DNA from: Actinomycetes bacterium
Lineage (GTDB): Bacteria > Actinomycetota > Thermoleophilia > Gaiellales > F1-60-MAGs149
DNA length: 64,000 bases
Reading direction: 5' to 3'
Assembly (NCBI GenBank): GCA_025360225.1
Contig: JANYCN010000036.1
Span: 1-64,000, forward strand
Part shown: positions 1 through 64,000 of the stretch, in pieces
Position numbering within the stretch: the first letter of the stretch is position 1
Layout of the letters: every line of letters begins with the position of its first letter
Position numbers and translations under genes: made by a program
The notes under the pieces: model-generated
Databases searched by the model: none
What the model was told of the DNA's origin: nothing
Seen by the model: the letters and a program-made list of their open reading frames with translations, nothing else

Positions 1-1450
1 GGGGCTCCTGTCACAGATGTGGGCGAACGAGTGTTCTGTTGCGGCGATGCGGAGCGCCGCCCCGTCGAGCTGGCGGAGCATCGCCGCAGCGGCCCGGTAG
101 GGCCGCTCATGCGCGTCCCGGGAGGGCGGGGCAGAGGCCGCCGCAGGTGAGCATCGCGAGCGCGATCATCGCGTCGGCGCTGTGAAAGCCGTAGGCGCGG
201 CGTACGAGCAGCCGAAGCGTCGTGTTCGCGGCCTCGATCCTGGCGTTGGTGAGGCCGAGCCGGAGCGTCGCTTCGATCCCTTCCCGATGCGTGCGGATCG
301 TTTTCGCGAGCTACGTGAAGCTCGCGATCCGGCAGCGGCGGGCCCATGCGAGCCACCCGTCGAGCAGCCCGATCGCGTTGTCGGGCGTGTCGGCGTGGAA
401 GACGGCGCGCAGCGACTCCTTCAACAGGTACGCGCGGTACAGCCGCTTGTTCGTCTTCTGGAGGTTCGCGAGCTTCACCTGCTGGCGCTCGGTCAGGTTC
501 TCCGGGTTCTTCCAGACACAGAAGCGCGCGCCTTTCAGGAACCGCGCGCCCTGCTTGTCGCCGCCGCGGCGCAGGTCGTTCCAGATCTCGCGGCGCACGA
601 CATCGAGCGCGTCCGTCGCGAGCGCGACGACGTGGAACGGGTCGATACAGCGCGTCGCGTTCGGGCAGGACTCGTCGACCTGACGGGTGATCCAGGCCGC
701 CAGGTCACTGGTGACGGCCTCGATCCGCGAAGCCCGCTCGACACCGAGAAGGTCGAAGAATCGCCGGACGGTTTTCTTGTCGCGACCCTCCGACGCCCAC
801 ACCAGCCGGCCCGTGTCGTGATCAACGACGACGGTCAGATACCGTTGACCGACGCGGTAGGAGATCTCATCGATCCCGATCCGCCGCAACCCATCCAACC
901 GGTCAGGGCCGACACGTTCGCCATCAGCGACAACCCGCGTGATGATCGCGCCGACCGTCCGCCACCCGGTACGCATCAGTGTGCACGCCGCCGACTTCGA
1001 CGTCTGCGTCGCAAGCCACGCGACGGTACCGTCGAACGAACGCGTATGCCCCGCATCGTGCCGAGCCCACGGAACCGCGCCAACAACGACCCCGTGCTCC
1101 GCACAGCCGACACGAGACGCGTCCGCCTCGATGGAGCACCGCGTCACGCCCAGATCAAGCGATCGCCAACACCGCCGACCGGCCCCCTGATCGTACCCCG
1201 GCGAGCGCCTGCCGCAGACGCCGCAGCGCGACCGGCACCGCCCACGCGCCCGCGCATGCACGACAACGACCCCGTCCTCGACGGAGACGCCCTCGACGAC
1301 CCCTCCCTCGACACCACCGATCTGAGCGAATACGCTGCCAAAGCGCACGCCGCACCTGCCTTCCTAGAGAACCAGCTCCGACAAGCCGGAACACTAGGCC
1401 CAGAGCGGCGTGCGCACGACTACCGACCCACGGAAACGACAAGACCGCCG
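1..1450. mobile_element. ISL3-type insertion sequence, decayed
   Basis: The element is defined by the ISL3 transposase it carries on the minus strand. The first ~23 bases of the window and the reverse complement of roughly 1428-1450 share a spaced pattern (GG.G.TC.TGTC, six unmatched bases, GTGGG; about 14 of 23 positions). These look like imperfect terminal inverted repeats, as ISL3 elements have. The left end lies at the window edge, so any target duplication cannot be seen and the left boundary may lie outside. Confidence 0.5.
107..1348 (-). pseudogene. ISL3 family transposase, interrupted by an amber stop
   Basis: The reading frame encodes an ISL3-family DDE transposase. An N-terminal zinc-ribbon-like segment (CxxC plus a later Cys/His pair) is followed by the conserved run with WLATQTSKSA, the core RIGIDEISYRVGQRY around the first catalytic Asp, and CIDPFHVVALATDA around the second. 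The open frame starts with GTG at 1348 and stops at TAG (311-313). Translation continues in the same frame for 67 more codons to TGA at 107-109, giving a full length near 413 residues, normal for the family. The lost tail holds NARIEAANTTLR, which carries the catalytic Glu. A single AAG-to-TAG change would explain the stop. The truncated protein should be inactive. Confidence 0.9.
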
Positions 1451-1582
1451 TAATTTGGATATACTTCGGCCAGAGGTTATGAGAGGTGGGTCGGTCATGC
1501 TGCGGCGGTCGGGACGCGGGGGACGGGTGACCGGCTACCGCGATGCTGGGATGCCCGCGGGCCCAGTTGGCGCGGCGGTCGC

Positions 1583-2128
1583 ATGCGCCGCCGGGGGTGT
1601 CGTCTACGTTCGGGTGGGTCGGAAGTGATCCGTGCGGTCTGCGCCTACCGTGCCCAGGCGGTGCCTGAGGGAGTACTGTGTGGTATTCTTTGCGTTGAAG
1701 TCGCAGTAAGTAGTAGTGCCGGCGCTTTCCGAGCCGAGTATCTCGCGCTCGGCGCGCCGGCGGCTTTGTGGCTCGTTATTCACACGATTCGGGTCTTGCG
1801 AAAGATGGCATCCGGACATGTAGAGTCGGCGACGGACGCTATTGTGCCCGTACCTTGGTCGGCATTCATCGTCCGCACCGTTTTGTTGGCGGTAGCGATG
1901 CGCTTGGTGCTCGGCCCTTGGGTCTCTCTTACGCTCTTGTCGTCATTTTCGGTGGCAGGAATGGTATTCGCCGAGATAGTCTGTCGGCTCGAGAGCCACC
2001 GAGCCGTGACCGTCGTCGTGACGTCCCGAGGGTTGGGGTTCACAGCACCTCAGGTCGTGTTGCGCCGCCGAGACCGTGATCAGTCGGACGAACCGGGTCA
2101 AGCGCGGTCCGTCAAGACGAAACCATGA
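1583..2128 (+). CDS. Hypothetical membrane protein (doubtful)
   Basis: I do not recognise this protein. The open frame gives up to 181 residues; a GTG at 1625 is an alternative start. The middle holds two hydrophobic stretches (about residues 55-72 and 95-130), followed by a charged C-terminal tail. Codon use is unlike the rest of the window, with many A/T-ending codons (GTA, GTT, TTG, AGT), and no family motif is visible. It sits between the decayed IS and thiL, so it may be acquired DNA or a chance ORF. The other bases between 1450 and 2204 show no recognisable gene. Confidence 0.3.
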   Translation: MRRRGCRLRSGGSEVIRAVCAYRAQAVPEGVLCGILCVEVAVSSSAGAFRAEYLALGAPAALWLVIHTIRVLRKMASGHVESATDAIVPVPWSAFIVRTVLLAVAMRLVLGPWVSLTLLSSFSVAGMVFAEIVCRLESHRAVTVVVTSRGLGFTAPQVVLRRRDRDQSDEPGQARSVKTKP

Positions 2129-2204
2129 CGTCGACGGGTCGCTAGCGCCGGTCGAGCGGCCGGCGCGGTGGCGGTGGGGAGTGGCCGCGGACACGCACAG
2201 GGTC

Positions 2205-2210
2205 TAGTGT
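2205..2210 (+). promoter_or_regulatory. -10 element of thiL (leaderless type)
   Basis: TAGTGT ends 6 bases before the GTG start at 2217. This matches the TAnnnT-to-start spacing seen repeatedly in the window. Transcription would begin at or next to the start codon. Confidence 0.5.
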
Positions 2211-2216
2211 GCCCTG

Positions 2217-3131
2217 GTGGGAGAGTTCGAGCTGATTGGGCGTCTCGCGGCTCGCGTCGCGGCCGGCGCGGGCGTCGCGGTGGGCATCGGTGACGACGCC
2301 GCGGTGTTCGCTGACGGGCTCGTCGCGTCGACCGACCTGCTCGTCGAGGGCGTGCACTTCCGCCGGACGACGGCAGCGCTGGCGGACATCGGTTGGAAAG
2401 CGCTCGCGGTCAACCTGTCCGATCTCGCCGCGATGGGTGCGACGCCGCGCGGTGCGCTCGTCGGCCTGACCGTCGGACCGGGATGGTCGAACGATGACCT
2501 CGTCACCGTCTACGAGGGCGTCGGGGCGTGTGCGGAAGCGTTTCGTTGTCCGATCGTCGGCGGCGACGTCTCCCGGGGCCCGAGCCTAGCGCTCGCCGTG
2601 ACCGTTCTCGGGCACGCGGCAGCACCGGCGCCGGTGCTGCGCTCCGGCGCGCGCCCGGGCGACGTGCTCGTGGTGTCCGGAGCACTTGGCGGGTCGGAGG
2701 CGGGTCGGCACCTGCTCGAGCGTGATGGCGCGACGGCGGACGTGGCGCTCGCGCTGCGCCATCGCCGGCCGGTGCCACGGTTCGACGTGGCGGCGACGCT
2801 GGTCGGGCGTGCCTCGGCGATGCTCGACGTGTCCGACGGTGTCGCCTCCGACGCTCGCCGGCTCGCCGAGGCGTCCGGTGTCCGCGTCGTCGTCGACCTC
2901 GACGCGCTGCCCCTGCAGGCGGGCGTCGCCGACCTCGCCCGCTCGCTCGGTCGCCAGCCGGGCGCTTTCGCTGCTGTTGGCGGCGAGGACTACGAGCTGC
3001 TCGCGACGGTGCCGGCGGGTACCGTGCCGAGCGGGATGACGGCGATCGGGTGGATCGAGGGAGGCGCGGGCGTGACGTTCCTCGGCGACGGTGCAGCGGG
3101 CGGGCTCTCGGGCTGGGATCACCTCGCGTGA
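2217..3131 (+). CDS. thiL: Thiamine-monophosphate kinase
   Basis: ThiL phosphorylates thiamine monophosphate with ATP to thiamine diphosphate, the last step of cofactor synthesis, in the cytosol. The 304-residue protein has the family's order of motifs: GEFELIGRL at the N-terminus, the Mg/ATP loop GIGDDAAVF (about residues 23-31), STDLLVEGVHF (about 39-49), GGDVSRGP (about 114-121), MLDVSDG (about 202-208) and GGEDYELL (about 255-262). Start choice: GTG at 2217 gives the usual N-terminus and lies 6 bases after a TAnnnT hexamer. The stop overlaps the next gene's GTG, so thiL and the permease are probably translated together. Confidence 0.95.
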   Translation: MGEFELIGRLAARVAAGAGVAVGIGDDAAVFADGLVASTDLLVEGVHFRRTTAALADIGWKALAVNLSDLAAMGATPRGALVGLTVGPGWSNDDLVTVYEGVGACAEAFRCPIVGGDVSRGPSLALAVTVLGHAAAPAPVLRSGARPGDVLVVSGALGGSEAGRHLLERDGATADVALALRHRRPVPRFDVAATLVGRASAMLDVSDGVASDARRLAEASGVRVVVDLDALPLQAGVADLARSLGRQPGAFAAVGGEDYELLATVPAGTVPSGMTAIGWIEGGAGVTFLGDGAAGGLSGWDHLA

Positions 3132-4384
3132 TCGAGCTCGGCCCGACGGACGGCATCGACGCCGTCCCCGACGTCAGGCGCACGCTCGGGCTGCTCGACC
3201 AGGGCACGTTGTGGGCGAACATGGGCGTCAGCCTCGTCGGCGTCGTCACCGCCGCGAGCCTGATCCCCGCGCTCGGCTTCTGGGAGGCGGGTGCTATCAT
3301 CCTCATCGGCGGCGTGCTGGGCGCGACGCTTCTCGCCCTCTCCGCGCGGCTTGGTGCCGAGACCGGGCGACCGGGAATGGCGATCCTCCGGCGCTCGCTC
3401 GGAGACCGCGGCGCGGCGCTGCCGAGCCTGCTGAACGTCGCGCAGCTCGTCGGCTGGAGCGCCGTCGAGACGTGGACGGTCGCCTCCACCGCTCAGGCGC
3501 TCGTCGGCCGCGGCCCGGCGCTCCCGTACTACCTCGTCGCGGGTGCCGCCGGCGTGGCGCTGGCGGTCGTCGGGCCGCTCGGCGTCGTGCGGCGCGTGCT
3601 CCGTCGCGTGATGACGCCGCTCCTCCTGCTGTCTCTCGCCTACCTCCTCGTCCGCCTCGGCGCGAACGCGCACCCCGCGGCGAGCGGCTCCGGGTCGCTT
3701 TCCCGCCTTGCTGCGCTCGACCTCGTGATCGCCTACAACGCCTCCTGGCTGCCGCTCGCGCCCGACTACACCCGGTACACACGCCGCCCGCGCGACGCTG
3801 CTGTTGGCGCCGGTGTCGGGTACCTCCTCGGCACGCTCCTCGTGTTCGCCGTCGGCCTGCTCGCCGCCGCTGCGGGCGCCGTTGATCCGAACGCACCGCT
3901 CGCGAGCGTCACGCCGTTCGCGTTCGGCACGCTCGCCGCCTGGATCCTCGTCACCGACGAGAGCGAGAAGACGTTCGCGAACATCTACTCGACCGCCGTC
4001 TCAGCCCAGAACCTCCTGCCGCGTCTGCCGCAACGCTTGACGGTCGTCGCCGTCGGCGTCGTCGCAACGGCGATCGCCTACCAGCTCGACGTGCCGTCGC
4101 TCTTCCAGTTCCTGTTCCTGCTCGGCGCGTTCTTCCTGCCGCTGTTCGGCGCGGTGCTCGCTGATCGGCTGATGAGCGCGGACCCGCTCGCGACGCTCAT
4201 CGCCTGGGCGGTCGGGTTTCTGGTCTACGAGTGGATCCAACCGACGACGGTGCGAGCGCTCCAGCCACTCGTGCCGGCGGCGCTTGGCGACGGCACCATC
4301 GGAGCGTCCCTGCCGGCGTTCGCGGCGGCGTTCGTCGTGCGTCTCGCGTTCGGCCTCGCCCGCCGTCAGCGTTGCGGGATCTGA
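3128..4384 (+). CDS. NCS1-family permease, probable hydroxymethylpyrimidine transporter (CytX-like)
   Basis: This 418-residue integral membrane protein of the NCS1 (cytosine/purine/thiamine-precursor) family has about twelve hydrophobic segments. The first follows LWANMGVSLVGVV near residue 30. Recognisable landmarks are AYNASWLPLAPDYTRYTRRP (about 208-227) and the charged DESEKTFANIYS (about 276-287). The GTG start overlaps the thiL stop (GTGA). From that coupling I infer that it imports a thiamine precursor such as hydroxymethylpyrimidine rather than cytosine; substrate cannot be read from sequence alone. No TPP riboswitch is visible upstream of thiL. The 3' end overlaps the convergent glycosyltransferase gene by 19 bp. 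Confidence 0.8.
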   Translation: MIELGPTDGIDAVPDVRRTLGLLDQGTLWANMGVSLVGVVTAASLIPALGFWEAGAIILIGGVLGATLLALSARLGAETGRPGMAILRRSLGDRGAALPSLLNVAQLVGWSAVETWTVASTAQALVGRGPALPYYLVAGAAGVALAVVGPLGVVRRVLRRVMTPLLLLSLAYLLVRLGANAHPAASGSGSLSRLAALDLVIAYNASWLPLAPDYTRYTRRPRDAAVGAGVGYLLGTLLVFAVGLLAAAAGAVDPNAPLASVTPFAFGTLAAWILVTDESEKTFANIYSTAVSAQNLLPRLPQRLTVVAVGVVATAIAYQLDVPSLFQFLFLLGAFFLPLFGAVLADRLMSADPLATLIAWAVGFLVYEWIQPTTVRALQPLVPAALGDGTIGASLPAFAAAFVVRLAFGLARRQRCGI

Positions 4385-5115
4385 CCGCGCCACGCGCGGA
4401 CGCGCAGCTGCGGAACGCGCCAAGCCGCCTCGAGCACGATCCGACGCGACATCTTCGAGCCGCCGGCGATGCGGTCTGCGAACGTGATCGGGACCTCGGT
4501 GATCCGGAAGCCGAGCCGCGCGACGCGGAACGTCATCTCGATCTGGAACGCGTACCCCTCCGCCGTCACGCCTGCAAGGTCGATCGCCTCGAGCACCTCG
4601 CGGCGGAAGCACTTGAAGCCACCGGTCAGGTCGCGGACGCGGAGGTACAGCACCAGCCGTGCGTAGGTGCAGCCGCCGGCGGAGATGATGCGCCGCACGA
4701 GGCCCCAGTTGCGCACCCCACCACCCGGGCAGTACCGCGATCCGAGCGCGACATCAGCGCCACCACTGCGCAGCGCGTCGCGCAACGCGGTGATCCGCTC
4801 CGGGTCGTGGCTGAAGTCGCAGTCCATCTCCAACACCTGGGCGTAGTCCCGTTCGAGCGCCCAGGCAAACCCGGCGAGGTACGCCTTTCCAAGCCCTTCC
4901 TTGCCGGCGCGGTGCAGCACGTTCAGCCATGGCCGGGTCGCTGCGAGCTCGTCCGCGATCGCGCCGGTGCCATCAGGGCTGTTGTCGTCGATCACGAGGA
5001 CGTCGAGATCGGGCTCGCGCTGGCGCACGGCCTCGAGCGCCGCCACCATGTTCGCCAGGTTCTCCCGCTCGTTGTAGGTCGGTAGACACACAACGGCGCC
5101 GCTCCGCGTGCCCAT
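4366..5115 (-). CDS. Polyprenol monophosphomannose synthase-like glycosyltransferase (GT2)
   Basis: This GT-A fold enzyme, about 249 residues, should transfer a sugar (mannose in the Ppm1/DPM1 group) from a nucleotide sugar to polyprenyl phosphate at the membrane. The sequence shows LPTYNERENL at the N-terminus, VIDDNSPDGTG, the metal-binding DCDFSHDP, GSRYCPGGG, LTGGFKCFRREVLEAID and EGYAFQIEM, the order typical of dolichol-phosphate-mannose synthases. There is no C-terminal membrane extension. ATG at 5115 begins just before the fold; an in-frame ATG at 5127 is equally open. It diverges from polX with almost no intergenic space. Confidence 0.85.
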   Translation of the reverse strand: MGTRSGAVVCLPTYNERENLANMVAALEAVRQREPDLDVLVIDDNSPDGTGAIADELAATRPWLNVLHRAGKEGLGKAYLAGFAWALERDYAQVLEMDCDFSHDPERITALRDALRSGGADVALGSRYCPGGGVRNWGLVRRIISAGGCTYARLVLYLRVRDLTGGFKCFRREVLEAIDLAGVTAEGYAFQIEMTFRVARLGFRITEVPITFADRIAGGSKMSRRIVLEAAWRVPQLRVRAWRGQIPQR

Positions 5116-5121
5116 GCGGGC

Positions 5122-5127
5122 TATCAT
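5122..5127 (+). promoter_or_regulatory. -10 element of polX (leaderless type)
   Basis: TATCAT ends 5 bases before the ATG at 5133. It lies inside or at the edge of the divergent glycosyltransferase start. Confidence 0.45.
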
Positions 5128-5132
5128 CGCCG

Positions 5133-6875
5133 ATGGTGGCGCTCCGCAACGCAGAGGTCGCAGACCTCGTCGATCGGCTCGGCGACCTGTACGAGCTGGA
5201 TGGCGCCGTGATCTACCGCGTCCTCGCCTACCGGAAGGCCTCGGCGCGGCTGCGTCAGACCGGGGAGTCCGTCGAGCGGCTTTCGTCGGAAGGTCGGCTG
5301 ACCGAGCTCGCCGACGTCGGCGAGACGATCGCCGCGAAGATCGAGGAGCTACGGACGACCGGCACGATCGCGGCCCTCGAGCGGCTCGAGGGCCGCTTCC
5401 CGCCCGGGCTGGTCGAGGTCATGCACCTGCCGGGCCTCGGCGCGAAGACGACGCGCAAGCTGTTCGACCAGCTCGGCGTTACCTCGGTCGCCGACCTGCG
5501 CAGCGCCTGCGAGGACGGGCGCGTCCGCGATGTTCCAGGCCTTGGCCTGAAGGCGGAGGAGAAGATCCTCGCGGCGATCGCAGCCGGCGGCGGGCCGAGG
5601 AAGGGAGCGATCCTGCTCGATCGCGCTCTCGAACGTGCCGGCGAGCTGCTCGCGGGCGTGCGTGAGCACCCGGCTTGCCTGGCAGCGTCGGAGGCAGGCT
5701 CGCTCCGTCGTCGCCGTGAGACGGTTGGCGACATCGACCTGATCGCCGCGAGCGAGGACCCTCCTGCGCTTCTCGTCGCCTTCTGCGCGCTCCCCGGGGT
5801 CGCAGAGGTGACGGCGCAGGGCGAGACGAAGGCCTCGATCGTCACCCATGACGGCATCCAGGTCGACCTCCGCGTCGTACCGCAGGCCAGCTACGGCAAC
5901 CTCCTGCAGCACTTCACCGGCTCGAAGGGCCACAACGTGCGGATGCGTGAGGAGGCGGTTGCTCGCGGCCTATCGATCTCGGAGTGGGGGATCGAGGTCG
6001 CCGAGACCGGGCAGACGTTCCGCGCGACCGACGAGGACGCCGTCTACCGGTTCCTCGGCTACCAGCCAGTTCCGCCGGAGCTGCGCGAGGACGGCGGCGA
6101 GCTCGACGCGGCGCGCAACGGCATCCTGCCGACGCTCGTCGAACAGCGCGCGATGCGGGGCGACCTGCACGCGCACACGACGGCCTCGGACGGGACCGCG
6201 TCGATCGAGGAGATGGCCGCAGCGGCGATCGATCGCGGCTACGCGTACCTCGCGATCACCGACCACTCCGCCGGAGTCGGCATGGGCATCGGGCTCGAGG
6301 CCGACCGCATGCGCGCGCATGCCGAACGCGTCCGTGAGGTCGCCGCGATCGTCGCCCCCGCCGGCTTCACGCTCCTCGCAGGCGCCGAGGTCGACATCAT
6401 GGCTGACGCCTCGCTGTACTACGACGACGACCTGCTGGCGAGCCTCGACTGGGTCGTCGCGGCGGTCCACGTTGCACAGCGTCAGAGCCGCGAGCAGCTC
6501 ACCGCCCGGCTCGTCGCTGCCGCGTCGAACCCGCACGTCGACGTGATCGGGCACCCGTCGGGACGCAAGCTCGGAGAACGCGACGCGTACGACTACGATC
6601 TCGAGGCGGTGATCGCGGCCTGTGTCGAGCACGGCACGTTTCTCGAGATCAACGCCAACCCGCGTCGGCTCGACCTCGCCCCGCCGCAGGTCCGGCTCGC
6701 GATCGGCGCCGGCGTCGGGATCGTGATCTCGACGGACGCGCATCGCACCGACACGATGTCGTTCATGCAGTACGGCGTTGCGACCGCGCGGCGTGGTTGG
6801 GCGACCGCCGAGCAGATCGTCAACACCCGGCCTTGGACAGAGGTCGTGGCGATGCGAGAGCGACGACCCGCGTGA
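5133..6875 (+). CDS. polX: Family X DNA polymerase / 3'-5' exonuclease PolX
   Basis: This 580-residue protein fills short gaps in DNA repair and carries a metal-dependent PHP nuclease. The N-terminal third has helix-hairpin-helix repeats (LPGLGAKTTRKLF, VPGLGLKAEEKIL). The nucleotidyltransferase centre is GSLRRRRETVGDIDLI (about residues 190-205), with the third Asp in IQVDLRV. The C-terminal PHP domain starts at DLHAHTTASDG (about 341-351), followed by ITDHS, EVDIM, GHPSGR and STDAHR, which keep the expected His/Asp ligands. Length and domain order match bacterial PolX. ATG 5133 is chosen because it starts at LRNAEVADL; longer frames extend into the divergent gene. Its stop overlaps the next gene's GTG. 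Confidence 0.92.
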   Translation: MVALRNAEVADLVDRLGDLYELDGAVIYRVLAYRKASARLRQTGESVERLSSEGRLTELADVGETIAAKIEELRTTGTIAALERLEGRFPPGLVEVMHLPGLGAKTTRKLFDQLGVTSVADLRSACEDGRVRDVPGLGLKAEEKILAAIAAGGGPRKGAILLDRALERAGELLAGVREHPACLAASEAGSLRRRRETVGDIDLIAASEDPPALLVAFCALPGVAEVTAQGETKASIVTHDGIQVDLRVVPQASYGNLLQHFTGSKGHNVRMREEAVARGLSISEWGIEVAETGQTFRATDEDAVYRFLGYQPVPPELREDGGELDAARNGILPTLVEQRAMRGDLHAHTTASDGTASIEEMAAAAIDRGYAYLAITDHSAGVGMGIGLEADRMRAHAERVREVAAIVAPAGFTLLAGAEVDIMADASLYYDDDLLASLDWVVAAVHVAQRQSREQLTARLVAAASNPHVDVIGHPSGRKLGERDAYDYDLEAVIAACVEHGTFLEINANPRRLDLAPPQVRLAIGAGVGIVISTDAHRTDTMSFMQYGVATARRGWATAEQIVNTRPWTEVVAMRERRPA

Positions 6876-7879
6876 CCGGGCGGAGAAAGCGCGCGACGAT
6901 CCGCGAGCTCGCGGCCTACACCGGCCTCTCAGCCTCCGCCGTGAGCTACGCGTTACGGGGCATCCACGTGTCGGCGGAGACGGTCGAGCGTGTCCGCCGT
7001 GCTGCTGAGGAGATCGGCTACGAGGCTGATCCGATCGCTCGCGCGTTGCGTGGCGGCGCCACCGGGATGGTCGGCCTGATCGTTGGTAGCCTCGCCGACT
7101 TCTGGAACCAGGAGCTCGTGCGGGCGGTGATGCGCGAGCTGCGTGCGCGCGGGCTGCACGCGTTGGTAGCTGACGCGGACGGCGAGCCCGGTCGCGAGCT
7201 CGAGCTCGCACGGCGCCTGGTTGACCACCGCGTTGACGGGCTGATCGCCTCGCCTGTCGGGCCTCCCGGCGACGACTGGGGCGCGATCGCCGGTTCGGTG
7301 CCGATGGTCACGATCGGCGATGCGCTGGCTGGTGTGCCGACGGCCGGCGAGGTCGTGTTCGATACGGACAGTGGCGTTACCGCAACGCTCGGGCACCTGC
7401 ACACGCTCGGCCATCGCCGTGTCGCGGTGCTCTCGTGGGCGTTGGAGACGTCGCCGGGCCGGCGCGCGGAGGTCGCCGTCCGCCGCCACGCCGAGGCGAT
7501 CGGCATGGAGGTGATGCTCGTGCCTTGCGCGTACTCGCTGAACGGCTCCCGACCGCTCGCGCTCGACCTGCTCGCCAGCGCCGACCGTCCGTCAGCGGTC
7601 TTCTGTCTCTCCGACTCGATCGCCTACGGCGTGTACCACGCCTGCGCGGAGCTTGGGCTAGCGATCCCGGCCGACGTCTCCGTCGTCGGGTTTGACGACC
7701 ACCCGATCTCGCGCTTGCTGCAGCCGTCTCTGACGTCCACGGCATGGGACGTCGAGGCGGTCGCACGGGCGGCGACCGGGTTCCTCGGCGACGCGCTTGC
7801 CGGGAACGCGGCGCGCCAGCGGATGGTCGTCGTCCCGACGCTGCTGGCCCGCGCGTCGACGGCCGCCCCGGGGGTCTGA
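6872..7879 (+). CDS. LacI family transcriptional regulator
   Basis: This DNA-binding repressor type has 335 residues. The N-terminal LacI helix-turn-helix is TIRELAAYTGLSASAVSYALRG, followed by the hinge-helix region VRRAAEEIGYEADPIARALRGG. A periplasmic-binding-protein-like ligand domain fills the rest (GLIVGSLADFWNQELVRAV, DGLIASPVGPP, AVFCLSDSIAYGV, VSVVGFDDHPIS). The effector is unknown. The GTG start overlaps the polX stop, and the gene runs into a LytS-type kinase after one base. No substrate-specific operon follows, so the targets are probably elsewhere. Confidence 0.9.
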   Translation: MTGRRKRATIRELAAYTGLSASAVSYALRGIHVSAETVERVRRAAEEIGYEADPIARALRGGATGMVGLIVGSLADFWNQELVRAVMRELRARGLHALVADADGEPGRELELARRLVDHRVDGLIASPVGPPGDDWGAIAGSVPMVTIGDALAGVPTAGEVVFDTDSGVTATLGHLHTLGHRRVAVLSWALETSPGRRAEVAVRRHAEAIGMEVMLVPCAYSLNGSRPLALDLLASADRPSAVFCLSDSIAYGVYHACAELGLAIPADVSVVGFDDHPISRLLQPSLTSTAWDVEAVARAATGFLGDALAGNAARQRMVVVPTLLARASTAAPGV

Positions 7880-7880
7880 C

Positions 7881-9275
7881 GTGGCGACGCCGCCAGACGA
7901 TCGCCGACGCGATGCGCCGTTCGTCTGGGTGTCGACCGGGCGTCGGATCGCCGCCGCCCGCGTCGGGCGGCGCTGGCGCGACGTCCGTGGGCCGCTGCTT
8001 GCCTCCGCCACCCTCGCGCTCGTGCAGGCGGGCCTCGTGTACCTCGCCCTGCGCGCGCTCCAGGGCCTCGGCTGGTCGCTGTCGCTGCTCGTCCCGGTCG
8101 TCGCCGCGACAACGCTTGCGCTCGTCCTGTGGATGGGCCTCGTGCGCCACGCGTTCGGCGCCGTCGTGCCGATCGGGCAGGCGCCGGCGGCGGCGATCCT
8201 CGAGGCCGTCGAGGTCTGTCGCACCACCCTGCGCGAGGGCTTCACCGAGACGAGCGCGCGGATCGTCGCGCATGAGCTGCATGCCCGGCTCGGGTATGGC
8301 GCGGTCGCCGTCACCGACCGCCAGCACGTCCTGGCGCACGCCGGGCTGGCGGTCGACCACCACGGCGCGGGAACCGACGCACCACCGGGAGCCGTGGCGT
8401 CAATGGCGGCACGACGGGTGTCGCGCCTGCCGGTCGGCTGGGGCCATGGCTGTGATGGGCGCGACTGCCCGCTACGGTCGGCCGTCGTCGCGCCGCTCGC
8501 GACCCGGGCCGGCGTCGTCGGCTCGGTGATGCTGTTCTCGGAGGGTGCGTTGAACGTCTCCGACCGCGATCGTGCGATCGCCCAGAGCCTGTCAGACCTG
8601 TTATCGACGGAGATCCAGGTCGGGGAGCTCGACGTGCACGCCCGCGCGACGGCGACGGCCGAGCTTGCCGCGCTCCAGGCGCAGATCGAGCCGCACTTCC
8701 TCTTCAACGCCCTGAACACGATCGCCGCGTACTGCCGCACCCGACCCGACGACGCCCGGCGGCTGGTCCTCTCGTTCGCCGACTACTGCCGCTCCGCGCT
8801 GCGACGGCCGTCGACGTTCGTCCGGCTCGAGGATGAGATGGGGCACGTTGACGCGTACCTCGCCCTCGAGGAGGCGCGCTTCGGCGAGTCGCTCGAGATC
8901 GAGCGACGCATCGCGCCTGCTGCCCTCGCCGCCTCCGTACCGCCCTTCGTGATCCAACCGCTCGTCGAGAACGCGATCAAGCATGGCAAGACGGATCGCC
9001 CGCTGCGCGTCACGATCCGCGCGGACGTGCGCTTCGATCGCGTGCGGATCAGCGTGCGCGACAACGGCAAGGGGATCCCGCGCGAGGCGATCGAGCACGT
9101 GCTCGAGGCCGGCGTCGGCTCGGGCGCCGCAGGGCTCGGGCTCGCCTCGGTCGACCAGCGCATCACGGCGCTGTACGGCGACCAGGGCCGGCTACGGGTC
9201 ATGTCGTCGCCGCTGTTTGGCACGCTTGTCTCCGTGCTGTTGCCGATCGCTCCGCCGAGCGAGGTCGAGCTTTGA
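7881..9275 (+). CDS. LytS-type sensor histidine kinase
   Basis: This 464-residue kinase should sense a signal and phosphorylate the LytTR regulator encoded next. Two membrane segments are seen near residues 38-62 and 66-90. A GAF-like region follows (about 105-235, including GCDGRDCPLRSAVVAPL and GSVMLFSEG). The His_kinase domain has QIEPHFLFNALNTI carrying the phospho-acceptor His (about residue 273), the N-box ENAIKHGK and the G-box DNGKGI with GLGLASVDQRI. It lacks the usual LytS-YhcK multi-TM receptor, so the signal is unknown. The stop overlaps the TTG of the regulator gene by 4 bp, a classic two-component pair. Confidence 0.9.
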   Translation: MATPPDDRRRDAPFVWVSTGRRIAAARVGRRWRDVRGPLLASATLALVQAGLVYLALRALQGLGWSLSLLVPVVAATTLALVLWMGLVRHAFGAVVPIGQAPAAAILEAVEVCRTTLREGFTETSARIVAHELHARLGYGAVAVTDRQHVLAHAGLAVDHHGAGTDAPPGAVASMAARRVSRLPVGWGHGCDGRDCPLRSAVVAPLATRAGVVGSVMLFSEGALNVSDRDRAIAQSLSDLLSTEIQVGELDVHARATATAELAALQAQIEPHFLFNALNTIAAYCRTRPDDARRLVLSFADYCRSALRRPSTFVRLEDEMGHVDAYLALEEARFGESLEIERRIAPAALAASVPPFVIQPLVENAIKHGKTDRPLRVTIRADVRFDRVRISVRDNGKGIPREAIEHVLEAGVGSGAAGLGLASVDQRITALYGDQGRLRVMSSPLFGTLVSVLLPIAPPSEVEL

Positions 9276-10006
9276 GCCTTCTCGCCCTGATCGTCGACGA
9301 CGAGGCGCCCGCTCGCGCCGAGCTGCGCTACCTGCTTGAAGGCCTTGGCGGGGTCGAGGTCGTCGGCGAGGCGGCCTCGGTGCGGGAGGCGCTTGCGCTC
9401 GCGACGAGGCTCTCCTACGACGTCGTCTTCCTCGACATCAACATGCCGGACGTGACGGGGATGGAGGCCGCCCGGGAGATCTCGCACTGGCCGAAGCGGC
9501 CAGCCGTCGTGTTCGTCACGGCGCACGACGACCATGCGATCCAGGCGTTCGCGGTCGACGCGGTCGACTACCTCCTGAAGCCGGTGAGCGAGGAGCGGCT
9601 CGCCCGTTGTGTCCACCGGATCGCTGCGTTGCGTGGCGGTGAGGGCGCGCGACGGGCCGGGCCCGAGCTCGCGAAGGTGGCCGTGACCCGGCGTGGCGAG
9701 ACGCTGCTGCTCGACCTCGACGACGTCGTCTACGCGGAGGCGGAGGGCGACTACTGCTGGATCCACGCCCGCGGCGAGCGGCTGCTCTCGACGCAGTCGA
9801 TGCGCGAGCTCGAGGACGCCCTGCCGCCGACGGTGTTCTTCCGCATCCACCGTTCGCACCTCGTGAACCTGCGCCGGGTCGCGGCGCTCGAGGTGATCGC
9901 GCCGGGCCGATCAGGGGTACGACTCGCGGACGAGGCCGGGACGGTGCTCGAGGTCGCGCGCCGTCAGACGAAGGCTCTGAAGCAGCACCTCGGCCTCCGC
10001 GCCTGA
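9272..10006 (+). CDS. LytTR-family response regulator
   Basis: This 244-residue regulator pairs an N-terminal CheY-like receiver (acidic pocket VDDEAPARAEL, phospho-acceptor Asp in VVFLDINMPDVTG near residue 54, Thr in FVTAHDD, Lys in YLLKPV) with a C-terminal LytTR DNA-binding domain (VVYAEAEGDYCWIHARG, FFRIHRSHLVNLRRV). It starts at TTG 9272 inside the kinase stop codon, which implies translational coupling and a fixed partner. LytTR proteins bind paired imperfect repeats in promoters; no obvious target is seen next to the gene. Confidence 0.92.
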   Translation: MSLLALIVDDEAPARAELRYLLEGLGGVEVVGEAASVREALALATRLSYDVVFLDINMPDVTGMEAAREISHWPKRPAVVFVTAHDDHAIQAFAVDAVDYLLKPVSEERLARCVHRIAALRGGEGARRAGPELAKVAVTRRGETLLLDLDDVVYAEAEGDYCWIHARGERLLSTQSMRELEDALPPTVFFRIHRSHLVNLRRVAALEVIAPGRSGVRLADEAGTVLEVARRQTKALKQHLGLRA

Positions 10007-10036
10007 CGCGGACCGCCGATCGCCCTGGCGGGGTTG

Positions 10037-10042
10037 TACCCT
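10037..10042 (+). promoter_or_regulatory. -10 element of the YbjQ-like gene (leaderless type)
   Basis: TACCCT ends 6 bases before the ATG at 10049. Confidence 0.5.
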
Positions 10043-10048
10043 TGCGGC

Positions 10049-10384
10049 ATGGCAGACATCCTTCTCTCCACGATGAACGACCTCCCCGGCTACGAGGTGG
10101 TCGAGGTGCACGGCGAGGTGTTCGGCATCATCGTCCGGGCGCGCAACATGTTCTCGAACATCGGCGCGTCGCTGCGCACCGTCGTTGGCGGCGAGGCGAA
10201 GGGCTACACGACGCTGTTGACGGACAGCCGCAACCAGGCGCTGGAACGGCTGACCGAGGCGGCGCGAGCGAAGGGCGCGAACGCCGTGCTGGCGATGCGC
10301 TTCGACTGCAACGAGATCGCGACGCAGATGAGCGAGGTCGCAGCGTACGGGACCGCGGTGACGGTCCGCCAGATCGAGCGGTGA
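10049..10384 (+). CDS. YbjQ/UPF0145 family protein
   Basis: This small cytosolic protein of 111 residues belongs to the YbjQ (UPF0145, heavy-metal-binding-domain-like) family. Landmarks are LPGYEVVEVHGEVFGI at the start, NMFSNIGASLRTVVGGE, and DSRNQALERLTEAARAKGANAVLAMRFD, the family's signature helix-strand. Biochemical function is not established. ATG 10049 is favoured over an in-frame ATG five codons earlier because it gives the usual length and lies 6 bases after TACCCT. Its stop overlaps the GTG of the following acyl-CoA synthetase gene. Confidence 0.88.
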   Translation: MADILLSTMNDLPGYEVVEVHGEVFGIIVRARNMFSNIGASLRTVVGGEAKGYTTLLTDSRNQALERLTEAARAKGANAVLAMRFDCNEIATQMSEVAAYGTAVTVRQIER

Positions 10385-12312
10385 GCGTGGAGGCGCTCTG
10401 GACACCGAGCGCGCAGTGGCTTGCCGGATCGACGACGTTGGCGTTCGCTAGAGCGCATGGCTGTCGCACGTTCGACGAGCTGTACGCGCGCTCGGTTGCC
10501 GACCCGGCGTGGTTCTGGGACGCCGTCTCGACGCACCTTGCCATCGAGTGGGATGCGCCGTACACGGCGATCGTCGACGAGTCGGACGGCGCGCCGTGGG
10601 CGCGCTGGTTCGTCGGTGGCCGGCTGAACCTTGCGTGGAACTGCGTCGGCCGTCATGCCGTCGGGTTGCCAGCGGGGTCGGAGGCGATCCGCTGGGAGGG
10701 CGAGGACGGCGCGACGAGCAGCGTGACCTACGCCGAGCTTGAGGAGCGTTCAGGGCGATTCGCTGGCCAGCTCTCGCAGCTCGGCGTCGGCGTCGGCGAT
10801 CGCGTCGCGCTCGTGCTGCCGATGACTCCCGAGGTCGTCGTCGCTTTCTACGCGATCGCTCGCCTCGGAGCGGTGGTGGTGCCGATCTTCTCCGGCTTCT
10901 CCGCCGCGGCGATCGCGTCGCGGCTGGTCGATTGCGGCGTCGTGTGCGTGGTCACGGCTGACGGCTATCGACGCCGGCAGAAGCCGATCGTGATCAAGGC
11001 GACCGTCGACGAGGCCGTGCGCGACGCGCCGACCGTGCGGGCGGTCGTCGTGCACCGCTACATCGGCATCGACGTCCCGTGGGACGCCTCGCGCGACCGC
11101 TGGTGGCACGAGCTCCCCGACACCGCCGCGGCGGACTACCGGTCGGTCGACAGCGAGCACCCGCTGCTGGTCGCGTACACGAGCGGCACGACCGGTCGTC
11201 CGAAGGGTGCGGTGCACGTGCACGGCGGGTTCCTCGTGAAGATCGCCCAGGAGGTCGCGTTCGCCGCCGATCTGAAGGCTGGCGAGGCGCTCTGCTGGCT
11301 GACGGACATGGGCTGGATCATGGGGCCGTGGGAGACGGTCGGGACACACGCAGTCGGCGGGGTGCTGGTGCTCTACGACGGCGCGCCCGACTTCCCCGAC
11401 CCCGGGCGGATCTGGCGGGTTGTCGAGCGGCATCGCGTTGCCTTTCTCGGCGTGTCGCCGACGCTGATCCGCGCGCTGATGGGGCACGGTGCGGAGCACG
11501 CGGCCGCCGCCGACCTCGCCAGCCTGCGCGCGTTCGGCGGCACCGGTGAGCCGTGGAACCCGGCGCCATATGCCTGGCTCCAGCAACAGGTGGGGGGAGG
11601 GACGCGGCCGATCGTGAACATCTCCGGCGGCACCGAGATCGCTGCCTGTTTCGTCGCTGCTGACGGCTGCCTCGAGCACCGCTCCTGCTCGCTTGGTCGA
11701 CCCTCGCTCGGCATGGCGATGGACGTGTTCGACCCGGACGGCCAGCCGCTCCGTGGCGCCGTCGGTGAGCTCGTCTGCACCCGCCCGTGGCCCGGCATGA
11801 CGCGCGGCATCTGGGGCGACCGCGAGCGCTATCTCGACACCTACTGGTCGCGTTGGCCTGACGTGTGGGTGCACGGCGACTGGGCCTCGATCGACGAGCA
11901 CGGCGACTGGTACCTGCACGGACGCAGCGACGACACGTTGAACATCGCGGGCAAGCGGATCGGGCCAGCGGAGTTCGAGTCGGCCCTGGTTGCCCATCCA
12001 GACGTCGTTGAGGCGTGCGCCGCGGGCGTGCCGCATCCGGTGAAGGGCGAGACGGTGCGGCTGTACGCGACGCTCCGGGCGGGCGTCGAGCCGTCGGAGG
12101 AGCTGCGGGTGGCCCTGCGGGCGCTCATCGAGCGGGGGCTCGGGTCGTCCTTCCGGCCGGAGTCAGTGCAGTTCGTGCGTACCCTGCCGCGCACACGGAG
12201 CGGGAAGATCGTCCGTCGCGTCGTGCGCGCCGTCGTCCTTGGCGAGGACCCCGGCGACCTCTCGACGCTCGAGGACCCGACGGCGCTCGCCGCGATCACC
12301 GACGCGTTGTAG
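10381..12312 (+). CDS. AMP-forming acyl-CoA synthetase, acetyl-CoA synthetase family
   Basis: This 643-residue member of the ANL superfamily activates a carboxylate with ATP and CoA through an acyl-adenylate. ACS-type features are RWFVGGRLNLAWNCVGRH near the N-terminus, the P-loop YTSGTTGRPKGAVHVHGG (about residues 263-280), GTGEPWN, the hinge region GRSDDTLNIAGKRIGPAEFES and the catalytic Lys in RTRSGKIVRR near the C-terminus. Where true acetyl-CoA synthetases have WWQTETG, this protein has NISGGTEI. The Trp that closes the acetate pocket is therefore missing and a larger acyl substrate is likely. The GTG start overlaps the upstream stop. It converges with the PPOX/acs pair. Confidence 0.88.
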   Translation: MSVEALWTPSAQWLAGSTTLAFARAHGCRTFDELYARSVADPAWFWDAVSTHLAIEWDAPYTAIVDESDGAPWARWFVGGRLNLAWNCVGRHAVGLPAGSEAIRWEGEDGATSSVTYAELEERSGRFAGQLSQLGVGVGDRVALVLPMTPEVVVAFYAIARLGAVVVPIFSGFSAAAIASRLVDCGVVCVVTADGYRRRQKPIVIKATVDEAVRDAPTVRAVVVHRYIGIDVPWDASRDRWWHELPDTAAADYRSVDSEHPLLVAYTSGTTGRPKGAVHVHGGFLVKIAQEVAFAADLKAGEALCWLTDMGWIMGPWETVGTHAVGGVLVLYDGAPDFPDPGRIWRVVERHRVAFLGVSPTLIRALMGHGAEHAAAADLASLRAFGGTGEPWNPAPYAWLQQQVGGGTRPIVNISGGTEIAACFVAADGCLEHRSCSLGRPSLGMAMDVFDPDGQPLRGAVGELVCTRPWPGMTRGIWGDRERYLDTYWSRWPDVWVHGDWASIDEHGDWYLHGRSDDTLNIAGKRIGPAEFESALVAHPDVVEACAAGVPHPVKGETVRLYATLRAGVEPSEELRVALRALIERGLGSSFRPESVQFVRTLPRTRSGKIVRRVVRAVVLGEDPGDLSTLEDPTALAAITDAL

Positions 12313-12351
12313 CGGCGGCGCGACCACCGTCGGGATGCTCCGGCGCACGCG

Positions 12352-12786
12352 TCATCCAGCGCTCGGGTACCGCCACCGAGCCGGCGGCTGCGATGCGTCG
12401 CTCTCGCGCCACGCCCGGGCGTGTGTCGGCACGATGCACAGGTGGATCGCCGTAGGCTCGCCAACGCCTGACCAGCCGGGACCGTACTTCGCCTCGAACG
12501 TCGCCGCGTAGCCAGGCGGAAGGTCACCCTCGCTGACGCGCGAGCAACGCCCGTCGAGGAGCACGACCTCGCGAGGGGTCTCGGTCGTCAGCACGACCGT
12601 GGGCTGCGCCGCGATGTTCTCCACCTTGACGCCGGCGAACGTCGCACACCAGAACCGTTCGCCCAGCCACACCCCCCAGATCGGTACGAGGTGGGGGCGG
12701 CCGTCTGGTCGGGTCGTCGCGAGCCAGTAGTTGTGGGCGTTCTCGAGATGGCGTTCGGCCCACTCCCGTGCCGGTGGGCGCGTCAC
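12352..12786 (-). CDS. Pyridoxamine 5'-phosphate oxidase-fold protein
   Basis: This 144-residue flavin/F420-binding split-barrel protein shows the pattern NAHNYWLATTRPDGRPHLVPIWGVW, WCATFAGVKVENI and VVLTTETPREVVLLDG, followed by EAKYGPGW, as in actinobacterial PPOX-family (FDOR-like) reductases. Cofactor (FMN or F420) and substrate cannot be told from sequence. It is the second gene after acs on the minus strand, with a 4-bp ATGA overlap. Confidence 0.8.
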   Translation of the reverse strand: MTRPPAREWAERHLENAHNYWLATTRPDGRPHLVPIWGVWLGERFWCATFAGVKVENIAAQPTVVLTTETPREVVLLDGRCSRVSEGDLPPGYAATFEAKYGPGWSGVGEPTAIHLCIVPTHARAWRESDASQPPARWRYPSAG

Positions 12787-14741
12787 CGGCCGAGCTGAGC
12801 GTCAGCCTGCGACTTGATCGCGAGGACGATCGCCGGGTCGCGGAGCGTCGTCGCGTCGCCGAGCTCCCGCCCCTCGGCGACGTCCTTCAGGAGCCGGCGC
12901 ATGATCTTCCCTGATCTCGTCTTCGGCAGGTCAGTTGTGAACAGAAGCATTCCGGGTCGTGCGAACTTGCCGATCTGCGTCGCCACGTGCGCGACGAGCG
13001 CGCCACGCAGCTCGACCGACTGGTCGATGCCATCCTTCAGGATCACGAACGCGCAGATCTGCTCGCCCTTGATCGCATCGTGCGCGCCGATTGCCGCCGC
13101 CTCCGCGACCGCCGGATGACCGACGAGGGCAGACTCGATCTCGGTCGTCGAGATCCGATGGCCAGCCACGTTGATCACGTCATCGACGCGGCCCAGCAGC
13201 CAGAAGTCGCCGTCCTCGTCACGGCGCGCGCCGTCGCCGGTGAAGTACACGTCGCGGCCAAAACGGCTCCAGTAGGTCGAGACGAAGCGGTCGTCGTCGC
13301 CCCAGAGGGTGCGCAGCATCGACGGCCACGGCTGCTTGAGCACCAGGTAGCCGCCAGAGCCGAGCGGCACCTCCGCGCCCTGCTCGTCCACGACCTGGGC
13401 GACGACCCCTGGGAGAGCGCGCGTCGCTGACCCGGGCTTGATCGTCGTCACGCCCGGCAGCGGCGCGATCATGATCGAGCCCGTCTCCGTCTGCCACCAC
13501 GTGTCGACGATCGGGCACTCACCACGCCCGACGCGGCTGTGGTACCACATCCAGGCCTCCGGGTTGATCGGCTCACCGACGGTACCGAGCAGCCGCAGGC
13601 TCGAGAGGTCGAAGCGCGCGAGGTGCTCGTCACCCGCCTTCACGAAGGCGCGGATCGCTGTCGGTGCGGTGTAGTAGATCGAGACACGGTGGCGCTGGAC
13701 GATCTCCCAGTGACGCGACCAGCTCGGGTGCTCGGGCGTCCCCTCGTACATCACGCCGGTCGTGTGGTTCGCGAGCGGTCCGTAGACGATGTAGGAGTGG
13801 CCGGTGACCCAGCCGCAGTCCGCCGCGCACCAGTAGACGTCGTCTGGGCGCACGTCGAACACCCACTGGTGGCTCATGATGCAGCCGAGCAGGTACCCCG
13901 CGGTCGTGTGGCAGATGCCCTTCGGCTTCGCCGTCGTGCCGCTCGTGTAGAGGAGGTACAGGACGTCCTCGGCGTTCATCCGCTCGGGCGCGCACTCCGG
14001 GCTCGCGGCTGGCACGACGTCGTGCCACCAGACGTCGCGTCCCTCCTGCCACGCGACCTCCTGGCCGGTCCGACGCAGGACGAGCACGTGCTCGACGCCG
14101 GGCGTGGAGACGAGGGCCTCGTCGACCAGGACCTTCAGCGGCACGACCTGGCCGCGGCGCCAGGCGCCGTCGCAGGTGATCACGACGTTGCACGAGGCGT
14201 CGTTGATGCGGTCCGCGAGAGCGGCAGCGGAGAACCCGCCGAAGACCACGGAGTGCGCGGCGCCAAGTCGCGCGCAGGCCAACATCGCGACGGGAAGCTC
14301 CGGCACCATCCCCATGTAGATGGCGACGCGGTCGCCCTTCCGTACGCCCAGCTCGCGCAGCGCGTTCGCGCAGCGGGACACCTCCGCCAGCAGGTCGCTG
14401 TAGGTGAGCACCCGCTCCTCGTCCGCCGGCTCGCCGATCCAGGTGTACGCGACCTTGTCACCGCCGCCCGCGGCAACGTGTCGATCGAGACAGTTGTACG
14501 ACACGTTCAGCTCGCCGTCCGCGAACCAGCGGTAGAACGGCGGGTTACGATCGTCGAGGATCTCGGTCGGCTCCCGGAACCAGCTGATCTCACGCAGCGC
14601 GTGCCCCATCCAGAACGCTCGGAAGTCGGTCGCGGCCTCGTCGTAGATCGTCGCATCGGCGACGCGCGCGGCAGCCGTGAAGGCCGCCGGTGGCGGGATC
14701 CGCCGCCGCTCCTCCAGAAGTGTCTCGATCGCCTCGACCAT
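12783..14741 (-). CDS. acs: Acetyl-CoA synthetase
   Basis: This 652-residue enzyme forms acetyl-CoA from acetate, ATP and CoA. All hallmark motifs are present: FYRWFADGELNVSYNCLDRH, the P-loop YTSGTTAKPKGICHTTAGYL (about residues 265-284), GTVGEPINPEAW, WWQTETGSIMIAP with the acetate-pocket Trp, GRVDDVINVAGHRISTTEIES and KTRSGKIMRRLLK with the lysine that is acetylated in regulated homologues. A purine-rich GAAGGAG lies 7-13 bases upstream of the ATG, and TAGGCT at 14775-14780 gives a short leader of about 26 bases. This is a leadered contrast to many neighbours. Confidence 0.95.
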   Translation of the reverse strand: MVEAIETLLEERRRIPPPAAFTAAARVADATIYDEAATDFRAFWMGHALREISWFREPTEILDDRNPPFYRWFADGELNVSYNCLDRHVAAGGGDKVAYTWIGEPADEERVLTYSDLLAEVSRCANALRELGVRKGDRVAIYMGMVPELPVAMLACARLGAAHSVVFGGFSAAALADRINDASCNVVITCDGAWRRGQVVPLKVLVDEALVSTPGVEHVLVLRRTGQEVAWQEGRDVWWHDVVPAASPECAPERMNAEDVLYLLYTSGTTAKPKGICHTTAGYLLGCIMSHQWVFDVRPDDVYWCAADCGWVTGHSYIVYGPLANHTTGVMYEGTPEHPSWSRHWEIVQRHRVSIYYTAPTAIRAFVKAGDEHLARFDLSSLRLLGTVGEPINPEAWMWYHSRVGRGECPIVDTWWQTETGSIMIAPLPGVTTIKPGSATRALPGVVAQVVDEQGAEVPLGSGGYLVLKQPWPSMLRTLWGDDDRFVSTYWSRFGRDVYFTGDGARRDEDGDFWLLGRVDDVINVAGHRISTTEIESALVGHPAVAEAAAIGAHDAIKGEQICAFVILKDGIDQSVELRGALVAHVATQIGKFARPGMLLFTTDLPKTRSGKIMRRLLKDVAEGRELGDATTLRDPAIVLAIKSQADAQLGR

Positions 14742-14774
14742 GCCCGCTCGCTCCTTCGCGTCCTGACGCGGGGA

Positions 14775-14780
14775 AGCCTA
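14775..14780 (-). promoter_or_regulatory. Putative -10 element of acs
   Basis: On the minus strand TAGGCT lies 33 bases before the acs ATG at 14741, with a GAAGGAG ribosome-binding site in between. Confidence 0.4.
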
Positions 14781-14796
14781 CTACCCCGCCGTCGGG

Positions 14797-14802
14797 TACC
14801 AT
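14797..14802 (+). promoter_or_regulatory. -10 element of the M23 peptidase gene (leaderless type)
   Basis: TACCAT ends 8 bases before the ATG at 14811. GGGAGAG in the gap could also serve as a weak ribosome-binding site. Confidence 0.45.
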
Positions 14803-14810
14803 CGGGAGAG

Positions 14811-16217
14811 ATGCACCGCGCGGTCCTGCCGACTCTCATCGTCCTCTCGCTCACCACCGTCGCGACGCTCGCGCCGGCAGCCGATGCGCCGGGCGAGGCA
14901 GCCGCCGCGCGCGCGACCACGCTCGTCGTGCAGGTCGTGCCGCCGGATCTGACGCCGACGACCTTCGGTCTCGTCCACACGCGGTCGGGGACGCGAACCG
15001 GGAGCGTGGCCCAGACGACGCTTGGCGCGCTCGTGTCGGTGTCGGACGCCAACGCCAGGGTGGTGGCGAGCGCCACGTCGTCGTCCGCCGATGCAGCCGC
15101 ACACCTCACCACCGGTGCCGTCAGCCTTCTTGCCGGACTGGTCGTCGCTCGCTCGATCGCCGTGCAGGCGGACGGCCGCGCCGCGGGGGGTACCGCGACG
15201 TCGCGAACCGGCGGCGCGATCGCCGGGTTGATGATCGGAGGTGTTGCGCGCACCGCGGCCAGCAACGCCGTGTTCGTGCTGCCGGGCGTCGCGACGGTGA
15301 CGACGCTGGAAAGCGTCGAGGCGCTTCGCGGGCAGACCGGCCGGCGCGTGTTCATCACCGCGTTACACGTCCGGCTCACCGCCGCTCGCTCCGGGTACCC
15401 GGCTGGCACCGAGCTGCTCGTCGGCTACGCCGACGCCGGCGCCGCGGCGCCGCGCACGTCGCTCAGCCGGGTTAGCGCACGACCGGTCGACGGGCACGAC
15501 ACGGCGATCACGGAGGCGCCGCCGCCGGGCGGCTTCACCCGGTCGCCGCCAATCGATGCCTCAGCGCGAGCGGGCCTGCTGGACGACACCTACGCGTTTC
15601 CCGTCGTTGGCGGAGCGTCGTTCGCGGACGACTTCGGCGGGCCACGGGCCGACACCGGCTTCCATCAGGGCATTGACCTCTTCGCCGCGAACGGCACGCC
15701 GCTCGTCGCGCTCCACGACGGAACGCTGTTCAAGGTTGGCTGGAACCGGCTCGGTGGCCACCGGCTCTGGCTCGACGACGGCCGCGGGAACCTCTTCTAC
15801 TACGCGCACCTGAGCGGCTACGCACCGCTCGCGCACGATGGCGCGGTCGTCCACGCTGGCGACGTGATCGGGTTCATGGGCGACAGCGGCGACGCCCGCG
15901 GCACGCCGTTTCACCTGCACCTCGAGATCCACCCGGGCGGCGGCTGGGCTGTCCCACCGTTCGAGTACGTGCGACGGTGGCAGGGCCACACGGCTGGTAT
16001 CGCGACGGGTGAGGAGCCTGCTCCGCGACCAACGGGCGTGCCGGACGGCTCCGCGGTGATCGAGGCGGCGTCCGATATCTCCTCTGCGAGCGGGCTCGAC
16101 CACGCCGCCGTCCTGCGGGCCGCGGCCGGCGGTGAGGTTGGGCCCGGCGCCTCTCAGCCGGGCGTGCTTCTCGCTCTCGCCGGGGAGACCGCGCCCGGCT
16201 TCGCCGGACTCCGCTGA
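14811..16217 (+). CDS. Secreted M23 family metallopeptidase
   Basis: This exported 468-residue protein probably cleaves peptidoglycan cross-bridges or has a related envelope role. An N-terminal signal peptide (HRAVLPTLIVLSLTTVATLAPAADA, shown here only as a hydrophobic run at residues 2-25) precedes a long Ala/Thr/Val-rich region (about 35-240) with no recognised domain. The M23 domain covers about residues 255-390: HQGIDLF supplies the first His and the Asp of the zinc site, and HLHLEIHP supplies the HxH pair. The C-terminal ~75 residues are low-complexity. The gene stands alone, and the MITE-like repeat starts 10 bases after its stop. Confidence 0.85.
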   Translation: MHRAVLPTLIVLSLTTVATLAPAADAPGEAAAARATTLVVQVVPPDLTPTTFGLVHTRSGTRTGSVAQTTLGALVSVSDANARVVASATSSSADAAAHLTTGAVSLLAGLVVARSIAVQADGRAAGGTATSRTGGAIAGLMIGGVARTAASNAVFVLPGVATVTTLESVEALRGQTGRRVFITALHVRLTAARSGYPAGTELLVGYADAGAAAPRTSLSRVSARPVDGHDTAITEAPPPGGFTRSPPIDASARAGLLDDTYAFPVVGGASFADDFGGPRADTGFHQGIDLFAANGTPLVALHDGTLFKVGWNRLGGHRLWLDDGRGNLFYYAHLSGYAPLAHDGAVVHAGDVIGFMGDSGDARGTPFHLHLEIHPGGGWAVPPFEYVRRWQGHTAGIATGEEPAPRPTGVPDGSAVIEAASDISSASGLDHAAVLRAAAGGEVGPGASQPGVLLALAGETAPGFAGLR

Positions 16218-16226
16218 GCGGGGCTC

Positions 16227-16544
16227 CTAGTGGTCTGATTGTCAAATGGCATGGTCATTGGGTGTCTGGAGCGAGCGGGAGCGTTGCGCGTCGCGCAGGG
16301 CTTGCTGATCGCGGGCGTGCTGGATAGCACGCCCGCTCGCACGCGTGTCAAGGCGAAGGCCTTGGCACGCTAAGTGCAAGCGGCGCGCGACGTTCCCGCG
16401 AAGCCCACGATCCGGCACGCAGAGCGGGCCGGGGCGCGGTCGCCGGAGCTGAGCGGCGGAGCCACCCGACGGGTGGCGGAGCCGGCAGGCGCAGGACGAT
16501 CCAGGCAGTCGGATGACCACGCCATTTCACAATCAGACCACTAG
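16227..16544. mobile_element. MITE-like element, copy A, with 32-bp terminal inverted repeats
   Basis: The left end (16227-16258) and the reverse complement of the right end (16513-16544) match at 30 of 32 positions; both begin CTAGTGGTCTGATTGT. The outer CTAG at each end could be a target duplication. Inside are a perfect 11-bp hairpin (GCGGGCGTGCT 16311-16321, loop GGAT, arm 16326-16336) and a compact hairpin at 16461-16477. No transposase fits in 318 bp. The element fills the whole space between the convergent M23 and ferredoxin-like genes and supplies the stop codon of the latter. A partial copy lies at 45284-45376. Confidence 0.75.
16251..16373 (+). CDS. 40-residue ORF inside the MITE-like element (doubtful)
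   Basis: ATG at 16251 lies within the left inverted repeat and the frame stops at TAA 16371-16373. The product is Ala/Leu/Arg-rich (LERAGALRVAQGLLIAGVL) with no recognised family. It spans the internal 11-bp hairpin. It may be a chance ORF or the fossil tail of a gene the element once carried. Confidence 0.2.
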   Translation: MVIGCLERAGALRVAQGLLIAGVLDSTPARTRVKAKALAR

Positions 16545-17173
16545 ACCGCTCGTTCGAACGCGCGCTGGTGGAAGGCGATCTGCGCCGCCGGGAACCGGCT
16601 CGCACGGCCGACCGGACAGCCGTCGCGGCTGGCGCAGCCGCGCTCGAGGCAGCGCGGTGCGTCGGCGGAGCGCACGTGGCGCGCGCAGGTGGCGACGTCG
16701 AAGCCGGTCGTGGAGTGGGCGCCGACCGGGCACGCCGAGAGACATGGCCGCGAAGCGCAGGTCGCGCACGGGCTCGGGCGGTCGGCACGACGAGGCAGAT
16801 CACCCGGCACCGCCGGCAGGACCAGCGCGGCGCGGTAGGCGTGCCAGAGCCCGTGATCGGGATCGATCAGCAGGCCGATCGGCGAGCGATGGACCGGTTG
16901 GGCACGCATCGCCCACTGCTGGAACGGGGCGTGCGGCCGGTCGTTCGGGTAGATGGCGCGCGCCTCGAATCGATCGGCGATAGGCGTGACAACCCTCGCC
17001 GTCCACGCGTCGAGCGGGTGTGGCTCGTCGCGTCGGCCCGCCTCGAACGCCGGCCACATCTCACCGCCGACGTTGCCGACCAGCACGATCGCGCCGTCGC
17101 CGTCCACCAGCCCACCACGGACGGCGAGGCCGGTGGAGGCGAACGACTCGATGATCGCGCGGTAGCTCGTCAG
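16541..17173 (-). CDS. Ferredoxin-like iron-sulfur protein, possible CTG start
   Basis: The protein carries two Cys clusters, PCATCASRPCLSACPVGA and CARHVRSADAPRCLERGC with GCPVG, which suggest 4Fe-4S binding. The first resembles the ferredoxin part of QueG-like reductases, but no cobalamin-binding region is seen. Function is unknown. The nearest standard start is GTG 17107 (188 residues), but the frame upstream is protein-like (LTSYRAIIESFASTGLAVRGG) and stays open to a CTG at 17173-17171 that overlaps the LacI stop. With CTG the protein has 210 residues. The 3' end lies in the inverted repeat of the MITE-like element, so the C-terminus may have been altered by insertion. Confidence 0.65.
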   Translation of the reverse strand: MTSYRAIIESFASTGLAVRGGLVDGDGAIVLVGNVGGEMWPAFEAGRRDEPHPLDAWTARVVTPIADRFEARAIYPNDRPHAPFQQWAMRAQPVHRSPIGLLIDPDHGLWHAYRAALVLPAVPGDLPRRADRPSPCATCASRPCLSACPVGAHSTTGFDVATCARHVRSADAPRCLERGCASRDGCPVGRASRFPAAQIAFHQRAFERAV

Positions 17174-18195
17174 GACCGTGGTGCTGCGGTCGACGCGCGG
17201 TGATCGAGCGCGAGCGGGACGTCGTGCCGACCGGGCGCGGCGCCGCGGTCGAGAGCGTCGACGATCGCCGCTGCCATCGCCGCCTCGACGCCGACGAGCG
17301 TTGTGATCGGCGGGTCGACGTAGCGGATGTGATCGGACTCGAAGAACGACGCCACGGACAGGTCGTCGGGGATTCGCAGACTCGCCTCCCGGGCGGCGAC
17401 CAGCACGCCGGCGGCGAGGACGGGGTGCGTCGCGAGGATCGCCGTCGGCCGGTCCGGCAGGGCCAGCAGCTCGGCCGCCGCCGTCTTACCAACCGCGATC
17501 GTCCAGCCGAACCCGCGCACCAGCTCGGGCGCTGCGGCGACGCCTGCGTCGCGTAGAGCCTCGACGTACCCGGCGTGGCGATCCACGCCGGTCGACCCGA
17601 CGAGCGCTCCCGAGACGAGCCCGATGCGGCGGTGACCGAGCGCGATGAGGTGCTCGGTGAGAAGGCGCGTGCCGCCCCGATCATCAGCACAGATCGTCGT
17701 CGCCGTCGGCTCCGGTGGCCGGTCGTCGAAGAAGACGACGCGGATGTCGCGACGGCGGAGCACGGCCATCAGGTCGGGGGCGAGGCCTGTTGCGGCGGCG
17801 ATCACGATCGCCCGGGCGTGGCCACGGATCAGCGACTCGACCGCTGCCTGCTCGGCTTTCGGGTCGCCGTCCGTCTCGAAGACAAGGAGCGCAAACCCCT
17901 CGGCAGCGAGGTGGCGATGCAGCAACCGGAACACGCTGCCGTGCAGCGGCGAAGCAAACGACGGGATCACGAGCCCGACCGTCTTCTGCGCGTTCCGACG
18001 AAGGTCGCGCGCGCGCTCGTCCGGGACGTAGCCGAGCAGTGCGATCGCCTGCTCGACGCGGATCTTGCGGTCGGGGGAGACGGGCACGGCGCCGGTGACG
18101 ACCCGGGAAGCCGTCGCGATGGAGACGCCTGCCACCTTCGCCACCTGCTGCAGCGTCGGAGTGGCGCGCGGCGGACCCTTGCGGCGAGGCGGCAT
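17170..18195 (-). CDS. LacI family transcriptional regulator
   Basis: This repressor of about 341 residues has the helix-turn-helix TLQQVAKVAGVSIATASRVVTG near the N-terminus and hinge VEQAIALLGYVPDERARDLR. A sugar-binding-protein-like effector domain follows (VGLVIPSFASPLHGSVFRLL, ICADDRGGTRLLTEHLIALGHRRIGLVSG, PTAILATHPVLAAGVL, VASFFESDHIRYVDPPITT). The effector is unknown. ATG 18195 is chosen because it begins just before the DNA-binding domain and lies 8 bases after TAGTGT; an in-frame ATG exists at 18213. The stop overlaps the ferredoxin-like frame, so the two may be one transcript. Confidence 0.88.
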   Translation of the reverse strand: MPPRRKGPPRATPTLQQVAKVAGVSIATASRVVTGAVPVSPDRKIRVEQAIALLGYVPDERARDLRRNAQKTVGLVIPSFASPLHGSVFRLLHRHLAAEGFALLVFETDGDPKAEQAAVESLIRGHARAIVIAAATGLAPDLMAVLRRRDIRVVFFDDRPPEPTATTICADDRGGTRLLTEHLIALGHRRIGLVSGALVGSTGVDRHAGYVEALRDAGVAAAPELVRGFGWTIAVGKTAAAELLALPDRPTAILATHPVLAAGVLVAAREASLRIPDDLSVASFFESDHIRYVDPPITTLVGVEAAMAAAIVDALDRGAAPGRHDVPLALDHRASTAAPRS

Positions 18196-18203
18196 AGGCT
18201 CGC

Positions 18204-18209
18204 ACACTA
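18204..18209 (-). promoter_or_regulatory. -10 element of the second LacI regulator (leaderless type)
   Basis: TAGTGT on the minus strand ends 8 bases before the ATG at 18195. Confidence 0.45.
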
Positions 18210-18253
18210 GCAAGGTTTCAGCGTTTTCAGAGGGACGTTTGTGACGCCTCCGG

Positions 18254-18259
18254 TACGCT
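18254..18259 (+). promoter_or_regulatory. -10 element of the PLP decarboxylase gene (leaderless type)
   Basis: TACGCT ends 6 bases before the GTG at 18266. Confidence 0.5.
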
Positions 18260-18265
18260 GGCTCC

Positions 18266-19675
18266 GTGGACAGACCCGGGCTACCGCTTGACGTTCCCCG
18301 CGAGCACGCGCTCGCGCGAGCCAGCGAGCACGTGCGCTCCGCGTGGGCCAGCTTCGACGTCGCGCGCGCTGATCAGCCGCTCCTCGACGGCCCGCTCCGG
18401 CGGATCCTCTCCGGCTCGCTTCCGGAGAGCGGGATGCCGGTCCTCGAGGCGCTCGACGACGCCGCGCGGGCGCTGGATGAGAGCCTCGCACCGGCGCGTC
18501 CGCGGTACTTCGCCTTCGTCGGCTCCTCAGGGCTCGAGGTTGGCGTGCTCGCCGACGCGCTCGCGAGCTGTCACGACGTTAACCTCGCAACGCACGCTGG
18601 CGTCGCCGATCTCGTCGAGCGACAGGCGATCGCGTGGCTCGCCGAGCTCGTCGGGTTCCCCGCGGACGGCGGCGTGTTCACGAGCGGCGGGATGATCTCG
18701 AACCTGACGGCGCTCGTTGCGGCTCGCGAGCAGGCGCTCCCCGGCGTCCGCACGACGGGGCTTGCGGCGCGGCCAGCGGCGCTCTACTGCTCCTCTGAGG
18801 CGCACTACTCGGTGCGCCGCGCCGCGGAGGTCCTGGGCATTGGCGCCGGTGCCGTCCGCTCGATCGCGATCGACGGTGAGCGACGTGTTCGGGCCGACCT
18901 CGTTGCGGCGGCGATCGATCGGGACGTCGCCGCCGGCATCGCTCCGGTTGCCGTCGTCGCGACCGCCGGCACGACGCTGACCGGCGCGGTCGACCCGATC
19001 GACGAGCTCGCCGAGGTGTGTGCGGCGCGCGGCGTCTGGCTCCACGTTGACGGCGCCTACGGCCTCCCTGCAGCCTGTGTTGAGGCGACCGCTGGCCTGT
19101 TCGCCGGCCTGGCGCGCGCCGACTCCGTCACCGTCGACGCGCACAAGTGGCTGTACCTCCCGAAGGCGTGTGGCGTCTGTCTGGTGCGAGACAGGCGCAC
19201 GCTCGAGCGCGCGTTCGTCCACGACGAGGCGTACATGCTGCATGAGGACGACGAGCTGAACGCGGTCGACCGCACGCTCGAGTACTCGCGCCCGTTCCGC
19301 GCGCTCAAGCTGTGGCTCGCCCTGCGGGTGCATGGCGCGGCGGCGTTCCGAGCTGCTCTGACCAGCAACGTCGAGCTCGCGCGGCTGCTGGAACAGCTCG
19401 TGCGCGACGAGCCCGAGCTCGAGTTGCTCGTCGACCGGCCACAGCTGACGGTCGTCCCGTTCCGACACCGTCCTGCTGGCGTCGTCGACCTGAACGCGCA
19501 CAACCGCCGTCTCGTCGAGGCCCTTCAGCGGGACTTCCGCGTGTACGTCTCCTCTGCGTCAATCGACGGCGTGACCTGCCTTCGCCCGTGCATCGTTAAC
19601 TACCGCACGACGGCCGCTGACGTGCGCGCGCTCGTCGAGGTTGCGCTCGAGATCGGCCGAAAGATCGCGACGTAG
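18266..19675 (+). CDS. PLP-dependent decarboxylase (aromatic-L-amino-acid/glutamate decarboxylase family)
   Basis: This group II pyridoxal-phosphate decarboxylase of 469 residues removes the carboxyl group of an amino acid. It shows RPRYFAFVGSS, GVFTSGGMISNLTAL, the cofactor-stacking ALYCSSEAHYSV, the PLP-ring Asp in VWLHVDGAYGLPA and the Schiff-base lysine in VDAHKWLYLPKACG (about residue 293). The C-terminal domain (EYSRPFRALKLWLALRVHG) is intact. Substrate (tryptophan, DOPA/tyrosine, glutamate or another) is not resolvable by eye. It is transcribed alone between a divergent LacI gene and rlmN, which begins 13 bases later with its own TACCCT. The LacI protein is a candidate regulator only by position. 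Confidence 0.88.
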   Translation: MDRPGLPLDVPREHALARASEHVRSAWASFDVARADQPLLDGPLRRILSGSLPESGMPVLEALDDAARALDESLAPARPRYFAFVGSSGLEVGVLADALASCHDVNLATHAGVADLVERQAIAWLAELVGFPADGGVFTSGGMISNLTALVAAREQALPGVRTTGLAARPAALYCSSEAHYSVRRAAEVLGIGAGAVRSIAIDGERRVRADLVAAAIDRDVAAGIAPVAVVATAGTTLTGAVDPIDELAEVCAARGVWLHVDGAYGLPAACVEATAGLFAGLARADSVTVDAHKWLYLPKACGVCLVRDRRTLERAFVHDEAYMLHEDDELNAVDRTLEYSRPFRALKLWLALRVHGAAAFRAALTSNVELARLLEQLVRDEPELELLVDRPQLTVVPFRHRPAGVVDLNAHNRRLVEALQRDFRVYVSSASIDGVTCLRPCIVNYRTTAADVRALVEVALEIGRKIAT

Positions 19676-19681
19676 TACCCT
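19676..19681 (+). promoter_or_regulatory. -10 element of rlmN (leaderless type)
   Basis: TACCCT ends 7 bases before the GTG at 19689. The hexamer overlaps the last base of the upstream stop codon (19673-19675) by adjacency only. AGGAG in the gap sits too close to be an efficient ribosome-binding site. Confidence 0.45.
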
Positions 19682-19688
19682 TAGGAGC

Positions 19689-20744
19689 GTGCAGCTCGAT
19701 GCCGCCATCGGCGCGCTCGCCGGGTGGGGCGAGCCCGCATACCGCCGTGCCCAGGTGCGGACGGCTGTCACGCGCGATCTCGTCGCGTCGTGGGACGGCG
19801 TCTCGACGCTCTCGAAGACGCTGCGCGCCCGGCTCCAGAACACCGTTCCGTTCGCCGACCTCGTGTCGGAGGACACGCAGCGTTCGAGCGATGGCACGGT
19901 CAAGTCGCGCTTCCGTACCCACGACGGGTTCCCGCTCGAGACGGTGTTGATGCAGCACGGCGAACGGCGCACCGTCTGCGTCTCCTCGCAGTCTGGCTGC
20001 GCACTCGCCTGCGCGTTCTGTGCGACGGGCTCGATGGGGCTCGGTCGCAATCTCAACGCGGGCGAGATCTTCGAGCAGCTGCTCTGGGCCGCGCGCGAGG
20101 CGAAAAAGGACGGCGCGCGGATCTCGAACGTCGTGTTGATGGGGATGGGCGAGCCGTTCCACAACTACGACGAGGTGCTCGGCTTCTGCCGGCTCGCGAA
20201 CGACGCCGACGGCTACGGCCTCGGTGCGCGCTCGATCGCGATCTCCACCGCAGGCTGGATCCCCGGGATCGACCGCCTCGCGAAGGAGCCGATCCAGGTC
20301 AAGCTCGCCGTCTCGCTGCACGGCCCGAACGATGAGATCCGCGGCAGCCTGATGCCCGTCAACCGGCGCTACCCCGTTGCCGAGGTGATGGAGGCGTGCC
20401 AGCGCTACCGCGATGAGACGCGGCGGCGCATCTTCATCGAGTACCTGCTGCTCGAGGGCGTGAACGACGCCCCCGACCAGGCGAACGAGCTGTCCTCGCT
20501 GCTGCATCGCACGGCCCCTGGTGGGTTCCATGTGAACCTCATCGTCTACAACCCGACGGGCTCGGACTACCGAGCGAGCGGTCCCGACGCGATCGGTCTC
20601 TTCAAGGGGATCCTCGAGCGGCGGGGGATCGACCACTCGCTACGGCAGTCCCGTGGTCGCGACATCGACGCGGCGTGCGGCCAGCTGACGGTGCGCGGCG
20701 TCCGCGAACGCCGGGCAGAGCTCCGGCGCGCTCGCAGCTCGTGA
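19689..20744 (+). CDS. rlmN: Dual-specificity 23S rRNA / tRNA adenine-C2 methyltransferase RlmN
   Basis: This 351-residue radical-SAM enzyme makes 2-methyladenosine in 23S rRNA and certain tRNAs. The cluster motif CALACAFC (about residues 101-108) has the expected CxxxCxxC spacing. Downstream are GMGEPFHNYDEVLGFC, ISTAGWIPGIDRLA, LAVSLHGPNDEIRGSLMPVN, EYLLLEGVNDAPDQA and the catalytic C-terminal Cys in RGRDIDAACGQL. GTG 19689 gives the usual N-terminal length. The stop overlaps the start of the DUF2252 gene (GTGA). Confidence 0.94.
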   Translation: MQLDAAIGALAGWGEPAYRRAQVRTAVTRDLVASWDGVSTLSKTLRARLQNTVPFADLVSEDTQRSSDGTVKSRFRTHDGFPLETVLMQHGERRTVCVSSQSGCALACAFCATGSMGLGRNLNAGEIFEQLLWAAREAKKDGARISNVVLMGMGEPFHNYDEVLGFCRLANDADGYGLGARSIAISTAGWIPGIDRLAKEPIQVKLAVSLHGPNDEIRGSLMPVNRRYPVAEVMEACQRYRDETRRRIFIEYLLLEGVNDAPDQANELSSLLHRTAPGGFHVNLIVYNPTGSDYRASGPDAIGLFKGILERRGIDHSLRQSRGRDIDAACGQLTVRGVRERRAELRRARSS

Positions 20745-21865
20745 CCGAGCGCGATCCGCTTGCGCTGCTCGCCGCGCAGGAGGTGGATCGCCTCGCCGCC
20801 CTCGTCCCCGTCCGGCGCCAAAGGATGGCTGCCTCGCCGCTGGCGTTCCTGCGCGGAGCTGCCGTCGTGATGGCGCACGACCTGCGTGGTGTGCCGACGA
20901 GCGGGGTCACGACGCAGCTCTGCGGCGACGCGCACCTGCTCAACTTCGGCTTCCACGCCACGCCTGGCAGGCGGCTGGTGTTCGCGATCGAGGACCCCGA
21001 CGAGACGGCCGTCGGGCCGTGGGAGTGGGACGTCCTGCGCCTTGCCGCGAGCGTTGCGGTAGCCGCCGAGGTCGTCGGCGCTGGCCGCCGGCGCACCCAG
21101 GAGGCGATCGAGGTGACCGCCGGGACGTACGCCGAGCGGGTCGCGGAGCTGCGCGCCGTGAGCCGGCTCGACGCGTGGTTCGCCACCGGCGGTGAGGGGT
21201 CGCGACGCTCGCTCCACCTCGCCCGGACGCTCCACGAGTCGGGCCTTGGCGCGACCGAGGCCTCGCTGCCGAACGGTGCTGAGATCGACGGGACCGCGGT
21301 CGCCTCGTACCTCGCCACGCTCTCCGACGACCGCGACGCCCTCCTCGCCGGCTATCGGCTGGACACGGTCGCGGCGATGGTGGTCGGCATCGGCAGCGTT
21401 GGCCTGCGCTGCTACTCGATCCGTCTTCGCGCGTCGGCGGACGACACGATCACGTTGGAGGCGAAGGAGGCCGTGGCGTCCGCGATTGCCCCGCCGGCGG
21501 TCGCCGACGGGCACCAGGGCGAGCGGGTGGTCCGCGGCCAGCGGCTGCTGCAGCCCGACGCCGACCCGCTACTTGGCTGGTTCTCCGCGGCCGGTCGCGA
21601 CTACCACGTGCGCCAGTTGCACGACTTCCGCTTCCAGGTGCGGCTCGACGACCTTCGCCCACGCGACCTCGTTGCCTACTCCCGGGTCTGCGCCTCGACG
21701 CTCGCGACGGCGCACTGCCGCACGGGAGCGGCTGCGGCGATCGCGGACGCCCTCGCCCGGGACGCCGGGTTCGTAGGTGACGTTGCCTCGTTCGCGCGGG
21801 GGTACGCCGAGCAGACCGCACGCGACCACGCCGCTCTCGTCGCCGCGCTGCGCGAAGCGCTGTAG
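20741..21865 (+). CDS. DUF2252 family protein
   Basis: This 374-residue protein of the DUF2252 family is a kinase-like fold of unknown substrate. Family marks are FLRGAAVVMAHDL, LCGDAHLLNFGFHATPGRRLVFAIEDPDE (shown in two parts in the protein, about residues 60-90), WEWDVLRLAASV, LEAKEAV, GERVVRGQRLLQPDADPLLGW and VRQLHDFRFQVRLD. Its GTG overlaps the rlmN stop, and ccr starts 9 bases after its own stop, so it lies in the transcript path from rlmN to the ethylmalonyl-CoA genes. Whether it takes part in either process is unknown. Confidence 0.88.
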   Translation: MTERDPLALLAAQEVDRLAALVPVRRQRMAASPLAFLRGAAVVMAHDLRGVPTSGVTTQLCGDAHLLNFGFHATPGRRLVFAIEDPDETAVGPWEWDVLRLAASVAVAAEVVGAGRRRTQEAIEVTAGTYAERVAELRAVSRLDAWFATGGEGSRRSLHLARTLHESGLGATEASLPNGAEIDGTAVASYLATLSDDRDALLAGYRLDTVAAMVVGIGSVGLRCYSIRLRASADDTITLEAKEAVASAIAPPAVADGHQGERVVRGQRLLQPDADPLLGWFSAAGRDYHVRQLHDFRFQVRLDDLRPRDLVAYSRVCASTLATAHCRTGAAAAIADALARDAGFVGDVASFARGYAEQTARDHAALVAALREAL

Positions 21866-21868
21866 GCT
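21863..21868 (+). promoter_or_regulatory. -10 element of ccr (leaderless type)
   Basis: TAGGCT ends 6 bases before the ATG at 21875. It overlaps the stop codon of the DUF2252 gene. Confidence 0.45.
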
Positions 21869-21874
21869 CCGACC

Positions 21875-23029
21875 ATGATGGTGCCGGACGCGATGCAGGC
21901 CTGGGTGATCCGACCGGACCGGCTCGGCGAGCCGGAGGACGCGATGCGGCTTGAGACGGTCGCCGTTCCCGTCGCCGGGCCGGGCGAGGTGCTCGTGCGG
22001 GTGATGGCGGCTGGGGTCAACTACAACGGCGTCTGGGCCGCGATGGGCAAGCCGGTCTCGACGTTCAAGGCGATCGGCGACGACTTCCACATCCTCGGTT
22101 CCGACGCGTCGGGCGTTGTCGCCGCGGTCGGTCCGGGGGTTCGGCGCTGGAAGGTCGGCGACGAGGTGGTGGTGCACTGCAACCAGAGCTGTGGCGAGTG
22201 TCCGGAGTGCAACGGGCTCGACCCGATGGCGTGCAGCGAGCAGCGGATCTGGGGCTACGAGACGAACTGGGGATCGTTCGCCGAGTACTCGAAGGTGCAG
22301 GCGCAGCAGCTGGTGCCGAAGCCGACGCACCTGTCGTGGGAGGAGGCTGCCTCCTACGCGCTCGTCTACTTCACGGCCTATCGCATGCTCGTCGACCAGG
22401 CGCGCGTGCAGGCCGGCGACTACGTGCTCGTGTGGGGAGCTGGCGGCGGGCTCGGCTCGATGGCGTTGCAGATCTGTCGCCTCTACGGCGCGAACGCCGT
22501 CGCCGTCGTCTCGAGCGAGGACAAGATCGACCTGTGTCGTCGTCTCGGCGCGCACGCTGTCATCGACCGGCGAGAGTTCGATCTCGTCGACCGTTCGACC
22601 GGCGAGCCGGACGTCGCTGAGATGAAGCGGTTCGGCAAGGCCGTGCGGCAGGCGACTGGCGGCCGCGATGCCGACATCGTGTTCGAGCACGTCGGCGCGG
22701 CGACGTTCGCGACCTCGGTCTTCGTCTGCAAGACCTTCGGGACGGTCGTCATCTGCGGCGCGACGTCCGGTTTCTCCCTCCACTTTGACGTTCGCTACCT
22801 CTGGATGCGACAGAAGTCGATCATTGGCTCACACTTCGCGAACGCGTACCAGGCGACGCGCGCGAACCAGCTGATCATCGAGAAGAAGGTGCGCCCGGTG
22901 TTGATGGGGACGTTCCCGTTCGCGGAGTGCCCGGTGCCCCACCAGATGATGCGTGAGAACGCGCACCTGGGGAAGATGGTCGTCCTCGTCGGGGCGACCG
23001 AGCCGGGACAGGGCATAAGCGAGGCATGA
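21875..23029 (+). CDS. ccr: Crotonyl-CoA carboxylase/reductase-like medium-chain reductase
   Basis: Ccr reductively carboxylates crotonyl-CoA to ethylmalonyl-CoA with NADPH and CO2. The 384-residue MDR protein shows AAGVNYNGVWAAMGKP near the N-terminus, the structural CNQSCGECPECNG, GYETNWGSFAEY, the cofactor loop GAGGGLGSMALQ and the C-terminal GSHFANAYQA and NAHLGKMVVLVGA. These resemble the catalytic-pocket segments of known Ccr enzymes rather than plain quinone reductases. It is about 50 residues shorter than typical Ccr (missing mostly N-terminal residues), so an acryloyl-CoA-reductase-like activity is possible. Overlap with ecm (ATGA) supports the Ccr assignment. Confidence 0.82.
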   Translation: MMVPDAMQAWVIRPDRLGEPEDAMRLETVAVPVAGPGEVLVRVMAAGVNYNGVWAAMGKPVSTFKAIGDDFHILGSDASGVVAAVGPGVRRWKVGDEVVVHCNQSCGECPECNGLDPMACSEQRIWGYETNWGSFAEYSKVQAQQLVPKPTHLSWEEAASYALVYFTAYRMLVDQARVQAGDYVLVWGAGGGLGSMALQICRLYGANAVAVVSSEDKIDLCRRLGAHAVIDRREFDLVDRSTGEPDVAEMKRFGKAVRQATGGRDADIVFEHVGAATFATSVFVCKTFGTVVICGATSGFSLHFDVRYLWMRQKSIIGSHFANAYQATRANQLIIEKKVRPVLMGTFPFAECPVPHQMMRENAHLGKMVVLVGATEPGQGISEA

Positions 23030-24999
23030 CGCGGCTGCCGGAGCCCGACCGGCCCTGGATCTTCCGCACGTACGCGGGGCACACCTCGGTGGAGGCGTCG
23101 AACCAGCTGTTTCGCGAGAACCTCGCTCACGGGCAGACGGGGCTGTCGATCGCGTTCGACCTGCCGACGCAGTGCGGCTACTCGTCTGACGAGGAGATCG
23201 CGCTTCCCGAGGTGGGACGGGTTGGCGTGCCGGTCAACTCGCTCGACGACCTGCGCGCCCTGCTCGACGGCATCCCGCTCGAGAGCACGAACACCTCGAT
23301 GACGATCAACGCGCCGGCGATGTGGCTGTACGCGTTGTACCTGGCGCTCGCCGAGGAGCGGGGCGTGCCCTGGGGCGAGCTGGAGGGGACGACGCAGAAC
23401 GACATCGTCAAGGAGTACCTCTCGCGCGGCACGTACATCTTCCCGCCCGCGCCCTCGCTGCGGCTGATCGCCGACATGTACGAGCACGCGATCCGGCTCG
23501 TGCCGCGTTTTAACCCCGCGAACGTGTGCTCCTACCACTTCCAGGAGGCTGGCGCGACCCCCGTGCAGGAGCTGGCGTTCGCGCTCTCCACGGCGACGCT
23601 GGTGCTCGACACGCTGCGCGATCGCGGCTCGCTGACGACGGACGAGCTGCACCAGGCGGTCGGTCGCGTCTCCTTCTTCTGCAACGCCGGCATCCGTTTC
23701 GTCGAGGAGCTCGCGAAGATGCGCGCCTTCGTTGAGCTCTGGGATCGAACGTGCCGCGAGCGCTACGGTGTCACCGATCCGCGCCTTCGGCGGTTTCGCT
23801 ACGGCGTGCAGGTGAACTCGCTTGGCCTGACCGAGGAGCAGCCGGAGAACAACGCGTGGCGCATCGCGATCGAGATGCTCGGCGTGCTGCTGTCGCGCGA
23901 CGCCCGGTGCCGGGCGCTCCAGCTCCCCGCCTGGAACGAGGCGCTGTCGCTGCCCCGTCCGTGGGACCAGCAGTGGTCGATGCGTTTGCAGCAGGTGATG
24001 GCGCTCGAGAGTGACCTGCTCGAGTATCCCGACCTGTTCGACGGCTCGCACGTCGTGGAGGGTCTCGTTGCCGAGCTGGTTGCCGGAGCGGAGGCCGAGA
24101 TCGGGCGCATCGCGGACGCTGGCGGCACCCTGGCAGCACTCGAGTCGGGCGTGATGAAGGCGGCCCTCGTCGCGAGCCAGGCGGAGCGGATCGGGCGCAT
24201 CACCTCCGGCGAGCAGGTGGTCGTCGGACGCAACCGGCACGTTGAAGGGATCCCGTCACCGCTCGTCGGCGGCGATGACGGCGGGACGTTCGTCGGTGGG
24301 AGCGCGGACGCGGCGCTCGCGCGCCTTGCGCGCACTCGCGCCGACCGCGACCCGATGGCGGTGGCGGCGGCGCTCGAGCGCCTGCGGCTCGACGCGGCGG
24401 GCGACGCGAACCTCGTGCCCGCTTCGATCGCGTGCGCCCACGCGCGCGTTACGACCGGCGAGTGGGCAGGGGTGCTGCGCGGGGTGTTTGGTGAGCACCG
24501 CGCGCTCACCGGGGTCGAGGGGCAGCGCCTCGCGGTGGACGACGCTGCCGTCAGCGACGTGCGGGCGCGGGTCGCGCAGCTCGCCGTCGATCGCGGGCGC
24601 CGCCCCCGCGTCGTCGTTGGCAAGCCGGGGCTGGACGGGCACTCCAACGGCGCCGAGATGGTCGCGATCGCGGCGCGCCACTGCGGGCTCGACGTCGTCT
24701 ACGCTGGCATCCGGCTCTCGGCAGCGGAGATCGCGCGACAGGCGGTGCAGGAGGATGCGAGCGTGGTTGGCGTCTCGATCCTCTCCGGCGCGCACCTTGC
24801 GACGGTGGCACAGCTCTCGGCCGAGCTGCGCGCGGCGGGTGCAGCGTCGATGCCGATCATCGTCGGCGGCATCATTCCCGTCGCGGACGTGCCCGCGCTG
24901 GAGGCGCTTGGCGTGCGCGCGATCTTCACGCCGCGCGACTACGACCTCGTCAAGGTGATCGCGCGGGTCGTTGACGTGATCGCGTCGGCTCCGCGGTGA
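23026..24999 (+). CDS. ecm: Ethylmalonyl-CoA mutase, B12-dependent
   Basis: This 657-residue adenosylcobalamin-dependent acyl-CoA mutase should convert ethylmalonyl-CoA to methylsuccinyl-CoA. The N-terminal barrel has WIFRTYAGHTSVEASNQLF, GLSIAFDLPTQCGY, SMTINAPAMW, GTTQNDIVKEYLSRGTYIFPP and SYHFQEAGATPVQELAF. The C-terminal B12 domain has KPGLDGHSNGAEMVA, with the cobalt-binding His (about residue 543), and VVGVSILSGAHLATV. The GHSNGAE and SGAHL wording fits the Ecm/MeaA group better than methylmalonyl-CoA mutase. It is flanked by 4-bp overlaps with ccr and meaB. No cobalamin riboswitch is visible upstream. Confidence 0.9.
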   Translation: MTRLPEPDRPWIFRTYAGHTSVEASNQLFRENLAHGQTGLSIAFDLPTQCGYSSDEEIALPEVGRVGVPVNSLDDLRALLDGIPLESTNTSMTINAPAMWLYALYLALAEERGVPWGELEGTTQNDIVKEYLSRGTYIFPPAPSLRLIADMYEHAIRLVPRFNPANVCSYHFQEAGATPVQELAFALSTATLVLDTLRDRGSLTTDELHQAVGRVSFFCNAGIRFVEELAKMRAFVELWDRTCRERYGVTDPRLRRFRYGVQVNSLGLTEEQPENNAWRIAIEMLGVLLSRDARCRALQLPAWNEALSLPRPWDQQWSMRLQQVMALESDLLEYPDLFDGSHVVEGLVAELVAGAEAEIGRIADAGGTLAALESGVMKAALVASQAERIGRITSGEQVVVGRNRHVEGIPSPLVGGDDGGTFVGGSADAALARLARTRADRDPMAVAAALERLRLDAAGDANLVPASIACAHARVTTGEWAGVLRGVFGEHRALTGVEGQRLAVDDAAVSDVRARVAQLAVDRGRRPRVVVGKPGLDGHSNGAEMVAIAARHCGLDVVYAGIRLSAAEIARQAVQEDASVVGVSILSGAHLATVAQLSAELRAAGAASMPIIVGGIIPVADVPALEALGVRAIFTPRDYDLVKVIARVVDVIASAPR

Positions 25000-25694
25000 C
25001 TGCGGGGGAGGTTGCGCGGCTCGTGACGGTGTTTGAGCGCGACGATCCGGCGGCAGCGCGGGAGCGTGACGCGGTTCGGGCGCGGCTCGCACAGGCTCCC
25101 GTCGCGCCCGTGATCGGCCTGACGGGCGCTCCGGGCGTCGGGAAGTCGACGCTCATCGGGGCGCTCGTGCCGCACCTGACCGTCCACCGGCGGGTCGCCG
25201 TGCTCGCCGTCGACCCTTCGAGCCGCGTGTCCGGAGGCGCGCTTCTCGGCGACCGGGCACGCATGCCGGGCGGCGATGATCGTCTGTTCGTCCGCTCGCA
25301 GGCCTCCGGTGGGCAGCCGGGCGGTCTCGCGGCGACGACCGGTGACGTGGTGTGGCTCCTGCGTCGGCTGTTCGGGCTCGTGCTCGTCGAGACGGTCGGC
25401 GTCGGACAGACCGAGGACGACATCGCGGGGGTCGCCAACCACGTCCTGCTGTTGCTGCAGCCGCTTGCCGGGGACGTCCTGCAGCACCTGAAGGCCGGCG
25501 TGATGGAGGTCGCGGACGCCCTCGTGCTCACGAAGTGCGACGAGCAGTCCCTCGCCTCGCGCGCGCACGCCGAGCTGGCCTCGACGGTCGGCCTAGCCCG
25601 ACCGGGGCGGCGCGTCCCGTTGCATGCCGTGAGCGCGCGCACGGGGCGGGGGCTACCGGAGCTGGCGGCCGCCGTGCTCGCGGTCTCAGCCTGA
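24996..25694 (+). CDS. meaB: MeaB-like G3E GTPase chaperone of the B12 mutase, compact form
   Basis: MeaB-type GTPases load and protect adenosylcobalamin in acyl-CoA mutases. The 232-residue protein has Walker A GAPGVGKSTL (about residues 45-54), VDPSSRVSGGALLGDRARM, VETVGVGQTEDDI and MEVADALVLTKCD. The G4 motif is TKCD rather than NKxD. Usual MeaB proteins have about 310-330 residues; here the N-terminal helical part and the C-terminal dimerisation arm are largely missing. It overlaps ecm (GTGA), so the partner is almost certainly Ecm. The 3' end overlaps the convergent Rieske gene by 9 bp. Confidence 0.88.
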   Translation: MTAGEVARLVTVFERDDPAAARERDAVRARLAQAPVAPVIGLTGAPGVGKSTLIGALVPHLTVHRRVAVLAVDPSSRVSGGALLGDRARMPGGDDRLFVRSQASGGQPGGLAATTGDVVWLLRRLFGLVLVETVGVGQTEDDIAGVANHVLLLLQPLAGDVLQHLKAGVMEVADALVLTKCDEQSLASRAHAELASTVGLARPGRRVPLHAVSARTGRGLPELAAAVLAVSA

Positions 25695-26711
25695 CGCGTG
25701 CGCGAGGCCCTGCGCCCGCATCGCCCGCCGGTAGGCGACCGCGACGGCGTCGAAGGTCAGGTGCAGCTCGTCCGCGAGATCGAACCGCACCCGCTCCGGG
25801 CGCTGGGACTCGACGACGATGCGGTCCTGCTCGAAGATCGTGTCCTCGAAGTCGCGCAGCACCTCGTCCGGCTGGTCATGGTCGTAGTTGCGCGCGATCA
25901 CGACGTACCCCGTGCAGCGGTCGTGGTCGACCGGCTGGGACGCGAAGAGGTACATCATCCCTGCCTGGCCGCCCCACCCGAGCCGGAGCGCGATCGTGTA
26001 GGGCAGGTGCAGCGCGTACCTGCTCCGCCGCTCCGGAGCCGCCACGACCTCGTTCCCGAAGACCGGGAAGTCCCGGGAGTTCGGCGCCTCGGGCCGTACG
26101 ACGTCGTAGCGCAGGACCGCCCCCTCGACGTGGACGGTGTGGCCCGGAACGACCGGGCGCTCAGGATCGCCCAGGAGGCCGGGGTGCAGCCACGGGAAGT
26201 GCCCGAGGTCGGTGAAGTTCTCGAGCTGGCGCGAGGCGTCCGCGTTCCACGTGAACGGTCCCGTCTCGACGGTCGTCCACCCCTCGTCCACCAGCTCGGG
26301 GACATCCGGCAGCGGGAAGCGAGGCTCCGCGAGGGCGACCCACAGGAGCCGGTGGCGCTCGACGACCTGGTAGGCCGCGACGCGCGCCTTGGCCGGCACT
26401 CTGGTCGGGTCGGCGAGCTGGGGGATCAGGGTGCAGCGGCCGTCGCCGTCGTAGCGCCAGCCGTGGTACGGACACATGATCTGCCCGTCAACGACGCGAC
26501 CGAGCGAGAGCGCGGTTCCGCGATGGATGCAGAGGTCGGCGAGCACGCGCGGCGTTCCCGCGCCGTCCCGCCAGAGCACCAGGTCGCGGCCGAGCAGGCG
26601 CGTGTGCAGCGGCTTGTCGGTCAGCGCGGAGGCATACGCGACCGGGTGCCAGCAGGCCGCGAGCGCGGCGAAGTCGGGAAGCGAGGCCGGCGCCTGCGGC
26701 AGCGCGCTCAC
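25686..26711 (-). CDS. Rieske non-heme iron oxygenase, catalytic subunit
   Basis: This 341-residue oxygenase of the vanillate-demethylase/ring-hydroxylating type carries the Rieske site CIHRGTALSLG and CPYHGWRYD (2Fe-2S, two Cys and two His; about residues 61-63 and 80-83). The mononuclear iron site lies in ENFTDLGHFPWLHPG. It would need a reductase, which is not encoded next to it; the co-transcribed RibD-like reductase is not an electron-transfer protein of the usual kind. Substrate is unknown. It is the second gene after the RibD-like gene (ATGA overlap). Confidence 0.87.
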   Translation of the reverse strand: MSALPQAPASLPDFAALAACWHPVAYASALTDKPLHTRLLGRDLVLWRDGAGTPRVLADLCIHRGTALSLGRVVDGQIMCPYHGWRYDGDGRCTLIPQLADPTRVPAKARVAAYQVVERHRLLWVALAEPRFPLPDVPELVDEGWTTVETGPFTWNADASRQLENFTDLGHFPWLHPGLLGDPERPVVPGHTVHVEGAVLRYDVVRPEAPNSRDFPVFGNEVVAAPERRSRYALHLPYTIALRLGWGGQAGMMYLFASQPVDHDRCTGYVVIARNYDHDQPDEVLRDFEDTIFEQDRIVVESQRPERVRFDLADELHLTFDAVAVAYRRAMRAQGLAHASG

Positions 26712-27352
26712 CGCGCGCGGTCGAACCGGTAGTGCACGGCACGCGGTGCGGCGACCGTCTCGCGGTGTGCCAGCTGCGGGCTACCCACGCCGAGGTCGGC
26801 GAGCAGCCGCTCGCCGTCGCCGAGAAACACGGGTGAGACCGTCAGGTGCAGCTCGTCGAGGAGGTCGGCCGCGAGGCACTGGTTGCCGATCGACGCGCCG
26901 CCTGCCACGTTCACGTCGCGCTCACCTGCAGCGGCCCGTGCCAGCTCCACCGCCGCCGTTACGCCTTCCGTGACGAACGTGAAGGTCGTCCCACCCTGGC
27001 ACACGAGCGGAGCACGCGGGTGGTGCGTGACGACGAACACCGCATGGTGGAAGGGCGGATCGTCGCCCCACCAGCCGCTCCAGGGGTCGTCCGGCCACGG
27101 CCCTGGCGGCCCGCCGAACATCTTGCGGCCCATCACGGTTGCCCCGGTGCTCGCCACGCTCTTCGCGACGACGTCCGTGCTCGCGTTCACCTCGCCGCCC
27201 TCGAGGCCGTGCTGCGACCGCCAGGCGGCAAGCTCGAGCGCCCAGGCGTGCAGGGCCATCCCACCGACCCCGAGCGGGTCCTCGAGGCTCTGGTGGGGCC
27301 CGGCGACGAACCCGTCAATGGACGTCGTGATGGTCAGGCGGACGTTGGTCAT
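26708..27352 (-). CDS. RibD C-terminal/dihydrofolate reductase-like protein
   Basis: This 214-residue reductase of the RibD-C/DHFR superfamily starts with VRLTITTSIDGFVAGP and includes GATVMGRKMFGG, HHAVFVVTHHPR and VNVAGGASIGNQCLAADLLDELHLTVSPVFLGDG (seen around residues 150-183), the NADPH-fold signature. Such proteins are common in actinobacteria and their natural substrate is usually unknown. ATG 27352 is preferred over 27409 because the fold starts right there. It overlaps the Rieske oxygenase gene and is probably co-transcribed. Confidence 0.85.
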   Translation of the reverse strand: MTNVRLTITTSIDGFVAGPHQSLEDPLGVGGMALHAWALELAAWRSQHGLEGGEVNASTDVVAKSVASTGATVMGRKMFGGPPGPWPDDPWSGWWGDDPPFHHAVFVVTHHPRAPLVCQGGTTFTFVTEGVTAAVELARAAAGERDVNVAGGASIGNQCLAADLLDELHLTVSPVFLGDGERLLADLGVGSPQLAHRETVAAPRAVHYRFDRAR

Positions 27353-27411
27353 GGGCGGAGTATCGCGCCTCCGGTTGACGCCGGGGCTTTCGTCTGACAC
27401 GATCGTCAACC

Positions 27412-27840
27412 ATGACTGACCCCAGGACTGCCTCCGCCTCCGCGATCAGGCTCGCGTCCGTCCCGCGCTCGTCCGCGGACATCGCGCCGGGCGAGGCGAG
27501 CTTCCACCTCGTCCGTCGCCACTTCGACGTGCAGAGCTTCGGCGTGAACGGTGCCTCGGGCAATGCCGGCGACCAGCTCGTGACCGAGCACGACGAGCGT
27601 GCGGACAGTGACTACGGCACGGAGGGGCACGAGGAGCTGTTCGTCGTCGTCAGCGGCCATGCGGTGTTCACGGTCGACGGCCAGGAGCTCGACGCGCCGG
27701 CGGGCACCCTCGTCTTCGTCCGCGACCCGGCCTCTCTGCGGTCGGCGCGCGCGCTGGTCGACGGGACGTCGGCGCTGGCGATCGGCGGCCGCCCCGGAGC
27801 GGCGTTTGCCGTCTCGCGCTGGGAGCAGGCGATCCCCTGA
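27412..27840 (+). CDS. Cupin-domain protein
   Basis: This 142-residue single-domain cupin includes YGTEGHEELFVVVSGHAVFTVDGQEL followed by APAGTLVFVRDP and RSARALVDGTSALAIGG. The first motif supplies His/Glu metal ligands (GHEELF). Function is unknown; small cupins of this kind are often assigned as isomerases or ligand-binding proteins. ATG 27412 lies 59 bases from the divergent RibD-like start. A short ACGATCGT palindrome sits in that gap. Confidence 0.8.
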   Translation: MTDPRTASASAIRLASVPRSSADIAPGEASFHLVRRHFDVQSFGVNGASGNAGDQLVTEHDERADSDYGTEGHEELFVVVSGHAVFTVDGQELDAPAGTLVFVRDPASLRSARALVDGTSALAIGGRPGAAFAVSRWEQAIP

Positions 27841-27891
27841 TAGCCTCTCGATCGTGATCGACACGGCATCGGCACCGGGAGGGGATCGACG

Positions 27892-28179
27892 GTGCGATTG
27901 CGGGTACCGACGGCCGCGCCCTCGAGCGAGGCAGCGTCGATCCTCGGGAGCGGACGTGAGATCTCCGCGCTCGACACCGTCCCTTTCGCGCTCTGGGCCG
28001 TGGCCGGATCGCTCGACTCGTTCGAGGAGACGTTCTGGCGGACCGTCGCTGGCCTCGGTGACCGCGATACGACCTGCGCGATCGCGTGCGGGATCAGCGC
28101 GGCGCGCGTTGGAAGCGCCGGCATCCCGAGGCTCTGGCGCGATCGACGCGAGCCGCTTCCCTCACTGACCAGGGCCTGA
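27892..28179 (+). pseudogene. ADP-ribosylglycohydrolase, C-terminal remnant
   Basis: The frame encodes about 95 residues that read like the C-terminal end of an ADP-ribosylglycohydrolase: SALDTVPFALWAVAG, SFEETFWRTVAGLGDRDTT with the metal-site DxD pair, CAIACGISAARVG and REPLP. The first two thirds of the enzyme are missing; upstream sequence to the cupin stop shows no trace of them. It is a decayed fragment in a stretch of remnants leading to tRNA-Glu. Confidence 0.6.
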
Positions 28180-28191
28180 GGAGGTCGAGCG

Positions 28192-28330
28192 ATGGCAGAC
28201 CTGCCGAGCGTTCGGGCGGAGGAGATCGAGGTCTTCAGGGGATCGCCGAGGGCGATGCTGATCGTCCGGTGTTCATGCTCAACCTCAACAGGTACCGACC
28301 CGAGGCGCGGTACCCGTTCGCAAGCGGGCG
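28192..28330 (+). pseudogene. DUF1330-like fragment with frameshift
   Basis: ATG 28192 follows a good GAGGAGGT ribosome-binding site and starts ADLPSVRAEEIEVFRG. A shift of one base near 28240 leads to DADRPVFMLNLNRYRPEARYP, which matches the N-terminal pattern of DUF1330 (NIPSNAP/dimeric barrel-like) proteins. Similarity ends near 28330. The rest of the gene is absent, so this is a frameshifted, truncated remnant. Confidence 0.5.
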
Positions 28331-28457
28331 CGCGATTACAGCATTGCTCGGCGAGCACCAGGTACACCTGCAACTCGCGCGCCCCGACCCCGTCTACCGC
28401 GACGAGCCAGGACGGCACGACGAGCAGCGGCCCGGTATCCGAACGCGGCGCTTTCAC
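28320..28457 (-). pseudogene. Helix-turn-helix/replication-protein-like fragment
   Basis: From GTG 28457 the frame reads LLVVPSWLVAVDGVGARELQVYLVLAEQC. This resembles the N-terminus of plasmid or phage helix-turn-helix proteins of the form vPxWv...aRaxxlYxxLA. The likeness ends after about 45 residues, and the long open frame behind it is a shadow of other genes. Three tandem 11-bp repeats sit 10 bases upstream of the start. The assignment is weak and rests on a short pattern plus context. Confidence 0.3.
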
Positions 28458-28466
28458 GACCGGTCC

Positions 28467-28499
28467 CGTGGGTCAATGGTGGACCAATCGTGGGCCAAA
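28467..28499. repeat. Three tandem 11-bp direct repeats (iteron-like)
   Basis: CGTGGGTCAAT (28467-28477), GGTGGACCAAT (28478-28488) and CGTGGGCCAAA (28489-28499) follow each other without gap. The shared core is GTGGRYCAA. The spacing of one helical turn is typical of iterons or of cooperative regulator sites. Confidence 0.65.
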
Positions 28500-28585
28500 T
28501 CGGCGGAAAGCGACCGGTTCCGACCGGACGCTCCCTGCTTCACCGTCGTCAAAAGAAAGTGGCGATATGCAGGGAAAAGAGTGGA

Positions 28586-28658
28586 TACCCCCAACGGGAT
28601 TCGAACCCGTGTTACCGCCGTGAAAGGGCGGGGGCCTAGGCCGCTAGCCGATGGGGGC
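28586..28658 (-). tRNA. tRNA-Glu (anticodon TTC)
   Basis: The minus strand folds as a 73-nt cloverleaf. The acceptor arm is GCCCCCA paired with TGGGGGT (one terminal G-T wobble), and the anticodon arm is CCGCC/GGCGG around CTTTCAC with TTC at 34-36. The T arm carries GGTTCGAATCC. The discriminator is A and the CCA end is not encoded. A TATCCT on the minus strand (28670-28675) lies 11 bases upstream. The 3' end abuts the remnant-rich stretch 27841-28585. Confidence 0.95.
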
Positions 28659-28669
28659 CCGCTGGCCTG

Positions 28670-28675
28670 AGGATA
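28670..28675 (-). promoter_or_regulatory. -10 element of tRNA-Glu
   Basis: TATCCT on the minus strand ends 11 bases before the mature tRNA 5' end. Confidence 0.4.
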
Positions 28676-28714
28676 CCCGAGGGCCACCGTCGGCGCTCCG
28701 TCCGATGCGGCGCC

Positions 28715-28720
28715 TAGGCT
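28715..28720 (+). promoter_or_regulatory. -10 element of the zinc-ribbon-like gene (leaderless type)
   Basis: TAGGCT ends 8 bases before the GTG at 28729. Confidence 0.4.
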
Positions 28721-28728
28721 GTCTTCCC

Positions 28729-29070
28729 GTGGGCGAACAGTCTCTCACGGGTGGGCCTGAGGCGATGCTCGAACGATGTCGGCACTGTCCGTCCCAGCTC
28801 GCCCACCCGTTGCGCTGGCGACGGCTTGCCTATGACGCCTGGGAGATCGAGCTCCGCTGCCCCGACTGCCGCGAGACGTGGCAGGAGCGTGTGCCGACCG
28901 AGGCGGTGAAACGTCTCGACACCGTCCTGAAGACGGCGCGGGCCGAGCTCGAACGTCACCTCGAGGAGATCGAACGGATCGACCTCGAGGAGCGCATCTC
29001 CGGCTTCGTGTCGGCCCTCGGCACCGACGCCATCCTGCCGGAGGACTTCGGCCGGCCGCCTGTGCCGTAG
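28729..29070 (+). CDS. Small zinc-ribbon-like protein of unknown function
   Basis: I do not recognise a named family. The 113-residue product has a probable zinc ribbon, CRHC near residue 16 and CPDC near residue 44, followed by a helical, highly charged stretch (VKRLDTVLKTARAELERHLEEIERIDLEER) that looks like a short coiled coil. GTG 28729 is favoured by the TAGGCT 8 bases upstream; ATG 28765 is the other option. Its TAG stop is directly followed by the GTG of the amidohydrolase gene, so the two are probably co-transcribed. Confidence 0.65.
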   Translation: MGEQSLTGGPEAMLERCRHCPSQLAHPLRWRRLAYDAWEIELRCPDCRETWQERVPTEAVKRLDTVLKTARAELERHLEEIERIDLEERISGFVSALGTDAILPEDFGRPPVP

Positions 29071-30255
29071 GTGGATACGACGTTTGAGGCGCTCTTCGCG
29101 GCAGTCGCCAAGGTTGGACGGAGCGAGCGCGGATGGACACGAGCGCCGTGGAGCGACGAGGTGCACACGGCCGAGGAGCTCGCCGTCGCGGCCGGCGCCG
29201 CCGTCGGGCTCGTGGCGACGCGGGACGGCGCCGGCAACCTCTGGTTGACCGACAAAGGGGCGCCCGCCGACGGGCTGATCGCTGCCGGCTCGCACCTCGA
29301 CACCGTTCCCGAAGGCGGAGCCTTCGACGGTGCCCTCGGCGTCGTCTCTGCCATCGCCGCCGTCTCGCGCCTGCGCACGGAAGCTGTGCATGGCTTCGAG
29401 CGGCTCGCGGTGATCTCGTTCGCCGACGAGGAGGGCTGGCGGTTCGGGACACCGATCTTCGGCTCCCGCATGCTCACCGGCGGCTATGGCGCCGCGGTCC
29501 TCGACCGACGCGACGCGCACGGCGTGCGGCTTGGCGATGTCTGCCCGCCGACAGCGCTCGACGCGAGAGGGGGCCACGGGCGGCTCGCCAGCTTCATCGA
29601 GGTCCACGTCGAGCAAGGGTGCGCTCTCGCGCCGGCTGGTGCTGCGCTCGGCGTGGCAACGGGACTCGCTGCGCGCGCCCGGTACGCCTTCGCCGTCGAA
29701 GGCGTCGCGAACCACGCCGGCACGACGCCGATGGAGGGTCGCGCCGACGCCCTCGTCGCGGCCGCCCGGCTCGTCCTCGCCGCCGACACCGCGGCACGCG
29801 AGGAACCAGGCGGCGTAGCGACGGTCGGACAGTTGATCGTCGAACCCGGCGGTTCAAACGTGATCCCCGACCGCGTGACGGGAACGCTCGACGTGCGCGC
29901 ACCCACGCCGGAAGGGCGCAACCGGATCACCGCCGGCATCTTCCAGATCGTTGCGGGTGTGGCTCTCGAGCCGCTCTCCACCGATCCCGGTGTCGCCTTC
30001 CACCCGACCGTTCGCGATGCGCTGCGCGTGGCGGCTGCACGGGCGAGCATCGCCGTCATCGACCTCGCGTCCTACGCCGGGCACGACGCTGGCGTGCTCG
30101 GCGCCGCAGGCATCCCGAGTGGGATGCTGTTCGTCCGTAGCCCGGACGGCGTCTCCCACAACCCGTCAGAGCACGCGTCGGCAGAGGACTGCGAGGCCGG
30201 GATCGACGTGCTCACGGGCGCGCTCCGTCTGCTGCTCGACGATCCCCCTTCGTAG
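29071..30255 (+). CDS. Zn-dependent allantoate amidohydrolase / N-carbamoyl-L-amino-acid hydrolase
   Basis: This M20-family amidohydrolase of 394 residues cleaves a carbamoyl or ureido C-N bond. The di-metal site is visible as SHLDTVPEGGAFDGALG (His and Asp ligands, about residues 73-89), ADEEGWRF (Glu-Glu), FIEVHVEQG (His) and SYAGHDAGVLG (final His). The dimerisation domain is normal (ANHAGTTPMEGRADAL). Allantoate, ureidoglycine and N-carbamoyl amino acids are all handled by close relatives, so the exact substrate is open. GTG 29071 follows the previous stop without a gap. The 166 bases after the stop hold only the hemQ promoter. Confidence 0.87.
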   Translation: MDTTFEALFAAVAKVGRSERGWTRAPWSDEVHTAEELAVAAGAAVGLVATRDGAGNLWLTDKGAPADGLIAAGSHLDTVPEGGAFDGALGVVSAIAAVSRLRTEAVHGFERLAVISFADEEGWRFGTPIFGSRMLTGGYGAAVLDRRDAHGVRLGDVCPPTALDARGGHGRLASFIEVHVEQGCALAPAGAALGVATGLAARARYAFAVEGVANHAGTTPMEGRADALVAAARLVLAADTAAREEPGGVATVGQLIVEPGGSNVIPDRVTGTLDVRAPTPEGRNRITAGIFQIVAGVALEPLSTDPGVAFHPTVRDALRVAAARASIAVIDLASYAGHDAGVLGAAGIPSGMLFVRSPDGVSHNPSEHASAEDCEAGIDVLTGALRLLLDDPPS

Positions 30256-30409
30256 GGGTGCCGAGGGGCCCGGGCTGCGCCGATCACTGTCAGTGAGAGG
30301 GGGAGCAGGGCACCCGGGAGCCAGCGCCTGGGGGGAGCCGACGCGACGACCGAACGGTCAGCCCCGGAGCCCGCGCCGCCGAGAGGCGGCACTCCCCCAA
30401 CCCCCTCGC

Positions 30410-30415
30410 TACCCT
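30410..30415 (+). promoter_or_regulatory. -10 element of hemQ (leaderless type)
   Basis: TACCCT ends 6 bases before the ATG at 30422. No other signal is seen in the 30256-30421 gap. Confidence 0.5.
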
Positions 30416-30421
30416 GATGCC

Positions 30422-31198
30422 ATGAGCGCAGGCGACCCGGCGATCCCCAGCGAGGGCTGGGCCGTGCTCCACCTCTACTACCTGATCGAGGGCTCTCGAC
30501 GCGATCCTGTCGCGCTCGATGACGTGCAGGCGTCCCTCGCCGCGTTCGTCGCAGAGGACGGCTACCAGGTGCGGGCGATGAGCGTGCTCGGCCAGCGCGC
30601 CGACGTCGGACTGTTGCTCGTCGGACCCGACTTCACGCGGCTCCAGGCGTTCCAGCGAGCGATCGAGCGCTCCGCCGTCGGCGATCGCCTCCGGCCGTGT
30701 CGCGACCTGTCCTTCGTGTCGCTCACCGAGGCGAGCGAGTACATCCCGAACGACGATCCGGCCCGCTGGGCGGAGATGCGCGAGGCGCGGCTGCATCCGT
30801 ACCGGCTCCCAGCGAAGCGGGTGCTCTGCTTCTACCCGATGCTCAAGCGCCGCGCAGCCCATCGCAACTGGTACAGCCTGCCGTTCGACGAGCGCCGACG
30901 TCTGATGGGCGGGCACGGCAAGACCGGTCGTGCGTTCGCGGGTCGGATCACCCAGATGATCACGGCCGCCACTGGACTCTCCGACTGGGAGTGGGGCGTG
31001 ACGCTGTTCGCCGACGACCCGAAGGCGATCAAGGACGTCGTCTACGAGATGCGCTACGACGAGGGTTCGGCCGAGTATGCCGAGTTCGGGCCGTTCGTCG
31101 TCGGCCTCGTCGCGCCGTTGCGTCAAGCGTTCGAGGAGGCCGGGCTCGCGATCAGCGGCACGGTGTGCTCTCCTGGCGTGAACGCCTCGAACGACTGA
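30422..31198 (+). CDS. hemQ: Coproheme decarboxylase, HemQ/ChdC (chlorite dismutase fold)
   Basis: HemQ decarboxylates coproheme III to heme b, ending the coproporphyrin-dependent pathway of Gram-positive bacteria. The 258-residue protein carries the C-terminal family block: FYPMLKRRAAHRNWYSLP, RRLMGGHGKTGRAF with the probable proximal His, ATGLSDWEWGVTLFADDP, IKDVVYEMRYDEGSAEYAEFGPF and VVGLV. ATG 30422 gives the normal length. Its 3' end overlaps the convergent C45-type gene by 76 bp, unusually long for this window. Confidence 0.92.
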   Translation: MSAGDPAIPSEGWAVLHLYYLIEGSRRDPVALDDVQASLAAFVAEDGYQVRAMSVLGQRADVGLLLVGPDFTRLQAFQRAIERSAVGDRLRPCRDLSFVSLTEASEYIPNDDPARWAEMREARLHPYRLPAKRVLCFYPMLKRRAAHRNWYSLPFDERRRLMGGHGKTGRAFAGRITQMITAATGLSDWEWGVTLFADDPKAIKDVVYEMRYDEGSAEYAEFGPFVVGLVAPLRQAFEEAGLAISGTVCSPGVNASND

Positions 31199-32115
31199 CG
31201 CCACAGCGACGACGGCCAGCGGTAGTCCACGCAACGCTGCTCGGGGCGGTACACCGCCGTGTACAGCGTCCCGAAGCCCTCAGCGAACCGCGCGCAGTAC
31301 ACCGGTGCCTCCAGGAACGCCTGGAGGACGCGCTCCTCGCCCGCCGCGAGCACGGGACGCAACGCCCGCTCGCGATCCCGCGAGCGTGAGAGCGCGGCAA
31401 ACGGCTCGGTGCCCTGCTCCTCCTGGTGGTTCGTGACGATCGCCGGTGCGACGTGTGCCGCGCGGCGCCCCGGGCCGATGAACGCCGTCTCGCTCGCTCC
31501 GGACGCGTCGAGGGCGGTGACGTTGTAGGCCATGTGCACGGGCAGTAGCGCGACGCGCGTCATCGCCTCGGCTGTCGTCGAACAGGTCTCCAGCAGGTAG
31601 CGCACGATGATCGCGATCCCAAATCCCGGGCCCGCCGCGCTCGACCCGCCGAAGGTGATCGAGACCGCTAGGCCGTCGTCGTTGATGCCATCGAGCAGGC
31701 CCCAGAGAGCGTCGCTCATGCCGATCACGCGCCGCTCGCCATACGCGGAGGACAGGATCACGGCGTCGAACCGGCTCGGGTCATAGTCATAGTTGCGTGC
31801 GAGCACCGGCGCCCGGCCACGGATTACCGCCTGCGTGCACCCTGCAACGTGGGAGGGCGGACACCACAACGACAGCATCCGCGCCGCGCTGTCCGAGCCG
31901 CCGGCAAGCTCCACGAGGCGCTCCCACACCTCCACGAGCTCGGGCATGTGTTGCCGCAACGCCGCGCGCGATGCGACGAACGATGGTCGGGCAGCGTCGC
32001 CGTCCTTGAGGAACCACGCGCGGTACGCCGGCCACGTCTCGGCGAAGCGCGCTGCAAACTCGCCACCTGGCCGCGCCTCCGCGACGGCGCGGAACGTGAG
32101 CGGCAGCGAGAACAT
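31123..32115 (-). CDS. C45-type NTN hydrolase/acyltransferase-like protein
   Basis: This 330-residue protein resembles the C45 (isopenicillin-N acyltransferase-like) family of Ntn hydrolases, which cleave or form amide bonds after self-processing at a Cys. AGCTQAVI (about residues 110-117) would provide the catalytic Cys, with the typical follow-up APVLARNYDYDPSRFD. Other landmarks are DGINDDGLAVSITFGG, VTALDASG and VTNHQEEQG. The N-terminal ~100 residues are helical. ATG 32115 overlaps the stop of the ATP-grasp gene, so the pair forms one transcript. Substrate is unknown. Confidence 0.78.
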   Translation of the reverse strand: MFSLPLTFRAVAEARPGGEFAARFAETWPAYRAWFLKDGDAARPSFVASRAALRQHMPELVEVWERLVELAGGSDSAARMLSLWCPPSHVAGCTQAVIRGRAPVLARNYDYDPSRFDAVILSSAYGERRVIGMSDALWGLLDGINDDGLAVSITFGGSSAAGPGFGIAIIVRYLLETCSTTAEAMTRVALLPVHMAYNVTALDASGASETAFIGPGRRAAHVAPAIVTNHQEEQGTEPFAALSRSRDRERALRPVLAAGEERVLQAFLEAPVYCARFAEGFGTLYTAVYRPEQRCVDYRWPSSLWRQSFEAFTPGEHTVPLIASPASSNA

Positions 32116-33569
32116 CAGCCCTTCAGCGAGATGGGGGAGTCGTACGGCTTCGGTGGCGTGATCGGTACGCCATGGAACGACCCGCGCAGCGCACCGATCC
32201 ACGAGCGACAGCGATCGGTCAGCTGCAGGTCGTCCGTCTGCATGCGGCCGCGCGCGACGATCACGCCGAGGTCAGCGCCCTTGTAGCGATAGTCGCCCGG
32301 AGACGGAACGCGGAGGTAGAAGACCTCGTCCTCGGTCATCAGGTTGTGCCAGTCGTTCGCCGGGCGCACCCACTGGAAGCTGCCATCCGCGGCGAGGCGG
32401 TGAACGCCGGTGCGTGGCGTGACGGTCAGCTGCTCGACCTGGTCGACGGTCTCTTTCACGATCAGCTGGCTCCAGACGTCGTCGGCACCGATCCGCGCCC
32501 ACCGCTCGTTGATCCCCTCGATGTCGATCTCGTAGTCGACGTCGAGGTACTCGAGCAGGTGGAACAGGAACAGGGGCGCGTCCGAGTAGGCGCCAAGGGT
32601 GACGTGCGTGATCGGCGAGAGGCCAGAGACGCGCGGGTTCAGCTCGCCGAGGTAGAGGTTGCCGGTCTCTGTGTCAACCAGGTAGTCGACCTCGAAGAAG
32701 CCCCGGTATCCCTCCTTCGCGAGCCGGTCGCCGAGGCGGCGGGTCATCGCTCCTGCCTGCTCGCGCTGCGCGTCGGACAGCACCTCGGGATAGAGGTCGT
32801 TGCCGCACCAGCCGCCCTTGTACGGGGTCAGCTCGGGGTGTCCGATGAGCGACGCGACGTACGGTCCGACGATCGTACCGTGTCGCGTGATCACCGCCTC
32901 GACGCAGACCTCGTACGGGCGGATGCGGCGCATCACCTTCAGATCCTGGGAGCCGAGGTCGTCGGCGTCCTTCTCCCAGTCGGCCTGCGTGCGGATGAAG
33001 AACGTCGTGCGTCCCGAGTCGCCGTATGGTGTCTGCACGACCAGGTCCTCACCGAGGTCGGCCGCGCGCGCGAGCGTCATCAGCTCCTCGTACGTCGTTG
33101 CGCGTCCGAGGGTGTTCGGCGCGCTTGGCACGCCGGCGTCGTTGCCGATCTCCGTCGTCACGATCTTCGAGTCGAGGCGCTTTCGCAGCGCCGCCGGCGG
33201 GTGGATGATCTCGAGCCCGATTGCCGCCGCCATCCGCTCGGTCTCCTCGTCGAACATCACGAACGCGGCCTTCCCGCCTGGCCCGTGGTGGTCGACGAAG
33301 TCGGCGACCTCCTTGTGGCCGAGAAGGTAGTTGCAGATCTCCTCAACGGACTGGAACTCGCGGTACGGACGCTCCCGCGGCACGAACACGCGCGGGTGAT
33401 GCGTCTGGAACGAGTCGAAGTAGTTGACGTAGTACAGGTTGCGGACCCACCGGTCGAGCCCGAGCAGGTTGAACGCCGTCGGCGAGACGAAGTGAATTGG
33501 GGTCGTGTTCGTGCGGAAGAACGCACGGACCTCCGCCATTCCGCGCAGCACGGGCCTCGTCGCAGTCAT
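32115..33569 (-). CDS. ATP-grasp ligase (biotin carboxylase/D-Ala-D-Ala ligase-like fold)
   Basis: This 484-residue ATP-grasp protein is of no named family I can place. The core shows AAFVMFDEETERMAAAIGL, the D-loop-like RKRLDSKIVTTEIGNDAGVP, VVQTPYGDSGRTTFFI (glycine-rich ATP loop), the metal/ATP site GFFEVDYLV and LGELNPRVSG with the Glu-x-Asn-Pro-Arg signature. ATP-grasp enzymes join a carboxylate to an amine or similar nucleophile. The C-terminal ~120 residues (after LLEYLDVDYEIDIEG) are an extra domain with no match I know. It overlaps the C45-type gene downstream and lies 70 bases after the NCS1 permease remnant. Confidence 0.8.
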   Translation of the reverse strand: MTATRPVLRGMAEVRAFFRTNTTPIHFVSPTAFNLLGLDRWVRNLYYVNYFDSFQTHHPRVFVPRERPYREFQSVEEICNYLLGHKEVADFVDHHGPGGKAAFVMFDEETERMAAAIGLEIIHPPAALRKRLDSKIVTTEIGNDAGVPSAPNTLGRATTYEELMTLARAADLGEDLVVQTPYGDSGRTTFFIRTQADWEKDADDLGSQDLKVMRRIRPYEVCVEAVITRHGTIVGPYVASLIGHPELTPYKGGWCGNDLYPEVLSDAQREQAGAMTRRLGDRLAKEGYRGFFEVDYLVDTETGNLYLGELNPRVSGLSPITHVTLGAYSDAPLFLFHLLEYLDVDYEIDIEGINERWARIGADDVWSQLIVKETVDQVEQLTVTPRTGVHRLAADGSFQWVRPANDWHNLMTEDEVFYLRVPSPGDYRYKGADLGVIVARGRMQTDDLQLTDRCRSWIGALRGSFHGVPITPPKPYDSPISLKG

Positions 33570-33639
33570 GCGGAGATCATTGCGCGAAAGGGGCCGCGCC
33601 GCAACCCGCGGTCGCGGCCCCCTCTCGCAATCCGATGCG

Positions 33640-35085
33640 TCAGTCGCCGTTCGCGGCCGCGAGCTCGGCGGTCTCGCTCTTCACAGCGCGATAGGCCCAC
33701 GGGACGTAGATCGCGAGCGCGACGATCGGCCCCGTCGCCCAGCTCGTGTCGGTCCCTTCGAGCAGGTGTCTGGCGATCCACCCGGTGGCCGCTGGCGTGC
33801 CGATCGTGAGGAGCGCAGTGCCTACGCCCGCGGTCAACGCGACCCAGGCCGCCACCCGAGAGCCCTTGAAACCCGAGAACGGACTGGCCGAACCACCGTG
33901 CGCCTCGTGCGGGCGGACGTACCACTTGCGCCACCAGAGGTCGACGAGCCAGATCGCCCCGAACGGCCCGACCCAGGCGATCGAGAGGACGATGTAGGAG
34001 TTGAGCTTCGCGAGGAAGGTGCCTGCGTCGTCGATGATCAGCACGTAGACGAGGCCGGCGATCGCGAGCGCGCCGTCGACCAGCGTGGCCTGCCAGCGCT
34101 TCAGCGGTAGGCCCATGGCCTGCGCCGCGAGGCCGGCGGAGTACAGCGTGAGCGCGTTGTTCGAGATCGATCCACCGATCGCCGCGATGATCCAGACGAC
34201 GAACACCCAGTGCGGCATCAACGCCTTCGTGCCAGCGATCGGGTCGAAGATCGCGTTCGTCGAGCGTGATGCGAGCATCACACCGACGAGCCCGAGGAAG
34301 CCCGCGGCGAGGGCTGAGCCGCCGAACACCTGCCAGAAGATCGACCGCGACTGCGTGCTTGTTGGGAGGTAGCGCGGGTAGTCGAGCGCGACGATCATGT
34401 ACGAGTAGCCGCCGGCCCACGCGATCCCCATGCCGACCGACAGCATCTCGATCGTCGTCTTCGTATCGAGACCTTCGCCGAGGTGTTAGCCCCACTTCAC
34501 GTCGCCGACGATGCTGAAGAACATCAGGACGGCGCCCACGCTGAGGGCCACGGTGAAGAACTTCTGGACGACCATCATGGTCGCGTGACCGAGCAGCGGC
34601 AGCAGGATGCAGAGCCCGTAGACGATGATCAGGGAGACCGTCGTTTGCGCCCTGCCGGTGGAGTGCCACCCAAGCTCGTCGAACACCGCGTTCAGCGCAA
34701 ACACGCCGACGGCAACGTCGATGATCTCGTAGATGATGCCGACAGCCCAACCGAGCAGCGCGTTGATCGGCTCGCCCTGAACGCCGAACGTCGCGCGGAT
34801 GCCGATGTGCGTCGGCATGCCGGAACGCGCACCGGCGATCGAGCCGAGAGCGACGGGTACGTAGCTCAGCGCCCCCCCGACGAAGGTCACGACAACTGCC
34901 ACCCAGAGCGGCAGGCCGAGGCTGTAGATGAGCAGCCCGAGCAGCAGGTTGAACGGGTACATGCTCGAGCCGAACCAGAAGACGCCGAGCTGACGCACGT
35001 TCATCGTTCGGGCGTTCTCCGGGACGAACTAGATCCCCCGCTGCTCAACTGCAAAGGTACGGTTGTCGTTGTCGAGCGATGCCAC
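33640..35085 (-). pseudogene. NCS1-family nucleobase/allantoin-type permease, two in-frame stops
   Basis: The full frame, GTG 35085 to the stop at 33640, encodes about 481 codons of an NCS1 permease (VEQRGI, then FVPENARTMNVRQLGVFWFG, RATFGVQGEPINALLGW, GGYSYMIVALDYPRYLP, SNNALTLYSAGL, WVGPFGAIWLVDLW). It is interrupted by TAG at 35029-35031 (where relatives have Glu or Asp in GI-x-FVPE) and by TAA at 34486-34488, after VGDVKWG and before HLGEGLDTKTTIE. Both pieces between the stops are otherwise well conserved, so decay is recent. It lies between the deacetylase and ATP-grasp genes and probably once served that pathway. Confidence 0.88.
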
Positions 35086-35131
35086 CCAGGCCTCCCAGCC
35101 CCGCGTTTCAGAAACGACAGACGTGGAAATC

Positions 35132-36010
35132 CTACGGCAGGTAGGGTCCAAGCGTCAAATCGGGGATGTCCGGCTCGCGCTCGGGGATGTCGGGGTGCGC
35201 CAGGGTCGCCGTCGCGATCTCACCGAGCGGCGCGATCCAGACGTCGCCGCAGGCACGCGCGTGGTCGATCATCTGCCGCACGACCTCGGCACGTGAGGCG
35301 CGTCCAGACAGGAACGGGTGCATCGTGCCGACGACGAGGCCGCCCTCCTTGCGCTGTGCGTCGAGCTCGCTGCGCCACAGCTCGAACACCTTCGACGCCG
35401 GCTCGATGCTGGCACCGATGTTCGGGTCGGGCAGGAAGCCGTACTGCTCCCAGTCGTCGAGCGACCAGTGCGGCGGCAGCTCCGCCATCCGGTGTCCCTT
35501 CACCTTCAACACGTATGGCCGGTCGTCGTCCATCAGGGAGGAGTCGTACTGGAAGCGGTACTCGGCGAGCAGGTCGAGCGTGTGCCAGCTCGCCTGCCAC
35601 CAGGCCGCGCGGTGCCCGACGACGTCGACGCCCTGCGCCTGCAGCGTCTCGAGCGCCCGCTCGAAGTCGCGGCGCTCCTCGTCGGGCGCCATCGTCGGCG
35701 GCGGGTAGTGCAGGTCGGAGTGGTGTCCGACCTCGTGCCCCGCCTCGAGGATCGAGGCGATCAGCTGCGGGTAGCGCCGCGCTGTCCAGCCGGGCACGAA
35801 GAACGTGCCGCGTACCCTCTCCTCGGCGAGGATGCGCATGATCCTCGGCACGCCGACCTTCGGCCCGAACGCCTGGTGGGTCATCGCCATCGCGTCGTTC
35901 CAGCCCGACGGCTTGACCATCAGCACGCCGGTCTCCGCGTCGACGTCGAAGGTGAGCGAGAGCGCGGCGCGCATCCCGGCTGGGAAGGCGGGGGACGGGA
36001 TGCCGGTCAC
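35132..36010 (-). CDS. Polysaccharide deacetylase family protein (PuuE-like group)
   Basis: This 292-residue NodB-type deacetylase has LSLTFDVDAETGVL with the Asp pair near the N-terminus, GTFFVPGWTARRYP, EVGHHSDLHYPPP carrying the HSDLH metal motif, VVGHRAAWWQASWHTLDLL, YDSSLMDDDRPY and GTMHPFLSGRASR. No signal peptide is present, so it acts in the cytosol. That favours the metabolic branch (allantoinase PuuE or related amidases) over cell-wall chitin or peptidoglycan deacetylases. It overlaps the upstream SDR gene by 4 bp and precedes the broken NCS1 permease by 46 bases. Confidence 0.85.
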   Translation of the reverse strand: MTGIPSPAFPAGMRAALSLTFDVDAETGVLMVKPSGWNDAMAMTHQAFGPKVGVPRIMRILAEERVRGTFFVPGWTARRYPQLIASILEAGHEVGHHSDLHYPPPTMAPDEERRDFERALETLQAQGVDVVGHRAAWWQASWHTLDLLAEYRFQYDSSLMDDDRPYVLKVKGHRMAELPPHWSLDDWEQYGFLPDPNIGASIEPASKVFELWRSELDAQRKEGGLVVGTMHPFLSGRASRAEVVRQMIDHARACGDVWIAPLGEIATATLAHPDIPEREPDIPDLTLGPYLP

Positions 36011-36762
36011 GTGAGCGATCCTCCGTTCGGGCTCAGGACCTGGCCGACGAGCGCGCCGGCAGGCTCGGACAGCAAGAACGCCGCGGTGGCGGCGATGTCC
36101 TCGGGGCGGCCGATCCGCCCGAGCGGATGATCCTTGGCGTAGACGCCGACCATCTCGTCATAGGTGATGCCTGCGGCGTCGGCGTCGACCTGCAGCTGCG
36201 GTGTCGCCGTCACGCCTGGCGCGATCGCGTTGATCGCGATCCCGCGCGGGCCGAGATCGCGGCAGGCAGAGCGCACGAGCGTGACGATCCCACCCTTGCT
36301 CGCCGTGTACGCCGCAGCTTCCGGCCAGCCTGACAGCCCCCACTCCGACGCGATGCAGACGATCCGCCCGTAGCCACCCGCGACCATGCCCGCGGCCGCG
36401 GCCTGCACGACCCACAGCGCGCCCTGCAGGTTGACGCGAAGCGTGCGCTCCCAGTCGGCGTCGGTCTCCTCGAGGAACGGCGCCATCGTCATGAAGGCGT
36501 GGTTCGCGACCGCGAGCTCCACCGTGCCGAGCTCGGCTGCCGCCCGGGCGAACCCGGCGTGCACGGCGGCGCGATCGGAGCAGTCGAACGGGACCGCGAG
36601 GCCACCGATCGCGCTCGCGGTCGCCTCCGCGGTTGCCGCGTCGAGGTCGTTCACGGCGACCCGCGCGCCCTCATCTGCGAGCCGCTCGGCGATCGCTCTC
36701 CCGATCCCCTGGCCGGCGCCGGTGACGAGCGCGACGCGCCCTGCAATCCCCTCGAGCCGCAT
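36007..36762 (-). CDS. Short-chain dehydrogenase/reductase
   Basis: This 251-residue classical SDR has the cofactor motif VTGAGQGIGRAIAERL (about residues 12-27), NDLDAATAEA suggesting NAD preference through the acidic residue after strand 2, and the catalytic triad in CIASEWGLSGWPEAAAYTASKGG (Ser, Tyr-x-x-x-Lys). The C-terminus is GQVLSPNGG. Substrate is unknown. It shares its start/stop junctions with the second SDR (upstream) and the deacetylase (downstream), so all three are translated from one message. Confidence 0.88.
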   Translation of the reverse strand: MRLEGIAGRVALVTGAGQGIGRAIAERLADEGARVAVNDLDAATAEATASAIGGLAVPFDCSDRAAVHAGFARAAAELGTVELAVANHAFMTMAPFLEETDADWERTLRVNLQGALWVVQAAAAGMVAGGYGRIVCIASEWGLSGWPEAAAYTASKGGIVTLVRSACRDLGPRGIAINAIAPGVTATPQLQVDADAAGITYDEMVGVYAKDHPLGRIGRPEDIAATAAFLLSEPAGALVGQVLSPNGGSLT

Positions 36763-37445
36763 CAGATCACCGCCCCGGCGTTCGGCGAGATGACCTGGCC
36801 CACAAGGTTGTGCTGCTCCACCGCGAGGGCGAACGTGACGGCGGCGGCGATCTCCTGCGGTGTCACGAGGCGTTGCAGGACGAGCGAGGCGATGTAGGCC
36901 GGATCGCGCATCTCGGTCGTCATCAGCGGCGTGTCCGTCGGGCCCGGGGCAACGCAGTTGATCCGGATGCCCGACGGTGCGAGCTCGAGCGCGAGCGTCT
37001 TCGTGAGGGCGTGGATCGCGCCCTTGCAGAGGGCGTAGTGGATCGCGTCACCGTCGCCGCAGAGCGCGAGCTCCGAGCCGATCGTGCAGATCGCGCCGGC
37101 GCGGCGTGGAGCCATCCGAGCGATCGCTGCGCGCAGCACGTTTCGGGTGCCGGTCACGTGGACGGCGATCATGCGCGCGACCCGCGACTCATCGAGCTCG
37201 AGCAGTGGCACGCGCTCGTAGTAGCCGGCGGCGGTCACCAGGCGGTCGATCGGCCCGAGCTCGGCCTCGATCTGTGCGATCGCGGCCTCGACCGCGGAGG
37301 CGTCGGAGACGTCCGCGACGAGGCCGAGGTCGCACCTCGCCGGGCGGAGATCGATGCCGGCGACCTGGTCACCAGCGGCCTGTAGTCGGGCAACGCAGGC
37401 TGCCCCGATGCCCGATCCCGCACCCGTCACGACGGCGATTCCCAT
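36762..37445 (-). CDS. Short-chain dehydrogenase/reductase, first gene of the minus cluster
   Basis: This 227-residue SDR has VTGAGSGIGAACVARL at the N-terminus, DLRPARCDL after strand 2 and the catalytic region CTIGSELALCGDGDAIHYALCKGA (Ser and Tyr-x-x-x-Lys). It ends GQVISPNAGAVI, close to the ending of the next SDR, so the two are probably old duplicates. ATG 37445 is chosen over 37493 because the fold begins there and TACGAT lies 7 bases upstream. It leads the run of six minus-strand genes to 31123 and diverges from the APC permease. Confidence 0.88.
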   Translation of the reverse strand: MGIAVVTGAGSGIGAACVARLQAAGDQVAGIDLRPARCDLGLVADVSDASAVEAAIAQIEAELGPIDRLVTAAGYYERVPLLELDESRVARMIAVHVTGTRNVLRAAIARMAPRRAGAICTIGSELALCGDGDAIHYALCKGAIHALTKTLALELAPSGIRINCVAPGPTDTPLMTTEMRDPAYIASLVLQRLVTPQEIAAAVTFALAVEQHNLVGQVISPNAGAVI

Positions 37446-37452
37446 GTTGGCG

Positions 37453-37458
37453 ATCGTA
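37453..37458 (-). promoter_or_regulatory. -10 element of the SDR-led minus cluster (leaderless type)
   Basis: TACGAT on the minus strand ends 7 bases before the ATG at 37445. Confidence 0.5.
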
Positions 37459-37481
37459 GCGGAGCGAACGACTTTGCGAAA

Positions 37482-37500
37482 AGGTCTTGACACCAGACCT
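37482..37500. promoter_or_regulatory. Operator-like inverted repeat between divergent genes
   Basis: AGGTCT (37482-37487) and AGACCT (37495-37500) form a perfect 6-bp inverted repeat with a 7-base spacer. The palindrome covers the -35 hexamer of the APC permease promoter, so a bound protein would block it. It is also about 24-40 bases upstream of the divergent minus-strand -10. Confidence 0.55.
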
Positions 37501-37516
37501 CTAAGGCCGTTCTATA
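37487..37516 (+). promoter_or_regulatory. Sigma-70-type promoter of the APC permease gene
   Basis: TTGACA (37487-37492) is followed after 18 bases by TCTATA (37511-37516). A GAAGGAG ribosome-binding site lies about 12-18 bases before the GTG at 37568. This is one of the few consensus -35/-10 promoters in the window and contrasts with the -10-only sites. Confidence 0.65.
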
Positions 37517-37567
37517 TAGGCAGCCTCCCCCGGGAAGGGCGGCGCGGGTAGGAAGGAGAGCAATCAC

Positions 37568-39055
37568 GTGAGTTCGGCATCTGCTCCCGTCGAGGGGACA
37601 CTCTCGCGCGAGACGAACTGGTGGGGAGCGTTCGTGATCGGCCTCGCCGGCACGATCCTCGTCCTCGGCCTCGTCGGCTACGCGCTCGTCGCCCTCGGCG
37701 GCTTCGCGATCGTCCTCTTCCTCCTCCTGACCGCCGTCGGCGTGTTCCTCTGCTTCTGCCTCGCAGAGCTCGCCGCGGCCTTCCCCGAGCGCGCCGGCGG
37801 CCTGCCGTCGTATGCCTTCGAGACGTTCAAGCCGATGGGCGAGACCTTCGCACGCCACGTCGGTGGCCTCAGCTCGTGGGCGTACTGGCTCGGCTGGTTC
37901 ACCGTCGCACCGATCAACGCGCTGCTCGCCGCGCTGTACCTGAACTCGCTCTTCAGCATCCCGGACGGCAGGACCTGGGGTCCGATCAGCACCAACTTCG
38001 GTGCGCCGGTCACGACCGGCGCGTTCGCGACCGGCGTCGTGATCCTGATCGTCATGTTCATCCCGTGCTGGCTCGGGATCCGCCTTGGCGCGACCTTCGC
38101 GTCGATCCTCGGCGTCGTGTCGATGGTGCCGCTGATCATGCTGATTCTCCTCCCGCTCGCGAAGCCGAGCACGATCGACTTCAGCCGCCTCGACGGGCTC
38201 GGCCTGCCGGAAGGCGTGACGGGGAGCTGGCAGATGGTGCTCGGCTGGGCGTTCATCTTCACCTGGAGCGTCTGGGCGATGGAGGCGGCGGCCTGCTACA
38301 TCGGCGAGTGCCGCGACCCCGCCCGCGACGCGAAGATCGCGATGACCGTCGAGGGCCTTTTCGGGATGTTCGTCTACGGCGCGCTGCCGATCATGCTGCT
38401 ATCGGTGCTCGGCGTTAAGGGTCTCGCCGACCTTAAGACCCCCGGGGACGCGAACGTGATCTTCCAGGGCTACGTGAACGCGATCTTCGGCACGAACGAG
38501 TTCTGGAAGTGGTTCGTCGGCCTTGCGCTCTCGATCGCGCTGATCCTGTCCGTTCTGAACGCGATCATGGGCGCCTCGCGCGGCCTGTGGCAGAACGCTC
38601 ACGACGGCATCCTCCCGCGCTGGTTCGGCAAGACGAACCGCCACGGCGCGCCGTCGACGGCGATGCTGCTCAGCCTCGTCCTCTCGATCGTCGTCCTGAT
38701 GGTCGGCTCCGCGCTGCAGATCTACATCTTCTCAAACATGGGCTACCTGTTCGCCCTGAGCGTCTCGATGATCGGCTACGGCATCTTCCGGGCCCGTCGC
38801 GGCGACATGGAGCGGCCGCTGAAGATGCCCGCGTGGATGGGTCCGACGGCGATCCTCCTCGGTGTCCTCGGGCTCTTGCTGTGGGTAATCGGCGGCTACT
38901 ACGCCGCCGATTACGCGGTCGGCGCCGGGTTCCGCTGGCTCTACTGGGTCGGGCTCCTGCTGCTCGCGCTCTACGTGCCGCTCGTCTTCTGGCGCCGAAT
39001 GGAGGACCGGTCGATGGGCACGACCGAGTACTCCCGCTCCGCGGCGGGCGACTGA
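37568..39055 (+). CDS. APC-family amino-acid/polyamine permease
   Basis: This 495-residue integral membrane transporter of the amino acid-polyamine-organocation superfamily has about twelve to fourteen hydrophobic segments. The N-terminal landmarks are SRETNWWGAFVIGLAGTILVLG and CLAELAAAFPERAGGLPSYA, the conserved helix-1/helix-2 region. Later, WAMEAAACYIGECRDPARDAKIAM and the loop ILPRWFGKTNRHGAPSTAM match the family. Substrate is unresolved. It has a strong promoter under an operator-like palindrome, and a Usp gene follows after 4 bases. Confidence 0.87.
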   Translation: MSSASAPVEGTLSRETNWWGAFVIGLAGTILVLGLVGYALVALGGFAIVLFLLLTAVGVFLCFCLAELAAAFPERAGGLPSYAFETFKPMGETFARHVGGLSSWAYWLGWFTVAPINALLAALYLNSLFSIPDGRTWGPISTNFGAPVTTGAFATGVVILIVMFIPCWLGIRLGATFASILGVVSMVPLIMLILLPLAKPSTIDFSRLDGLGLPEGVTGSWQMVLGWAFIFTWSVWAMEAAACYIGECRDPARDAKIAMTVEGLFGMFVYGALPIMLLSVLGVKGLADLKTPGDANVIFQGYVNAIFGTNEFWKWFVGLALSIALILSVLNAIMGASRGLWQNAHDGILPRWFGKTNRHGAPSTAMLLSLVLSIVVLMVGSALQIYIFSNMGYLFALSVSMIGYGIFRARRGDMERPLKMPAWMGPTAILLGVLGLLLWVIGGYYAADYAVGAGFRWLYWVGLLLLALYVPLVFWRRMEDRSMGTTEYSRSAAGD

Positions 39056-39059
39056 CCGC

Positions 39060-39548
39060 GTGTTCGGTCGGCGAGCTCGGAAGAGCTTCGACGCGCAGCC
39101 CACGGCTCCCTGCGAGGTGCTCCTGGCCTCGGACGGACGACGGGACTTCACGAAGGGGGCGGTCGCCGAGGCGGCCGCCCTCGCCGTGTCCGGCCCGGTC
39201 GCGGTGCTGACGATCGCCAAGATCTACGGGACGGCGTACGGCATCCCAAACCCTGGCCTCCTGCCGTCGAAGGAGGAGGTGAAGGAGCGCCAGGACTGGA
39301 TCGAGCGGGCCGTCGTCGCGCTCCGCAAGAGGGGCGTCGAGGCGGATGGTCAGCTCGCGGCGACGCGGAAGCCCGTCGGCCAGATCATCCGCGTCGCCCG
39401 GGCGCGCGCCGTTCGCTACGTCGTGATCGACGCGTCGCCGGGCACGGGCCTGCGGGGGTTCGTCGAGGGCGACGTCGGCAAGACGGTCGCACGCAAGCTA
39501 CGGTCCTCGGGGATCGAGGTCCGGGTCATCTCGACGGAAGCGCGCTGA
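39060..39548 (+). CDS. Universal stress protein (UspA)-like
   Basis: This 162-residue cytosolic protein has a UspA-like alpha/beta fold: CEVLLASDGRRDFTKGAVAEAA at the start, VLTIAKIYG, a charged helix and VRYVVIDASPGTGLRGFVEGDVGKTVARKL, where the glycine-rich turn replaces the usual GxxGS. Usp domains often accompany transporters, and this one follows the APC permease after 4 bases, so a regulatory role on the permease is plausible. The 3' end overlaps the convergent amidase by 23 bp. Confidence 0.75.
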   Translation: MFGRRARKSFDAQPTAPCEVLLASDGRRDFTKGAVAEAAALAVSGPVAVLTIAKIYGTAYGIPNPGLLPSKEEVKERQDWIERAVVALRKRGVEADGQLAATRKPVGQIIRVARARAVRYVVIDASPGTGLRGFVEGDVGKTVARKLRSSGIEVRVISTEAR

Positions 39549-40926
39549 ACCCGACGGCCTGCTCGATCGCCTCACCGACCGCGAGCACCGACATGTCGGC
39601 GGCGCGCAGTCCGAGCACCTGCAGCGACACCGGGAGACCGTCGTCGGCGAGGCCGATCGGGAGCGCGAGTGCCGGCAGGCCGGCGAGGTTCGCGTCGGGC
39701 AGGTACGGCACCCAGTCGAGCCATAGCGGGTCGATCGGCTCGCCGCCGACCGTCTCGGGGAAGCGCCGCCCGACCGGGAACGCCGTGCAGCCGAGCGTCG
39801 GCGTCAGGACGGCCGTCGCGCCGTGCCAGCGCAGCAACGACACGTACGCCTCGTAGATCGCGTCGCGCGCGAACTGCGCCGTCACGTACTGCTCCGCCGT
39901 GACGGCGCGCCCGAACTCGAGGAAGCCGACCACGCCGGCCGTCAGCTCGTCGTAGCGCTCGGCGTGGTGCGTCGCGTGCTCGACCCAGCCGTCCGCGCTC
40001 GCGATGTACGCCCACGGCTCGATCGAGCGGCCGATCGCCGGCGTGTCATGGACGAGCTCGGCGCCGGCCGACTCGAGAACCGCCAACGTGGTGTCCCACA
40101 CGCGGCGGACGCCGTCGTCGAGCGGCCCGCGCGTGTCACAGACGACGAGGCGCAGGCCGCGAAGCCCGAGCGGCCCGTAGGTCAGCGGCACATCGGCGCT
40201 GTGCGGGTCGCGCACGTCGCGTCCCGCGATCGTCGTGAACAGCAGCCGCGCGTCGGCCACCGTTCGGGCAAGAGGACCGTTTGCAACGAGCGTCTTCCAG
40301 GCGTGTCCGCACGGCTCCCGCGGGATGGCGCCGAACGTCGGCTTGAAGCCGACGACGCCGCAGAACGCCGCCGGGATGCGGATCGACCCGCCGCCGTCGC
40401 CGCCCAACGAGAGCGCCCCCGCGCAGGAGGCGACCGCCGCAGCGGCGCCGCCCGATGACCCTCCCGGGGTTCGCTCGGCGTCCCACGGGTTGCGAGTGAC
40501 ACCGTGCACGGGAGACTCGGTGATGCCCGAGAAGCAGAACTCGGGTGTCGTCGTCGTGGCGAAGATGACCGCGCCGGCCTCCTCCAGACGGATCGTCGCC
40601 TCCGCCGTCTCAGCTGGCACGAAGCCCCGGTTGATCAGCGACCCGGAGGTCGACTCGACGCCCGCGAGCCACTGCGAGTCCTTCGTCGTCACCGGCACGC
40701 CGCAGAGCGGTCCGCCACCGCCGCGGGCGAGCAGCTCGTCGGCGCGTCGTGCGGCGACGCGTGCCCGGTCAGGCACACGGACGGCAAACGGGTTGACGCG
40801 TTCCGAGACGGCGTCCGCTCGCTCCTCGACCGAGGCGAGCGCCTCGACGGCTGAGAGCACGCCGCTGCGCAGCGCCCCTACCAGCTCGGTTGCCGTCATC
40901 GCGAACGGCTGCGTCGTCGTCGCCAC
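39526..40926 (-). CDS. Amidase signature family hydrolase
   Basis: This hydrolase of about 466 residues has the Ser-cisSer-Lys triad of the amidase signature family. Lys lies in GVPVTTKDSQ, the cis-Ser in PGGSSGGAAAA and the nucleophile Ser in GGDGGGSIRIPAAFCGVVGFKP. It cleaves a carboxamide to acid and ammonia or amine; GatA is excluded by context, since there is no gatB or gatC nearby. GTG 40926 is chosen because TACCCT ends 8 bases upstream; ATG 40899 is also possible. It diverges from ettA. Confidence 0.85.
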   Translation of the reverse strand: MATTTQPFAMTATELVGALRSGVLSAVEALASVEERADAVSERVNPFAVRVPDRARVAARRADELLARGGGGPLCGVPVTTKDSQWLAGVESTSGSLINRGFVPAETAEATIRLEEAGAVIFATTTTPEFCFSGITESPVHGVTRNPWDAERTPGGSSGGAAAAVASCAGALSLGGDGGGSIRIPAAFCGVVGFKPTFGAIPREPCGHAWKTLVANGPLARTVADARLLFTTIAGRDVRDPHSADVPLTYGPLGLRGLRLVVCDTRGPLDDGVRRVWDTTLAVLESAGAELVHDTPAIGRSIEPWAYIASADGWVEHATHHAERYDELTAGVVGFLEFGRAVTAEQYVTAQFARDAIYEAYVSLLRWHGATAVLTPTLGCTAFPVGRRFPETVGGEPIDPLWLDWVPYLPDANLAGLPALALPIGLADDGLPVSLQVLGLRAADMSVLAVGEAIEQAVGFSALPSR

Positions 40927-40934
40927 CGATCCCC

Positions 40935-40940
40935 AGGGTA
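40935..40940 (-). promoter_or_regulatory. -10 element of the amidase gene (leaderless type)
   Basis: TACCCT on the minus strand ends 8 bases before the GTG at 40926. This supports that start over ATG 40899. Confidence 0.5.
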
Positions 40941-40999
40941 GCGGCCTGCCGGCCGCCGCCGCCGCCCCTGCGTGCAGCAGCACCGATTCGCCGCGCCGC

Positions 41000-41005
41000 T
41001 ACCCT
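41000..41005 (+). promoter_or_regulatory. -10 element of ettA (leaderless type)
   Basis: TACCCT ends 6 bases before the GTG at 41012. Confidence 0.5.
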
Positions 41006-41011
41006 CCTGGC

Positions 41012-42691
<1,680 letters not shown>

Positions 42692-42742
42692 TCGCGTCGA
42701 GCGCCGACTGACCGTTTCGCGTCGCCGGCGCGAGCGCGTGCG

Positions 42743-43192
42743 CTATTGACGATCGGCGGCTCGCGGCTCGACGACGGCCGTGACGCCCTCGATGGCGCGC
42801 ACGGTCATCGGCTCGCCGGCGGCGAGGCGTGTGCCGTCGGCGCCGCGCGCCTTCCAGATCTCGCCACCGATCCGCACCTGGCCGGTGTCGGGCGGGTCGA
42901 ACACGGTCGTCACCGTCGCACGCTGCCCGACGAGCGCGTCGGCGTTCATCGGCCGCAGCGGCGTCGATCGGTACAGGATCGTGCGCAGCGGGTTGCGTGT
43001 GAACACGATCAGCAGCACGCTCGCTGCGGCAAAGGCGACCACCTGCGCGACCTCTGATGCCCCGGCCGCGCCGGCGCCGAGGGCGACGAGCGCGCCGACG
43101 GCGAGGTAGCCAGCGAACAGCTGAGTGGTCAGCAGCTCTGCGACGATGCCGACGCCGACGATGACGAGCCAGACGATCGCCTGACCGGTCAC
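42743..43192 (-). CDS. NfeD-like membrane protein
   Basis: This 149-residue protein has three or four membrane segments in residues 1-75 (QAIVWLVIVGVGIVAELL and following, AQVVAFAAASVLLIVF) and a C-terminal soluble OB-fold (ALVGQRATVTTVFDPPDTGQVRIGGEIWKARGADG over about residues 87-121). This is the short NfeD1b type, which pairs with stomatin-like proteins at the membrane. Its ATG overlaps the stop of the Band-7 gene by 4 bp, the usual gene order for the complex. Confidence 0.88.
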   Translation of the reverse strand: MTGQAIVWLVIVGVGIVAELLTTQLFAGYLAVGALVALGAGAAGASEVAQVVAFAAASVLLIVFTRNPLRTILYRSTPLRPMNADALVGQRATVTTVFDPPDTGQVRIGGEIWKARGADGTRLAAGEPMTVRAIEGVTAVVEPRAADRQ

Positions 43193-44130
43193 TGCGTCGG
43201 AGCTGGTGGTTGGTCCTGCCCGGCCTGGAACGCGGCGCCGGCGGCAGCCAGCGACCCGAGCGCGCCGATCGCGTCGCTCGGCACCATGAACAGCTTCGAC
43301 GCCTTCCCGTCGGCGATCGACGGCAGCGTCTCGAGGTACTTGTAGGTAAGCAGGTCAGGGGTCGGCTTGCCGGCGTGGATCGCGCCGAACACCGCGGCGA
43401 TCGCGTCTGCCTCACCCTGCGCGCGTAGCACCTTCGCTTGCCGGTCTCCTTCTGCAGACAGGATCGCCGACTGCTTCTGCGCCTCGGCGCGGAGGATCGC
43501 CGCCTGCCGTTCGCCCTCGGCTGTGAGGATCGTAGCTTGCTTCTCGCCTTCGGCCGTGAGGATCGCAGCGCGCTTGTCGCGCTCGGCGCGCATCTGCTTC
43601 TCCATCGCCTCCTGGATCGACTTCGGCGGGTCGATCGACTTCAGCTCGACGCGGTTCACACGCACGCCCCACTTCTCGGTCGCGTCGTCGAGCACGAGCC
43701 GCAGCTCGGTGTTGATCTTGTCGCGCGACGTGAGCGCCTCCTCGAGCGTCAGCGCACCGATGACGTTGCGCAGCGTCGTGATCGTCAGCTGCTCCATCGC
43801 GACGAGGAGGTTTGCGACCTCGTACGTGGAGCGCACCGGGTCGGTCACCTGCGAGTAGATCACCGTGTCAATGCCGATCGTCACGTTGTCCTGCGTGATC
43901 ACCGGCTGCGGTGGGAAGGAGACGACCTGCTCGCGCACGTCGACGATGATCTTCACGCGATCGACGAACGGGACGAGCACGTGCAGCCCTGGTTCCAGGC
44001 TACGGCTGAAGCGCCCGAGCCGCTCGACGACGCCGACGCGGGCCTGCGGGATCACCCTGATCGCTCGGACGAGCATGATCAGCACGATCAGGGCCACTGG
44101 CCCGACAACGATCTCCCACGGTTTGATCAC
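43189..44130 (-). CDS. SPFH/Band-7 protein (stomatin/QmcA-like)
   Basis: This 313-residue membrane-anchored scaffold has one N-terminal helix (VVGPVALIVLIMLVRAI), followed by the SPFH domain: IPQARVGVVERLGRFSRSLEPGLHVLVPFVD, VVSFPPQPVITQDNVTIGIDTVIY, RNVIGALTLEEALTSRD and VNRVELKSIDPPKSIQEAME. A repetitive coiled-coil region then has four copies of an A-I/T-L-x-A-E-G-E/D-R/K-Q-A module (about residues 187-232), and the tail is Ala/Pro-rich. It probably organises membrane microdomains with the NfeD partner. The GTG start is preceded by TATCGT (44157-44162, minus strand). Confidence 0.9.
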   Translation of the reverse strand: MIKPWEIVVGPVALIVLIMLVRAIRVIPQARVGVVERLGRFSRSLEPGLHVLVPFVDRVKIIVDVREQVVSFPPQPVITQDNVTIGIDTVIYSQVTDPVRSTYEVANLLVAMEQLTITTLRNVIGALTLEEALTSRDKINTELRLVLDDATEKWGVRVNRVELKSIDPPKSIQEAMEKQMRAERDKRAAILTAEGEKQATILTAEGERQAAILRAEAQKQSAILSAEGDRQAKVLRAQGEADAIAAVFGAIHAGKPTPDLLTYKYLETLPSIADGKASKLFMVPSDAIGALGSLAAAGAAFQAGQDQPPAPTQ

Positions 44131-44178
44131 GAGCGCTCCAGTCAGTTGTTGACAACGATACCGCGGGGGACCGCGAGA

Positions 44179-45279
44179 ATGTGTCCCGTTTCTGTGATTG
44201 ACCTTCGCGCCCTCGAGTCAGACCCGCACGCGATCCTCGCGGATCTGCGCCGAACGCGGCCCGTGGCGTGGGTTGAGGAGCTTGGCGCGTTCGTCGTCAC
44301 CCGCCGCGATCTCGCGCTGACGGTTCTCCGCGACGACGCGACCTTCACCGTCGACGACCCGCGCTTCACCACCGGCCGCGTCCTCGGAGCGAGCATGCTC
44401 TCGACGGACGGTGACGAGCACGCGCGCCGTCGCGCGCCGTTTGCCCGCCCGTTTCGCCTCGCCGCGGTTCGCAAACGACACGCTGCGAGCGTGCGCGCCG
44501 AGGTGGCTCGCCTGCTGACCGCGATGCCGCCGGACGGGCCGGTAGACCTCCGCGAGCGTCTGACAGCTCCCCTCGCTGCTGCGACGATGGTCGACGCGCT
44601 TGCGCTCGACGCCCCGGTCAGTGAGGTCCTTGCGATCTACGAGACGATCGCCGCCGCCGTCAGCGGTCTCGCCATGGGTGCGCAGCCGCCATCGGCTGCG
44701 GCGGATGCGATGACCAGGCTGGCGCGGCTCGTCGCGCGACCTGCCGAGCTCGCCGACACCGCGGTGCTGCTGTTCGGCGGGATCGAGACGACCGACGGGA
44801 TGATCGCAAACGCGCTCCTGCACGTGCTCGCAGCGCCGGGCGTTGCGCTTGCCGTGCTCGACGACGAGGCGCTGCTGGCGAACGCCGTCGAGGAGTCGCT
44901 ACGCCTCGAGCCGGCCGCGGCGACGATCGACCGCTACACCACCTGTCGGGTTCTGCTCGGCGGCGTCCGAATCCCGCGGCGCTCTCTCGTCACCGTCTCC
45001 GTCGCGGCTGCCAATCGCGACCCCGAGACGTTCCCCGATCCCGACCGCTTCGATCCCCATCGTGCGAACGCGCGCCTCCACCTCGCCTTCGCGCAGGGGC
45101 CGCACGTGTGCCTGGGGATGCACCTCGCCCGTCTTGAGGCCCACGTGGCGCTTGGTGAGACGCTGCGACGCTTCCCTCACCTGCGGCTTGATCCGGACCT
45201 GCCGAGCGTCCCGCGCGGCCTGGTGTTTCGCAAGCCGTCGAGCCTGTCCGTCCTGCTGCGGGCTCCGGCTGGCTCTTGA
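44179..45279 (+). CDS. Cytochrome P450
   Basis: This cytosolic heme monooxygenase of 366 residues is slightly short for a bacterial P450. The I-helix reads LLFGGIETTDGMI (acidic Glu before Thr), the ExxR is in VEESLRLEPA, and the heme-binding loop is FAQGPHVCLGMHLAR with the axial Cys (about residue 309). ANRDPETFPDPDRFDPHR supplies the meander. Substrate and redox partners are unknown; none is encoded nearby. ATG 44179 is the first start; GTG 44194 is possible. The partial MITE-like copy begins 4 bases after the stop. Confidence 0.9.
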   Translation: MCPVSVIDLRALESDPHAILADLRRTRPVAWVEELGAFVVTRRDLALTVLRDDATFTVDDPRFTTGRVLGASMLSTDGDEHARRRAPFARPFRLAAVRKRHAASVRAEVARLLTAMPPDGPVDLRERLTAPLAAATMVDALALDAPVSEVLAIYETIAAAVSGLAMGAQPPSAAADAMTRLARLVARPAELADTAVLLFGGIETTDGMIANALLHVLAAPGVALAVLDDEALLANAVEESLRLEPAAATIDRYTTCRVLLGGVRIPRRSLVTVSVAAANRDPETFPDPDRFDPHRANARLHLAFAQGPHVCLGMHLARLEAHVALGETLRRFPHLRLDPDLPSVPRGLVFRKPSSLSVLLRAPAGS

Positions 45280-45283
45280 AAGC

Positions 45284-45376
45284 GCGGAGCGGGCCGGGGC
45301 GTGGTCGCCGCAGCCGGCAAGCGCAGGACGATCCAGGCAGTCGGATGACCACGCCATTTGACAATCAGACCACTAG
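45284..45376. repeat. MITE-like element, partial copy B
   Basis: This stretch matches 16424-16544 of copy A with few differences, ending in the same terminal repeat (TGACCACGCCATTTGACAAT, then CAGACCACTAG). It lacks about 35 bases that contain the short hairpin of copy A and the whole left half. Like copy A it fills the gap between convergent genes (P450 and EamA), touching both. Confidence 0.8.
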
Positions 45377-45377
45377 C

Positions 45378-46226
45378 TTAGTACCCGAGCGAGGCGATGC
45401 CGCTGACGGCTGCCACCACGATCACGACACCGAGCCACTGCCGCCGCCGGAGACGTTCACCGAGGATCACGACGGCTGCGATGGAGCCAAAGACGGCGAA
45501 CTGCGCCGCGAGCACGCTTGCCAGCGCCAGCGGGCCGTTGTGGGCCGCGATGTAGAAGCTGGCGTAGGCGCCAGCGTCGGAGATCCCCCACACAGCGATC
45601 CGCCACGGCTCGGCCCGCAGGCTTGGCACCAACCTGGTACGGGAGCGGCGACCGAGCGCGAAGACGACCGCGAAGACGAACGTGAACGCGCGCACGAGCA
45701 GGAAGCCCCACCAGACCCCGAGCTCATCGGTGACCGGCGTCTCGAGCGCCAGCACCACGCCCCAGATGATGGCGGCAAGCGAGACGAAGAGGATTCCTCG
45801 CATCCGAGAGCGGCCTTCGTCGCCGCCCGTCACGCCGACGAGGATCACGCCGAACACGGCGATGGCGAGCAGCACCCCGAGCTTCGTGCTCGGCCGTTCG
45901 CCGAACGCGACGGCGATCACCGCGGCGACGGCGCCCTCACAGGACAGGATCGGCGTGACGATCGACACGGGGCACGTCTGGAACGACGTGAACGCGGTCA
46001 GGTAGGCGGCGACGGTGACCGCGCCGGCAGTAGCGGCGATCAGCAATCCGCGACCTGAGACGTGCGGCGTGCCGGCGACCAGCATGAGCGGTGCGGACGC
46101 GACGAGGCCGATTGCCAACGACCACACCAGCACCGGGATCTCGCCGACCCGGCGGACGGCGACGGCGAGCGGGATGTCGGGGATGCCCCATAGCAGCGCC
46201 GCTGCGAGTCCGAACACGATCGTCAC
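45378..46226 (-). CDS. EamA/DMT-superfamily transporter
   Basis: This 282-residue membrane protein has ten hydrophobic segments arranged as two EamA repeats (FGLAAALLWGIPDIPLAV at the start; ILFVSLAAIIWGVVLALETP beginning the second). Each repeat ends in a conserved tail such as LTAFTSFQTCPVSIVTPIL and NGPLALASVLAAQFAVFGSIAAVVILGERL (spread over about residues 228-257). Such proteins export amino acids or other metabolites; substrate is unknown. GTG 46226 is chosen because the first helix starts there; the long open frame upstream is a shadow of the methyltransferase gene. Confidence 0.85.
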   Translation of the reverse strand: MTIVFGLAAALLWGIPDIPLAVAVRRVGEIPVLVWSLAIGLVASAPLMLVAGTPHVSGRGLLIAATAGAVTVAAYLTAFTSFQTCPVSIVTPILSCEGAVAAVIAVAFGERPSTKLGVLLAIAVFGVILVGVTGGDEGRSRMRGILFVSLAAIIWGVVLALETPVTDELGVWWGFLLVRAFTFVFAVVFALGRRSRTRLVPSLRAEPWRIAVWGISDAGAYASFYIAAHNGPLALASVLAAQFAVFGSIAAVVILGERLRRRQWLGVVIVVAAVSGIASLGY

Positions 46227-46241
46227 CCGGCAAGCATGGCA

Positions 46242-46247
46242 TACGCT
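46242..46247 (+). promoter_or_regulatory. -10 element of the homocysteine methyltransferase gene (leaderless type)
   Basis: TACGCT ends 6 bases before the ATG at 46254. This favours that ATG over the in-frame one at 46236. Confidence 0.5.
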
Positions 46248-46253
46248 TCCCCA

Positions 46254-47204
46254 ATGGGATACGCGCAGCTGAAGGCCCGGCTCGACCGTGGCGACGTGAT
46301 CGTGCTCGATGGCGGCACCGGGACGGAGCTCCAGCGCCGGGGAGCGCCGATGGATCCGGCGGCCTGGTGTGGCGCGGCAACGCTGCACAACGACGCCTTG
46401 TTGACGGAGATTCACCGCGACTACATCACCGCGGGGGCCGAGGTCGTTACCGCCAACACCTTCGCCTCGAACCGGCTGATGCTGCGTGGCGCCGGGCTCG
46501 CCGACCGGGTCGGTGAGATCAACACGCGGGCGGTGGAGGCCGCGCTGCGCGCCCGTGACGACATGGTTGCAACGCGCGAGGTCGTCGTCGCCGGCTCGCT
46601 GTCGCACATGGTGCCTGTGGCGGAAGGTACCGCTGAGGTGGATCTCGCGAGCGTTCCGCCGGACGATGAGTGCCGCGAGGCGTACGTCGAGGTTGCCGGG
46701 ATCCTGAAGGCTGCCGGTGTCGAGCTGATCCTGCTCGAGATGATGTACCACCCGGTCCGTGTGCGCCTTGCGGTCGAGGCTGCGCTCTCCACAGGTCTAC
46801 CGGTGTGGTTTGGCGCCAGCGCGCGGCGCGGCCGTGACGGGCGCGTCTTGAGCTTCTACCACGCCGGGGACCTACCGCTCGAAGCGATCGCCGACCTGAT
46901 CCCTGCTGGCGCGGACGTGGCGGGCTGCATGCACACCGGGGCGGAGGTGCTCGGGGAGGGGAACGCGATCCTGCGGACGCGGTTTACCGGTCCGCTGAGC
47001 GCGTATCCCGACTCCGGGTACTTCGAGATGCCTGACTGGCAGTTCGTTGACACGATCGAGCCGGATCGGCTCGGGCAGTTCTATGATCGGTGGATCGACG
47101 AGGGCGCCCGCGTGATCGGTGGTTGTTGCGGGCTCACCTTGGAGCACGTGCGTGCCGCAGCCGCGGCGAGGGACAGGTATCGAGAGAGGGAGCAGGCACG
47201 ATGA
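46254..47204 (+). CDS. Homocysteine S-methyltransferase family protein
   Basis: This 316-residue zinc-dependent methyltransferase of the MmuM/BHMT family is a barrel. Motifs are VIVLDGGTGTELQRRG at the N-terminus, VVTANTFASNRL, VVVAGSLSHMVP, GVELILLEMMY, ADVAGCMHTG (first zinc Cys) and ARVIGGCCGLTLEH (Cys-Cys zinc pair). The methyl donor could be S-methylmethionine, betaine or a related compound. Its stop overlaps the agmatinase-family gene by 4 bp, an uncommon pairing that hints at a shared substrate pathway. Confidence 0.87.
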   Translation: MGYAQLKARLDRGDVIVLDGGTGTELQRRGAPMDPAAWCGAATLHNDALLTEIHRDYITAGAEVVTANTFASNRLMLRGAGLADRVGEINTRAVEAALRARDDMVATREVVVAGSLSHMVPVAEGTAEVDLASVPPDDECREAYVEVAGILKAAGVELILLEMMYHPVRVRLAVEAALSTGLPVWFGASARRGRDGRVLSFYHAGDLPLEAIADLIPAGADVAGCMHTGAEVLGEGNAILRTRFTGPLSAYPDSGYFEMPDWQFVDTIEPDRLGQFYDRWIDEGARVIGGCCGLTLEHVRAAAAARDRYREREQAR

Positions 47205-48163
47205 GCGACTCGACGATGTGGACAGGGCTGTTGCACGCCGGTCTTGCGGGGACCTGGCTGAAGACGCCGCACGTTCCACCGGACGCCGCGCAGCTGCGCG
47301 CGCACGGTGCGAGAGCAGCGATCTATGGACTGCCGTGGGACGCAACGAGCATCAGCCGCACCGGTGCGAACATGGGCCCGCGGCAGATGCGTGACGTCTC
47401 GTGTCAGACGACGAGCTACCACGCGCTGTTCGACTTCGATGTCGTGGCCGAGCTGAACCTCGTCGACTGTGGTGACTGTGTGATCGCTCTCGCGAACCCT
47501 GCGAAGACGTTCGCGCGGGCACAGGCGGACATCGCGGCGATCGTTGAGTCCGGTGCGTTGCCCGTCGTTCTCGGCGGCGATCACTCGACGACGATCCCCG
47601 CGGTTCGAGGCGTCAAGCAGCACGTCGCCGACCCCGGTTTCGTGCTGATCGACACGCACCTGGACACGGCGATGGACGTCGGTGGCGAGACGCTGAACCA
47701 CTGTTGCCCGGTGACCCGCGCCGTCGAGGCCGGGTTCGATCCACGGAAGATGACGCTGATCGGCATCTCCGGGTGGCTCAACCCGCGTACGGAGCTCGAC
47801 TACTGCCGCGCGAACGGGATCACCATCATCTGGCTCGAGGAGATCTGGGAGCACGGCACGGCGTGGGCGATCGAGAAGGCGCTCGCCACGTCCCGTTCGC
47901 CCGACGGGATCTACCTGTCGTTCGACATCGATGCGCTTGACATGGCGTTCGCCGTCGGGACGTGCGTGCCGACGCCCGCTGGCCTGACGAGTCGCGAGGC
48001 GATCGAGCTCGTCCGCGGGATCGCCACGCACGGGCTGTGCGGGGTGGACGTCGTGGAGATCGCGCCGACGCTCGACCCGACGATCGCGACGAGCCAGCTC
48101 GGCAACCGCATCGCGCTCGAAGCGATGGCGTTCCATGGCGGTGCCGCGGCGCGACGGCGCTAA
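47201..48163 (+). CDS. Agmatinase/arginase (ureohydrolase) family protein
   Basis: This 320-residue binuclear-manganese ureohydrolase cleaves urea from a guanidino compound. Metal motifs are VLGGDHSTT (His), DTHLDTAMD (Asp-x-His-x-Asp; Thr replaces the usual Ala) and LSFDIDALDMAF (Asp-x-Asp; the usual Pro after the last Asp is Met). These deviations place it outside strict agmatinases, among guanidino-acid hydrolases of unknown preference. GGETLNHCCPVTRAVE replaces the usual H-G-T/S loop. ATG 47201 overlaps the methyltransferase stop; AGAGAGGGAGCAGG upstream can serve as ribosome-binding site. Confidence 0.87.
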   Translation: MSDSTMWTGLLHAGLAGTWLKTPHVPPDAAQLRAHGARAAIYGLPWDATSISRTGANMGPRQMRDVSCQTTSYHALFDFDVVAELNLVDCGDCVIALANPAKTFARAQADIAAIVESGALPVVLGGDHSTTIPAVRGVKQHVADPGFVLIDTHLDTAMDVGGETLNHCCPVTRAVEAGFDPRKMTLIGISGWLNPRTELDYCRANGITIIWLEEIWEHGTAWAIEKALATSRSPDGIYLSFDIDALDMAFAVGTCVPTPAGLTSREAIELVRGIATHGLCGVDVVEIAPTLDPTIATSQLGNRIALEAMAFHGGAAARRR

Positions 48164-48175
48164 GGTGCGGCACCT

Positions 48176-48268
48176 GGGGTGGCAGCTCCCTGGTGGGGGA
48201 TCCGGTCTTCAAAACCGGTAGGGCGGCGTAGCCCGTCGCTTGGTAGGTTCGATTCCTGCGCCGCCTCG
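48176..48268 (+). tRNA. selC: tRNA-Sec (anticodon TCA)
   Basis: A 93-nt tRNA has the selenocysteine architecture. An 8-bp acceptor stem GGGGTGGC/GCCGCCTC pairs fully (two wobbles), the D stem CTCCC/GGGGG has a 4-nt loop, and the anticodon arm CCGGT/ACCGG encloses CTTCAAA with TCA at 48209-48211. A long extra arm includes GGGC/GCCC (48219-48242). The T arm is GTAGG-TTCGATT-CCTGC and the discriminator is G. TAAGGT (48161-48166) 9 bases upstream is a likely -10. The genome must therefore encode selenoprotein machinery (selA, selB, selD), none of which is in the window. Confidence 0.88.
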
Positions 48269-48295
48269 TTCGTGCGATTTACCTGGTAATTCACA

Positions 48296-48565
48296 CTATT
48301 TGTGAGTTGGACGATGCGTCGCGGCGAAACCTTCGCTCCATCCGCAGGTGACCGCTGAACGGAGCAGAGAATGGCGCACAATGGCGCGCACCCGTTTCCC
48401 GCCTCTTTCGCGTGATCCGACGTAGCGTGCGACCGCGCGGTAAGCAACGTAGATCGAAGCCGTCGTCACTCCAAGCGCGGAGAGCACGGTCACGACCCAC
48501 ACCGCAACCCTCACCGAACGGGGAACGCCTGTCCACATCGGATCGACACCGGTGTCGTCCTTCAT
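48296..48565 (-). CDS. Small single-span membrane protein (hypothetical)
   Basis: I do not recognise this 89-residue ORF. One clear hydrophobic segment (VRVAVWVVTVLSALGVTTASIYVAY, described here as residues about 18-42) is followed by a basic tail (RAVARYVGSRERGGKRVR). It lies inside the tRNA-Sec-bounded remnant, 100 bases downstream of the ribbon-helix-helix gene on the same strand. It could be a membrane-acting partner, but nothing proves it is expressed. Confidence 0.4.
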   Translation of the reverse strand: MKDDTGVDPMWTGVPRSVRVAVWVVTVLSALGVTTASIYVAYRAVARYVGSRERGGKRVRAIVRHSLLRSAVTCGWSEGFAATHRPTHK

Positions 48566-48665
48566 CTCGGAGACAGGCTATCGCACGCACGGGACGTGGA
48601 GGCGGACTCGGAGGCTGCTCCCGCCAGGTCGTATCGACGCCAATCGAGTGCGAGCCGCACGCGCG

Positions 48666-48941
48666 TCAGGCCACGTGGAGGAACGCCTGGAGCGCGCGGC
48701 GGATCAGGTCGCTCTGCGTCGTGTGCTCGTCGGCGGCGCGTACCTCGAGCGCTCTGCGCAGTCCGCGGTCGAGCCGGACGGGCACGATCTCCGACGGGCC
48801 GGAGCCGATGCGCGGGCGGCCGCGGACCGTCAGCTTCGCCGGCTCGTAGCCGCGCGCTGCCTCCTCCGCCAGTAGCTCGATGAGCTCATCGGTAACCGGG
48901 ACGCCGCCCGATGTTCCGAGCACCTCAGGCTTGTCAGTCAT
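48666..48941 (-). CDS. Ribbon-helix-helix (CopG-like) DNA-binding protein
   Basis: This 91-residue protein has a C-terminal RHH domain, SEIVPVRLDRGLRRALEVRA followed by ADEHTTQSDLIRRALQAFL, the strand-helix-helix pattern of CopG/Arc regulators and antitoxins. The N-terminal half (VTDELIELLAEEAARGYEPAKL) resembles the extended linker found in actinobacterial antitoxin-like proteins. Two tandem GGTAAT units (48949-48960) lie just upstream of the ATG and may be the operator for self-control. It sits inside the tRNA-Sec-bounded remnant. No recognised toxin is adjacent. Confidence 0.7.
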   Translation of the reverse strand: MTDKPEVLGTSGGVPVTDELIELLAEEAARGYEPAKLTVRGRPRIGSGPSEIVPVRLDRGLRRALEVRAADEHTTQSDLIRRALQAFLHVA

Positions 48942-49137
48942 GGCAGGAGGTAATGGTAATGCCCTCATAACCGGCCTGCCAGATAGTTTGAAGCGGGACG
49001 CGATTTCAAGATCGCTTCAAAACCGGTAGGGCGGCGTTTCCCGGCGCTTGGTAGGTTCGATTCCTGCGCCGCCTCGTTGCACGAAATGGCCCCCGGAAGG
49101 CGCCGCGAGGGGATCGGGGGTGCGCGAACCTTCCGAA

Positions 49138-49152
49138 GTCAACGGCGTTGAC
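49138..49152. promoter_or_regulatory. Operator palindrome of the TetR gene
   Basis: GTCAACGGCGTTGAC is a perfect 15-bp palindrome around a central G. Its right half overlaps the -35 TTGACA of the TetR promoter. A TetR dimer bound here would repress its own gene and, by read-through, the ABC operon behind it. Confidence 0.65.
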
Positions 49153-49177
49153 AGCGCCTTGCGGAGTCCCGTAGACT
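49148..49177 (+). promoter_or_regulatory. Promoter of the tetR-dpp operon
   Basis: TTGACA (49148-49153) and TAGACT (49172-49177) are 18 bases apart. The -10 ends 9 bases before the ATG at 49187, so the message has almost no leader. Confidence 0.6.
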
Positions 49178-49186
49178 CCTGCAACG

Positions 49187-49888
49187 ATGGCAACCGTCCG
49201 CCGCCCCGCTCCCCGCCGCGCCGTCCGTCGTGCGAGCCTCGACCGCGAGGTGATCGTTAGCGCTGCCTGTGCCCTCGGTGATCGGGAGGGTCCGGGCGCG
49301 ATCACGATGCGCCGTCTCGGTCGTGAGCTGCACGCTGATCCGACAGCCGTCTACCGGCACTTCGCGAGCAAGGACGAGCTGCTCGTCGCGATGGCCGAGC
49401 GGATGTTCGCCGAGCCGCTCGCTGAGCCGTGCGCGGCGGAAGGCTGGCGGGACGCGCTGCGTCGCATCCTCCACAGCGGGTTTGCGATCTACCAGCGCCA
49501 CCCCGGTGTGGCGGTCGCGCTGGCACGCACGCCCGACGACCTGCCCGCACTGGTCGAGCACGCCGAGCGGGTCGCCGTGGAGCTGTACCGCGCCGGGCTC
49601 GGCGAAGAGGACGGCGCACGGGCGCTGAACGCGATCTTCGACGTCGTCGCTGGCGTCGGGCTGTTTCGGGCCACCACACCGACGTTCTCGACCATCGAGC
49701 ACCGTGCGGCGATGCGCACGACGTTCGCTGAGCTGGACGAGCGCACGCATCCGGCGCTCCGCGGCCTCGCTGATCACCTGTACCCGCCCCGGGACGACGT
49801 CCTCGGGTTCCTCGTCGAGCTCCTGCTCGACGGGATCGAACAACGAGCTGGCCGCCGGGGAGCGGTCGGAGTGGAGGAGCAAGCATGA
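49187..49888 (+). CDS. TetR family transcriptional regulator
   Basis: This 233-residue repressor has an N-terminal helix-turn-helix AITMRRLGRELHADPTAVYRHFASKDELL (about residues 40-67) and a C-terminal TetR_C-like ligand domain with AFAIYQRHPGVAVALART-type helices. It lies first in the peptide-transport operon; its stop overlaps the start of the binding-protein gene. A palindrome in its own promoter supports auto-regulation. The ligand is probably the transported compound or its hydrolysis product (inference). Confidence 0.88.
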   Translation: MATVRRPAPRRAVRRASLDREVIVSAACALGDREGPGAITMRRLGRELHADPTAVYRHFASKDELLVAMAERMFAEPLAEPCAAEGWRDALRRILHSGFAIYQRHPGVAVALARTPDDLPALVEHAERVAVELYRAGLGEEDGARALNAIFDVVAGVGLFRATTPTFSTIEHRAAMRTTFAELDERTHPALRGLADHLYPPRDDVLGFLVELLLDGIEQRAGRRGAVGVEEQA

Positions 49889-51570
49889 CGATCTACAAGC
49901 GCGTGGCCACGGTTGGCCTTGCGATCGCGGTCGCCGCTCTGGCGGCGGCGTGCGGCAAGTCGGTGACGTCGCCTCCGGCTACGACCGCCGCACCGCCACC
50001 GGGCTCGACCGCCGTGACGCCAACCGGCCCCGCCGGCGTACCGACCGACGCCGCAACGATCATGACGCCGACACCGAGTGGCGTGGCCGGCAACGTTGTC
50101 TGGGGCGTCTACCGGGAGACGAATTCCCTTGATCCGCTGATCGCCTTTGATTACCCCGAGAACACGGCGATCGCTGCGCTCTGCGACGCCGTGCTCCGAC
50201 AGGCTCCTGACGGCACGATCGGGCCGGGCCTTGCGACAGCAGCCACGTTCACCGACCCGACCACCCTCGTCCTCGACCTGCGCACCGACGCACGCTTTTG
50301 GGACGGCACGACCCTCACGTCGGCGGACGTCGTCTTCAGCCTCAAGCGCCAGGCTGACCCGAAGGCCGGCGGCTTCTACTCGGGCGCCTTCGTGAACGTC
50401 AGCTCGATCGTTGCGACGGGTCCGTCGCAGGTGACGATCAAGCTGTCGAAGCCCGACGTCTGGCTCCGTGGCGAGCTCGCTGGCACGGCTGGCTTCATCG
50501 TCGAGGAGCGGTACGCGACGACGAAGGGCAAGGACTTCGGCACCGTCAAGGGTGGAACGATGTGCACCGGCGCCTACAAGCTCGACGGTTGGAAGACCGG
50601 CGAAGGCGTCTCGATGGTGCCGAACACGGCGTACTGGGACACGGCGCTCGTGCCGAAGGTGACGCGTCTGACGATCAAGGGGATCCCGGACGACGCGGCG
50701 ATCACCTCAGGGCTCGAGACGGGCGAGCTGAACGGCGTCTACGGGATCCAGCTGTCGACCCTCGACCAGCTCGCCTCGAGCGGCAAGGTGAACGTCTACA
50801 AGGGTCCCTCCTACGGGATTGACGCGTTCATCGTCTCGAGCTTCAAGGGCGCGCTGGGCGACGTGCGCGTGCGCCAGGCCCTCTCTATGGCGATCGACCG
50901 TCCGGGCCTCGTGCAAGCGACGTACAAGGGCGCCGGGTTCCCGGCACGCGCGCTCGGCAACCCGGGCACCTGGTCGTACGGCAAGGACGTCTTCACCGCC
51001 GCCTGGAACGCGCTGCCCGACGCGACGACGAACATCGACGCCGCCAAGGCGCTGATCACGGCGGCCGGTGCTACCGGCAAGACGATCCGGCTCGGCATGT
51101 CAAGCGAGCTACCCGCCCTCGCAACCGAGTCCGCGGCGTTCAAGTCTGCCGCCGAGAGCATCGGGCTGAAGGCTGAGCTCGTGTCCACGTCTGCCGCGAA
51201 CTACATCAACTTCTTCATCGACGCGAAGGCGCGGGATGGCATCGACGGGTTCTTCACGGCGAACTACCCGGACTACGCCGACCCGGCGGCACTCTTCGCG
51301 ACCCTCGCCATGAAGGGCGGCTCGCAGAACTTCTCGGGGTACGAGAACGCCCAGGTGACCGACCTTCTGACACAGGCGCGCGGCGAGCAGGACGACGCCA
51401 AGCGGGCGCAGCTCGTCGCCGACGCGCAGAAGATCATCATGAACGACCTGCCCTGGATCGCCGTCGTCGCACCGGAGACTGCTCTCGTGATGACGAAGGA
51501 CATCACCGGGCCGCCGGCGACCTTCAACTACATGTTCGGTCCCTGGGCCGCGTACCTCGGGAAGGCGTAA
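49885..51570 (+). CDS. Peptide/amide ABC transporter substrate-binding lipoprotein
   Basis: This 561-residue SBP_bac_5 protein binds a peptide, nickel complex or other small amide outside the membrane. It has a lipoprotein signal with lipobox LAAAC (Cys 23), followed by a Pro/Thr/Ala-rich spacer to about residue 70. The fold then shows NSLDPLIAFDYPENTAIAALCD, DLRTDARFWDGTTLTSADVVFSLKR (the family signature, about residues 131-155), GTGAYKLDGWKTGE-like sequence, VRQALSMAIDRPGLVQ and NDLPWIAVVAP. It is translationally coupled to the TetR gene. Confidence 0.9.
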   Translation: MTIYKRVATVGLAIAVAALAAACGKSVTSPPATTAAPPPGSTAVTPTGPAGVPTDAATIMTPTPSGVAGNVVWGVYRETNSLDPLIAFDYPENTAIAALCDAVLRQAPDGTIGPGLATAATFTDPTTLVLDLRTDARFWDGTTLTSADVVFSLKRQADPKAGGFYSGAFVNVSSIVATGPSQVTIKLSKPDVWLRGELAGTAGFIVEERYATTKGKDFGTVKGGTMCTGAYKLDGWKTGEGVSMVPNTAYWDTALVPKVTRLTIKGIPDDAAITSGLETGELNGVYGIQLSTLDQLASSGKVNVYKGPSYGIDAFIVSSFKGALGDVRVRQALSMAIDRPGLVQATYKGAGFPARALGNPGTWSYGKDVFTAAWNALPDATTNIDAAKALITAAGATGKTIRLGMSSELPALATESAAFKSAAESIGLKAELVSTSAANYINFFIDAKARDGIDGFFTANYPDYADPAALFATLAMKGGSQNFSGYENAQVTDLLTQARGEQDDAKRAQLVADAQKIIMNDLPWIAVVAPETALVMTKDITGPPATFNYMFGPWAAYLGKA

Positions 51571-51581
51571 CGCGAGGCCAG

Positions 51582-52529
51582 ATGCTGCGGTTCCTGCTTC
51601 AACGACTCGCGCTGCTCGCGACGACCCTCGTCGTCGCGAGCTTCGCGATCTACTCCGCGCTCTACGCGGCACCCGGAAACCCGATCGCGACGCTCACCGG
51701 TGGCCGCACGCCGACGCCCGAGGCGATCGCCGTCCTCGAGGCCCGCTATCACCTGAACGATCCGTTTCTCGTGCGCTACTGGGACTGGCTCGTCGGCGCG
51801 CTGCACGGCGACCTCGGCGTCTCGATCCCGCTTCACCAGGAGGTCTCGACGCTGATTGGCGAGCGCATCGGCACGACCGCCGCGCTCGTTGCGTACGCGG
51901 CGGTGATCATCCTCGTCGTCGGCGTCGGGCTCGGCATCCTCGGCGCGCTCCGCCCTGGCGCCGTTGACGGCGCGGTGATCGTGTTCACGACGATCTCGGC
52001 CGCGCTGCCTTCCTTCGTCGCGTCGATCGTGCTGTTGCTCGTGTTCGCCGTGAACCTCGGCTGGTTCCCGGCGTTCGGAACCGGGACGGGAGTCGTCGAT
52101 GGGTTTCGGCACCTGACCCTGCCAGCCTGCGCGTTGGCACTGACGTCCATCGCCCTGGTCGCGCGGATCACGCGGGCAGCGGTGCGGGACGAGCTGGGCC
52201 GTGAGCACGTCCAGACCGCCATCAGTCGAGGCATCCCGTTCCCAGCGGTCGTGCGGCGACACGTGTTGCGAAATGCGGCGATCCCGATCACCACCGTCGC
52301 CGGCCTCACGATCGCCTCGCTGATCGCGCTCTCGAGCGTCGTCGAGCGCGCGTTTGCGCTGAACGGGCTCGGCTCGTACCTCGTCCAGGCGGCGTTGTCG
52401 AAGGACTTCGCCGTCGTGCAGGGCATCTCGCTCGTGCTCGTCGTGGCGTTCGTCGTCGTCAACGTGATCGTCGACCTGCTGTACGCCACGCTCGACCCGC
52501 GTGTCGCCCTCGGGAGCCGGGCGACGTGA
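51582..52529 (+). CDS. Peptide ABC transporter permease, DppB type
   Basis: This 315-residue inner-membrane permease has six hydrophobic segments and starts with LRFLLQRLALLATTLVVASFAIYSALYAAPG (described as residues 2-32). The cytoplasmic EAA-type loop is RDELGREHVQTAISRGIPFPAVVRRHVLRNA (about 203-233). HLNDPFLVRYWDWLVGALHGDLGVS is characteristic of DppB proteins. It follows the binding-protein gene after 11 bases and overlaps the DppC gene by 4 bp. Confidence 0.9.
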   Translation: MLRFLLQRLALLATTLVVASFAIYSALYAAPGNPIATLTGGRTPTPEAIAVLEARYHLNDPFLVRYWDWLVGALHGDLGVSIPLHQEVSTLIGERIGTTAALVAYAAVIILVVGVGLGILGALRPGAVDGAVIVFTTISAALPSFVASIVLLLVFAVNLGWFPAFGTGTGVVDGFRHLTLPACALALTSIALVARITRAAVRDELGREHVQTAISRGIPFPAVVRRHVLRNAAIPITTVAGLTIASLIALSSVVERAFALNGLGSYLVQAALSKDFAVVQGISLVLVVAFVVVNVIVDLLYATLDPRVALGSRAT

Positions 52530-53356
52530 CGGGGATCCCGGGCTTGCGCGGAACCGGCGTCGTTGGCCACCTCTGTGCGGCGGTCATGGTCATCGCTGCG
52601 GTCGTCGCGCTCGCCGGGAGCGCCCTCTCTCCGCACGATGCGAACGCCATCTCGCTCTCCTACTCCTTCGTCGGGCCCGGCGGGGATCACCTGTTCGGCT
52701 TTGACGGAAACGGGCGAGACATCCTCTCGCGGCTGCTGGTCGGGGCACGCACCGCGATCGCCGGGCCGAGCATCGTTGTTGTGCTCTCGATGACGGTTGG
52801 TACGACAATTGCTGTGGCGGCCGCGTGGCTCGGCGGTCGGTTCGACGCGATCTCGGCGATCATCCTCGACGTCCTCTTCGCGTTCCCCGGGATCCTCCTC
52901 GCCGTCATCGCGGCCGCGGTGTTCGGCGCCGGTCTGCAGGCGGCGTCGATCGCCCTGGCGATCGCGTACATGCCGTACATCGCGCGCGTGTTGCGTGGCG
53001 CCGCGTTGCGCGAACGCGCGCAGCAGTACATCGCCGCGCTCGAGGTGCAGGGACTCGCCGCGTGGGTGATCTGCGCGCGCCACCTCGTGCCGAACATGAT
53101 CGGGCTGGTCGTCGCCCAAGGCACGATCCTCTTCGGCTTCGCGATGGTCGACCTCGCCGCGATCTCCTTCATCGGCCTTGGCGTCCAGGCTCCGCAGGCC
53201 GACTGGGGCGTGATGGTGGCCGGCGGCCAGACCGGCCTCTTGCAGGGATACCCGGCCGAGTCCCTCTCTGCGGGACTCGCCATCATCGTCGTCGTGATCG
53301 CCGTGAACGTGCTCGGCGAGCGATTGACCGAGCGTGCACGTGGAGGTACACGGTGA
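52526..53356 (+). CDS. Peptide ABC transporter permease, DppC type
   Basis: This 276-residue partner permease has SPHDANAISLSYSFVGPGGDHLFGFDGNGRDILSRLLVGARTA near the N-terminus (seen as residues 35-77), where DHLFGTDxxGRD is the DppC signature. The EAA loop is ERAQQYIAALEVQGLAAWVICARHLVPN (about residues 164-191). Its GTG overlaps the DppB stop and its stop overlaps the amidase start (GTGA), so the operon is continuous. Confidence 0.9.
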   Translation: MTGIPGLRGTGVVGHLCAAVMVIAAVVALAGSALSPHDANAISLSYSFVGPGGDHLFGFDGNGRDILSRLLVGARTAIAGPSIVVVLSMTVGTTIAVAAAWLGGRFDAISAIILDVLFAFPGILLAVIAAAVFGAGLQAASIALAIAYMPYIARVLRGAALRERAQQYIAALEVQGLAAWVICARHLVPNMIGLVVAQGTILFGFAMVDLAAISFIGLGVQAPQADWGVMVAGGQTGLLQGYPAESLSAGLAIIVVVIAVNVLGERLTERARGGTR

Positions 53357-54792
53357 GCGATCTCGCCTACATGACAGCAACGGAGGCCCTACGACGGTTC
53401 CGGACGCGCGAGCTCTCGCCCGTCGAGCTGCTCGACGCCGTCGTTGAGCAGGCCGAACGGGTCGAGCCGACGATCAACGCCTTCGTCTGGACGCGGTTTG
53501 AGGAAGCGCGAGCCGAGGCCGTTGCCGCCGAGGCGCGCTACGGCGGGCGTGGCGACGCCCCGAGGCCGCTCGAAGGCGTCCCGTTCGCGATCAAGGACGA
53601 GATGCCGATCGAGGGCAGGCCGTACACGATGGCCTCCCTCGTCTACGCCGACACGATCGCGACGGAGACCTCGCCGCTCGCACAGCGGATCCTCGCCGCC
53701 GGCGTCGTGATGCACGCCTCGACGACGACGCCGGAGTTCTCGTGCGCGGGGTTCACGCACTCGAAGATCAACGGCGTCACCCGCAACCCCTGGAACCTGC
53801 ACTATGGCGTCGGTGGCTCGTCCGGCGGCTCGGGCGCCGCGCTCGCGGCGGGCACCGCGACGCTTGCCGGTGGCTCCGACATCGGCGGGTCGATCCGGAT
53901 CCCCGCCTCGTTTAACGGCGTCGTTGGCTTCAAGGCGCCGTACGGGCGCGTTCCCGTCGAACGGGGATTCAACCTCGACCACTACTGCCACAACGGTGCG
54001 CTCGCGCGCACGGTCGCCGACTGCGCGCTGCTCCACAACGCGATGGCCGGGCAGCACCCGATGGACCACGCCTCGCTGCCGGGGCGTCTCGACATCCCTT
54101 CCGCGCTGGATGGTGTCGCCGGCCTGCGGATCGCGCTGTCACCCGGGCTTGGCTCGTTCCCGCTCGACCCGGAGGTCGAGGCGAACACGCGCGCCGCGGC
54201 AGCTCTGCTCGCCCGCTGCGGAGCGATCGTCGAGGAGGTCGACCTCACCATCGACCAGCCGACGCTCCGAGCAGCGATCGGCGTCCACTTCAACGCGATG
54301 TTCACCGGCTGGATCGGCTCGATCGCCGCGGCATCGCCGGAGCTCGTCACCGACTACGCGATCGCCGTCGCCGAGATGAGCCGGCGGAGCGCCGGCGAGC
54401 TCTCAATCGTTGACGGACTCGAGCTCGAGGGCGCGATCTGGGAGAGCGTGCAGCCGACCCTCGCGCGTTACGACGCCCTTCTCTGCGCGACCGTCGGCAC
54501 GCGGGGGCTCGTCGCAGGCGACAGCTATGCCGACCACGGCCTCGATGTTGGCGGCGTGCACGTGGCCGACTACTTCGAGTCGCTGCTGACGCCCGTGTTC
54601 AACGTGCTCAGTCGCTGCCCGGTGTTGAACGTGCCGACCGGGTTCGGCAACAACGGCGTTCCGACCGGGATGCAGATCGTCGGCCGGCCATACGACGACG
54701 TCATCCCGTTCCGGATTGGCGCCGCCCTCGAGATCGCGCAGCCGGCGTATGACACGTCGGCCCGGCGCCCGACGTTCCTGACGCGCCCGTGA
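53353..54792 (+). CDS. Amidase within the peptide-transport operon
   Basis: This 479-residue amidase signature hydrolase has the triad Lys in PFAIKDEMPIEG, cis-Ser in VGGSSGGSGAA and nucleophile Ser in GGSDIGGSIRIPASFNGVVGFK. It probably hydrolyses the imported amide to acid plus ammonia or amine. Codons at both ends overlap neighbours (GTGA with DppC, GTGA with DppD), so it is made in step with the transporter. It is not GatA: the C-terminal region and context differ and there is no gatB or gatC. It has no signal peptide, so it acts in the cytosol after import. Confidence 0.88.
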   Translation: MSDLAYMTATEALRRFRTRELSPVELLDAVVEQAERVEPTINAFVWTRFEEARAEAVAAEARYGGRGDAPRPLEGVPFAIKDEMPIEGRPYTMASLVYADTIATETSPLAQRILAAGVVMHASTTTPEFSCAGFTHSKINGVTRNPWNLHYGVGGSSGGSGAALAAGTATLAGGSDIGGSIRIPASFNGVVGFKAPYGRVPVERGFNLDHYCHNGALARTVADCALLHNAMAGQHPMDHASLPGRLDIPSALDGVAGLRIALSPGLGSFPLDPEVEANTRAAAALLARCGAIVEEVDLTIDQPTLRAAIGVHFNAMFTGWIGSIAAASPELVTDYAIAVAEMSRRSAGELSIVDGLELEGAIWESVQPTLARYDALLCATVGTRGLVAGDSYADHGLDVGGVHVADYFESLLTPVFNVLSRCPVLNVPTGFGNNGVPTGMQIVGRPYDDVIPFRIGAALEIAQPAYDTSARRPTFLTRP

Positions 54793-55778
54793 CGGCGTTG
54801 CTCGAGATCGAGCAGCTCGGGGTCGACCTTGCCGTGGAGGGCGCGCAGCGCACGGTGCTGCGCGACGTGTCGCTCACGATCGGTGCCGGTGAGGCGGTCG
54901 GGCTCGTGGGGGAGTCGGGTTCGGGGAAGTCGATGACGGCCCGCGCCGTCGACCGCCTGCTGCCGGCTCGAGCGACGGTGCGCGGCGCGATCCGCTTCGA
55001 CGGCCGAGACGTGCTCGCGCTGCGTGGCGCCGCTCTGCGCGACTACCGCGGCGAGGTCGCCTTCGTGTTTCAGGATGCGCGTGCGCACACGAACCCGGTC
55101 CGCACGATCGGCGACTTCATGACCGAGACGCTGCGTACGCAGCGGAAGCTCCGACGTCCCGAGGCGCGCCGCCGTGCCGTCGCCCTGCTCGCCGAGGTTG
55201 GGATCGAGGACGGCGAGCGCCGGCTCGGCCAGCATCCACACGAGCTCTCCGGCGGGATGCTGCAGCGTGTGATGATCGCCACTGCCCTGCTGACGGAGCC
55301 ACGGCTTCTGCTCGCGGACGAGCCGACGACGGCGCTCGATGTGACGACCCAGGCCGAGGTGATGGCGATCCTCGACGACCTTCGACGCGACCGTGAGCTG
55401 GCGCTCCTGTTCATCACGCACGACCTCGAGCTCGCCGGAGCGGTGTGCGATCGGACCGCTGTCATGTATGCCGGACAGATCGTCGAGCAGCGCGCCTCGC
55501 ACCTCCTGCACGACGATCCGCTGCATCCCTACACCGCCGGGCTCGTCGCTGCGCGACCGAGCATCAGTAGCACGAGCCCGCGCCTGGCGGCAATCCCCGG
55601 CCGTCCGCTGTCGGCGTTCGAGGCGCCGGAAGGCTGCGCGTTTGCGCCCCGCTGCGGACACGCCGACGAGGTCTGCGTCGCGACCCGACCGGACGTTGCC
55701 ACGATCGATGAGGGCGCCGCGCGCTGCCACCACGCGGTCGCGCTCCGCGGGCGACTCGCCGAGGCGTTTCGTGTCTGA
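54789..55778 (+). CDS. Peptide ABC transporter ATP-binding protein, DppD type
   Basis: This 329-residue ATPase has Walker A GESGSGKSMT (about residues 41-50), Q-loop FVFQDARAHTNPV, signature LSGGMLQRVMIA, Walker B LLLADEPTTALD and H-loop FITHDLELA. The C-terminal oligopeptide-transporter domain has HPYTAGLVAARP and the 4-Cys-like ending CAFAPRCGHADEVC, found in Dpp/Opp ATPases. It overlaps the amidase (4 bp) and the next ATPase (8 bp). Confidence 0.92.
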   Translation: MTALLEIEQLGVDLAVEGAQRTVLRDVSLTIGAGEAVGLVGESGSGKSMTARAVDRLLPARATVRGAIRFDGRDVLALRGAALRDYRGEVAFVFQDARAHTNPVRTIGDFMTETLRTQRKLRRPEARRRAVALLAEVGIEDGERRLGQHPHELSGGMLQRVMIATALLTEPRLLLADEPTTALDVTTQAEVMAILDDLRRDRELALLFITHDLELAGAVCDRTAVMYAGQIVEQRASHLLHDDPLHPYTAGLVAARPSISSTSPRLAAIPGRPLSAFEAPEGCAFAPRCGHADEVCVATRPDVATIDEGAARCHHAVALRGRLAEAFRV

Positions 55779-56574
55779 GCCACTGGCCATCCTCGGCGTC
55801 GTCGGCCTGCGTAAGGAGTTCGGGCCGCTGGTTGCGGTGGACGACGTGGACTTCGCGATCCCCGTTGGCGGTTCGCTCGCGATCGTCGGCGAGTCGGGGT
55901 CGGGCAAGACGACCGTCGCGCGGATGATCGTCGGGCTGGAGCGGCCGACAGCAGGAGCGATCATCGCCTGCGGGCGGGACCGCTCCACGCCCGCTCGTGG
56001 CGCTGCGGAGCGCCGTCGGCGAGGTGGCGAGGTGCAGATCGTCTTCCAGGATCCGTACTCGAGCCTCGATCCCCGTCAGGCCGTCACCGCAGCGATCGAC
56101 GAGGTGCTCCGGCTTCACGCCGCCGACCTCGACGCCGACGCGCGGCGTGCTCGCGTGGGCGAGCTCGGCGGGCTCGTCGGGCTGGACGAGCGGCAGATGC
56201 GTGCACGACCCGGCGCGCTCTCCGGCGGCCAGCGTCAGCGCGTCGCGATCGCGCGCGCGCTCGCCGCGACTCCGCGGGTGATCGTGCTCGACGAGTCCGT
56301 CGCGGCGTTGGACGTCTCGATCCAGGCCCAGGTCCTGAACCTCCTCGCCGATGTCCGCGTTGCGACCGGCGTGTCCTTCCTGCTCATCTCGCATGACCTC
56401 GCGGTCGTCCGTCAGCTGACAGAGCAGGTCATCGTCATGCAGCGCGGCAGGATCGTCGAGCGGGGCGCGACCGCTGCGGTGCTCGACGACCCGCAGGAGC
56501 CCTACACCCAGCTCCTGCGCGCTAGCGTCCCGACCGCGGGGTGGAAGCCGCGTCGCCGCGCCGGCGCGCGATGA
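55771..56574 (+). CDS. Peptide ABC transporter ATP-binding protein, DppF type
   Basis: This second ATPase, 267 residues, has Walker A GESGSGKTTV, Q-loop IVFQDPYSSLDPRQ, signature LSGGQRQRVAIA and Walker B VIVLDESVAALD. The usual EP-x-SALD is ES-V-AALD here, with Ser replacing the conserved Pro. The H-loop is ISHDLAVV. The C-terminal HPYT-like EPYTQLLRASVP is shorter than in DppD and lacks the Cys cluster. GTG 55771 overlaps the DppD stop. It ends the operon, 9 bases from the convergent GST-like gene. Confidence 0.9.
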   Translation: MSEPLAILGVVGLRKEFGPLVAVDDVDFAIPVGGSLAIVGESGSGKTTVARMIVGLERPTAGAIIACGRDRSTPARGAAERRRRGGEVQIVFQDPYSSLDPRQAVTAAIDEVLRLHAADLDADARRARVGELGGLVGLDERQMRARPGALSGGQRQRVAIARALAATPRVIVLDESVAALDVSIQAQVLNLLADVRVATGVSFLLISHDLAVVRQLTEQVIVMQRGRIVERGATAAVLDDPQEPYTQLLRASVPTAGWKPRRRAGAR

Positions 56575-56583
56575 CGCGGCCGC

Positions 56584-57267
56584 CTACGGGCGGACGGAGC
56601 TGATGTACCCGCGGACGTCGCCTGCTGGCTCGCTGTAGGCGTCCCCGAGCGCCTCCTCCACGGCGGCCATGTAGTCCGCCAGCCAGCCGGGGAGCTCGTA
56701 GTCGATGACGCTGAGGAACTCGATCGTCGCGGCCAGCCGGATGTCGGCGATCGACGGGCTGTCACTCCCGATGAAGCGCTGTCCGGCGAGGAAGAACGAG
56801 CGGTACACGTCGAGCGGCCCGGCGAGAGCATCGCGGGCGGCGGCGGCGGCCGTTGCCTTCGCCGCGTCGCTTGCGTCAGAGGTACACACCTCGCCCGGGT
56901 AGCCGGGGAACTTCAGGCTCGGGTATGTCGCGCGCGCGACGAGCGGGTAGAGCGTACCGATCAGGTAGAACATCGCGCTGTCGACCATCGCGCGGCGAGC
57001 TGGCTCAGCAGGATAGAACGCCGTCAGGCCGTGCTTGTTGCAGAGGTACTGCATGATCGCGCAGCTCTCCCACATCGCGGCGCGCGGCAGGTCGGCGTCC
57101 TCAAGGGTCGGCGTCAACCGCGACGGGTTCATCGCCCCGAACGCCTCTGAGGTCGTGGTGCCCCACGCGTTCGTCTCCTCGTGCTCGACATCCGCGGCGC
57201 GCAAGAAGATGCGCACCGTCAGGTTGTTCACGCTCGGCGGGAGCACGTGGATCTTCGTTGCGGACAT
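56584..57267 (-). CDS. Glutathione S-transferase-like protein
   Basis: This 227-residue protein has a GST-type N-terminal thioredoxin-like domain (IHVLPPSVNNLTVRIFLRAADV, MNPSRLTPTLED, MWESCAIMQYLCNKHG; the last resembles the E-S-x-A-I glutathione-binding segment) and a helical C-terminal domain (SDSPSIADIRLAATIEFL, the N-capping box). Most actinobacteria lack glutathione, so the natural thiol is unclear. CCAGGAGGCGACG precedes the ATG. It is the last gene of the six-gene minus operon, 18 bases after the VOC gene. Confidence 0.82.
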   Translation of the reverse strand: MSATKIHVLPPSVNNLTVRIFLRAADVEHEETNAWGTTTSEAFGAMNPSRLTPTLEDADLPRAAMWESCAIMQYLCNKHGLTAFYPAEPARRAMVDSAMFYLIGTLYPLVARATYPSLKFPGYPGEVCTSDASDAAKATAAAAARDALAGPLDVYRSFFLAGQRFIGSDSPSIADIRLAATIEFLSVIDYELPGWLADYMAAVEEALGDAYSEPAGDVRGYISSVRP

Positions 57268-57285
57268 CGTCGCCTCCTGGTGGGG

Positions 57286-57867
57286 TTAGAACGGGTGCTT
57301 CGGTGATCGGTCGGATGACAACGACTGCTGGGAGCGCGCAACGAGGAGCTCGATCGCGTCCGCGAGATGGATCTCGGCGATGAACCCGTCGCCGCGCGCG
57401 ACGCGGATCCGGTACGCCTCGAGCAACACCTCGGTGTGCGTATGGCCGGCGGGTGGTTCGAACCGGTAGCACGCCAGCTCGATCGTCAGGCCGAGCGGGT
57501 CGTCGAAGTAGATCGAGTCCATGAAGCCGCGATCCTTGACGCCGCTGTGACGGATCCCCCGCTCCTCGAGGCGCTCAACCGCCTGTTTGAACGTGACGTG
57601 CGACACCGAGAAGGCAACGTGGTGCACGCAGCCGGGATCGGTCGGCGTGCGACGTGGGTCGGCTGTGCGCCCCTCGTTCGTGAAGATCGTGATCAGGCGC
57701 CCGTCGCCCGGATCGAAGTACAGGTGGCTCTCCGCCGCATTGTCGAAGTTCGGCTGCTCGAACACGAACGGCATGCCGAGCACGCCTTCCCAGAAGTCGA
57801 TCGACGTCTGGCGGTCGGCGCCCGTGAGGGTGATGTGGTGCACGCCCTGGCTCTGCAGCTTTCGCAT
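57286..57867 (-). CDS. VOC-superfamily (glyoxalase/dioxygenase-like) protein
   Basis: This 193-residue protein with one glyoxalase/bleomycin-resistance fold begins QGVHHITLTGADRQTSIDFWEGVLGMP, with the first metal-ligand His. HLYFDPGDG, HHVAFSVSHVTFKQAVERLEERG (second His) and YFDDPLGLTIELACYRF (Glu ligand) complete the metal site. Function (dioxygenase, isomerase or other) is open. Its ATG overlaps the PaaK stop, consistent with a catabolic operon. Confidence 0.82.
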   Translation of the reverse strand: MRKLQSQGVHHITLTGADRQTSIDFWEGVLGMPFVFEQPNFDNAAESHLYFDPGDGRLITIFTNEGRTADPRRTPTDPGCVHHVAFSVSHVTFKQAVERLEERGIRHSGVKDRGFMDSIYFDDPLGLTIELACYRFEPPAGHTHTEVLLEAYRIRVARGDGFIAEIHLADAIELLVARSQQSLSSDRSPKHPF

Positions 57868-59168
57868 CAGCGCTCGACCAGCTTCGACTTGTACTCGCTC
57901 CGGGCCAACGAGCCGAAGGGCACCAGGTCGATCGTTGTCTGCACAACCAGCACGGAGCGGAGTCTCTCACGGATCGCGTCTGCAAGCAAGGGGTCGCCCG
58001 CCTCCTCGGACGCCAGCTCGACCTGCACCGGTAGCGGCGGCTCCTGCTTCACGCCGGGTGCGGTCGGCCGGACGATCACGTGGCCGCTCACCCGCGGGAG
58101 GAACTGCCCGACGACCTCGCGGATCGCGGACGGGAAGACGTTCACGCCCCGCACGATCAGCATGTCGTCCGTGCGGCCGATGCAGCGCACGCGGGGGCCG
58201 GTTCGGCCGCATGGACACGGGCTCGTCCGCACGAGGACGTGATCGCGCGTGCGGAAGCGCAGGAGCGGCGCCGCCTGGTGGCGCAGGTGTGTGAGCACCA
58301 GCTCGCCGGTGGCACCGTCGGCCATCTCGACCGTCGCGCCGGTGGCGGGGTCGATGAGCTCCGGGTGCACGATCCCCCTTCCCCCAAGGTGCATGCCGTC
58401 CTGGTGCTCGCACTCGCCCCAGAGCGACACGCCGACGTCGCCGATCCCCATTGCCTCGGTTACCTTCGCCCCCCAGCCGTCCTCTAACCGGGCCCGAAAC
58501 CCGGGCTCCCCGCCGCCCGGCTCGCCGGCGACCAGGACCCGGCGGATGCTGGATGCGTGCAGGTCGATGCCGCGCGCAGCCGTCCACTCGATCAGGTGCG
58601 CGGCGTACGAAGGCGTGAGCACCGCAGCCTCCGGACGCAGAAGCCGGATCGCCTGGACGAGACGCTCCGTGTTGCCGGTACCGAACGGCACGTGGCACAT
58701 GCCGATCCGATCGAACGCGGCGAGCGCCGCGCCGGCGGCGAACGGCCCCGCGTTGTACGTCGAGACGATCCGCTCGCCGGCGCGGATGCCGGACGCCGCG
58801 TAGCTGCGAGCGGACGTCGTCAGCCACCCATCAAGGTCGGATGCGGTGAGCGGGATGAACGCGGGCGTCCCGGTCGTGCCGCTGGTCGAGTAGAAGCGCA
58901 CGATCGCGCTGCGGTCGACGCACAGGTGCGTTCCGACGGGGTTCTCCTCCGTGGCGGTTGCCGTCAGCTCTGCCTTCTCCGTCAACGGGAGCGCGCCGAT
59001 CCCGCCGATCCCACCGGCTGCCGCTGGCTCAACGATGCCGATCGCCGCGAGACGCTCACGGTAGAACGCTGACCGTGTCAGGAGGTAGGTGAGCTGCGTG
59101 CGGTAGGCGGCATCGTCGAGCCGCAGCTGCTCGTCCCACGGCCGGGTCTCGACCGCTCGGTCAAGCAC
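57867..59168 (-). CDS. Phenylacetate-CoA ligase-family enzyme (PaaK-like)
   Basis: This 433-residue AMP-forming CoA ligase has a PaaK fold. The P-loop is FYSTSGTTGTPAF (about residues 90-102), with ETRPWDEQLRLDDAAYRTQL at the N-terminus. EAMGIGDVGVSLWGECEHQDGMHLGG marks the active-site region and the C-terminal hinge is CIGRTDDMLIVRGVNVFPSAIREV. It would activate an aryl or acyl acid to its CoA thioester. It overlaps the citrate-synthase-like gene by 8 bp and the VOC gene by one base. Confidence 0.87.
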   Translation of the reverse strand: MLDRAVETRPWDEQLRLDDAAYRTQLTYLLTRSAFYRERLAAIGIVEPAAAGGIGGIGALPLTEKAELTATATEENPVGTHLCVDRSAIVRFYSTSGTTGTPAFIPLTASDLDGWLTTSARSYAASGIRAGERIVSTYNAGPFAAGAALAAFDRIGMCHVPFGTGNTERLVQAIRLLRPEAAVLTPSYAAHLIEWTAARGIDLHASSIRRVLVAGEPGGGEPGFRARLEDGWGAKVTEAMGIGDVGVSLWGECEHQDGMHLGGRGIVHPELIDPATGATVEMADGATGELVLTHLRHQAAPLLRFRTRDHVLVRTSPCPCGRTGPRVRCIGRTDDMLIVRGVNVFPSAIREVVGQFLPRVSGHVIVRPTAPGVKQEPPLPVQVELASEEAGDPLLADAIRERLRSVLVVQTTIDLVPFGSLARSEYKSKLVER

Positions 59169-59940
59169 CGGCGTCGTACCGGACGGCGCCCTCGGCGAAA
59201 CCGGCCATCAGGAACCCGAGCGGGTTGCGCTGCTCCTCGGCGAGGTGGGCGAGCAGGCCGGCGGTGCGCGCCAGGATTGGCACCGCCTTCACCATCGCGA
59301 CCGGGAAACCGAGATCGAGCAGGACCGCGGCGCTGGCCATCGACACGTTCATCGTCAGCGGGCGGCCCCACGCGTCCGCGACGGCATCGCGAAAGCAGCG
59401 TGCGAGCTGCACGTGGAGGCCGGCGATCGCCCGCGCGTCTGCGAGATCGAGGATCCGCTCAGCACGCGGGTCGACCGGGCGGTGGACGGGGTGCCCGAAC
59501 CCCGGAACCTTGCCGCCGCCCGCGCGGATCTTGCGGGCGAGGTCAGACGCAACGACGTGGGCTTGCTCTCCCGCGCCGACCCGCGTCTGCGCGTCTGCGA
59601 GGAGGCGTGCGCAGCTCTCCGCCGTGCCGAGGATCACCGGTCCGCACCCGAGCAGCCCCGCGGCAACGGCGGCCTGAAGCGCGCCCGGATCGGCGGCGAG
59701 CGTCATCCGGGCGGCGACGTTGGTCGGCATCATCCCGTGCTCGGCGATCGCCACGAGCAGGAGGTCGAGGAAGTCGCGCTGGTCGGCCGTCGGGTCTTGC
59801 CCCGTGATCAGCAAGAACGCGTACTCGGTGAAGGTGACGTGCCCCATCAGGTCGGTGCACAGGTCGCGCCCGCGCACCTCGACACGGTCAGGATACGCCT
59901 GACAGATCGCGCTGATGGGCGTGCCGGCCTTCCCGATCAT
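59161..59940 (-). CDS. Citrate synthase-like / citryl-CoA lyase-like protein
   Basis: This 259-residue protein comes from the citrate synthase superfamily, shorter than full citrate synthase (about 370-430). VTFTEYAFLLITGQ and TNVAARMTLAADPGALQAAVAAGLLGCG resemble the small- and large-domain core, and GFGHPVHRPVDPRAERI carries the catalytic His (GFGH). It probably makes or breaks a C-C bond next to a CoA thioester; whether it acts on citryl-CoA is not shown. It overlaps PaaK (8 bp) and the MFS gene (4 bp). The long frame upstream in other annotation systems is a shadow of the MFS genes. Confidence 0.82.
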   Translation of the reverse strand: MIGKAGTPISAICQAYPDRVEVRGRDLCTDLMGHVTFTEYAFLLITGQDPTADQRDFLDLLLVAIAEHGMMPTNVAARMTLAADPGALQAAVAAGLLGCGPVILGTAESCARLLADAQTRVGAGEQAHVVASDLARKIRAGGGKVPGFGHPVHRPVDPRAERILDLADARAIAGLHVQLARCFRDAVADAWGRPLTMNVSMASAAVLLDLGFPVAMVKAVPILARTAGLLAHLAEEQRNPLGFLMAGFAEGAVRYDAGA

Positions 59941-61550
59941 GGGATGAGGGTACCTGATGGGCGGTGGCCGGTGAGCGCCTCGATGAACGGCTCTCGCTCG
60001 AGCACCAGCAACGCGACGTCGTCGATCGCCGTGACGGTCGCTGTCCGCGGCACGTCGTGGAGGAGGGCGACCTCGCCGAACCCATCTCCCGGGCCGAGAG
60101 CCCGCACCCGGACGCCGTCGATCGAGACAGCGAGCGTGCCGGTGACGATCAGGTAGTAGGCATCGCCGTGCTCGCCTTGCGTTATCACGCGCGTGCCGGC
60201 CGCGGCGAGGCGCGGGCGCAGGGAGGAGGCGAGCGTCTCGAGCGCAGGCGCTCCCAGCGGCGCGAACAGCGGCGCATGGCGCAGCAGCGTCACCTCGGAG
60301 GTGCGCGCCGGCGTACCGCGTTCGAGCTTGCGGAGGCCCCGGTACCCGCAGAGCGCGGGGACTGGAAGGGCAACTGCTGCGCCGACGACCGCGAGCGGCA
60401 CGCCGCCGAAGCGGATCAGGAGCGGTACGGCGGCGGCACCGAGCGCCTCGGCGGCGAGACCCGCGCCCTCGACGAGCCCGAAGATCGCCGCGAGGCGTTC
60501 CGCCGGCACCGATCGTTGCAGGAGCGTCTTTCCTGCCACCTCCGTGACAGCCATCCCGGCCCCTGCGAACACCAAGGTCACCTCCGCGAGCCCGGTCGTC
60601 AGATGGAACGCGAGAAGCACCAGCGGCGCGCCAGAGAGCACGGCGGCCACGAGCATCGGCCGGACGAGGTTCCGGCGTCCGATCAGCAGCACGGCCGCGG
60701 CTCCGCCAGCGAACGCACCGAGCCCGAACAGCGAACCGAGATACCCCGGGCCGCCGTCGCCGAGGTGAAAGACCGACACCGCGAGCACGACGTTGACGAC
60801 GTCGAGCAGTCCGATCAACGCCCAGGCGGCGGTCAGAATGGCAGCGAGCTGCAACGGCCCTTGATCTGCGCGAGCCGCCTGGATCCCGTTCCATACGGTC
60901 ATCAGAACGCTCTCGTTCGCGCCGTCCACCTCGCTCGCGGTGTCGTCGTCCGCACCTGTCGTGGCGTGGCGGTGTCGGAACAACGGAATGACCGAGGCGG
61001 CAGAGAGCCCGGCGAAGACCCAGAACACCGCTCCGGCGCCGTTCTGCGACAGCACGAGCCCTGCGAGGGCGGGGCCGGCGAACGAGCCACCGGTCTCCAT
61101 CCACCCGTTCACGACGTTCGTCGCCGCCAGCTCCTCGGGCGTCCTCGTCAACAACGGCAGCGCTGCGGCCTGTGCCGGGCGCGTGATCACGAACGCGATG
61201 GCGTAGAGGATCGACGCGCCGAAGACGACCGGGACCGGTGCCGCGAACGTGATGCCGGCGGCGACGAGCGCGAGCGATACGGCCTGGACGACGTAGCCGA
61301 ACACCAGTCCCCGGATCGCTCCGTGCCGGTCGACGAGCGCGCCGACGACCGGTGCGATCAGCGACGCAGGGACGAGTTGCACCACGACGACCAGCGCTGA
61401 TGCGCTCGATCCGCCGTGGCCGTAGGCGTACACCAGGATCGCGATCCACGAGCCCCAGTCAGCAAGGTTGAACACGAGGAACCCGAACGCGAGCGAGCGC
61501 AGCTTGCGCGATGCGAGGACCGCCGTTAGCCCCGAGAGGCCTGCGCGCAT
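59937..61550 (-). CDS. MFS transporter fused to a C-terminal cyclic-nucleotide-binding domain
   Basis: This 537-residue fusion has residues about 1-400 as an MFS_3-like carrier with ten to twelve hydrophobic segments (FLVFNLADWGSWIAILVYAYGHGG at the start, VVGALVDRHGAIRG in the A-motif region). Residues about 415-537 are a cNMP-binding domain: GTRVITQGEHGDAYYLIVTGTLAVSIDG, the phosphate cassette GFGEVALLHDVPRTATVTA with the conserved Glu and Arg, and VLEREPFIEALTGH. Binding of cAMP or cGMP would be expected to gate or tune transport. It lies between its frameshifted twin and the citrate-synthase-like gene, with ATGA overlaps on both sides. Confidence 0.87.
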   Translation of the reverse strand: MRAGLSGLTAVLASRKLRSLAFGFLVFNLADWGSWIAILVYAYGHGGSSASALVVVVQLVPASLIAPVVGALVDRHGAIRGLVFGYVVQAVSLALVAAGITFAAPVPVVFGASILYAIAFVITRPAQAAALPLLTRTPEELAATNVVNGWMETGGSFAGPALAGLVLSQNGAGAVFWVFAGLSAASVIPLFRHRHATTGADDDTASEVDGANESVLMTVWNGIQAARADQGPLQLAAILTAAWALIGLLDVVNVVLAVSVFHLGDGGPGYLGSLFGLGAFAGGAAAVLLIGRRNLVRPMLVAAVLSGAPLVLLAFHLTTGLAEVTLVFAGAGMAVTEVAGKTLLQRSVPAERLAAIFGLVEGAGLAAEALGAAAVPLLIRFGGVPLAVVGAAVALPVPALCGYRGLRKLERGTPARTSEVTLLRHAPLFAPLGAPALETLASSLRPRLAAAGTRVITQGEHGDAYYLIVTGTLAVSIDGVRVRALGPGDGFGEVALLHDVPRTATVTAIDDVALLVLEREPFIEALTGHRPSGTLIP

Positions 61551-63183
61551 CAGGCGCCGGCGAGCTTCGTGATCAGCTCGTCGGCTGCCCGCGAGGCCGG
61601 GGCGTGTCCGGTGACGGCCAGCACGAACGGCTCGCGGCCGAGCGCCCAGAGCGTGAGCGGCGACGTTGCGGTGACGGTCGCGGAGCGCGGGCGATCACGC
61701 AGCAGTGCGATCTCGCCGAAGCCCTCTCCGGCGCCGAGCCGCCGCACCTCGACCCCGTCGATGGTGACGACGGTCGTTCCCGACTCGATCAGGTAGAAGC
61801 GGTCTCCCGGCTCGCCCTGTCGGATCACGACGTCCCCGGACGACACGGCGACGTGGATCAGCGAGGCGGCGAGGGTCTCGAGCCCCGGAGGACGGATCAG
61901 GGCGAACGGCGGGTAGTAGTGGAGCAGCGCGACGGCTGCCGACCGATCCGGTCCGGCGGCATCGAGCGCCCGGAGCGTGCGCAACGCGAACGCGCCCGCG
62001 AGGGGCAGCGTCAGGCCGACGCCGATCACGGCGGCGCGCGTCCCGCCGACCCCGATCAAGAGCGGAACGGCGAGTGCACCGAGACCCTGCCCGCCGTACC
62101 AGACGCCTTCGAGTAGCCCGAACACCCGCCCGAGCGTCGCCTCCGGGGTGATCCGTTGCAGGAACGTGCGACCGGCAACGTTCAGCAGCGCCTGCCCTGC
62201 GCCGGCGCCCGCGATCGCGGCGAACGCTGCCGGTCGTGAGATGTCGACGGCCAGCAGGAGGAGCGCTGCGCCAGGGACGGCCATGCCCACGTACAGCGGG
62301 CGTACGAGACGGCGCCGGCCGATCAGCAGCACCGTCCCGGCCCCGGCCGCGACCGCGCCGGCCCCGAACGCTGCGTTCAAGAGGCCCGCTCCGGCGCTTC
62401 CCATGCCGAGGTCGTGGAGGGCGAGTTGAACGTAGAGCACGTCGAGCCCGCCCAGCACCAGCGCCCCGGCGAGCAGGATCGCCACCAGCAGGGCAATCCT
62501 CGTGATGTCCGCGCGACGGTCAGGCCCGCTCGGATCTCGGCGGCCATGCCGGTGGTGGGCTCCGCAGTCGCAACGCCCTCGGCGGACGCCAGCCTGAGGC
62601 GGGTGAGCGGCAAGATCGGGAACGCCGAGGCGATCGAGAGCACGCCGAACACGGCGAACACGAGGCCCGGACCGTGCGATGCAAGGAGCGCGCTGGCGAT
62701 GATCGGACCGGCGACGAGGGCGCCCGTCTCCATCCAGCCCGCGACGACGTAGGTGGCCGTGAGCTCGTCGGGTGACTCCGTCAGAAGCGGGAGTAACGCT
62801 GCCTGCGCCGGGCGGCTGACGACGAAGGTCGCTGCGTAGATGAGCGCGATGGCGTACACCACGAGCGCCGGCGTGTCCGTTGTGATGGCCGCCGCGAGAG
62901 CGAGCATCGACGTCCCTTGAGCGAGATAGCCGCCAAGCACCGACCACGCTGGCGGGTGTCTGTCCGCGAGGACCGAGAGGGCTGGTGCGGCGAGGCCGGC
63001 GGGGAGGAGCAGCACGCCGCCGACCACGCCGCTCGCCGTCGCTCCGCCCTGCTGGTAGGCGTACACCAGCATCGCCACCCACGTCCCCCACTCGGCGACG
63101 TTGAAGATGAGGAACCCGAGTCCAACGCGTCGGAGGTTGCGCGAGCGTGCGACGCGCGACAGGGGGGAAACCCTACTCGACAT
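61550..63183 (-). pseudogene. MFS transporter-cNMP-binding fusion, frameshifted twin
   Basis: The N-terminal half (ATG 63183 to about 62520) reads as an MFS carrier (LRRVGLGFLIFNVAEWGTW and onward to AEIRAGLTVAR). The C-terminal half is in another frame from about 62515 (DITRIALLVAILLAG) through a complete cNMP domain (FYLIESGTTVVTIDG, GEGFGEIALLRDRPRSATVTA). One base is missing, or two are extra, near 62510-62520. Both halves are well conserved, so this is a recent lesion or a sequencing error. It resembles the next gene throughout (a tandem duplicate). TAAAGT lies 6 bases before the ATG. Confidence 0.85.
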
Positions 63184-63189
63184 GCCGTG

Positions 63190-63195
63190 ACTTTA
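63190..63195 (-). promoter_or_regulatory. -10 element of the six-gene minus operon (leaderless type)
   Basis: TAAAGT on the minus strand ends 6 bases before the ATG at 63183. Confidence 0.5.
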
Positions 63196-63289
63196 CCGGA
63201 TCGGCTGTGAGCCGTCGAGCCTGCGCGGGGGCGGGTGGGCAGGCCGGCGCTCAAGGGTTTCGTCGCGGTCGCCGACAACGACCGCGGAG

Positions 63290-64000
63290 ATGCGCATTGG
63301 CGCCCCCATCGCCCTGCTCCCCTACGCCCTTCTGGCGCTCGTCGGGCTGCGTCCGTTCTCGATGGCCCCGATCGGACACGCGCTGGTCGTTGGCGTCAGC
63401 GCGTTCGTCGCGACGGCGTTGGCGTATGCGGTCGTCGCTGCCGGCGTTCGCCGGTCCGACGTGCGGACGGTCCTCGTTGGCTCGGCGTTCGGTGGCATGG
63501 GGATGATCCTCACCGTCCACGGCCTCGTCACCCCCGACTTCCTCGTCGACGACTACTGGCTCGCCGCCTTCACCGGCGCGACGACGATCCCGGTTGGCGC
63601 GGCGATCCTCCTGCTTCCGGCAGTTCCGTCGCTCTGCCGCCCGCAGCGGATCCGGCTCGTGCTGCTCGGCAACGTCGTGCTCGCGGGCGCGTTCGGCGCG
63701 ATCGCAGCGGTATCGCTCGCCAACCCGGACGCGTTCCCGGCACCGCCGCTCGCCGGGAGCCCCGTTGCCAGCGGGGTCCTCGCTGTTGGTCTCGTGCTTC
63801 TCGGGCTCGTCGCGACCCGCGCGATTCGCACGTGGACGCTGACGCGACGCACCAGCGACCTGCTCGTCGTCGTCGGGCTCAGCTGGCTCGGAGCGTCGCT
63901 GGTCGCGTCGCTCGAGATCACCTTCGCCGACCTCGGCTGGTGGCTCGGACATGGTTTCGAGGTCCTCGCGATCCTCGCCATATCCGGTTCCGTCGCCCTC
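63290..64000 (+). CDS. Multi-pass membrane protein, runs off the right edge (possible sensor module)
   Basis: The frame from ATG 63290 is open to the end of the window (about 237 residues seen). Seven hydrophobic segments are spaced evenly; landmarks are GMILTVHGLVTPDFLVDDYWLAAFTGATTIPVG (about residues 72-104) and LVVVGLSWLGASLVASLEITF. This resembles the 7-TM N-terminal sensor regions of actinobacterial HD-GYP or cyclase/GGDEF proteins, but the effector domain, if any, lies outside. Start choice is uncertain; no clear promoter precedes it. Confidence 0.6.
   Translation, partial: MRIGAPIALLPYALLALVGLRPFSMAPIGHALVVGVSAFVATALAYAVVAAGVRRSDVRTVLVGSAFGGMGMILTVHGLVTPDFLVDDYWLAAFTGATTIPVGAAILLLPAVPSLCRPQRIRLVLLGNVVLAGAFGAIAAVSLANPDAFPAPPLAGSPVASGVLAVGLVLLGLVATRAIRTWTLTRRTSDLLVVVGLSWLGASLVASLEITFADLGWWLGHGFEVLAILAISGSVAL

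Follow-up and report, generated by a model that had tools for sequence, protein, structure and literature searches.

In the gamma-glutamyl-putrescine pathway of diamine catabolism (PuuA and PuuD, with PuuB and PuuC), an amide is formed with ATP and later cut; PuuA is a glutamine-synthetase-like ligase, and PuuD has a class I amidotransferase fold. Other known amide-handling enzymes include peptidase family C45, the family of isopenicillin N acyltransferase, whose members are capable of acyl transfer as well as hydrolysis. In the 6-aminohexanoate-dimer hydrolase NylB, residues of the catalytic triad and of the pocket (Asp181/Asn266) have been named as important (PMC7019077). Here we describe a locus from an Actinomycetes bacterium (GenBank assembly GCA_025360225.1, contig JANYCN010000036.1, positions 1 to 64,000 of the forward strand; this whole stretch of 64,000 nucleotides is the window). 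Its positions 31123-33569 carry a tightly coupled, conserved and widespread ligase/amide-hydrolase unit made of an ATP-grasp protein and a C45 protein.

Gene layout of the locus

The pair belongs to a run of six genes (31123-37445) that a sequence-only reading had treated as one pathway. All six are present on the minus strand as described, with overlaps of 1-4 bases between SDR2 and SDR1, SDR1 and the deacetylase gene, and the ATP-grasp and C45 genes, but the NCS1 gene within the run is interrupted by two in-frame stops. The features are as follows.

31123..32115, minus strand: C45 Ntn-type amide hydrolase/acyltransferase, 330 aa (PF03417/NF040521, invariant Cys93, AlphaFold model)
32115..33569, minus strand: ATP-grasp ligase, family NF005096/PRK06524, 484 aa (family score, fold, residues)
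33580..33630, minus strand: strong hairpin in the gap between the NCS1 remnant and the ATP-grasp gene (computed folding)
33640..35085, minus strand: broken NCS1-type permease gene, second module (PF02133, in-frame TAG and TAA)
35132..36010, minus strand: polysaccharide-deacetylase/PuuE-like hydrolase, second module (PF01522)
36007..36762, minus strand: SDR oxidoreductase SDR1, second module (PF13561)
36762..37445, minus strand: SDR oxidoreductase SDR2, second module (PF00106, gene order in locus L142)
37568..39055, plus strand: APC-superfamily permease (PF13520)
39060-39548: UspA-like gene, after the APC permease
39526..40983, minus strand: amidase-signature enzyme (PF01425)

The ATG of the C45 gene at 32115 overlaps the stop codon of the ATP-grasp gene by a single base (TGATG), and the start is almost certainly this ATG and not the GTG at 32202. 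The 70-base gap between the NCS1 and ATP-grasp genes is filled by a strong hairpin (-46.2 kcal/mol for 33565-33650, z -3.07), which lacks a U-tract and is possibly a terminator or attenuator.

The NCS1 gene matches PF02133 over its N-terminal half and is broken by two stop codons, TAG (about 35031-35029) and TAA (34488-34486). Selenocysteine or other recoding was considered and rejected. Because the codons are TAG and TAA rather than TGA, and because the intact homologue of the relative G003 has Glu at the first stop, point mutations or draft-genome errors are the simpler reading. Locus L142 carries an intact NCS1 homologue (50% identity), as well as an SDR1 homologue (65%) in order with SDR2 and the deacetylase gene. 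The deacetylase has a solved relative (3rxz) and scores 61 bits against the allantoinase PuuE model TIGR03212, far below its cut-off of 424.6. In many relatives, its homologues adjoin an agmatinase-type ureohydrolase gene.

Conservation and gene company of the pair

In the whole genome, ATP-grasp relatives and C45 homologues number exactly two each, and they are arranged as two adjacent pairs, which is more than chance pairing. A scan for ATP-grasp relatives found at least 570 related stretches. Counts were taken from the best 80 related loci, 62 of which had flanks for scoring hydrolase adjacency. An amide hydrolase lies within 3 kb in 54 of these 62 loci and is a C45 protein, a NylB-type serine hydrolase or a nitrilase-family enzyme; no hydrolase of the reference set was found at the other eight. 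The 54 include Mycobacterium locus L028, whose cyanophycinase-like (S51) partner was spotted by eye, has no family match and carries no weight. Close to the ATP-grasp gene (within 1 kb), hydrolases reach a density of 41 per 100 kb; beyond 4 kb this falls about 70-fold, to 0.3-0.6. C45 partners occur in both Actinomycetota and Pseudomonadota; in other lineages a NylB-type or nitrilase-family enzyme stands in for C45 or accompanies it, and the partner type switches several times on the tree. The pair is kept together across genomes, so the refuting test that came with the earlier idea did not refute it, and the idea of an amide-forming type of ligase placed beside an amide hydrolase extends to a widely conserved unit. 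In a literature search that covered subscription journals thinly and is no proof of absence, the ligase family was unnamed, an ATP-grasp protein was never joined to 6-aminohexanoate-dimer hydrolase, and the matches listed held no visible description of the ligase/C45 pair.

Several ATP-grasp relatives adjoin glutarate-CoA genes or genes for arginine, lysine or ornithine decarboxylase, 2-ketoarginine decarboxylase, agmatine deiminase, GABA aminotransferase or amine oxidase, and elsewhere the pair keeps company with AruI, agmatinase, DadA and an ornithine-racemase-like operon. Roseobacter, Rhizobium, Cupriavidus and a gammaproteobacterium have a decarboxylase gene upstream; in Arthrobacter it lies downstream. 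Mycobacterial loci have agmatine deiminase, AguB, GabT and amine oxidase as neighbours; GabT, ALDH, CaiB and acyl-CoA dehydrogenase occur at other loci. Amine genes are near only 24 of the best 80 related loci, and the neighbour counts are biased towards the families scored, since those families were picked from the same loci. The genome studied here encodes amine oxidases and GabT homologues, and no decarboxylase, GabT or oxidase gene was found beside the window pair or the second pair. The earlier comparison with gamma-glutamylation fits the context of diamine, arginine and omega-amino-acid catabolism seen elsewhere. The Shinella operon appears to hold a complete arginine-to-GABA route even when the ligase/C45 pair is disregarded.

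The earlier reading also named three flanking genes, for a carbamoylase-like protein, an APC carrier and an amidase. The 80 related loci contain seven homologues of the amidase (45-49% identity), none of them farther than 2 kb from the ATP-grasp gene, so the amidase at 39526..40983 may belong with the pair. The carbamoylase gene at 29071 stays beside the pair only in the close relative G003, and its membership of the unit is unproven. The APC permease at 37568..39055 is a possible pair-associated transporter; the same order of APC permease and universal stress protein stands ahead of the ligase/C45 pair in Shinella. The two permeases are only 25% identical, so we dropped their equation, and the common gene order may be convergence.

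Protein families of the ligase and its partners

The C45 protein belongs to its family by model score (PF03417, 1.9e-29; NF040521, 156 bits against a cut-off of 85) and by an invariant Cys after Gly/Ala. This residue, Cys93, is invariant among 24 pair-linked C45 homologues and is the predicted autocatalytic nucleophile. A sequence search against solved structures gave no match, but a fold search with the AlphaFold model (pLDDT 92) returned isopenicillin N acyltransferase 2x1c as the top match (E 4.8e-14). The window protein shares with that enzyme and peptidase family C45 the fold and the Gly/Ala-Cys nucleophile; unlike isopenicillin N acyltransferase, to which it is 14-15% identical, it lies outside any penicillin cluster and is tied to an ATP-grasp ligase.

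In many Actinomycetota the ligase partner is instead a NylB-type protein (1.7e-71 to solved NylB); the window has none. The catalytic Ser-Lys-Tyr triad of NylB (Ser112, Lys115, Tyr215) is kept in all 49 linked proteins, and 45 of the 49 have an acid at position 181. In contrast to NylB, 47 of the 49 carry Asp in place of Asn266, and the linked proteins adjoin the ligase and amine-catabolism genes rather than lying on a nylon-degradation plasmid.

The ATP-grasp protein, which had been said to belong to no nameable family, scores 741 bits against NF005096/PRK06524 (cut-off 684), an NCBI family named 'biotin carboxylase'; this is sequence-family rather than functional membership. It has no Pfam match. 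Its fold is that of the biotin carboxylase/PurK/PurD class of ATP-grasp enzymes, and E309, N311, R313 and K135 are invariant.

Proposed role and comparison with known systems

From the pairing, coupling, folds, catalytic residues and gene company described above, we infer the ligase chemistry, its substrates, the direction of the reactions and the use of diamines by this organism. We propose, with a probability of about 0.55, that 31123-33569 encodes a two-enzyme make-and-break amide unit for diamine and omega-amino-acid catabolism, which would resemble PuuA/PuuD in function but use unrelated enzymes. The ATP-grasp protein would activate a carboxylate with ATP and join it to an amine. The C45 protein would cut itself at Gly-Cys93 and then hydrolyse that kind of amide. 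Like gamma-glutamylation in the PuuA-PuuD route, the resulting amide would serve to protect or handle the amine during oxidation of its opposite end. Across the family, the role would lie in catabolism of arginine- and lysine-derived diamines and omega-amino acids (agmatine, putrescine, cadaverine, GABA, 5-aminovalerate).

Two alternatives concern the genes themselves and are both very improbable. All six genes could serve one pathway, in which NCS1 would import an N-heterocycle for reduction, opening by the deacetylase, and temporary amidation before release. Their common direction and overlapping ends favour this, as does the separate association of each module with ureohydrolases and permeases in other genomes. 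We rejected it because of how these genes are arranged in relatives, because NCS1 is broken and because a strong hairpin separates the modules. In G003, the closest relative, NCS1-SDR2-SDR1-deacetylase lie together on contig C14, and ATP-grasp-C45-carbamoylase on C64; the ATP-grasp gene is absent from 18 of 18 deacetylase loci of relatives, and the deacetylase gene from every other ligase locus examined. The run is thus two modules, ATP-grasp with C45 and SDR-SDR-deacetylase-NCS1, and the idea that the compound amidated is an imported N-heterocycle is left unsupported. The ATP-grasp protein could also be a biotin carboxylase or another bicarbonate-fixing enzyme, as its NCBI name says and as its nearest solved structures, biotin carboxylases and PurK, might suggest. 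The likeness lies in the overall fold (TM about 0.5-0.66) and the E-x-N-x-R motif, at 12-17% identity. However, the biotin carboxylase Q-V-E motif is S-G-A/L in this family, with A, V, L or I at the Glu296 position in 57 of 57 sequences, and 53 of the 57 carry Gln where biotin carboxylase has Lys159. Neither the ATP-grasp proteins nor 607 ORFs within 4 kb contain a biotinyl motif. Since both catalytic residues (Glu and Lys) are replaced and a nearby biotin carrier is missing, biotin carboxylase identity was rejected, and the family name appears to be wrong.

Two further readings accept the pair but assign its amide differently. It is possible, though unlikely, that the pair makes and remodels a secreted or stored small amide, such as a dipeptide-like amine conjugate or a signal, with C45 transferring acyl groups instead of acting as a catabolic hydrolase. 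The penicillin acyltransferase fold of C45 is consistent with this, as are Rhizobium operons near nif genes that combine a decarboxylase, the ligase, C45, a peptide-type ABC transporter and an amidase. Against it, NylB-type or nitrilase-type hydrolases can take over the partner position, and GabT, ALDH, CoA-transferase and agmatine deiminase are catabolic neighbours. A narrower form of the make-and-break explanation, in which the acyl group is gamma-glutamyl and the pair strictly substitutes for PuuA/PuuD, seems less likely still. The gene company is of the type found in polyamine catabolism, and an acidic residue of the NylB pocket could bind gamma-glutamate through its alpha-amino group; most linked NylB-type proteins, however, have two pocket acids (positions 181 and 266), and therefore a glutamyl carboxylate should be disfavoured.

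A more speculative and rather doubtful extension of the make-and-break proposal is that the ligase links an omega-amino acid such as GABA or 5-aminovalerate to an amine or to another omega-amino acid, that the C45 or NylB-type partner cuts the product, and that nylonases descend from this widespread amine-catabolic amidase and not from a function born with nylon. The amide would then be a natural miniature of the nylon dimer; if cadaverine were protected by 5-aminovalerate, the cycle would be self-protecting, since each amide would yield two molecules of end product.

If the proposed role is right, the misnamed 'biotin carboxylase' of several hundred genomes would be half of an amine-handling cycle, and a second, unrelated solution would exist to the problem solved by gamma-glutamylation. 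Amide cutting in amine catabolism would then be a possible natural job of nylon-digesting enzymes, and the NylB family would gain a candidate class of natural substrates, with a bearing on polyamide recycling and on the often-repeated account of nylonase evolution. The inferred role matches the gamma-glutamyl-putrescine pathway in an amide formed with ATP and later cut, and in the company of diamine-catabolism and GABA aminotransferase genes. The pair works like PuuABCD in this proposal but is no member of it: unlike glutamine-synthetase-like PuuA, the window ligase is an ATP-grasp protein, and unlike PuuD with its class I amidotransferase fold, the hydrolase is of C45, NylB or nitrilase type. 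The comparison points to an undescribed cousin of the gamma-glutamyl route.

Two gene sets in the window

The source genome is a 3.24-Mb draft (97% complete) in which the window is contig C52. All six genes named by the sequence-only reading are present on the minus strand; they and other features of the window are as follows.

31123..32115, minus strand: C45 gene
32115..33569, minus strand: ATP-grasp gene, encoding the putative ligase
33640-35085, minus strand: NCS1 permease gene
35132-37445, minus strand: polysaccharide-deacetylase-type gene, SDR1 and SDR2
47090-48163: ureohydrolase (agmatinase/arginase family)
48176-48268: selenocysteine tRNA
49885-56574: operon for a peptide-type ABC transporter, including an amidase gene (53371-54792 region)

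The likeliest start of the C45 gene is ATG 32115, which overlaps the stop codon of the ATP-grasp gene by a single base (TGATG), and this overlap probably couples their translation. Between the ATP-grasp gene and the NCS1 gene is a gap of 70 bases that holds a very stable hairpin; the NCS1 gene is disrupted by two in-frame stops (TAG and TAA) in an otherwise intact frame. The TAG site is Glu in the intact homologue of G003, a close relative, and the gene is either a recent pseudogene or an error of the draft genome.

A single six-gene pathway that temporarily amidates an imported N-heterocycle had been proposed. That view did not hold, as the genes fall into two modules split between contigs in G003, whose ATP-grasp orthologue is the nearest one (77%): NCS1, SDR2, SDR1 and deacetylase lie together on contig C14, and ATP-grasp, C45 and a carbamoylase on C64. 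The ATP-grasp gene was absent from all 18 deacetylase loci checked in relatives belonging to the class. The SDR-SDR-deacetylase set is kept in Actinomycetota and Alphaproteobacteria (loci L142, L143, L144, L177 and L179), and second-module relatives include Roseovarius and Rubrobacter plasmids. At many of their loci an agmatinase-type ureohydrolase directly adjoins the deacetylase, sometimes also with NCS1, a carbamoylase-type gene or both SDRs. The deacetylase scored far under the PuuE allantoinase cut-off. This second module looks like a separate catabolic set for some guanidino, ureido or cyclic amide compound.

The window's ureohydrolase adjoins the selenocysteine tRNA, and its homologues share clusters with the SDR-SDR-deacetylase set at L143 and L144. 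The ABC transporter operon would be a further set for amide uptake within the window.

Pairing of the putative ligase with amide hydrolases

The source genome holds two ATP-grasp relatives (59% mutual identity) and two C45 homologues, both of which adjoin an ATP-grasp gene. We scanned GTDB species genomes, found at least 570 related stretches and took the best 80 with their flanks; being the closest, these loci are biased toward the query. Neighbouring ORFs were clustered without names assigned beforehand, and their functions are annotations. After ATP-grasp itself, the largest cluster was a NylB-type serine hydrolase, matching solved 6-aminohexanoate-dimer hydrolase at 1.5e-51 and 1.7e-71, followed by C45; other hydrolase neighbours were a nitrilase-family enzyme (Alphaproteobacteria) and an amidase. 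The suggested conservation of the pairing was borne out: counted with a reference neighbour set drawn from the same loci, a hydrolase lies within 3 kb at 54 of the 62 loci having at least 2 kb on either side. Hydrolase density drops with distance from the ATP-grasp gene: 41 per 100 kb inside the first 1 kb, 9 per 100 kb at 1-2 kb, and 0.3-0.6 per 100 kb past 4 kb.

In the ligase tree, C45 partners are seen on the deepest branches of Actinomycetota and of Pseudomonadota alike, NylB partners belong to a part that is largely actinobacterial, and nitrilase-only partners to a single alphaproteobacterial clade; all partner labels together require 13 changes. Because unrelated amide-cutting enzymes all accompany one ligase, we infer that the ligase makes the amide that its partner cuts; several unrelated partners would otherwise be hard to explain.

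Amine-related surroundings

Amine-related genes lie near 24 of the 80 loci, and annotated plasmids give the clearest pathway context. Shinella and Roseateles share the order APC permease, universal stress protein, agmatinase, 2-ketoarginine decarboxylase, aldehyde dehydrogenase, ligase, C45, D-amino acid dehydrogenase, racemase and RidA, an order likewise assigned by similarity in Sinorhizobium (L110). Roseobacter has GabT, a nitrilase-family enzyme, an Orn/Lys/Arg-type decarboxylase, ligase, C45 and a peptide-type ABC transporter, and Rhizobium symbiotic plasmids have a decarboxylase, ligase, C45, ABC transporter, amidase, regulator and NylB-type serine hydrolase. Such decarboxylase-to-NylB operons occur on Rhizobium and Sinorhizobium plasmids at L108, L109, L113 and L115; L108 and L109 lie beside nifHDKE, which raises the question of a role in symbiosis.

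The actinobacterial ligase/NylB pair occurs in three settings: with GabT, aldehyde dehydrogenase, CaiB-type CoA transferase and acyl-CoA dehydrogenase, which has the look of a 5-aminovalerate-to-glutaryl-CoA route; with agmatine deiminase, N-carbamoylputrescine amidase and copper amine oxidase; and with a decarboxylase. The ligase-linked decarboxylases scored (L064, L107, L108) fall far below every NCBI lysine, arginine or ornithine decarboxylase cut-off. Those at L064, L069, L074, L078, L084, L103 and L107 are about 920 aa long. Three gammaproteobacterial loci have a gene of the MttB family (trimethylamine-methyltransferase-like) close to the ligase (e.g. L081, 7230-8777).

In the window itself the context is weaker than on the plasmids. 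An APC permease accompanied by a UspA-like gene is present, as is an amidase that has seven homologues in the 80 loci, each no more than 2 kb from the ligase. Amine oxidases and GabT homologues are encoded elsewhere in the source genome.

Chemistry of the paired enzymes

NylB acts on 6-aminohexanoyl amides with varied amine leaving groups (PMC11052090), its Asp181 and Asn266 are described as important in dimer cleavage (PMC7019077), and a NylB-like catalytic domain degrades polyamide 4, a GABA polymer (PMC13269358). All 49 ligase-linked NylB-type proteins keep the catalytic Ser, Lys and Tyr; 45 have an acidic residue at position 181, and 47 have Asp at position 266. Such a pattern would be compatible with an acyl group that carries a positive charge, for instance an omega-aminoacyl group. 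The C45 protein, as modelled by AlphaFold (pLDDT 92), resembles isopenicillin N acyltransferase in fold, and its Cys93 is invariant and preceded by Gly or Ala.

For the ATP-grasp protein, the AlphaFold model (pLDDT 90) resembles the biotin carboxylase/PurK/PurD class, with 12-17% identity, and an E-x-N-x-R motif and Lys K135 are invariant. No biotin carrier motif was found in 607 ORFs within 4 kb of ATP-grasp genes. The sequences differ from biotin carboxylase in that the bicarbonate-activating Glu is replaced in all 57 and that 53 have Gln in place of the ATP-binding Lys159; given what is established for ATP-grasp enzymes, a carboxylate-amine ligase would be the natural remaining reading.
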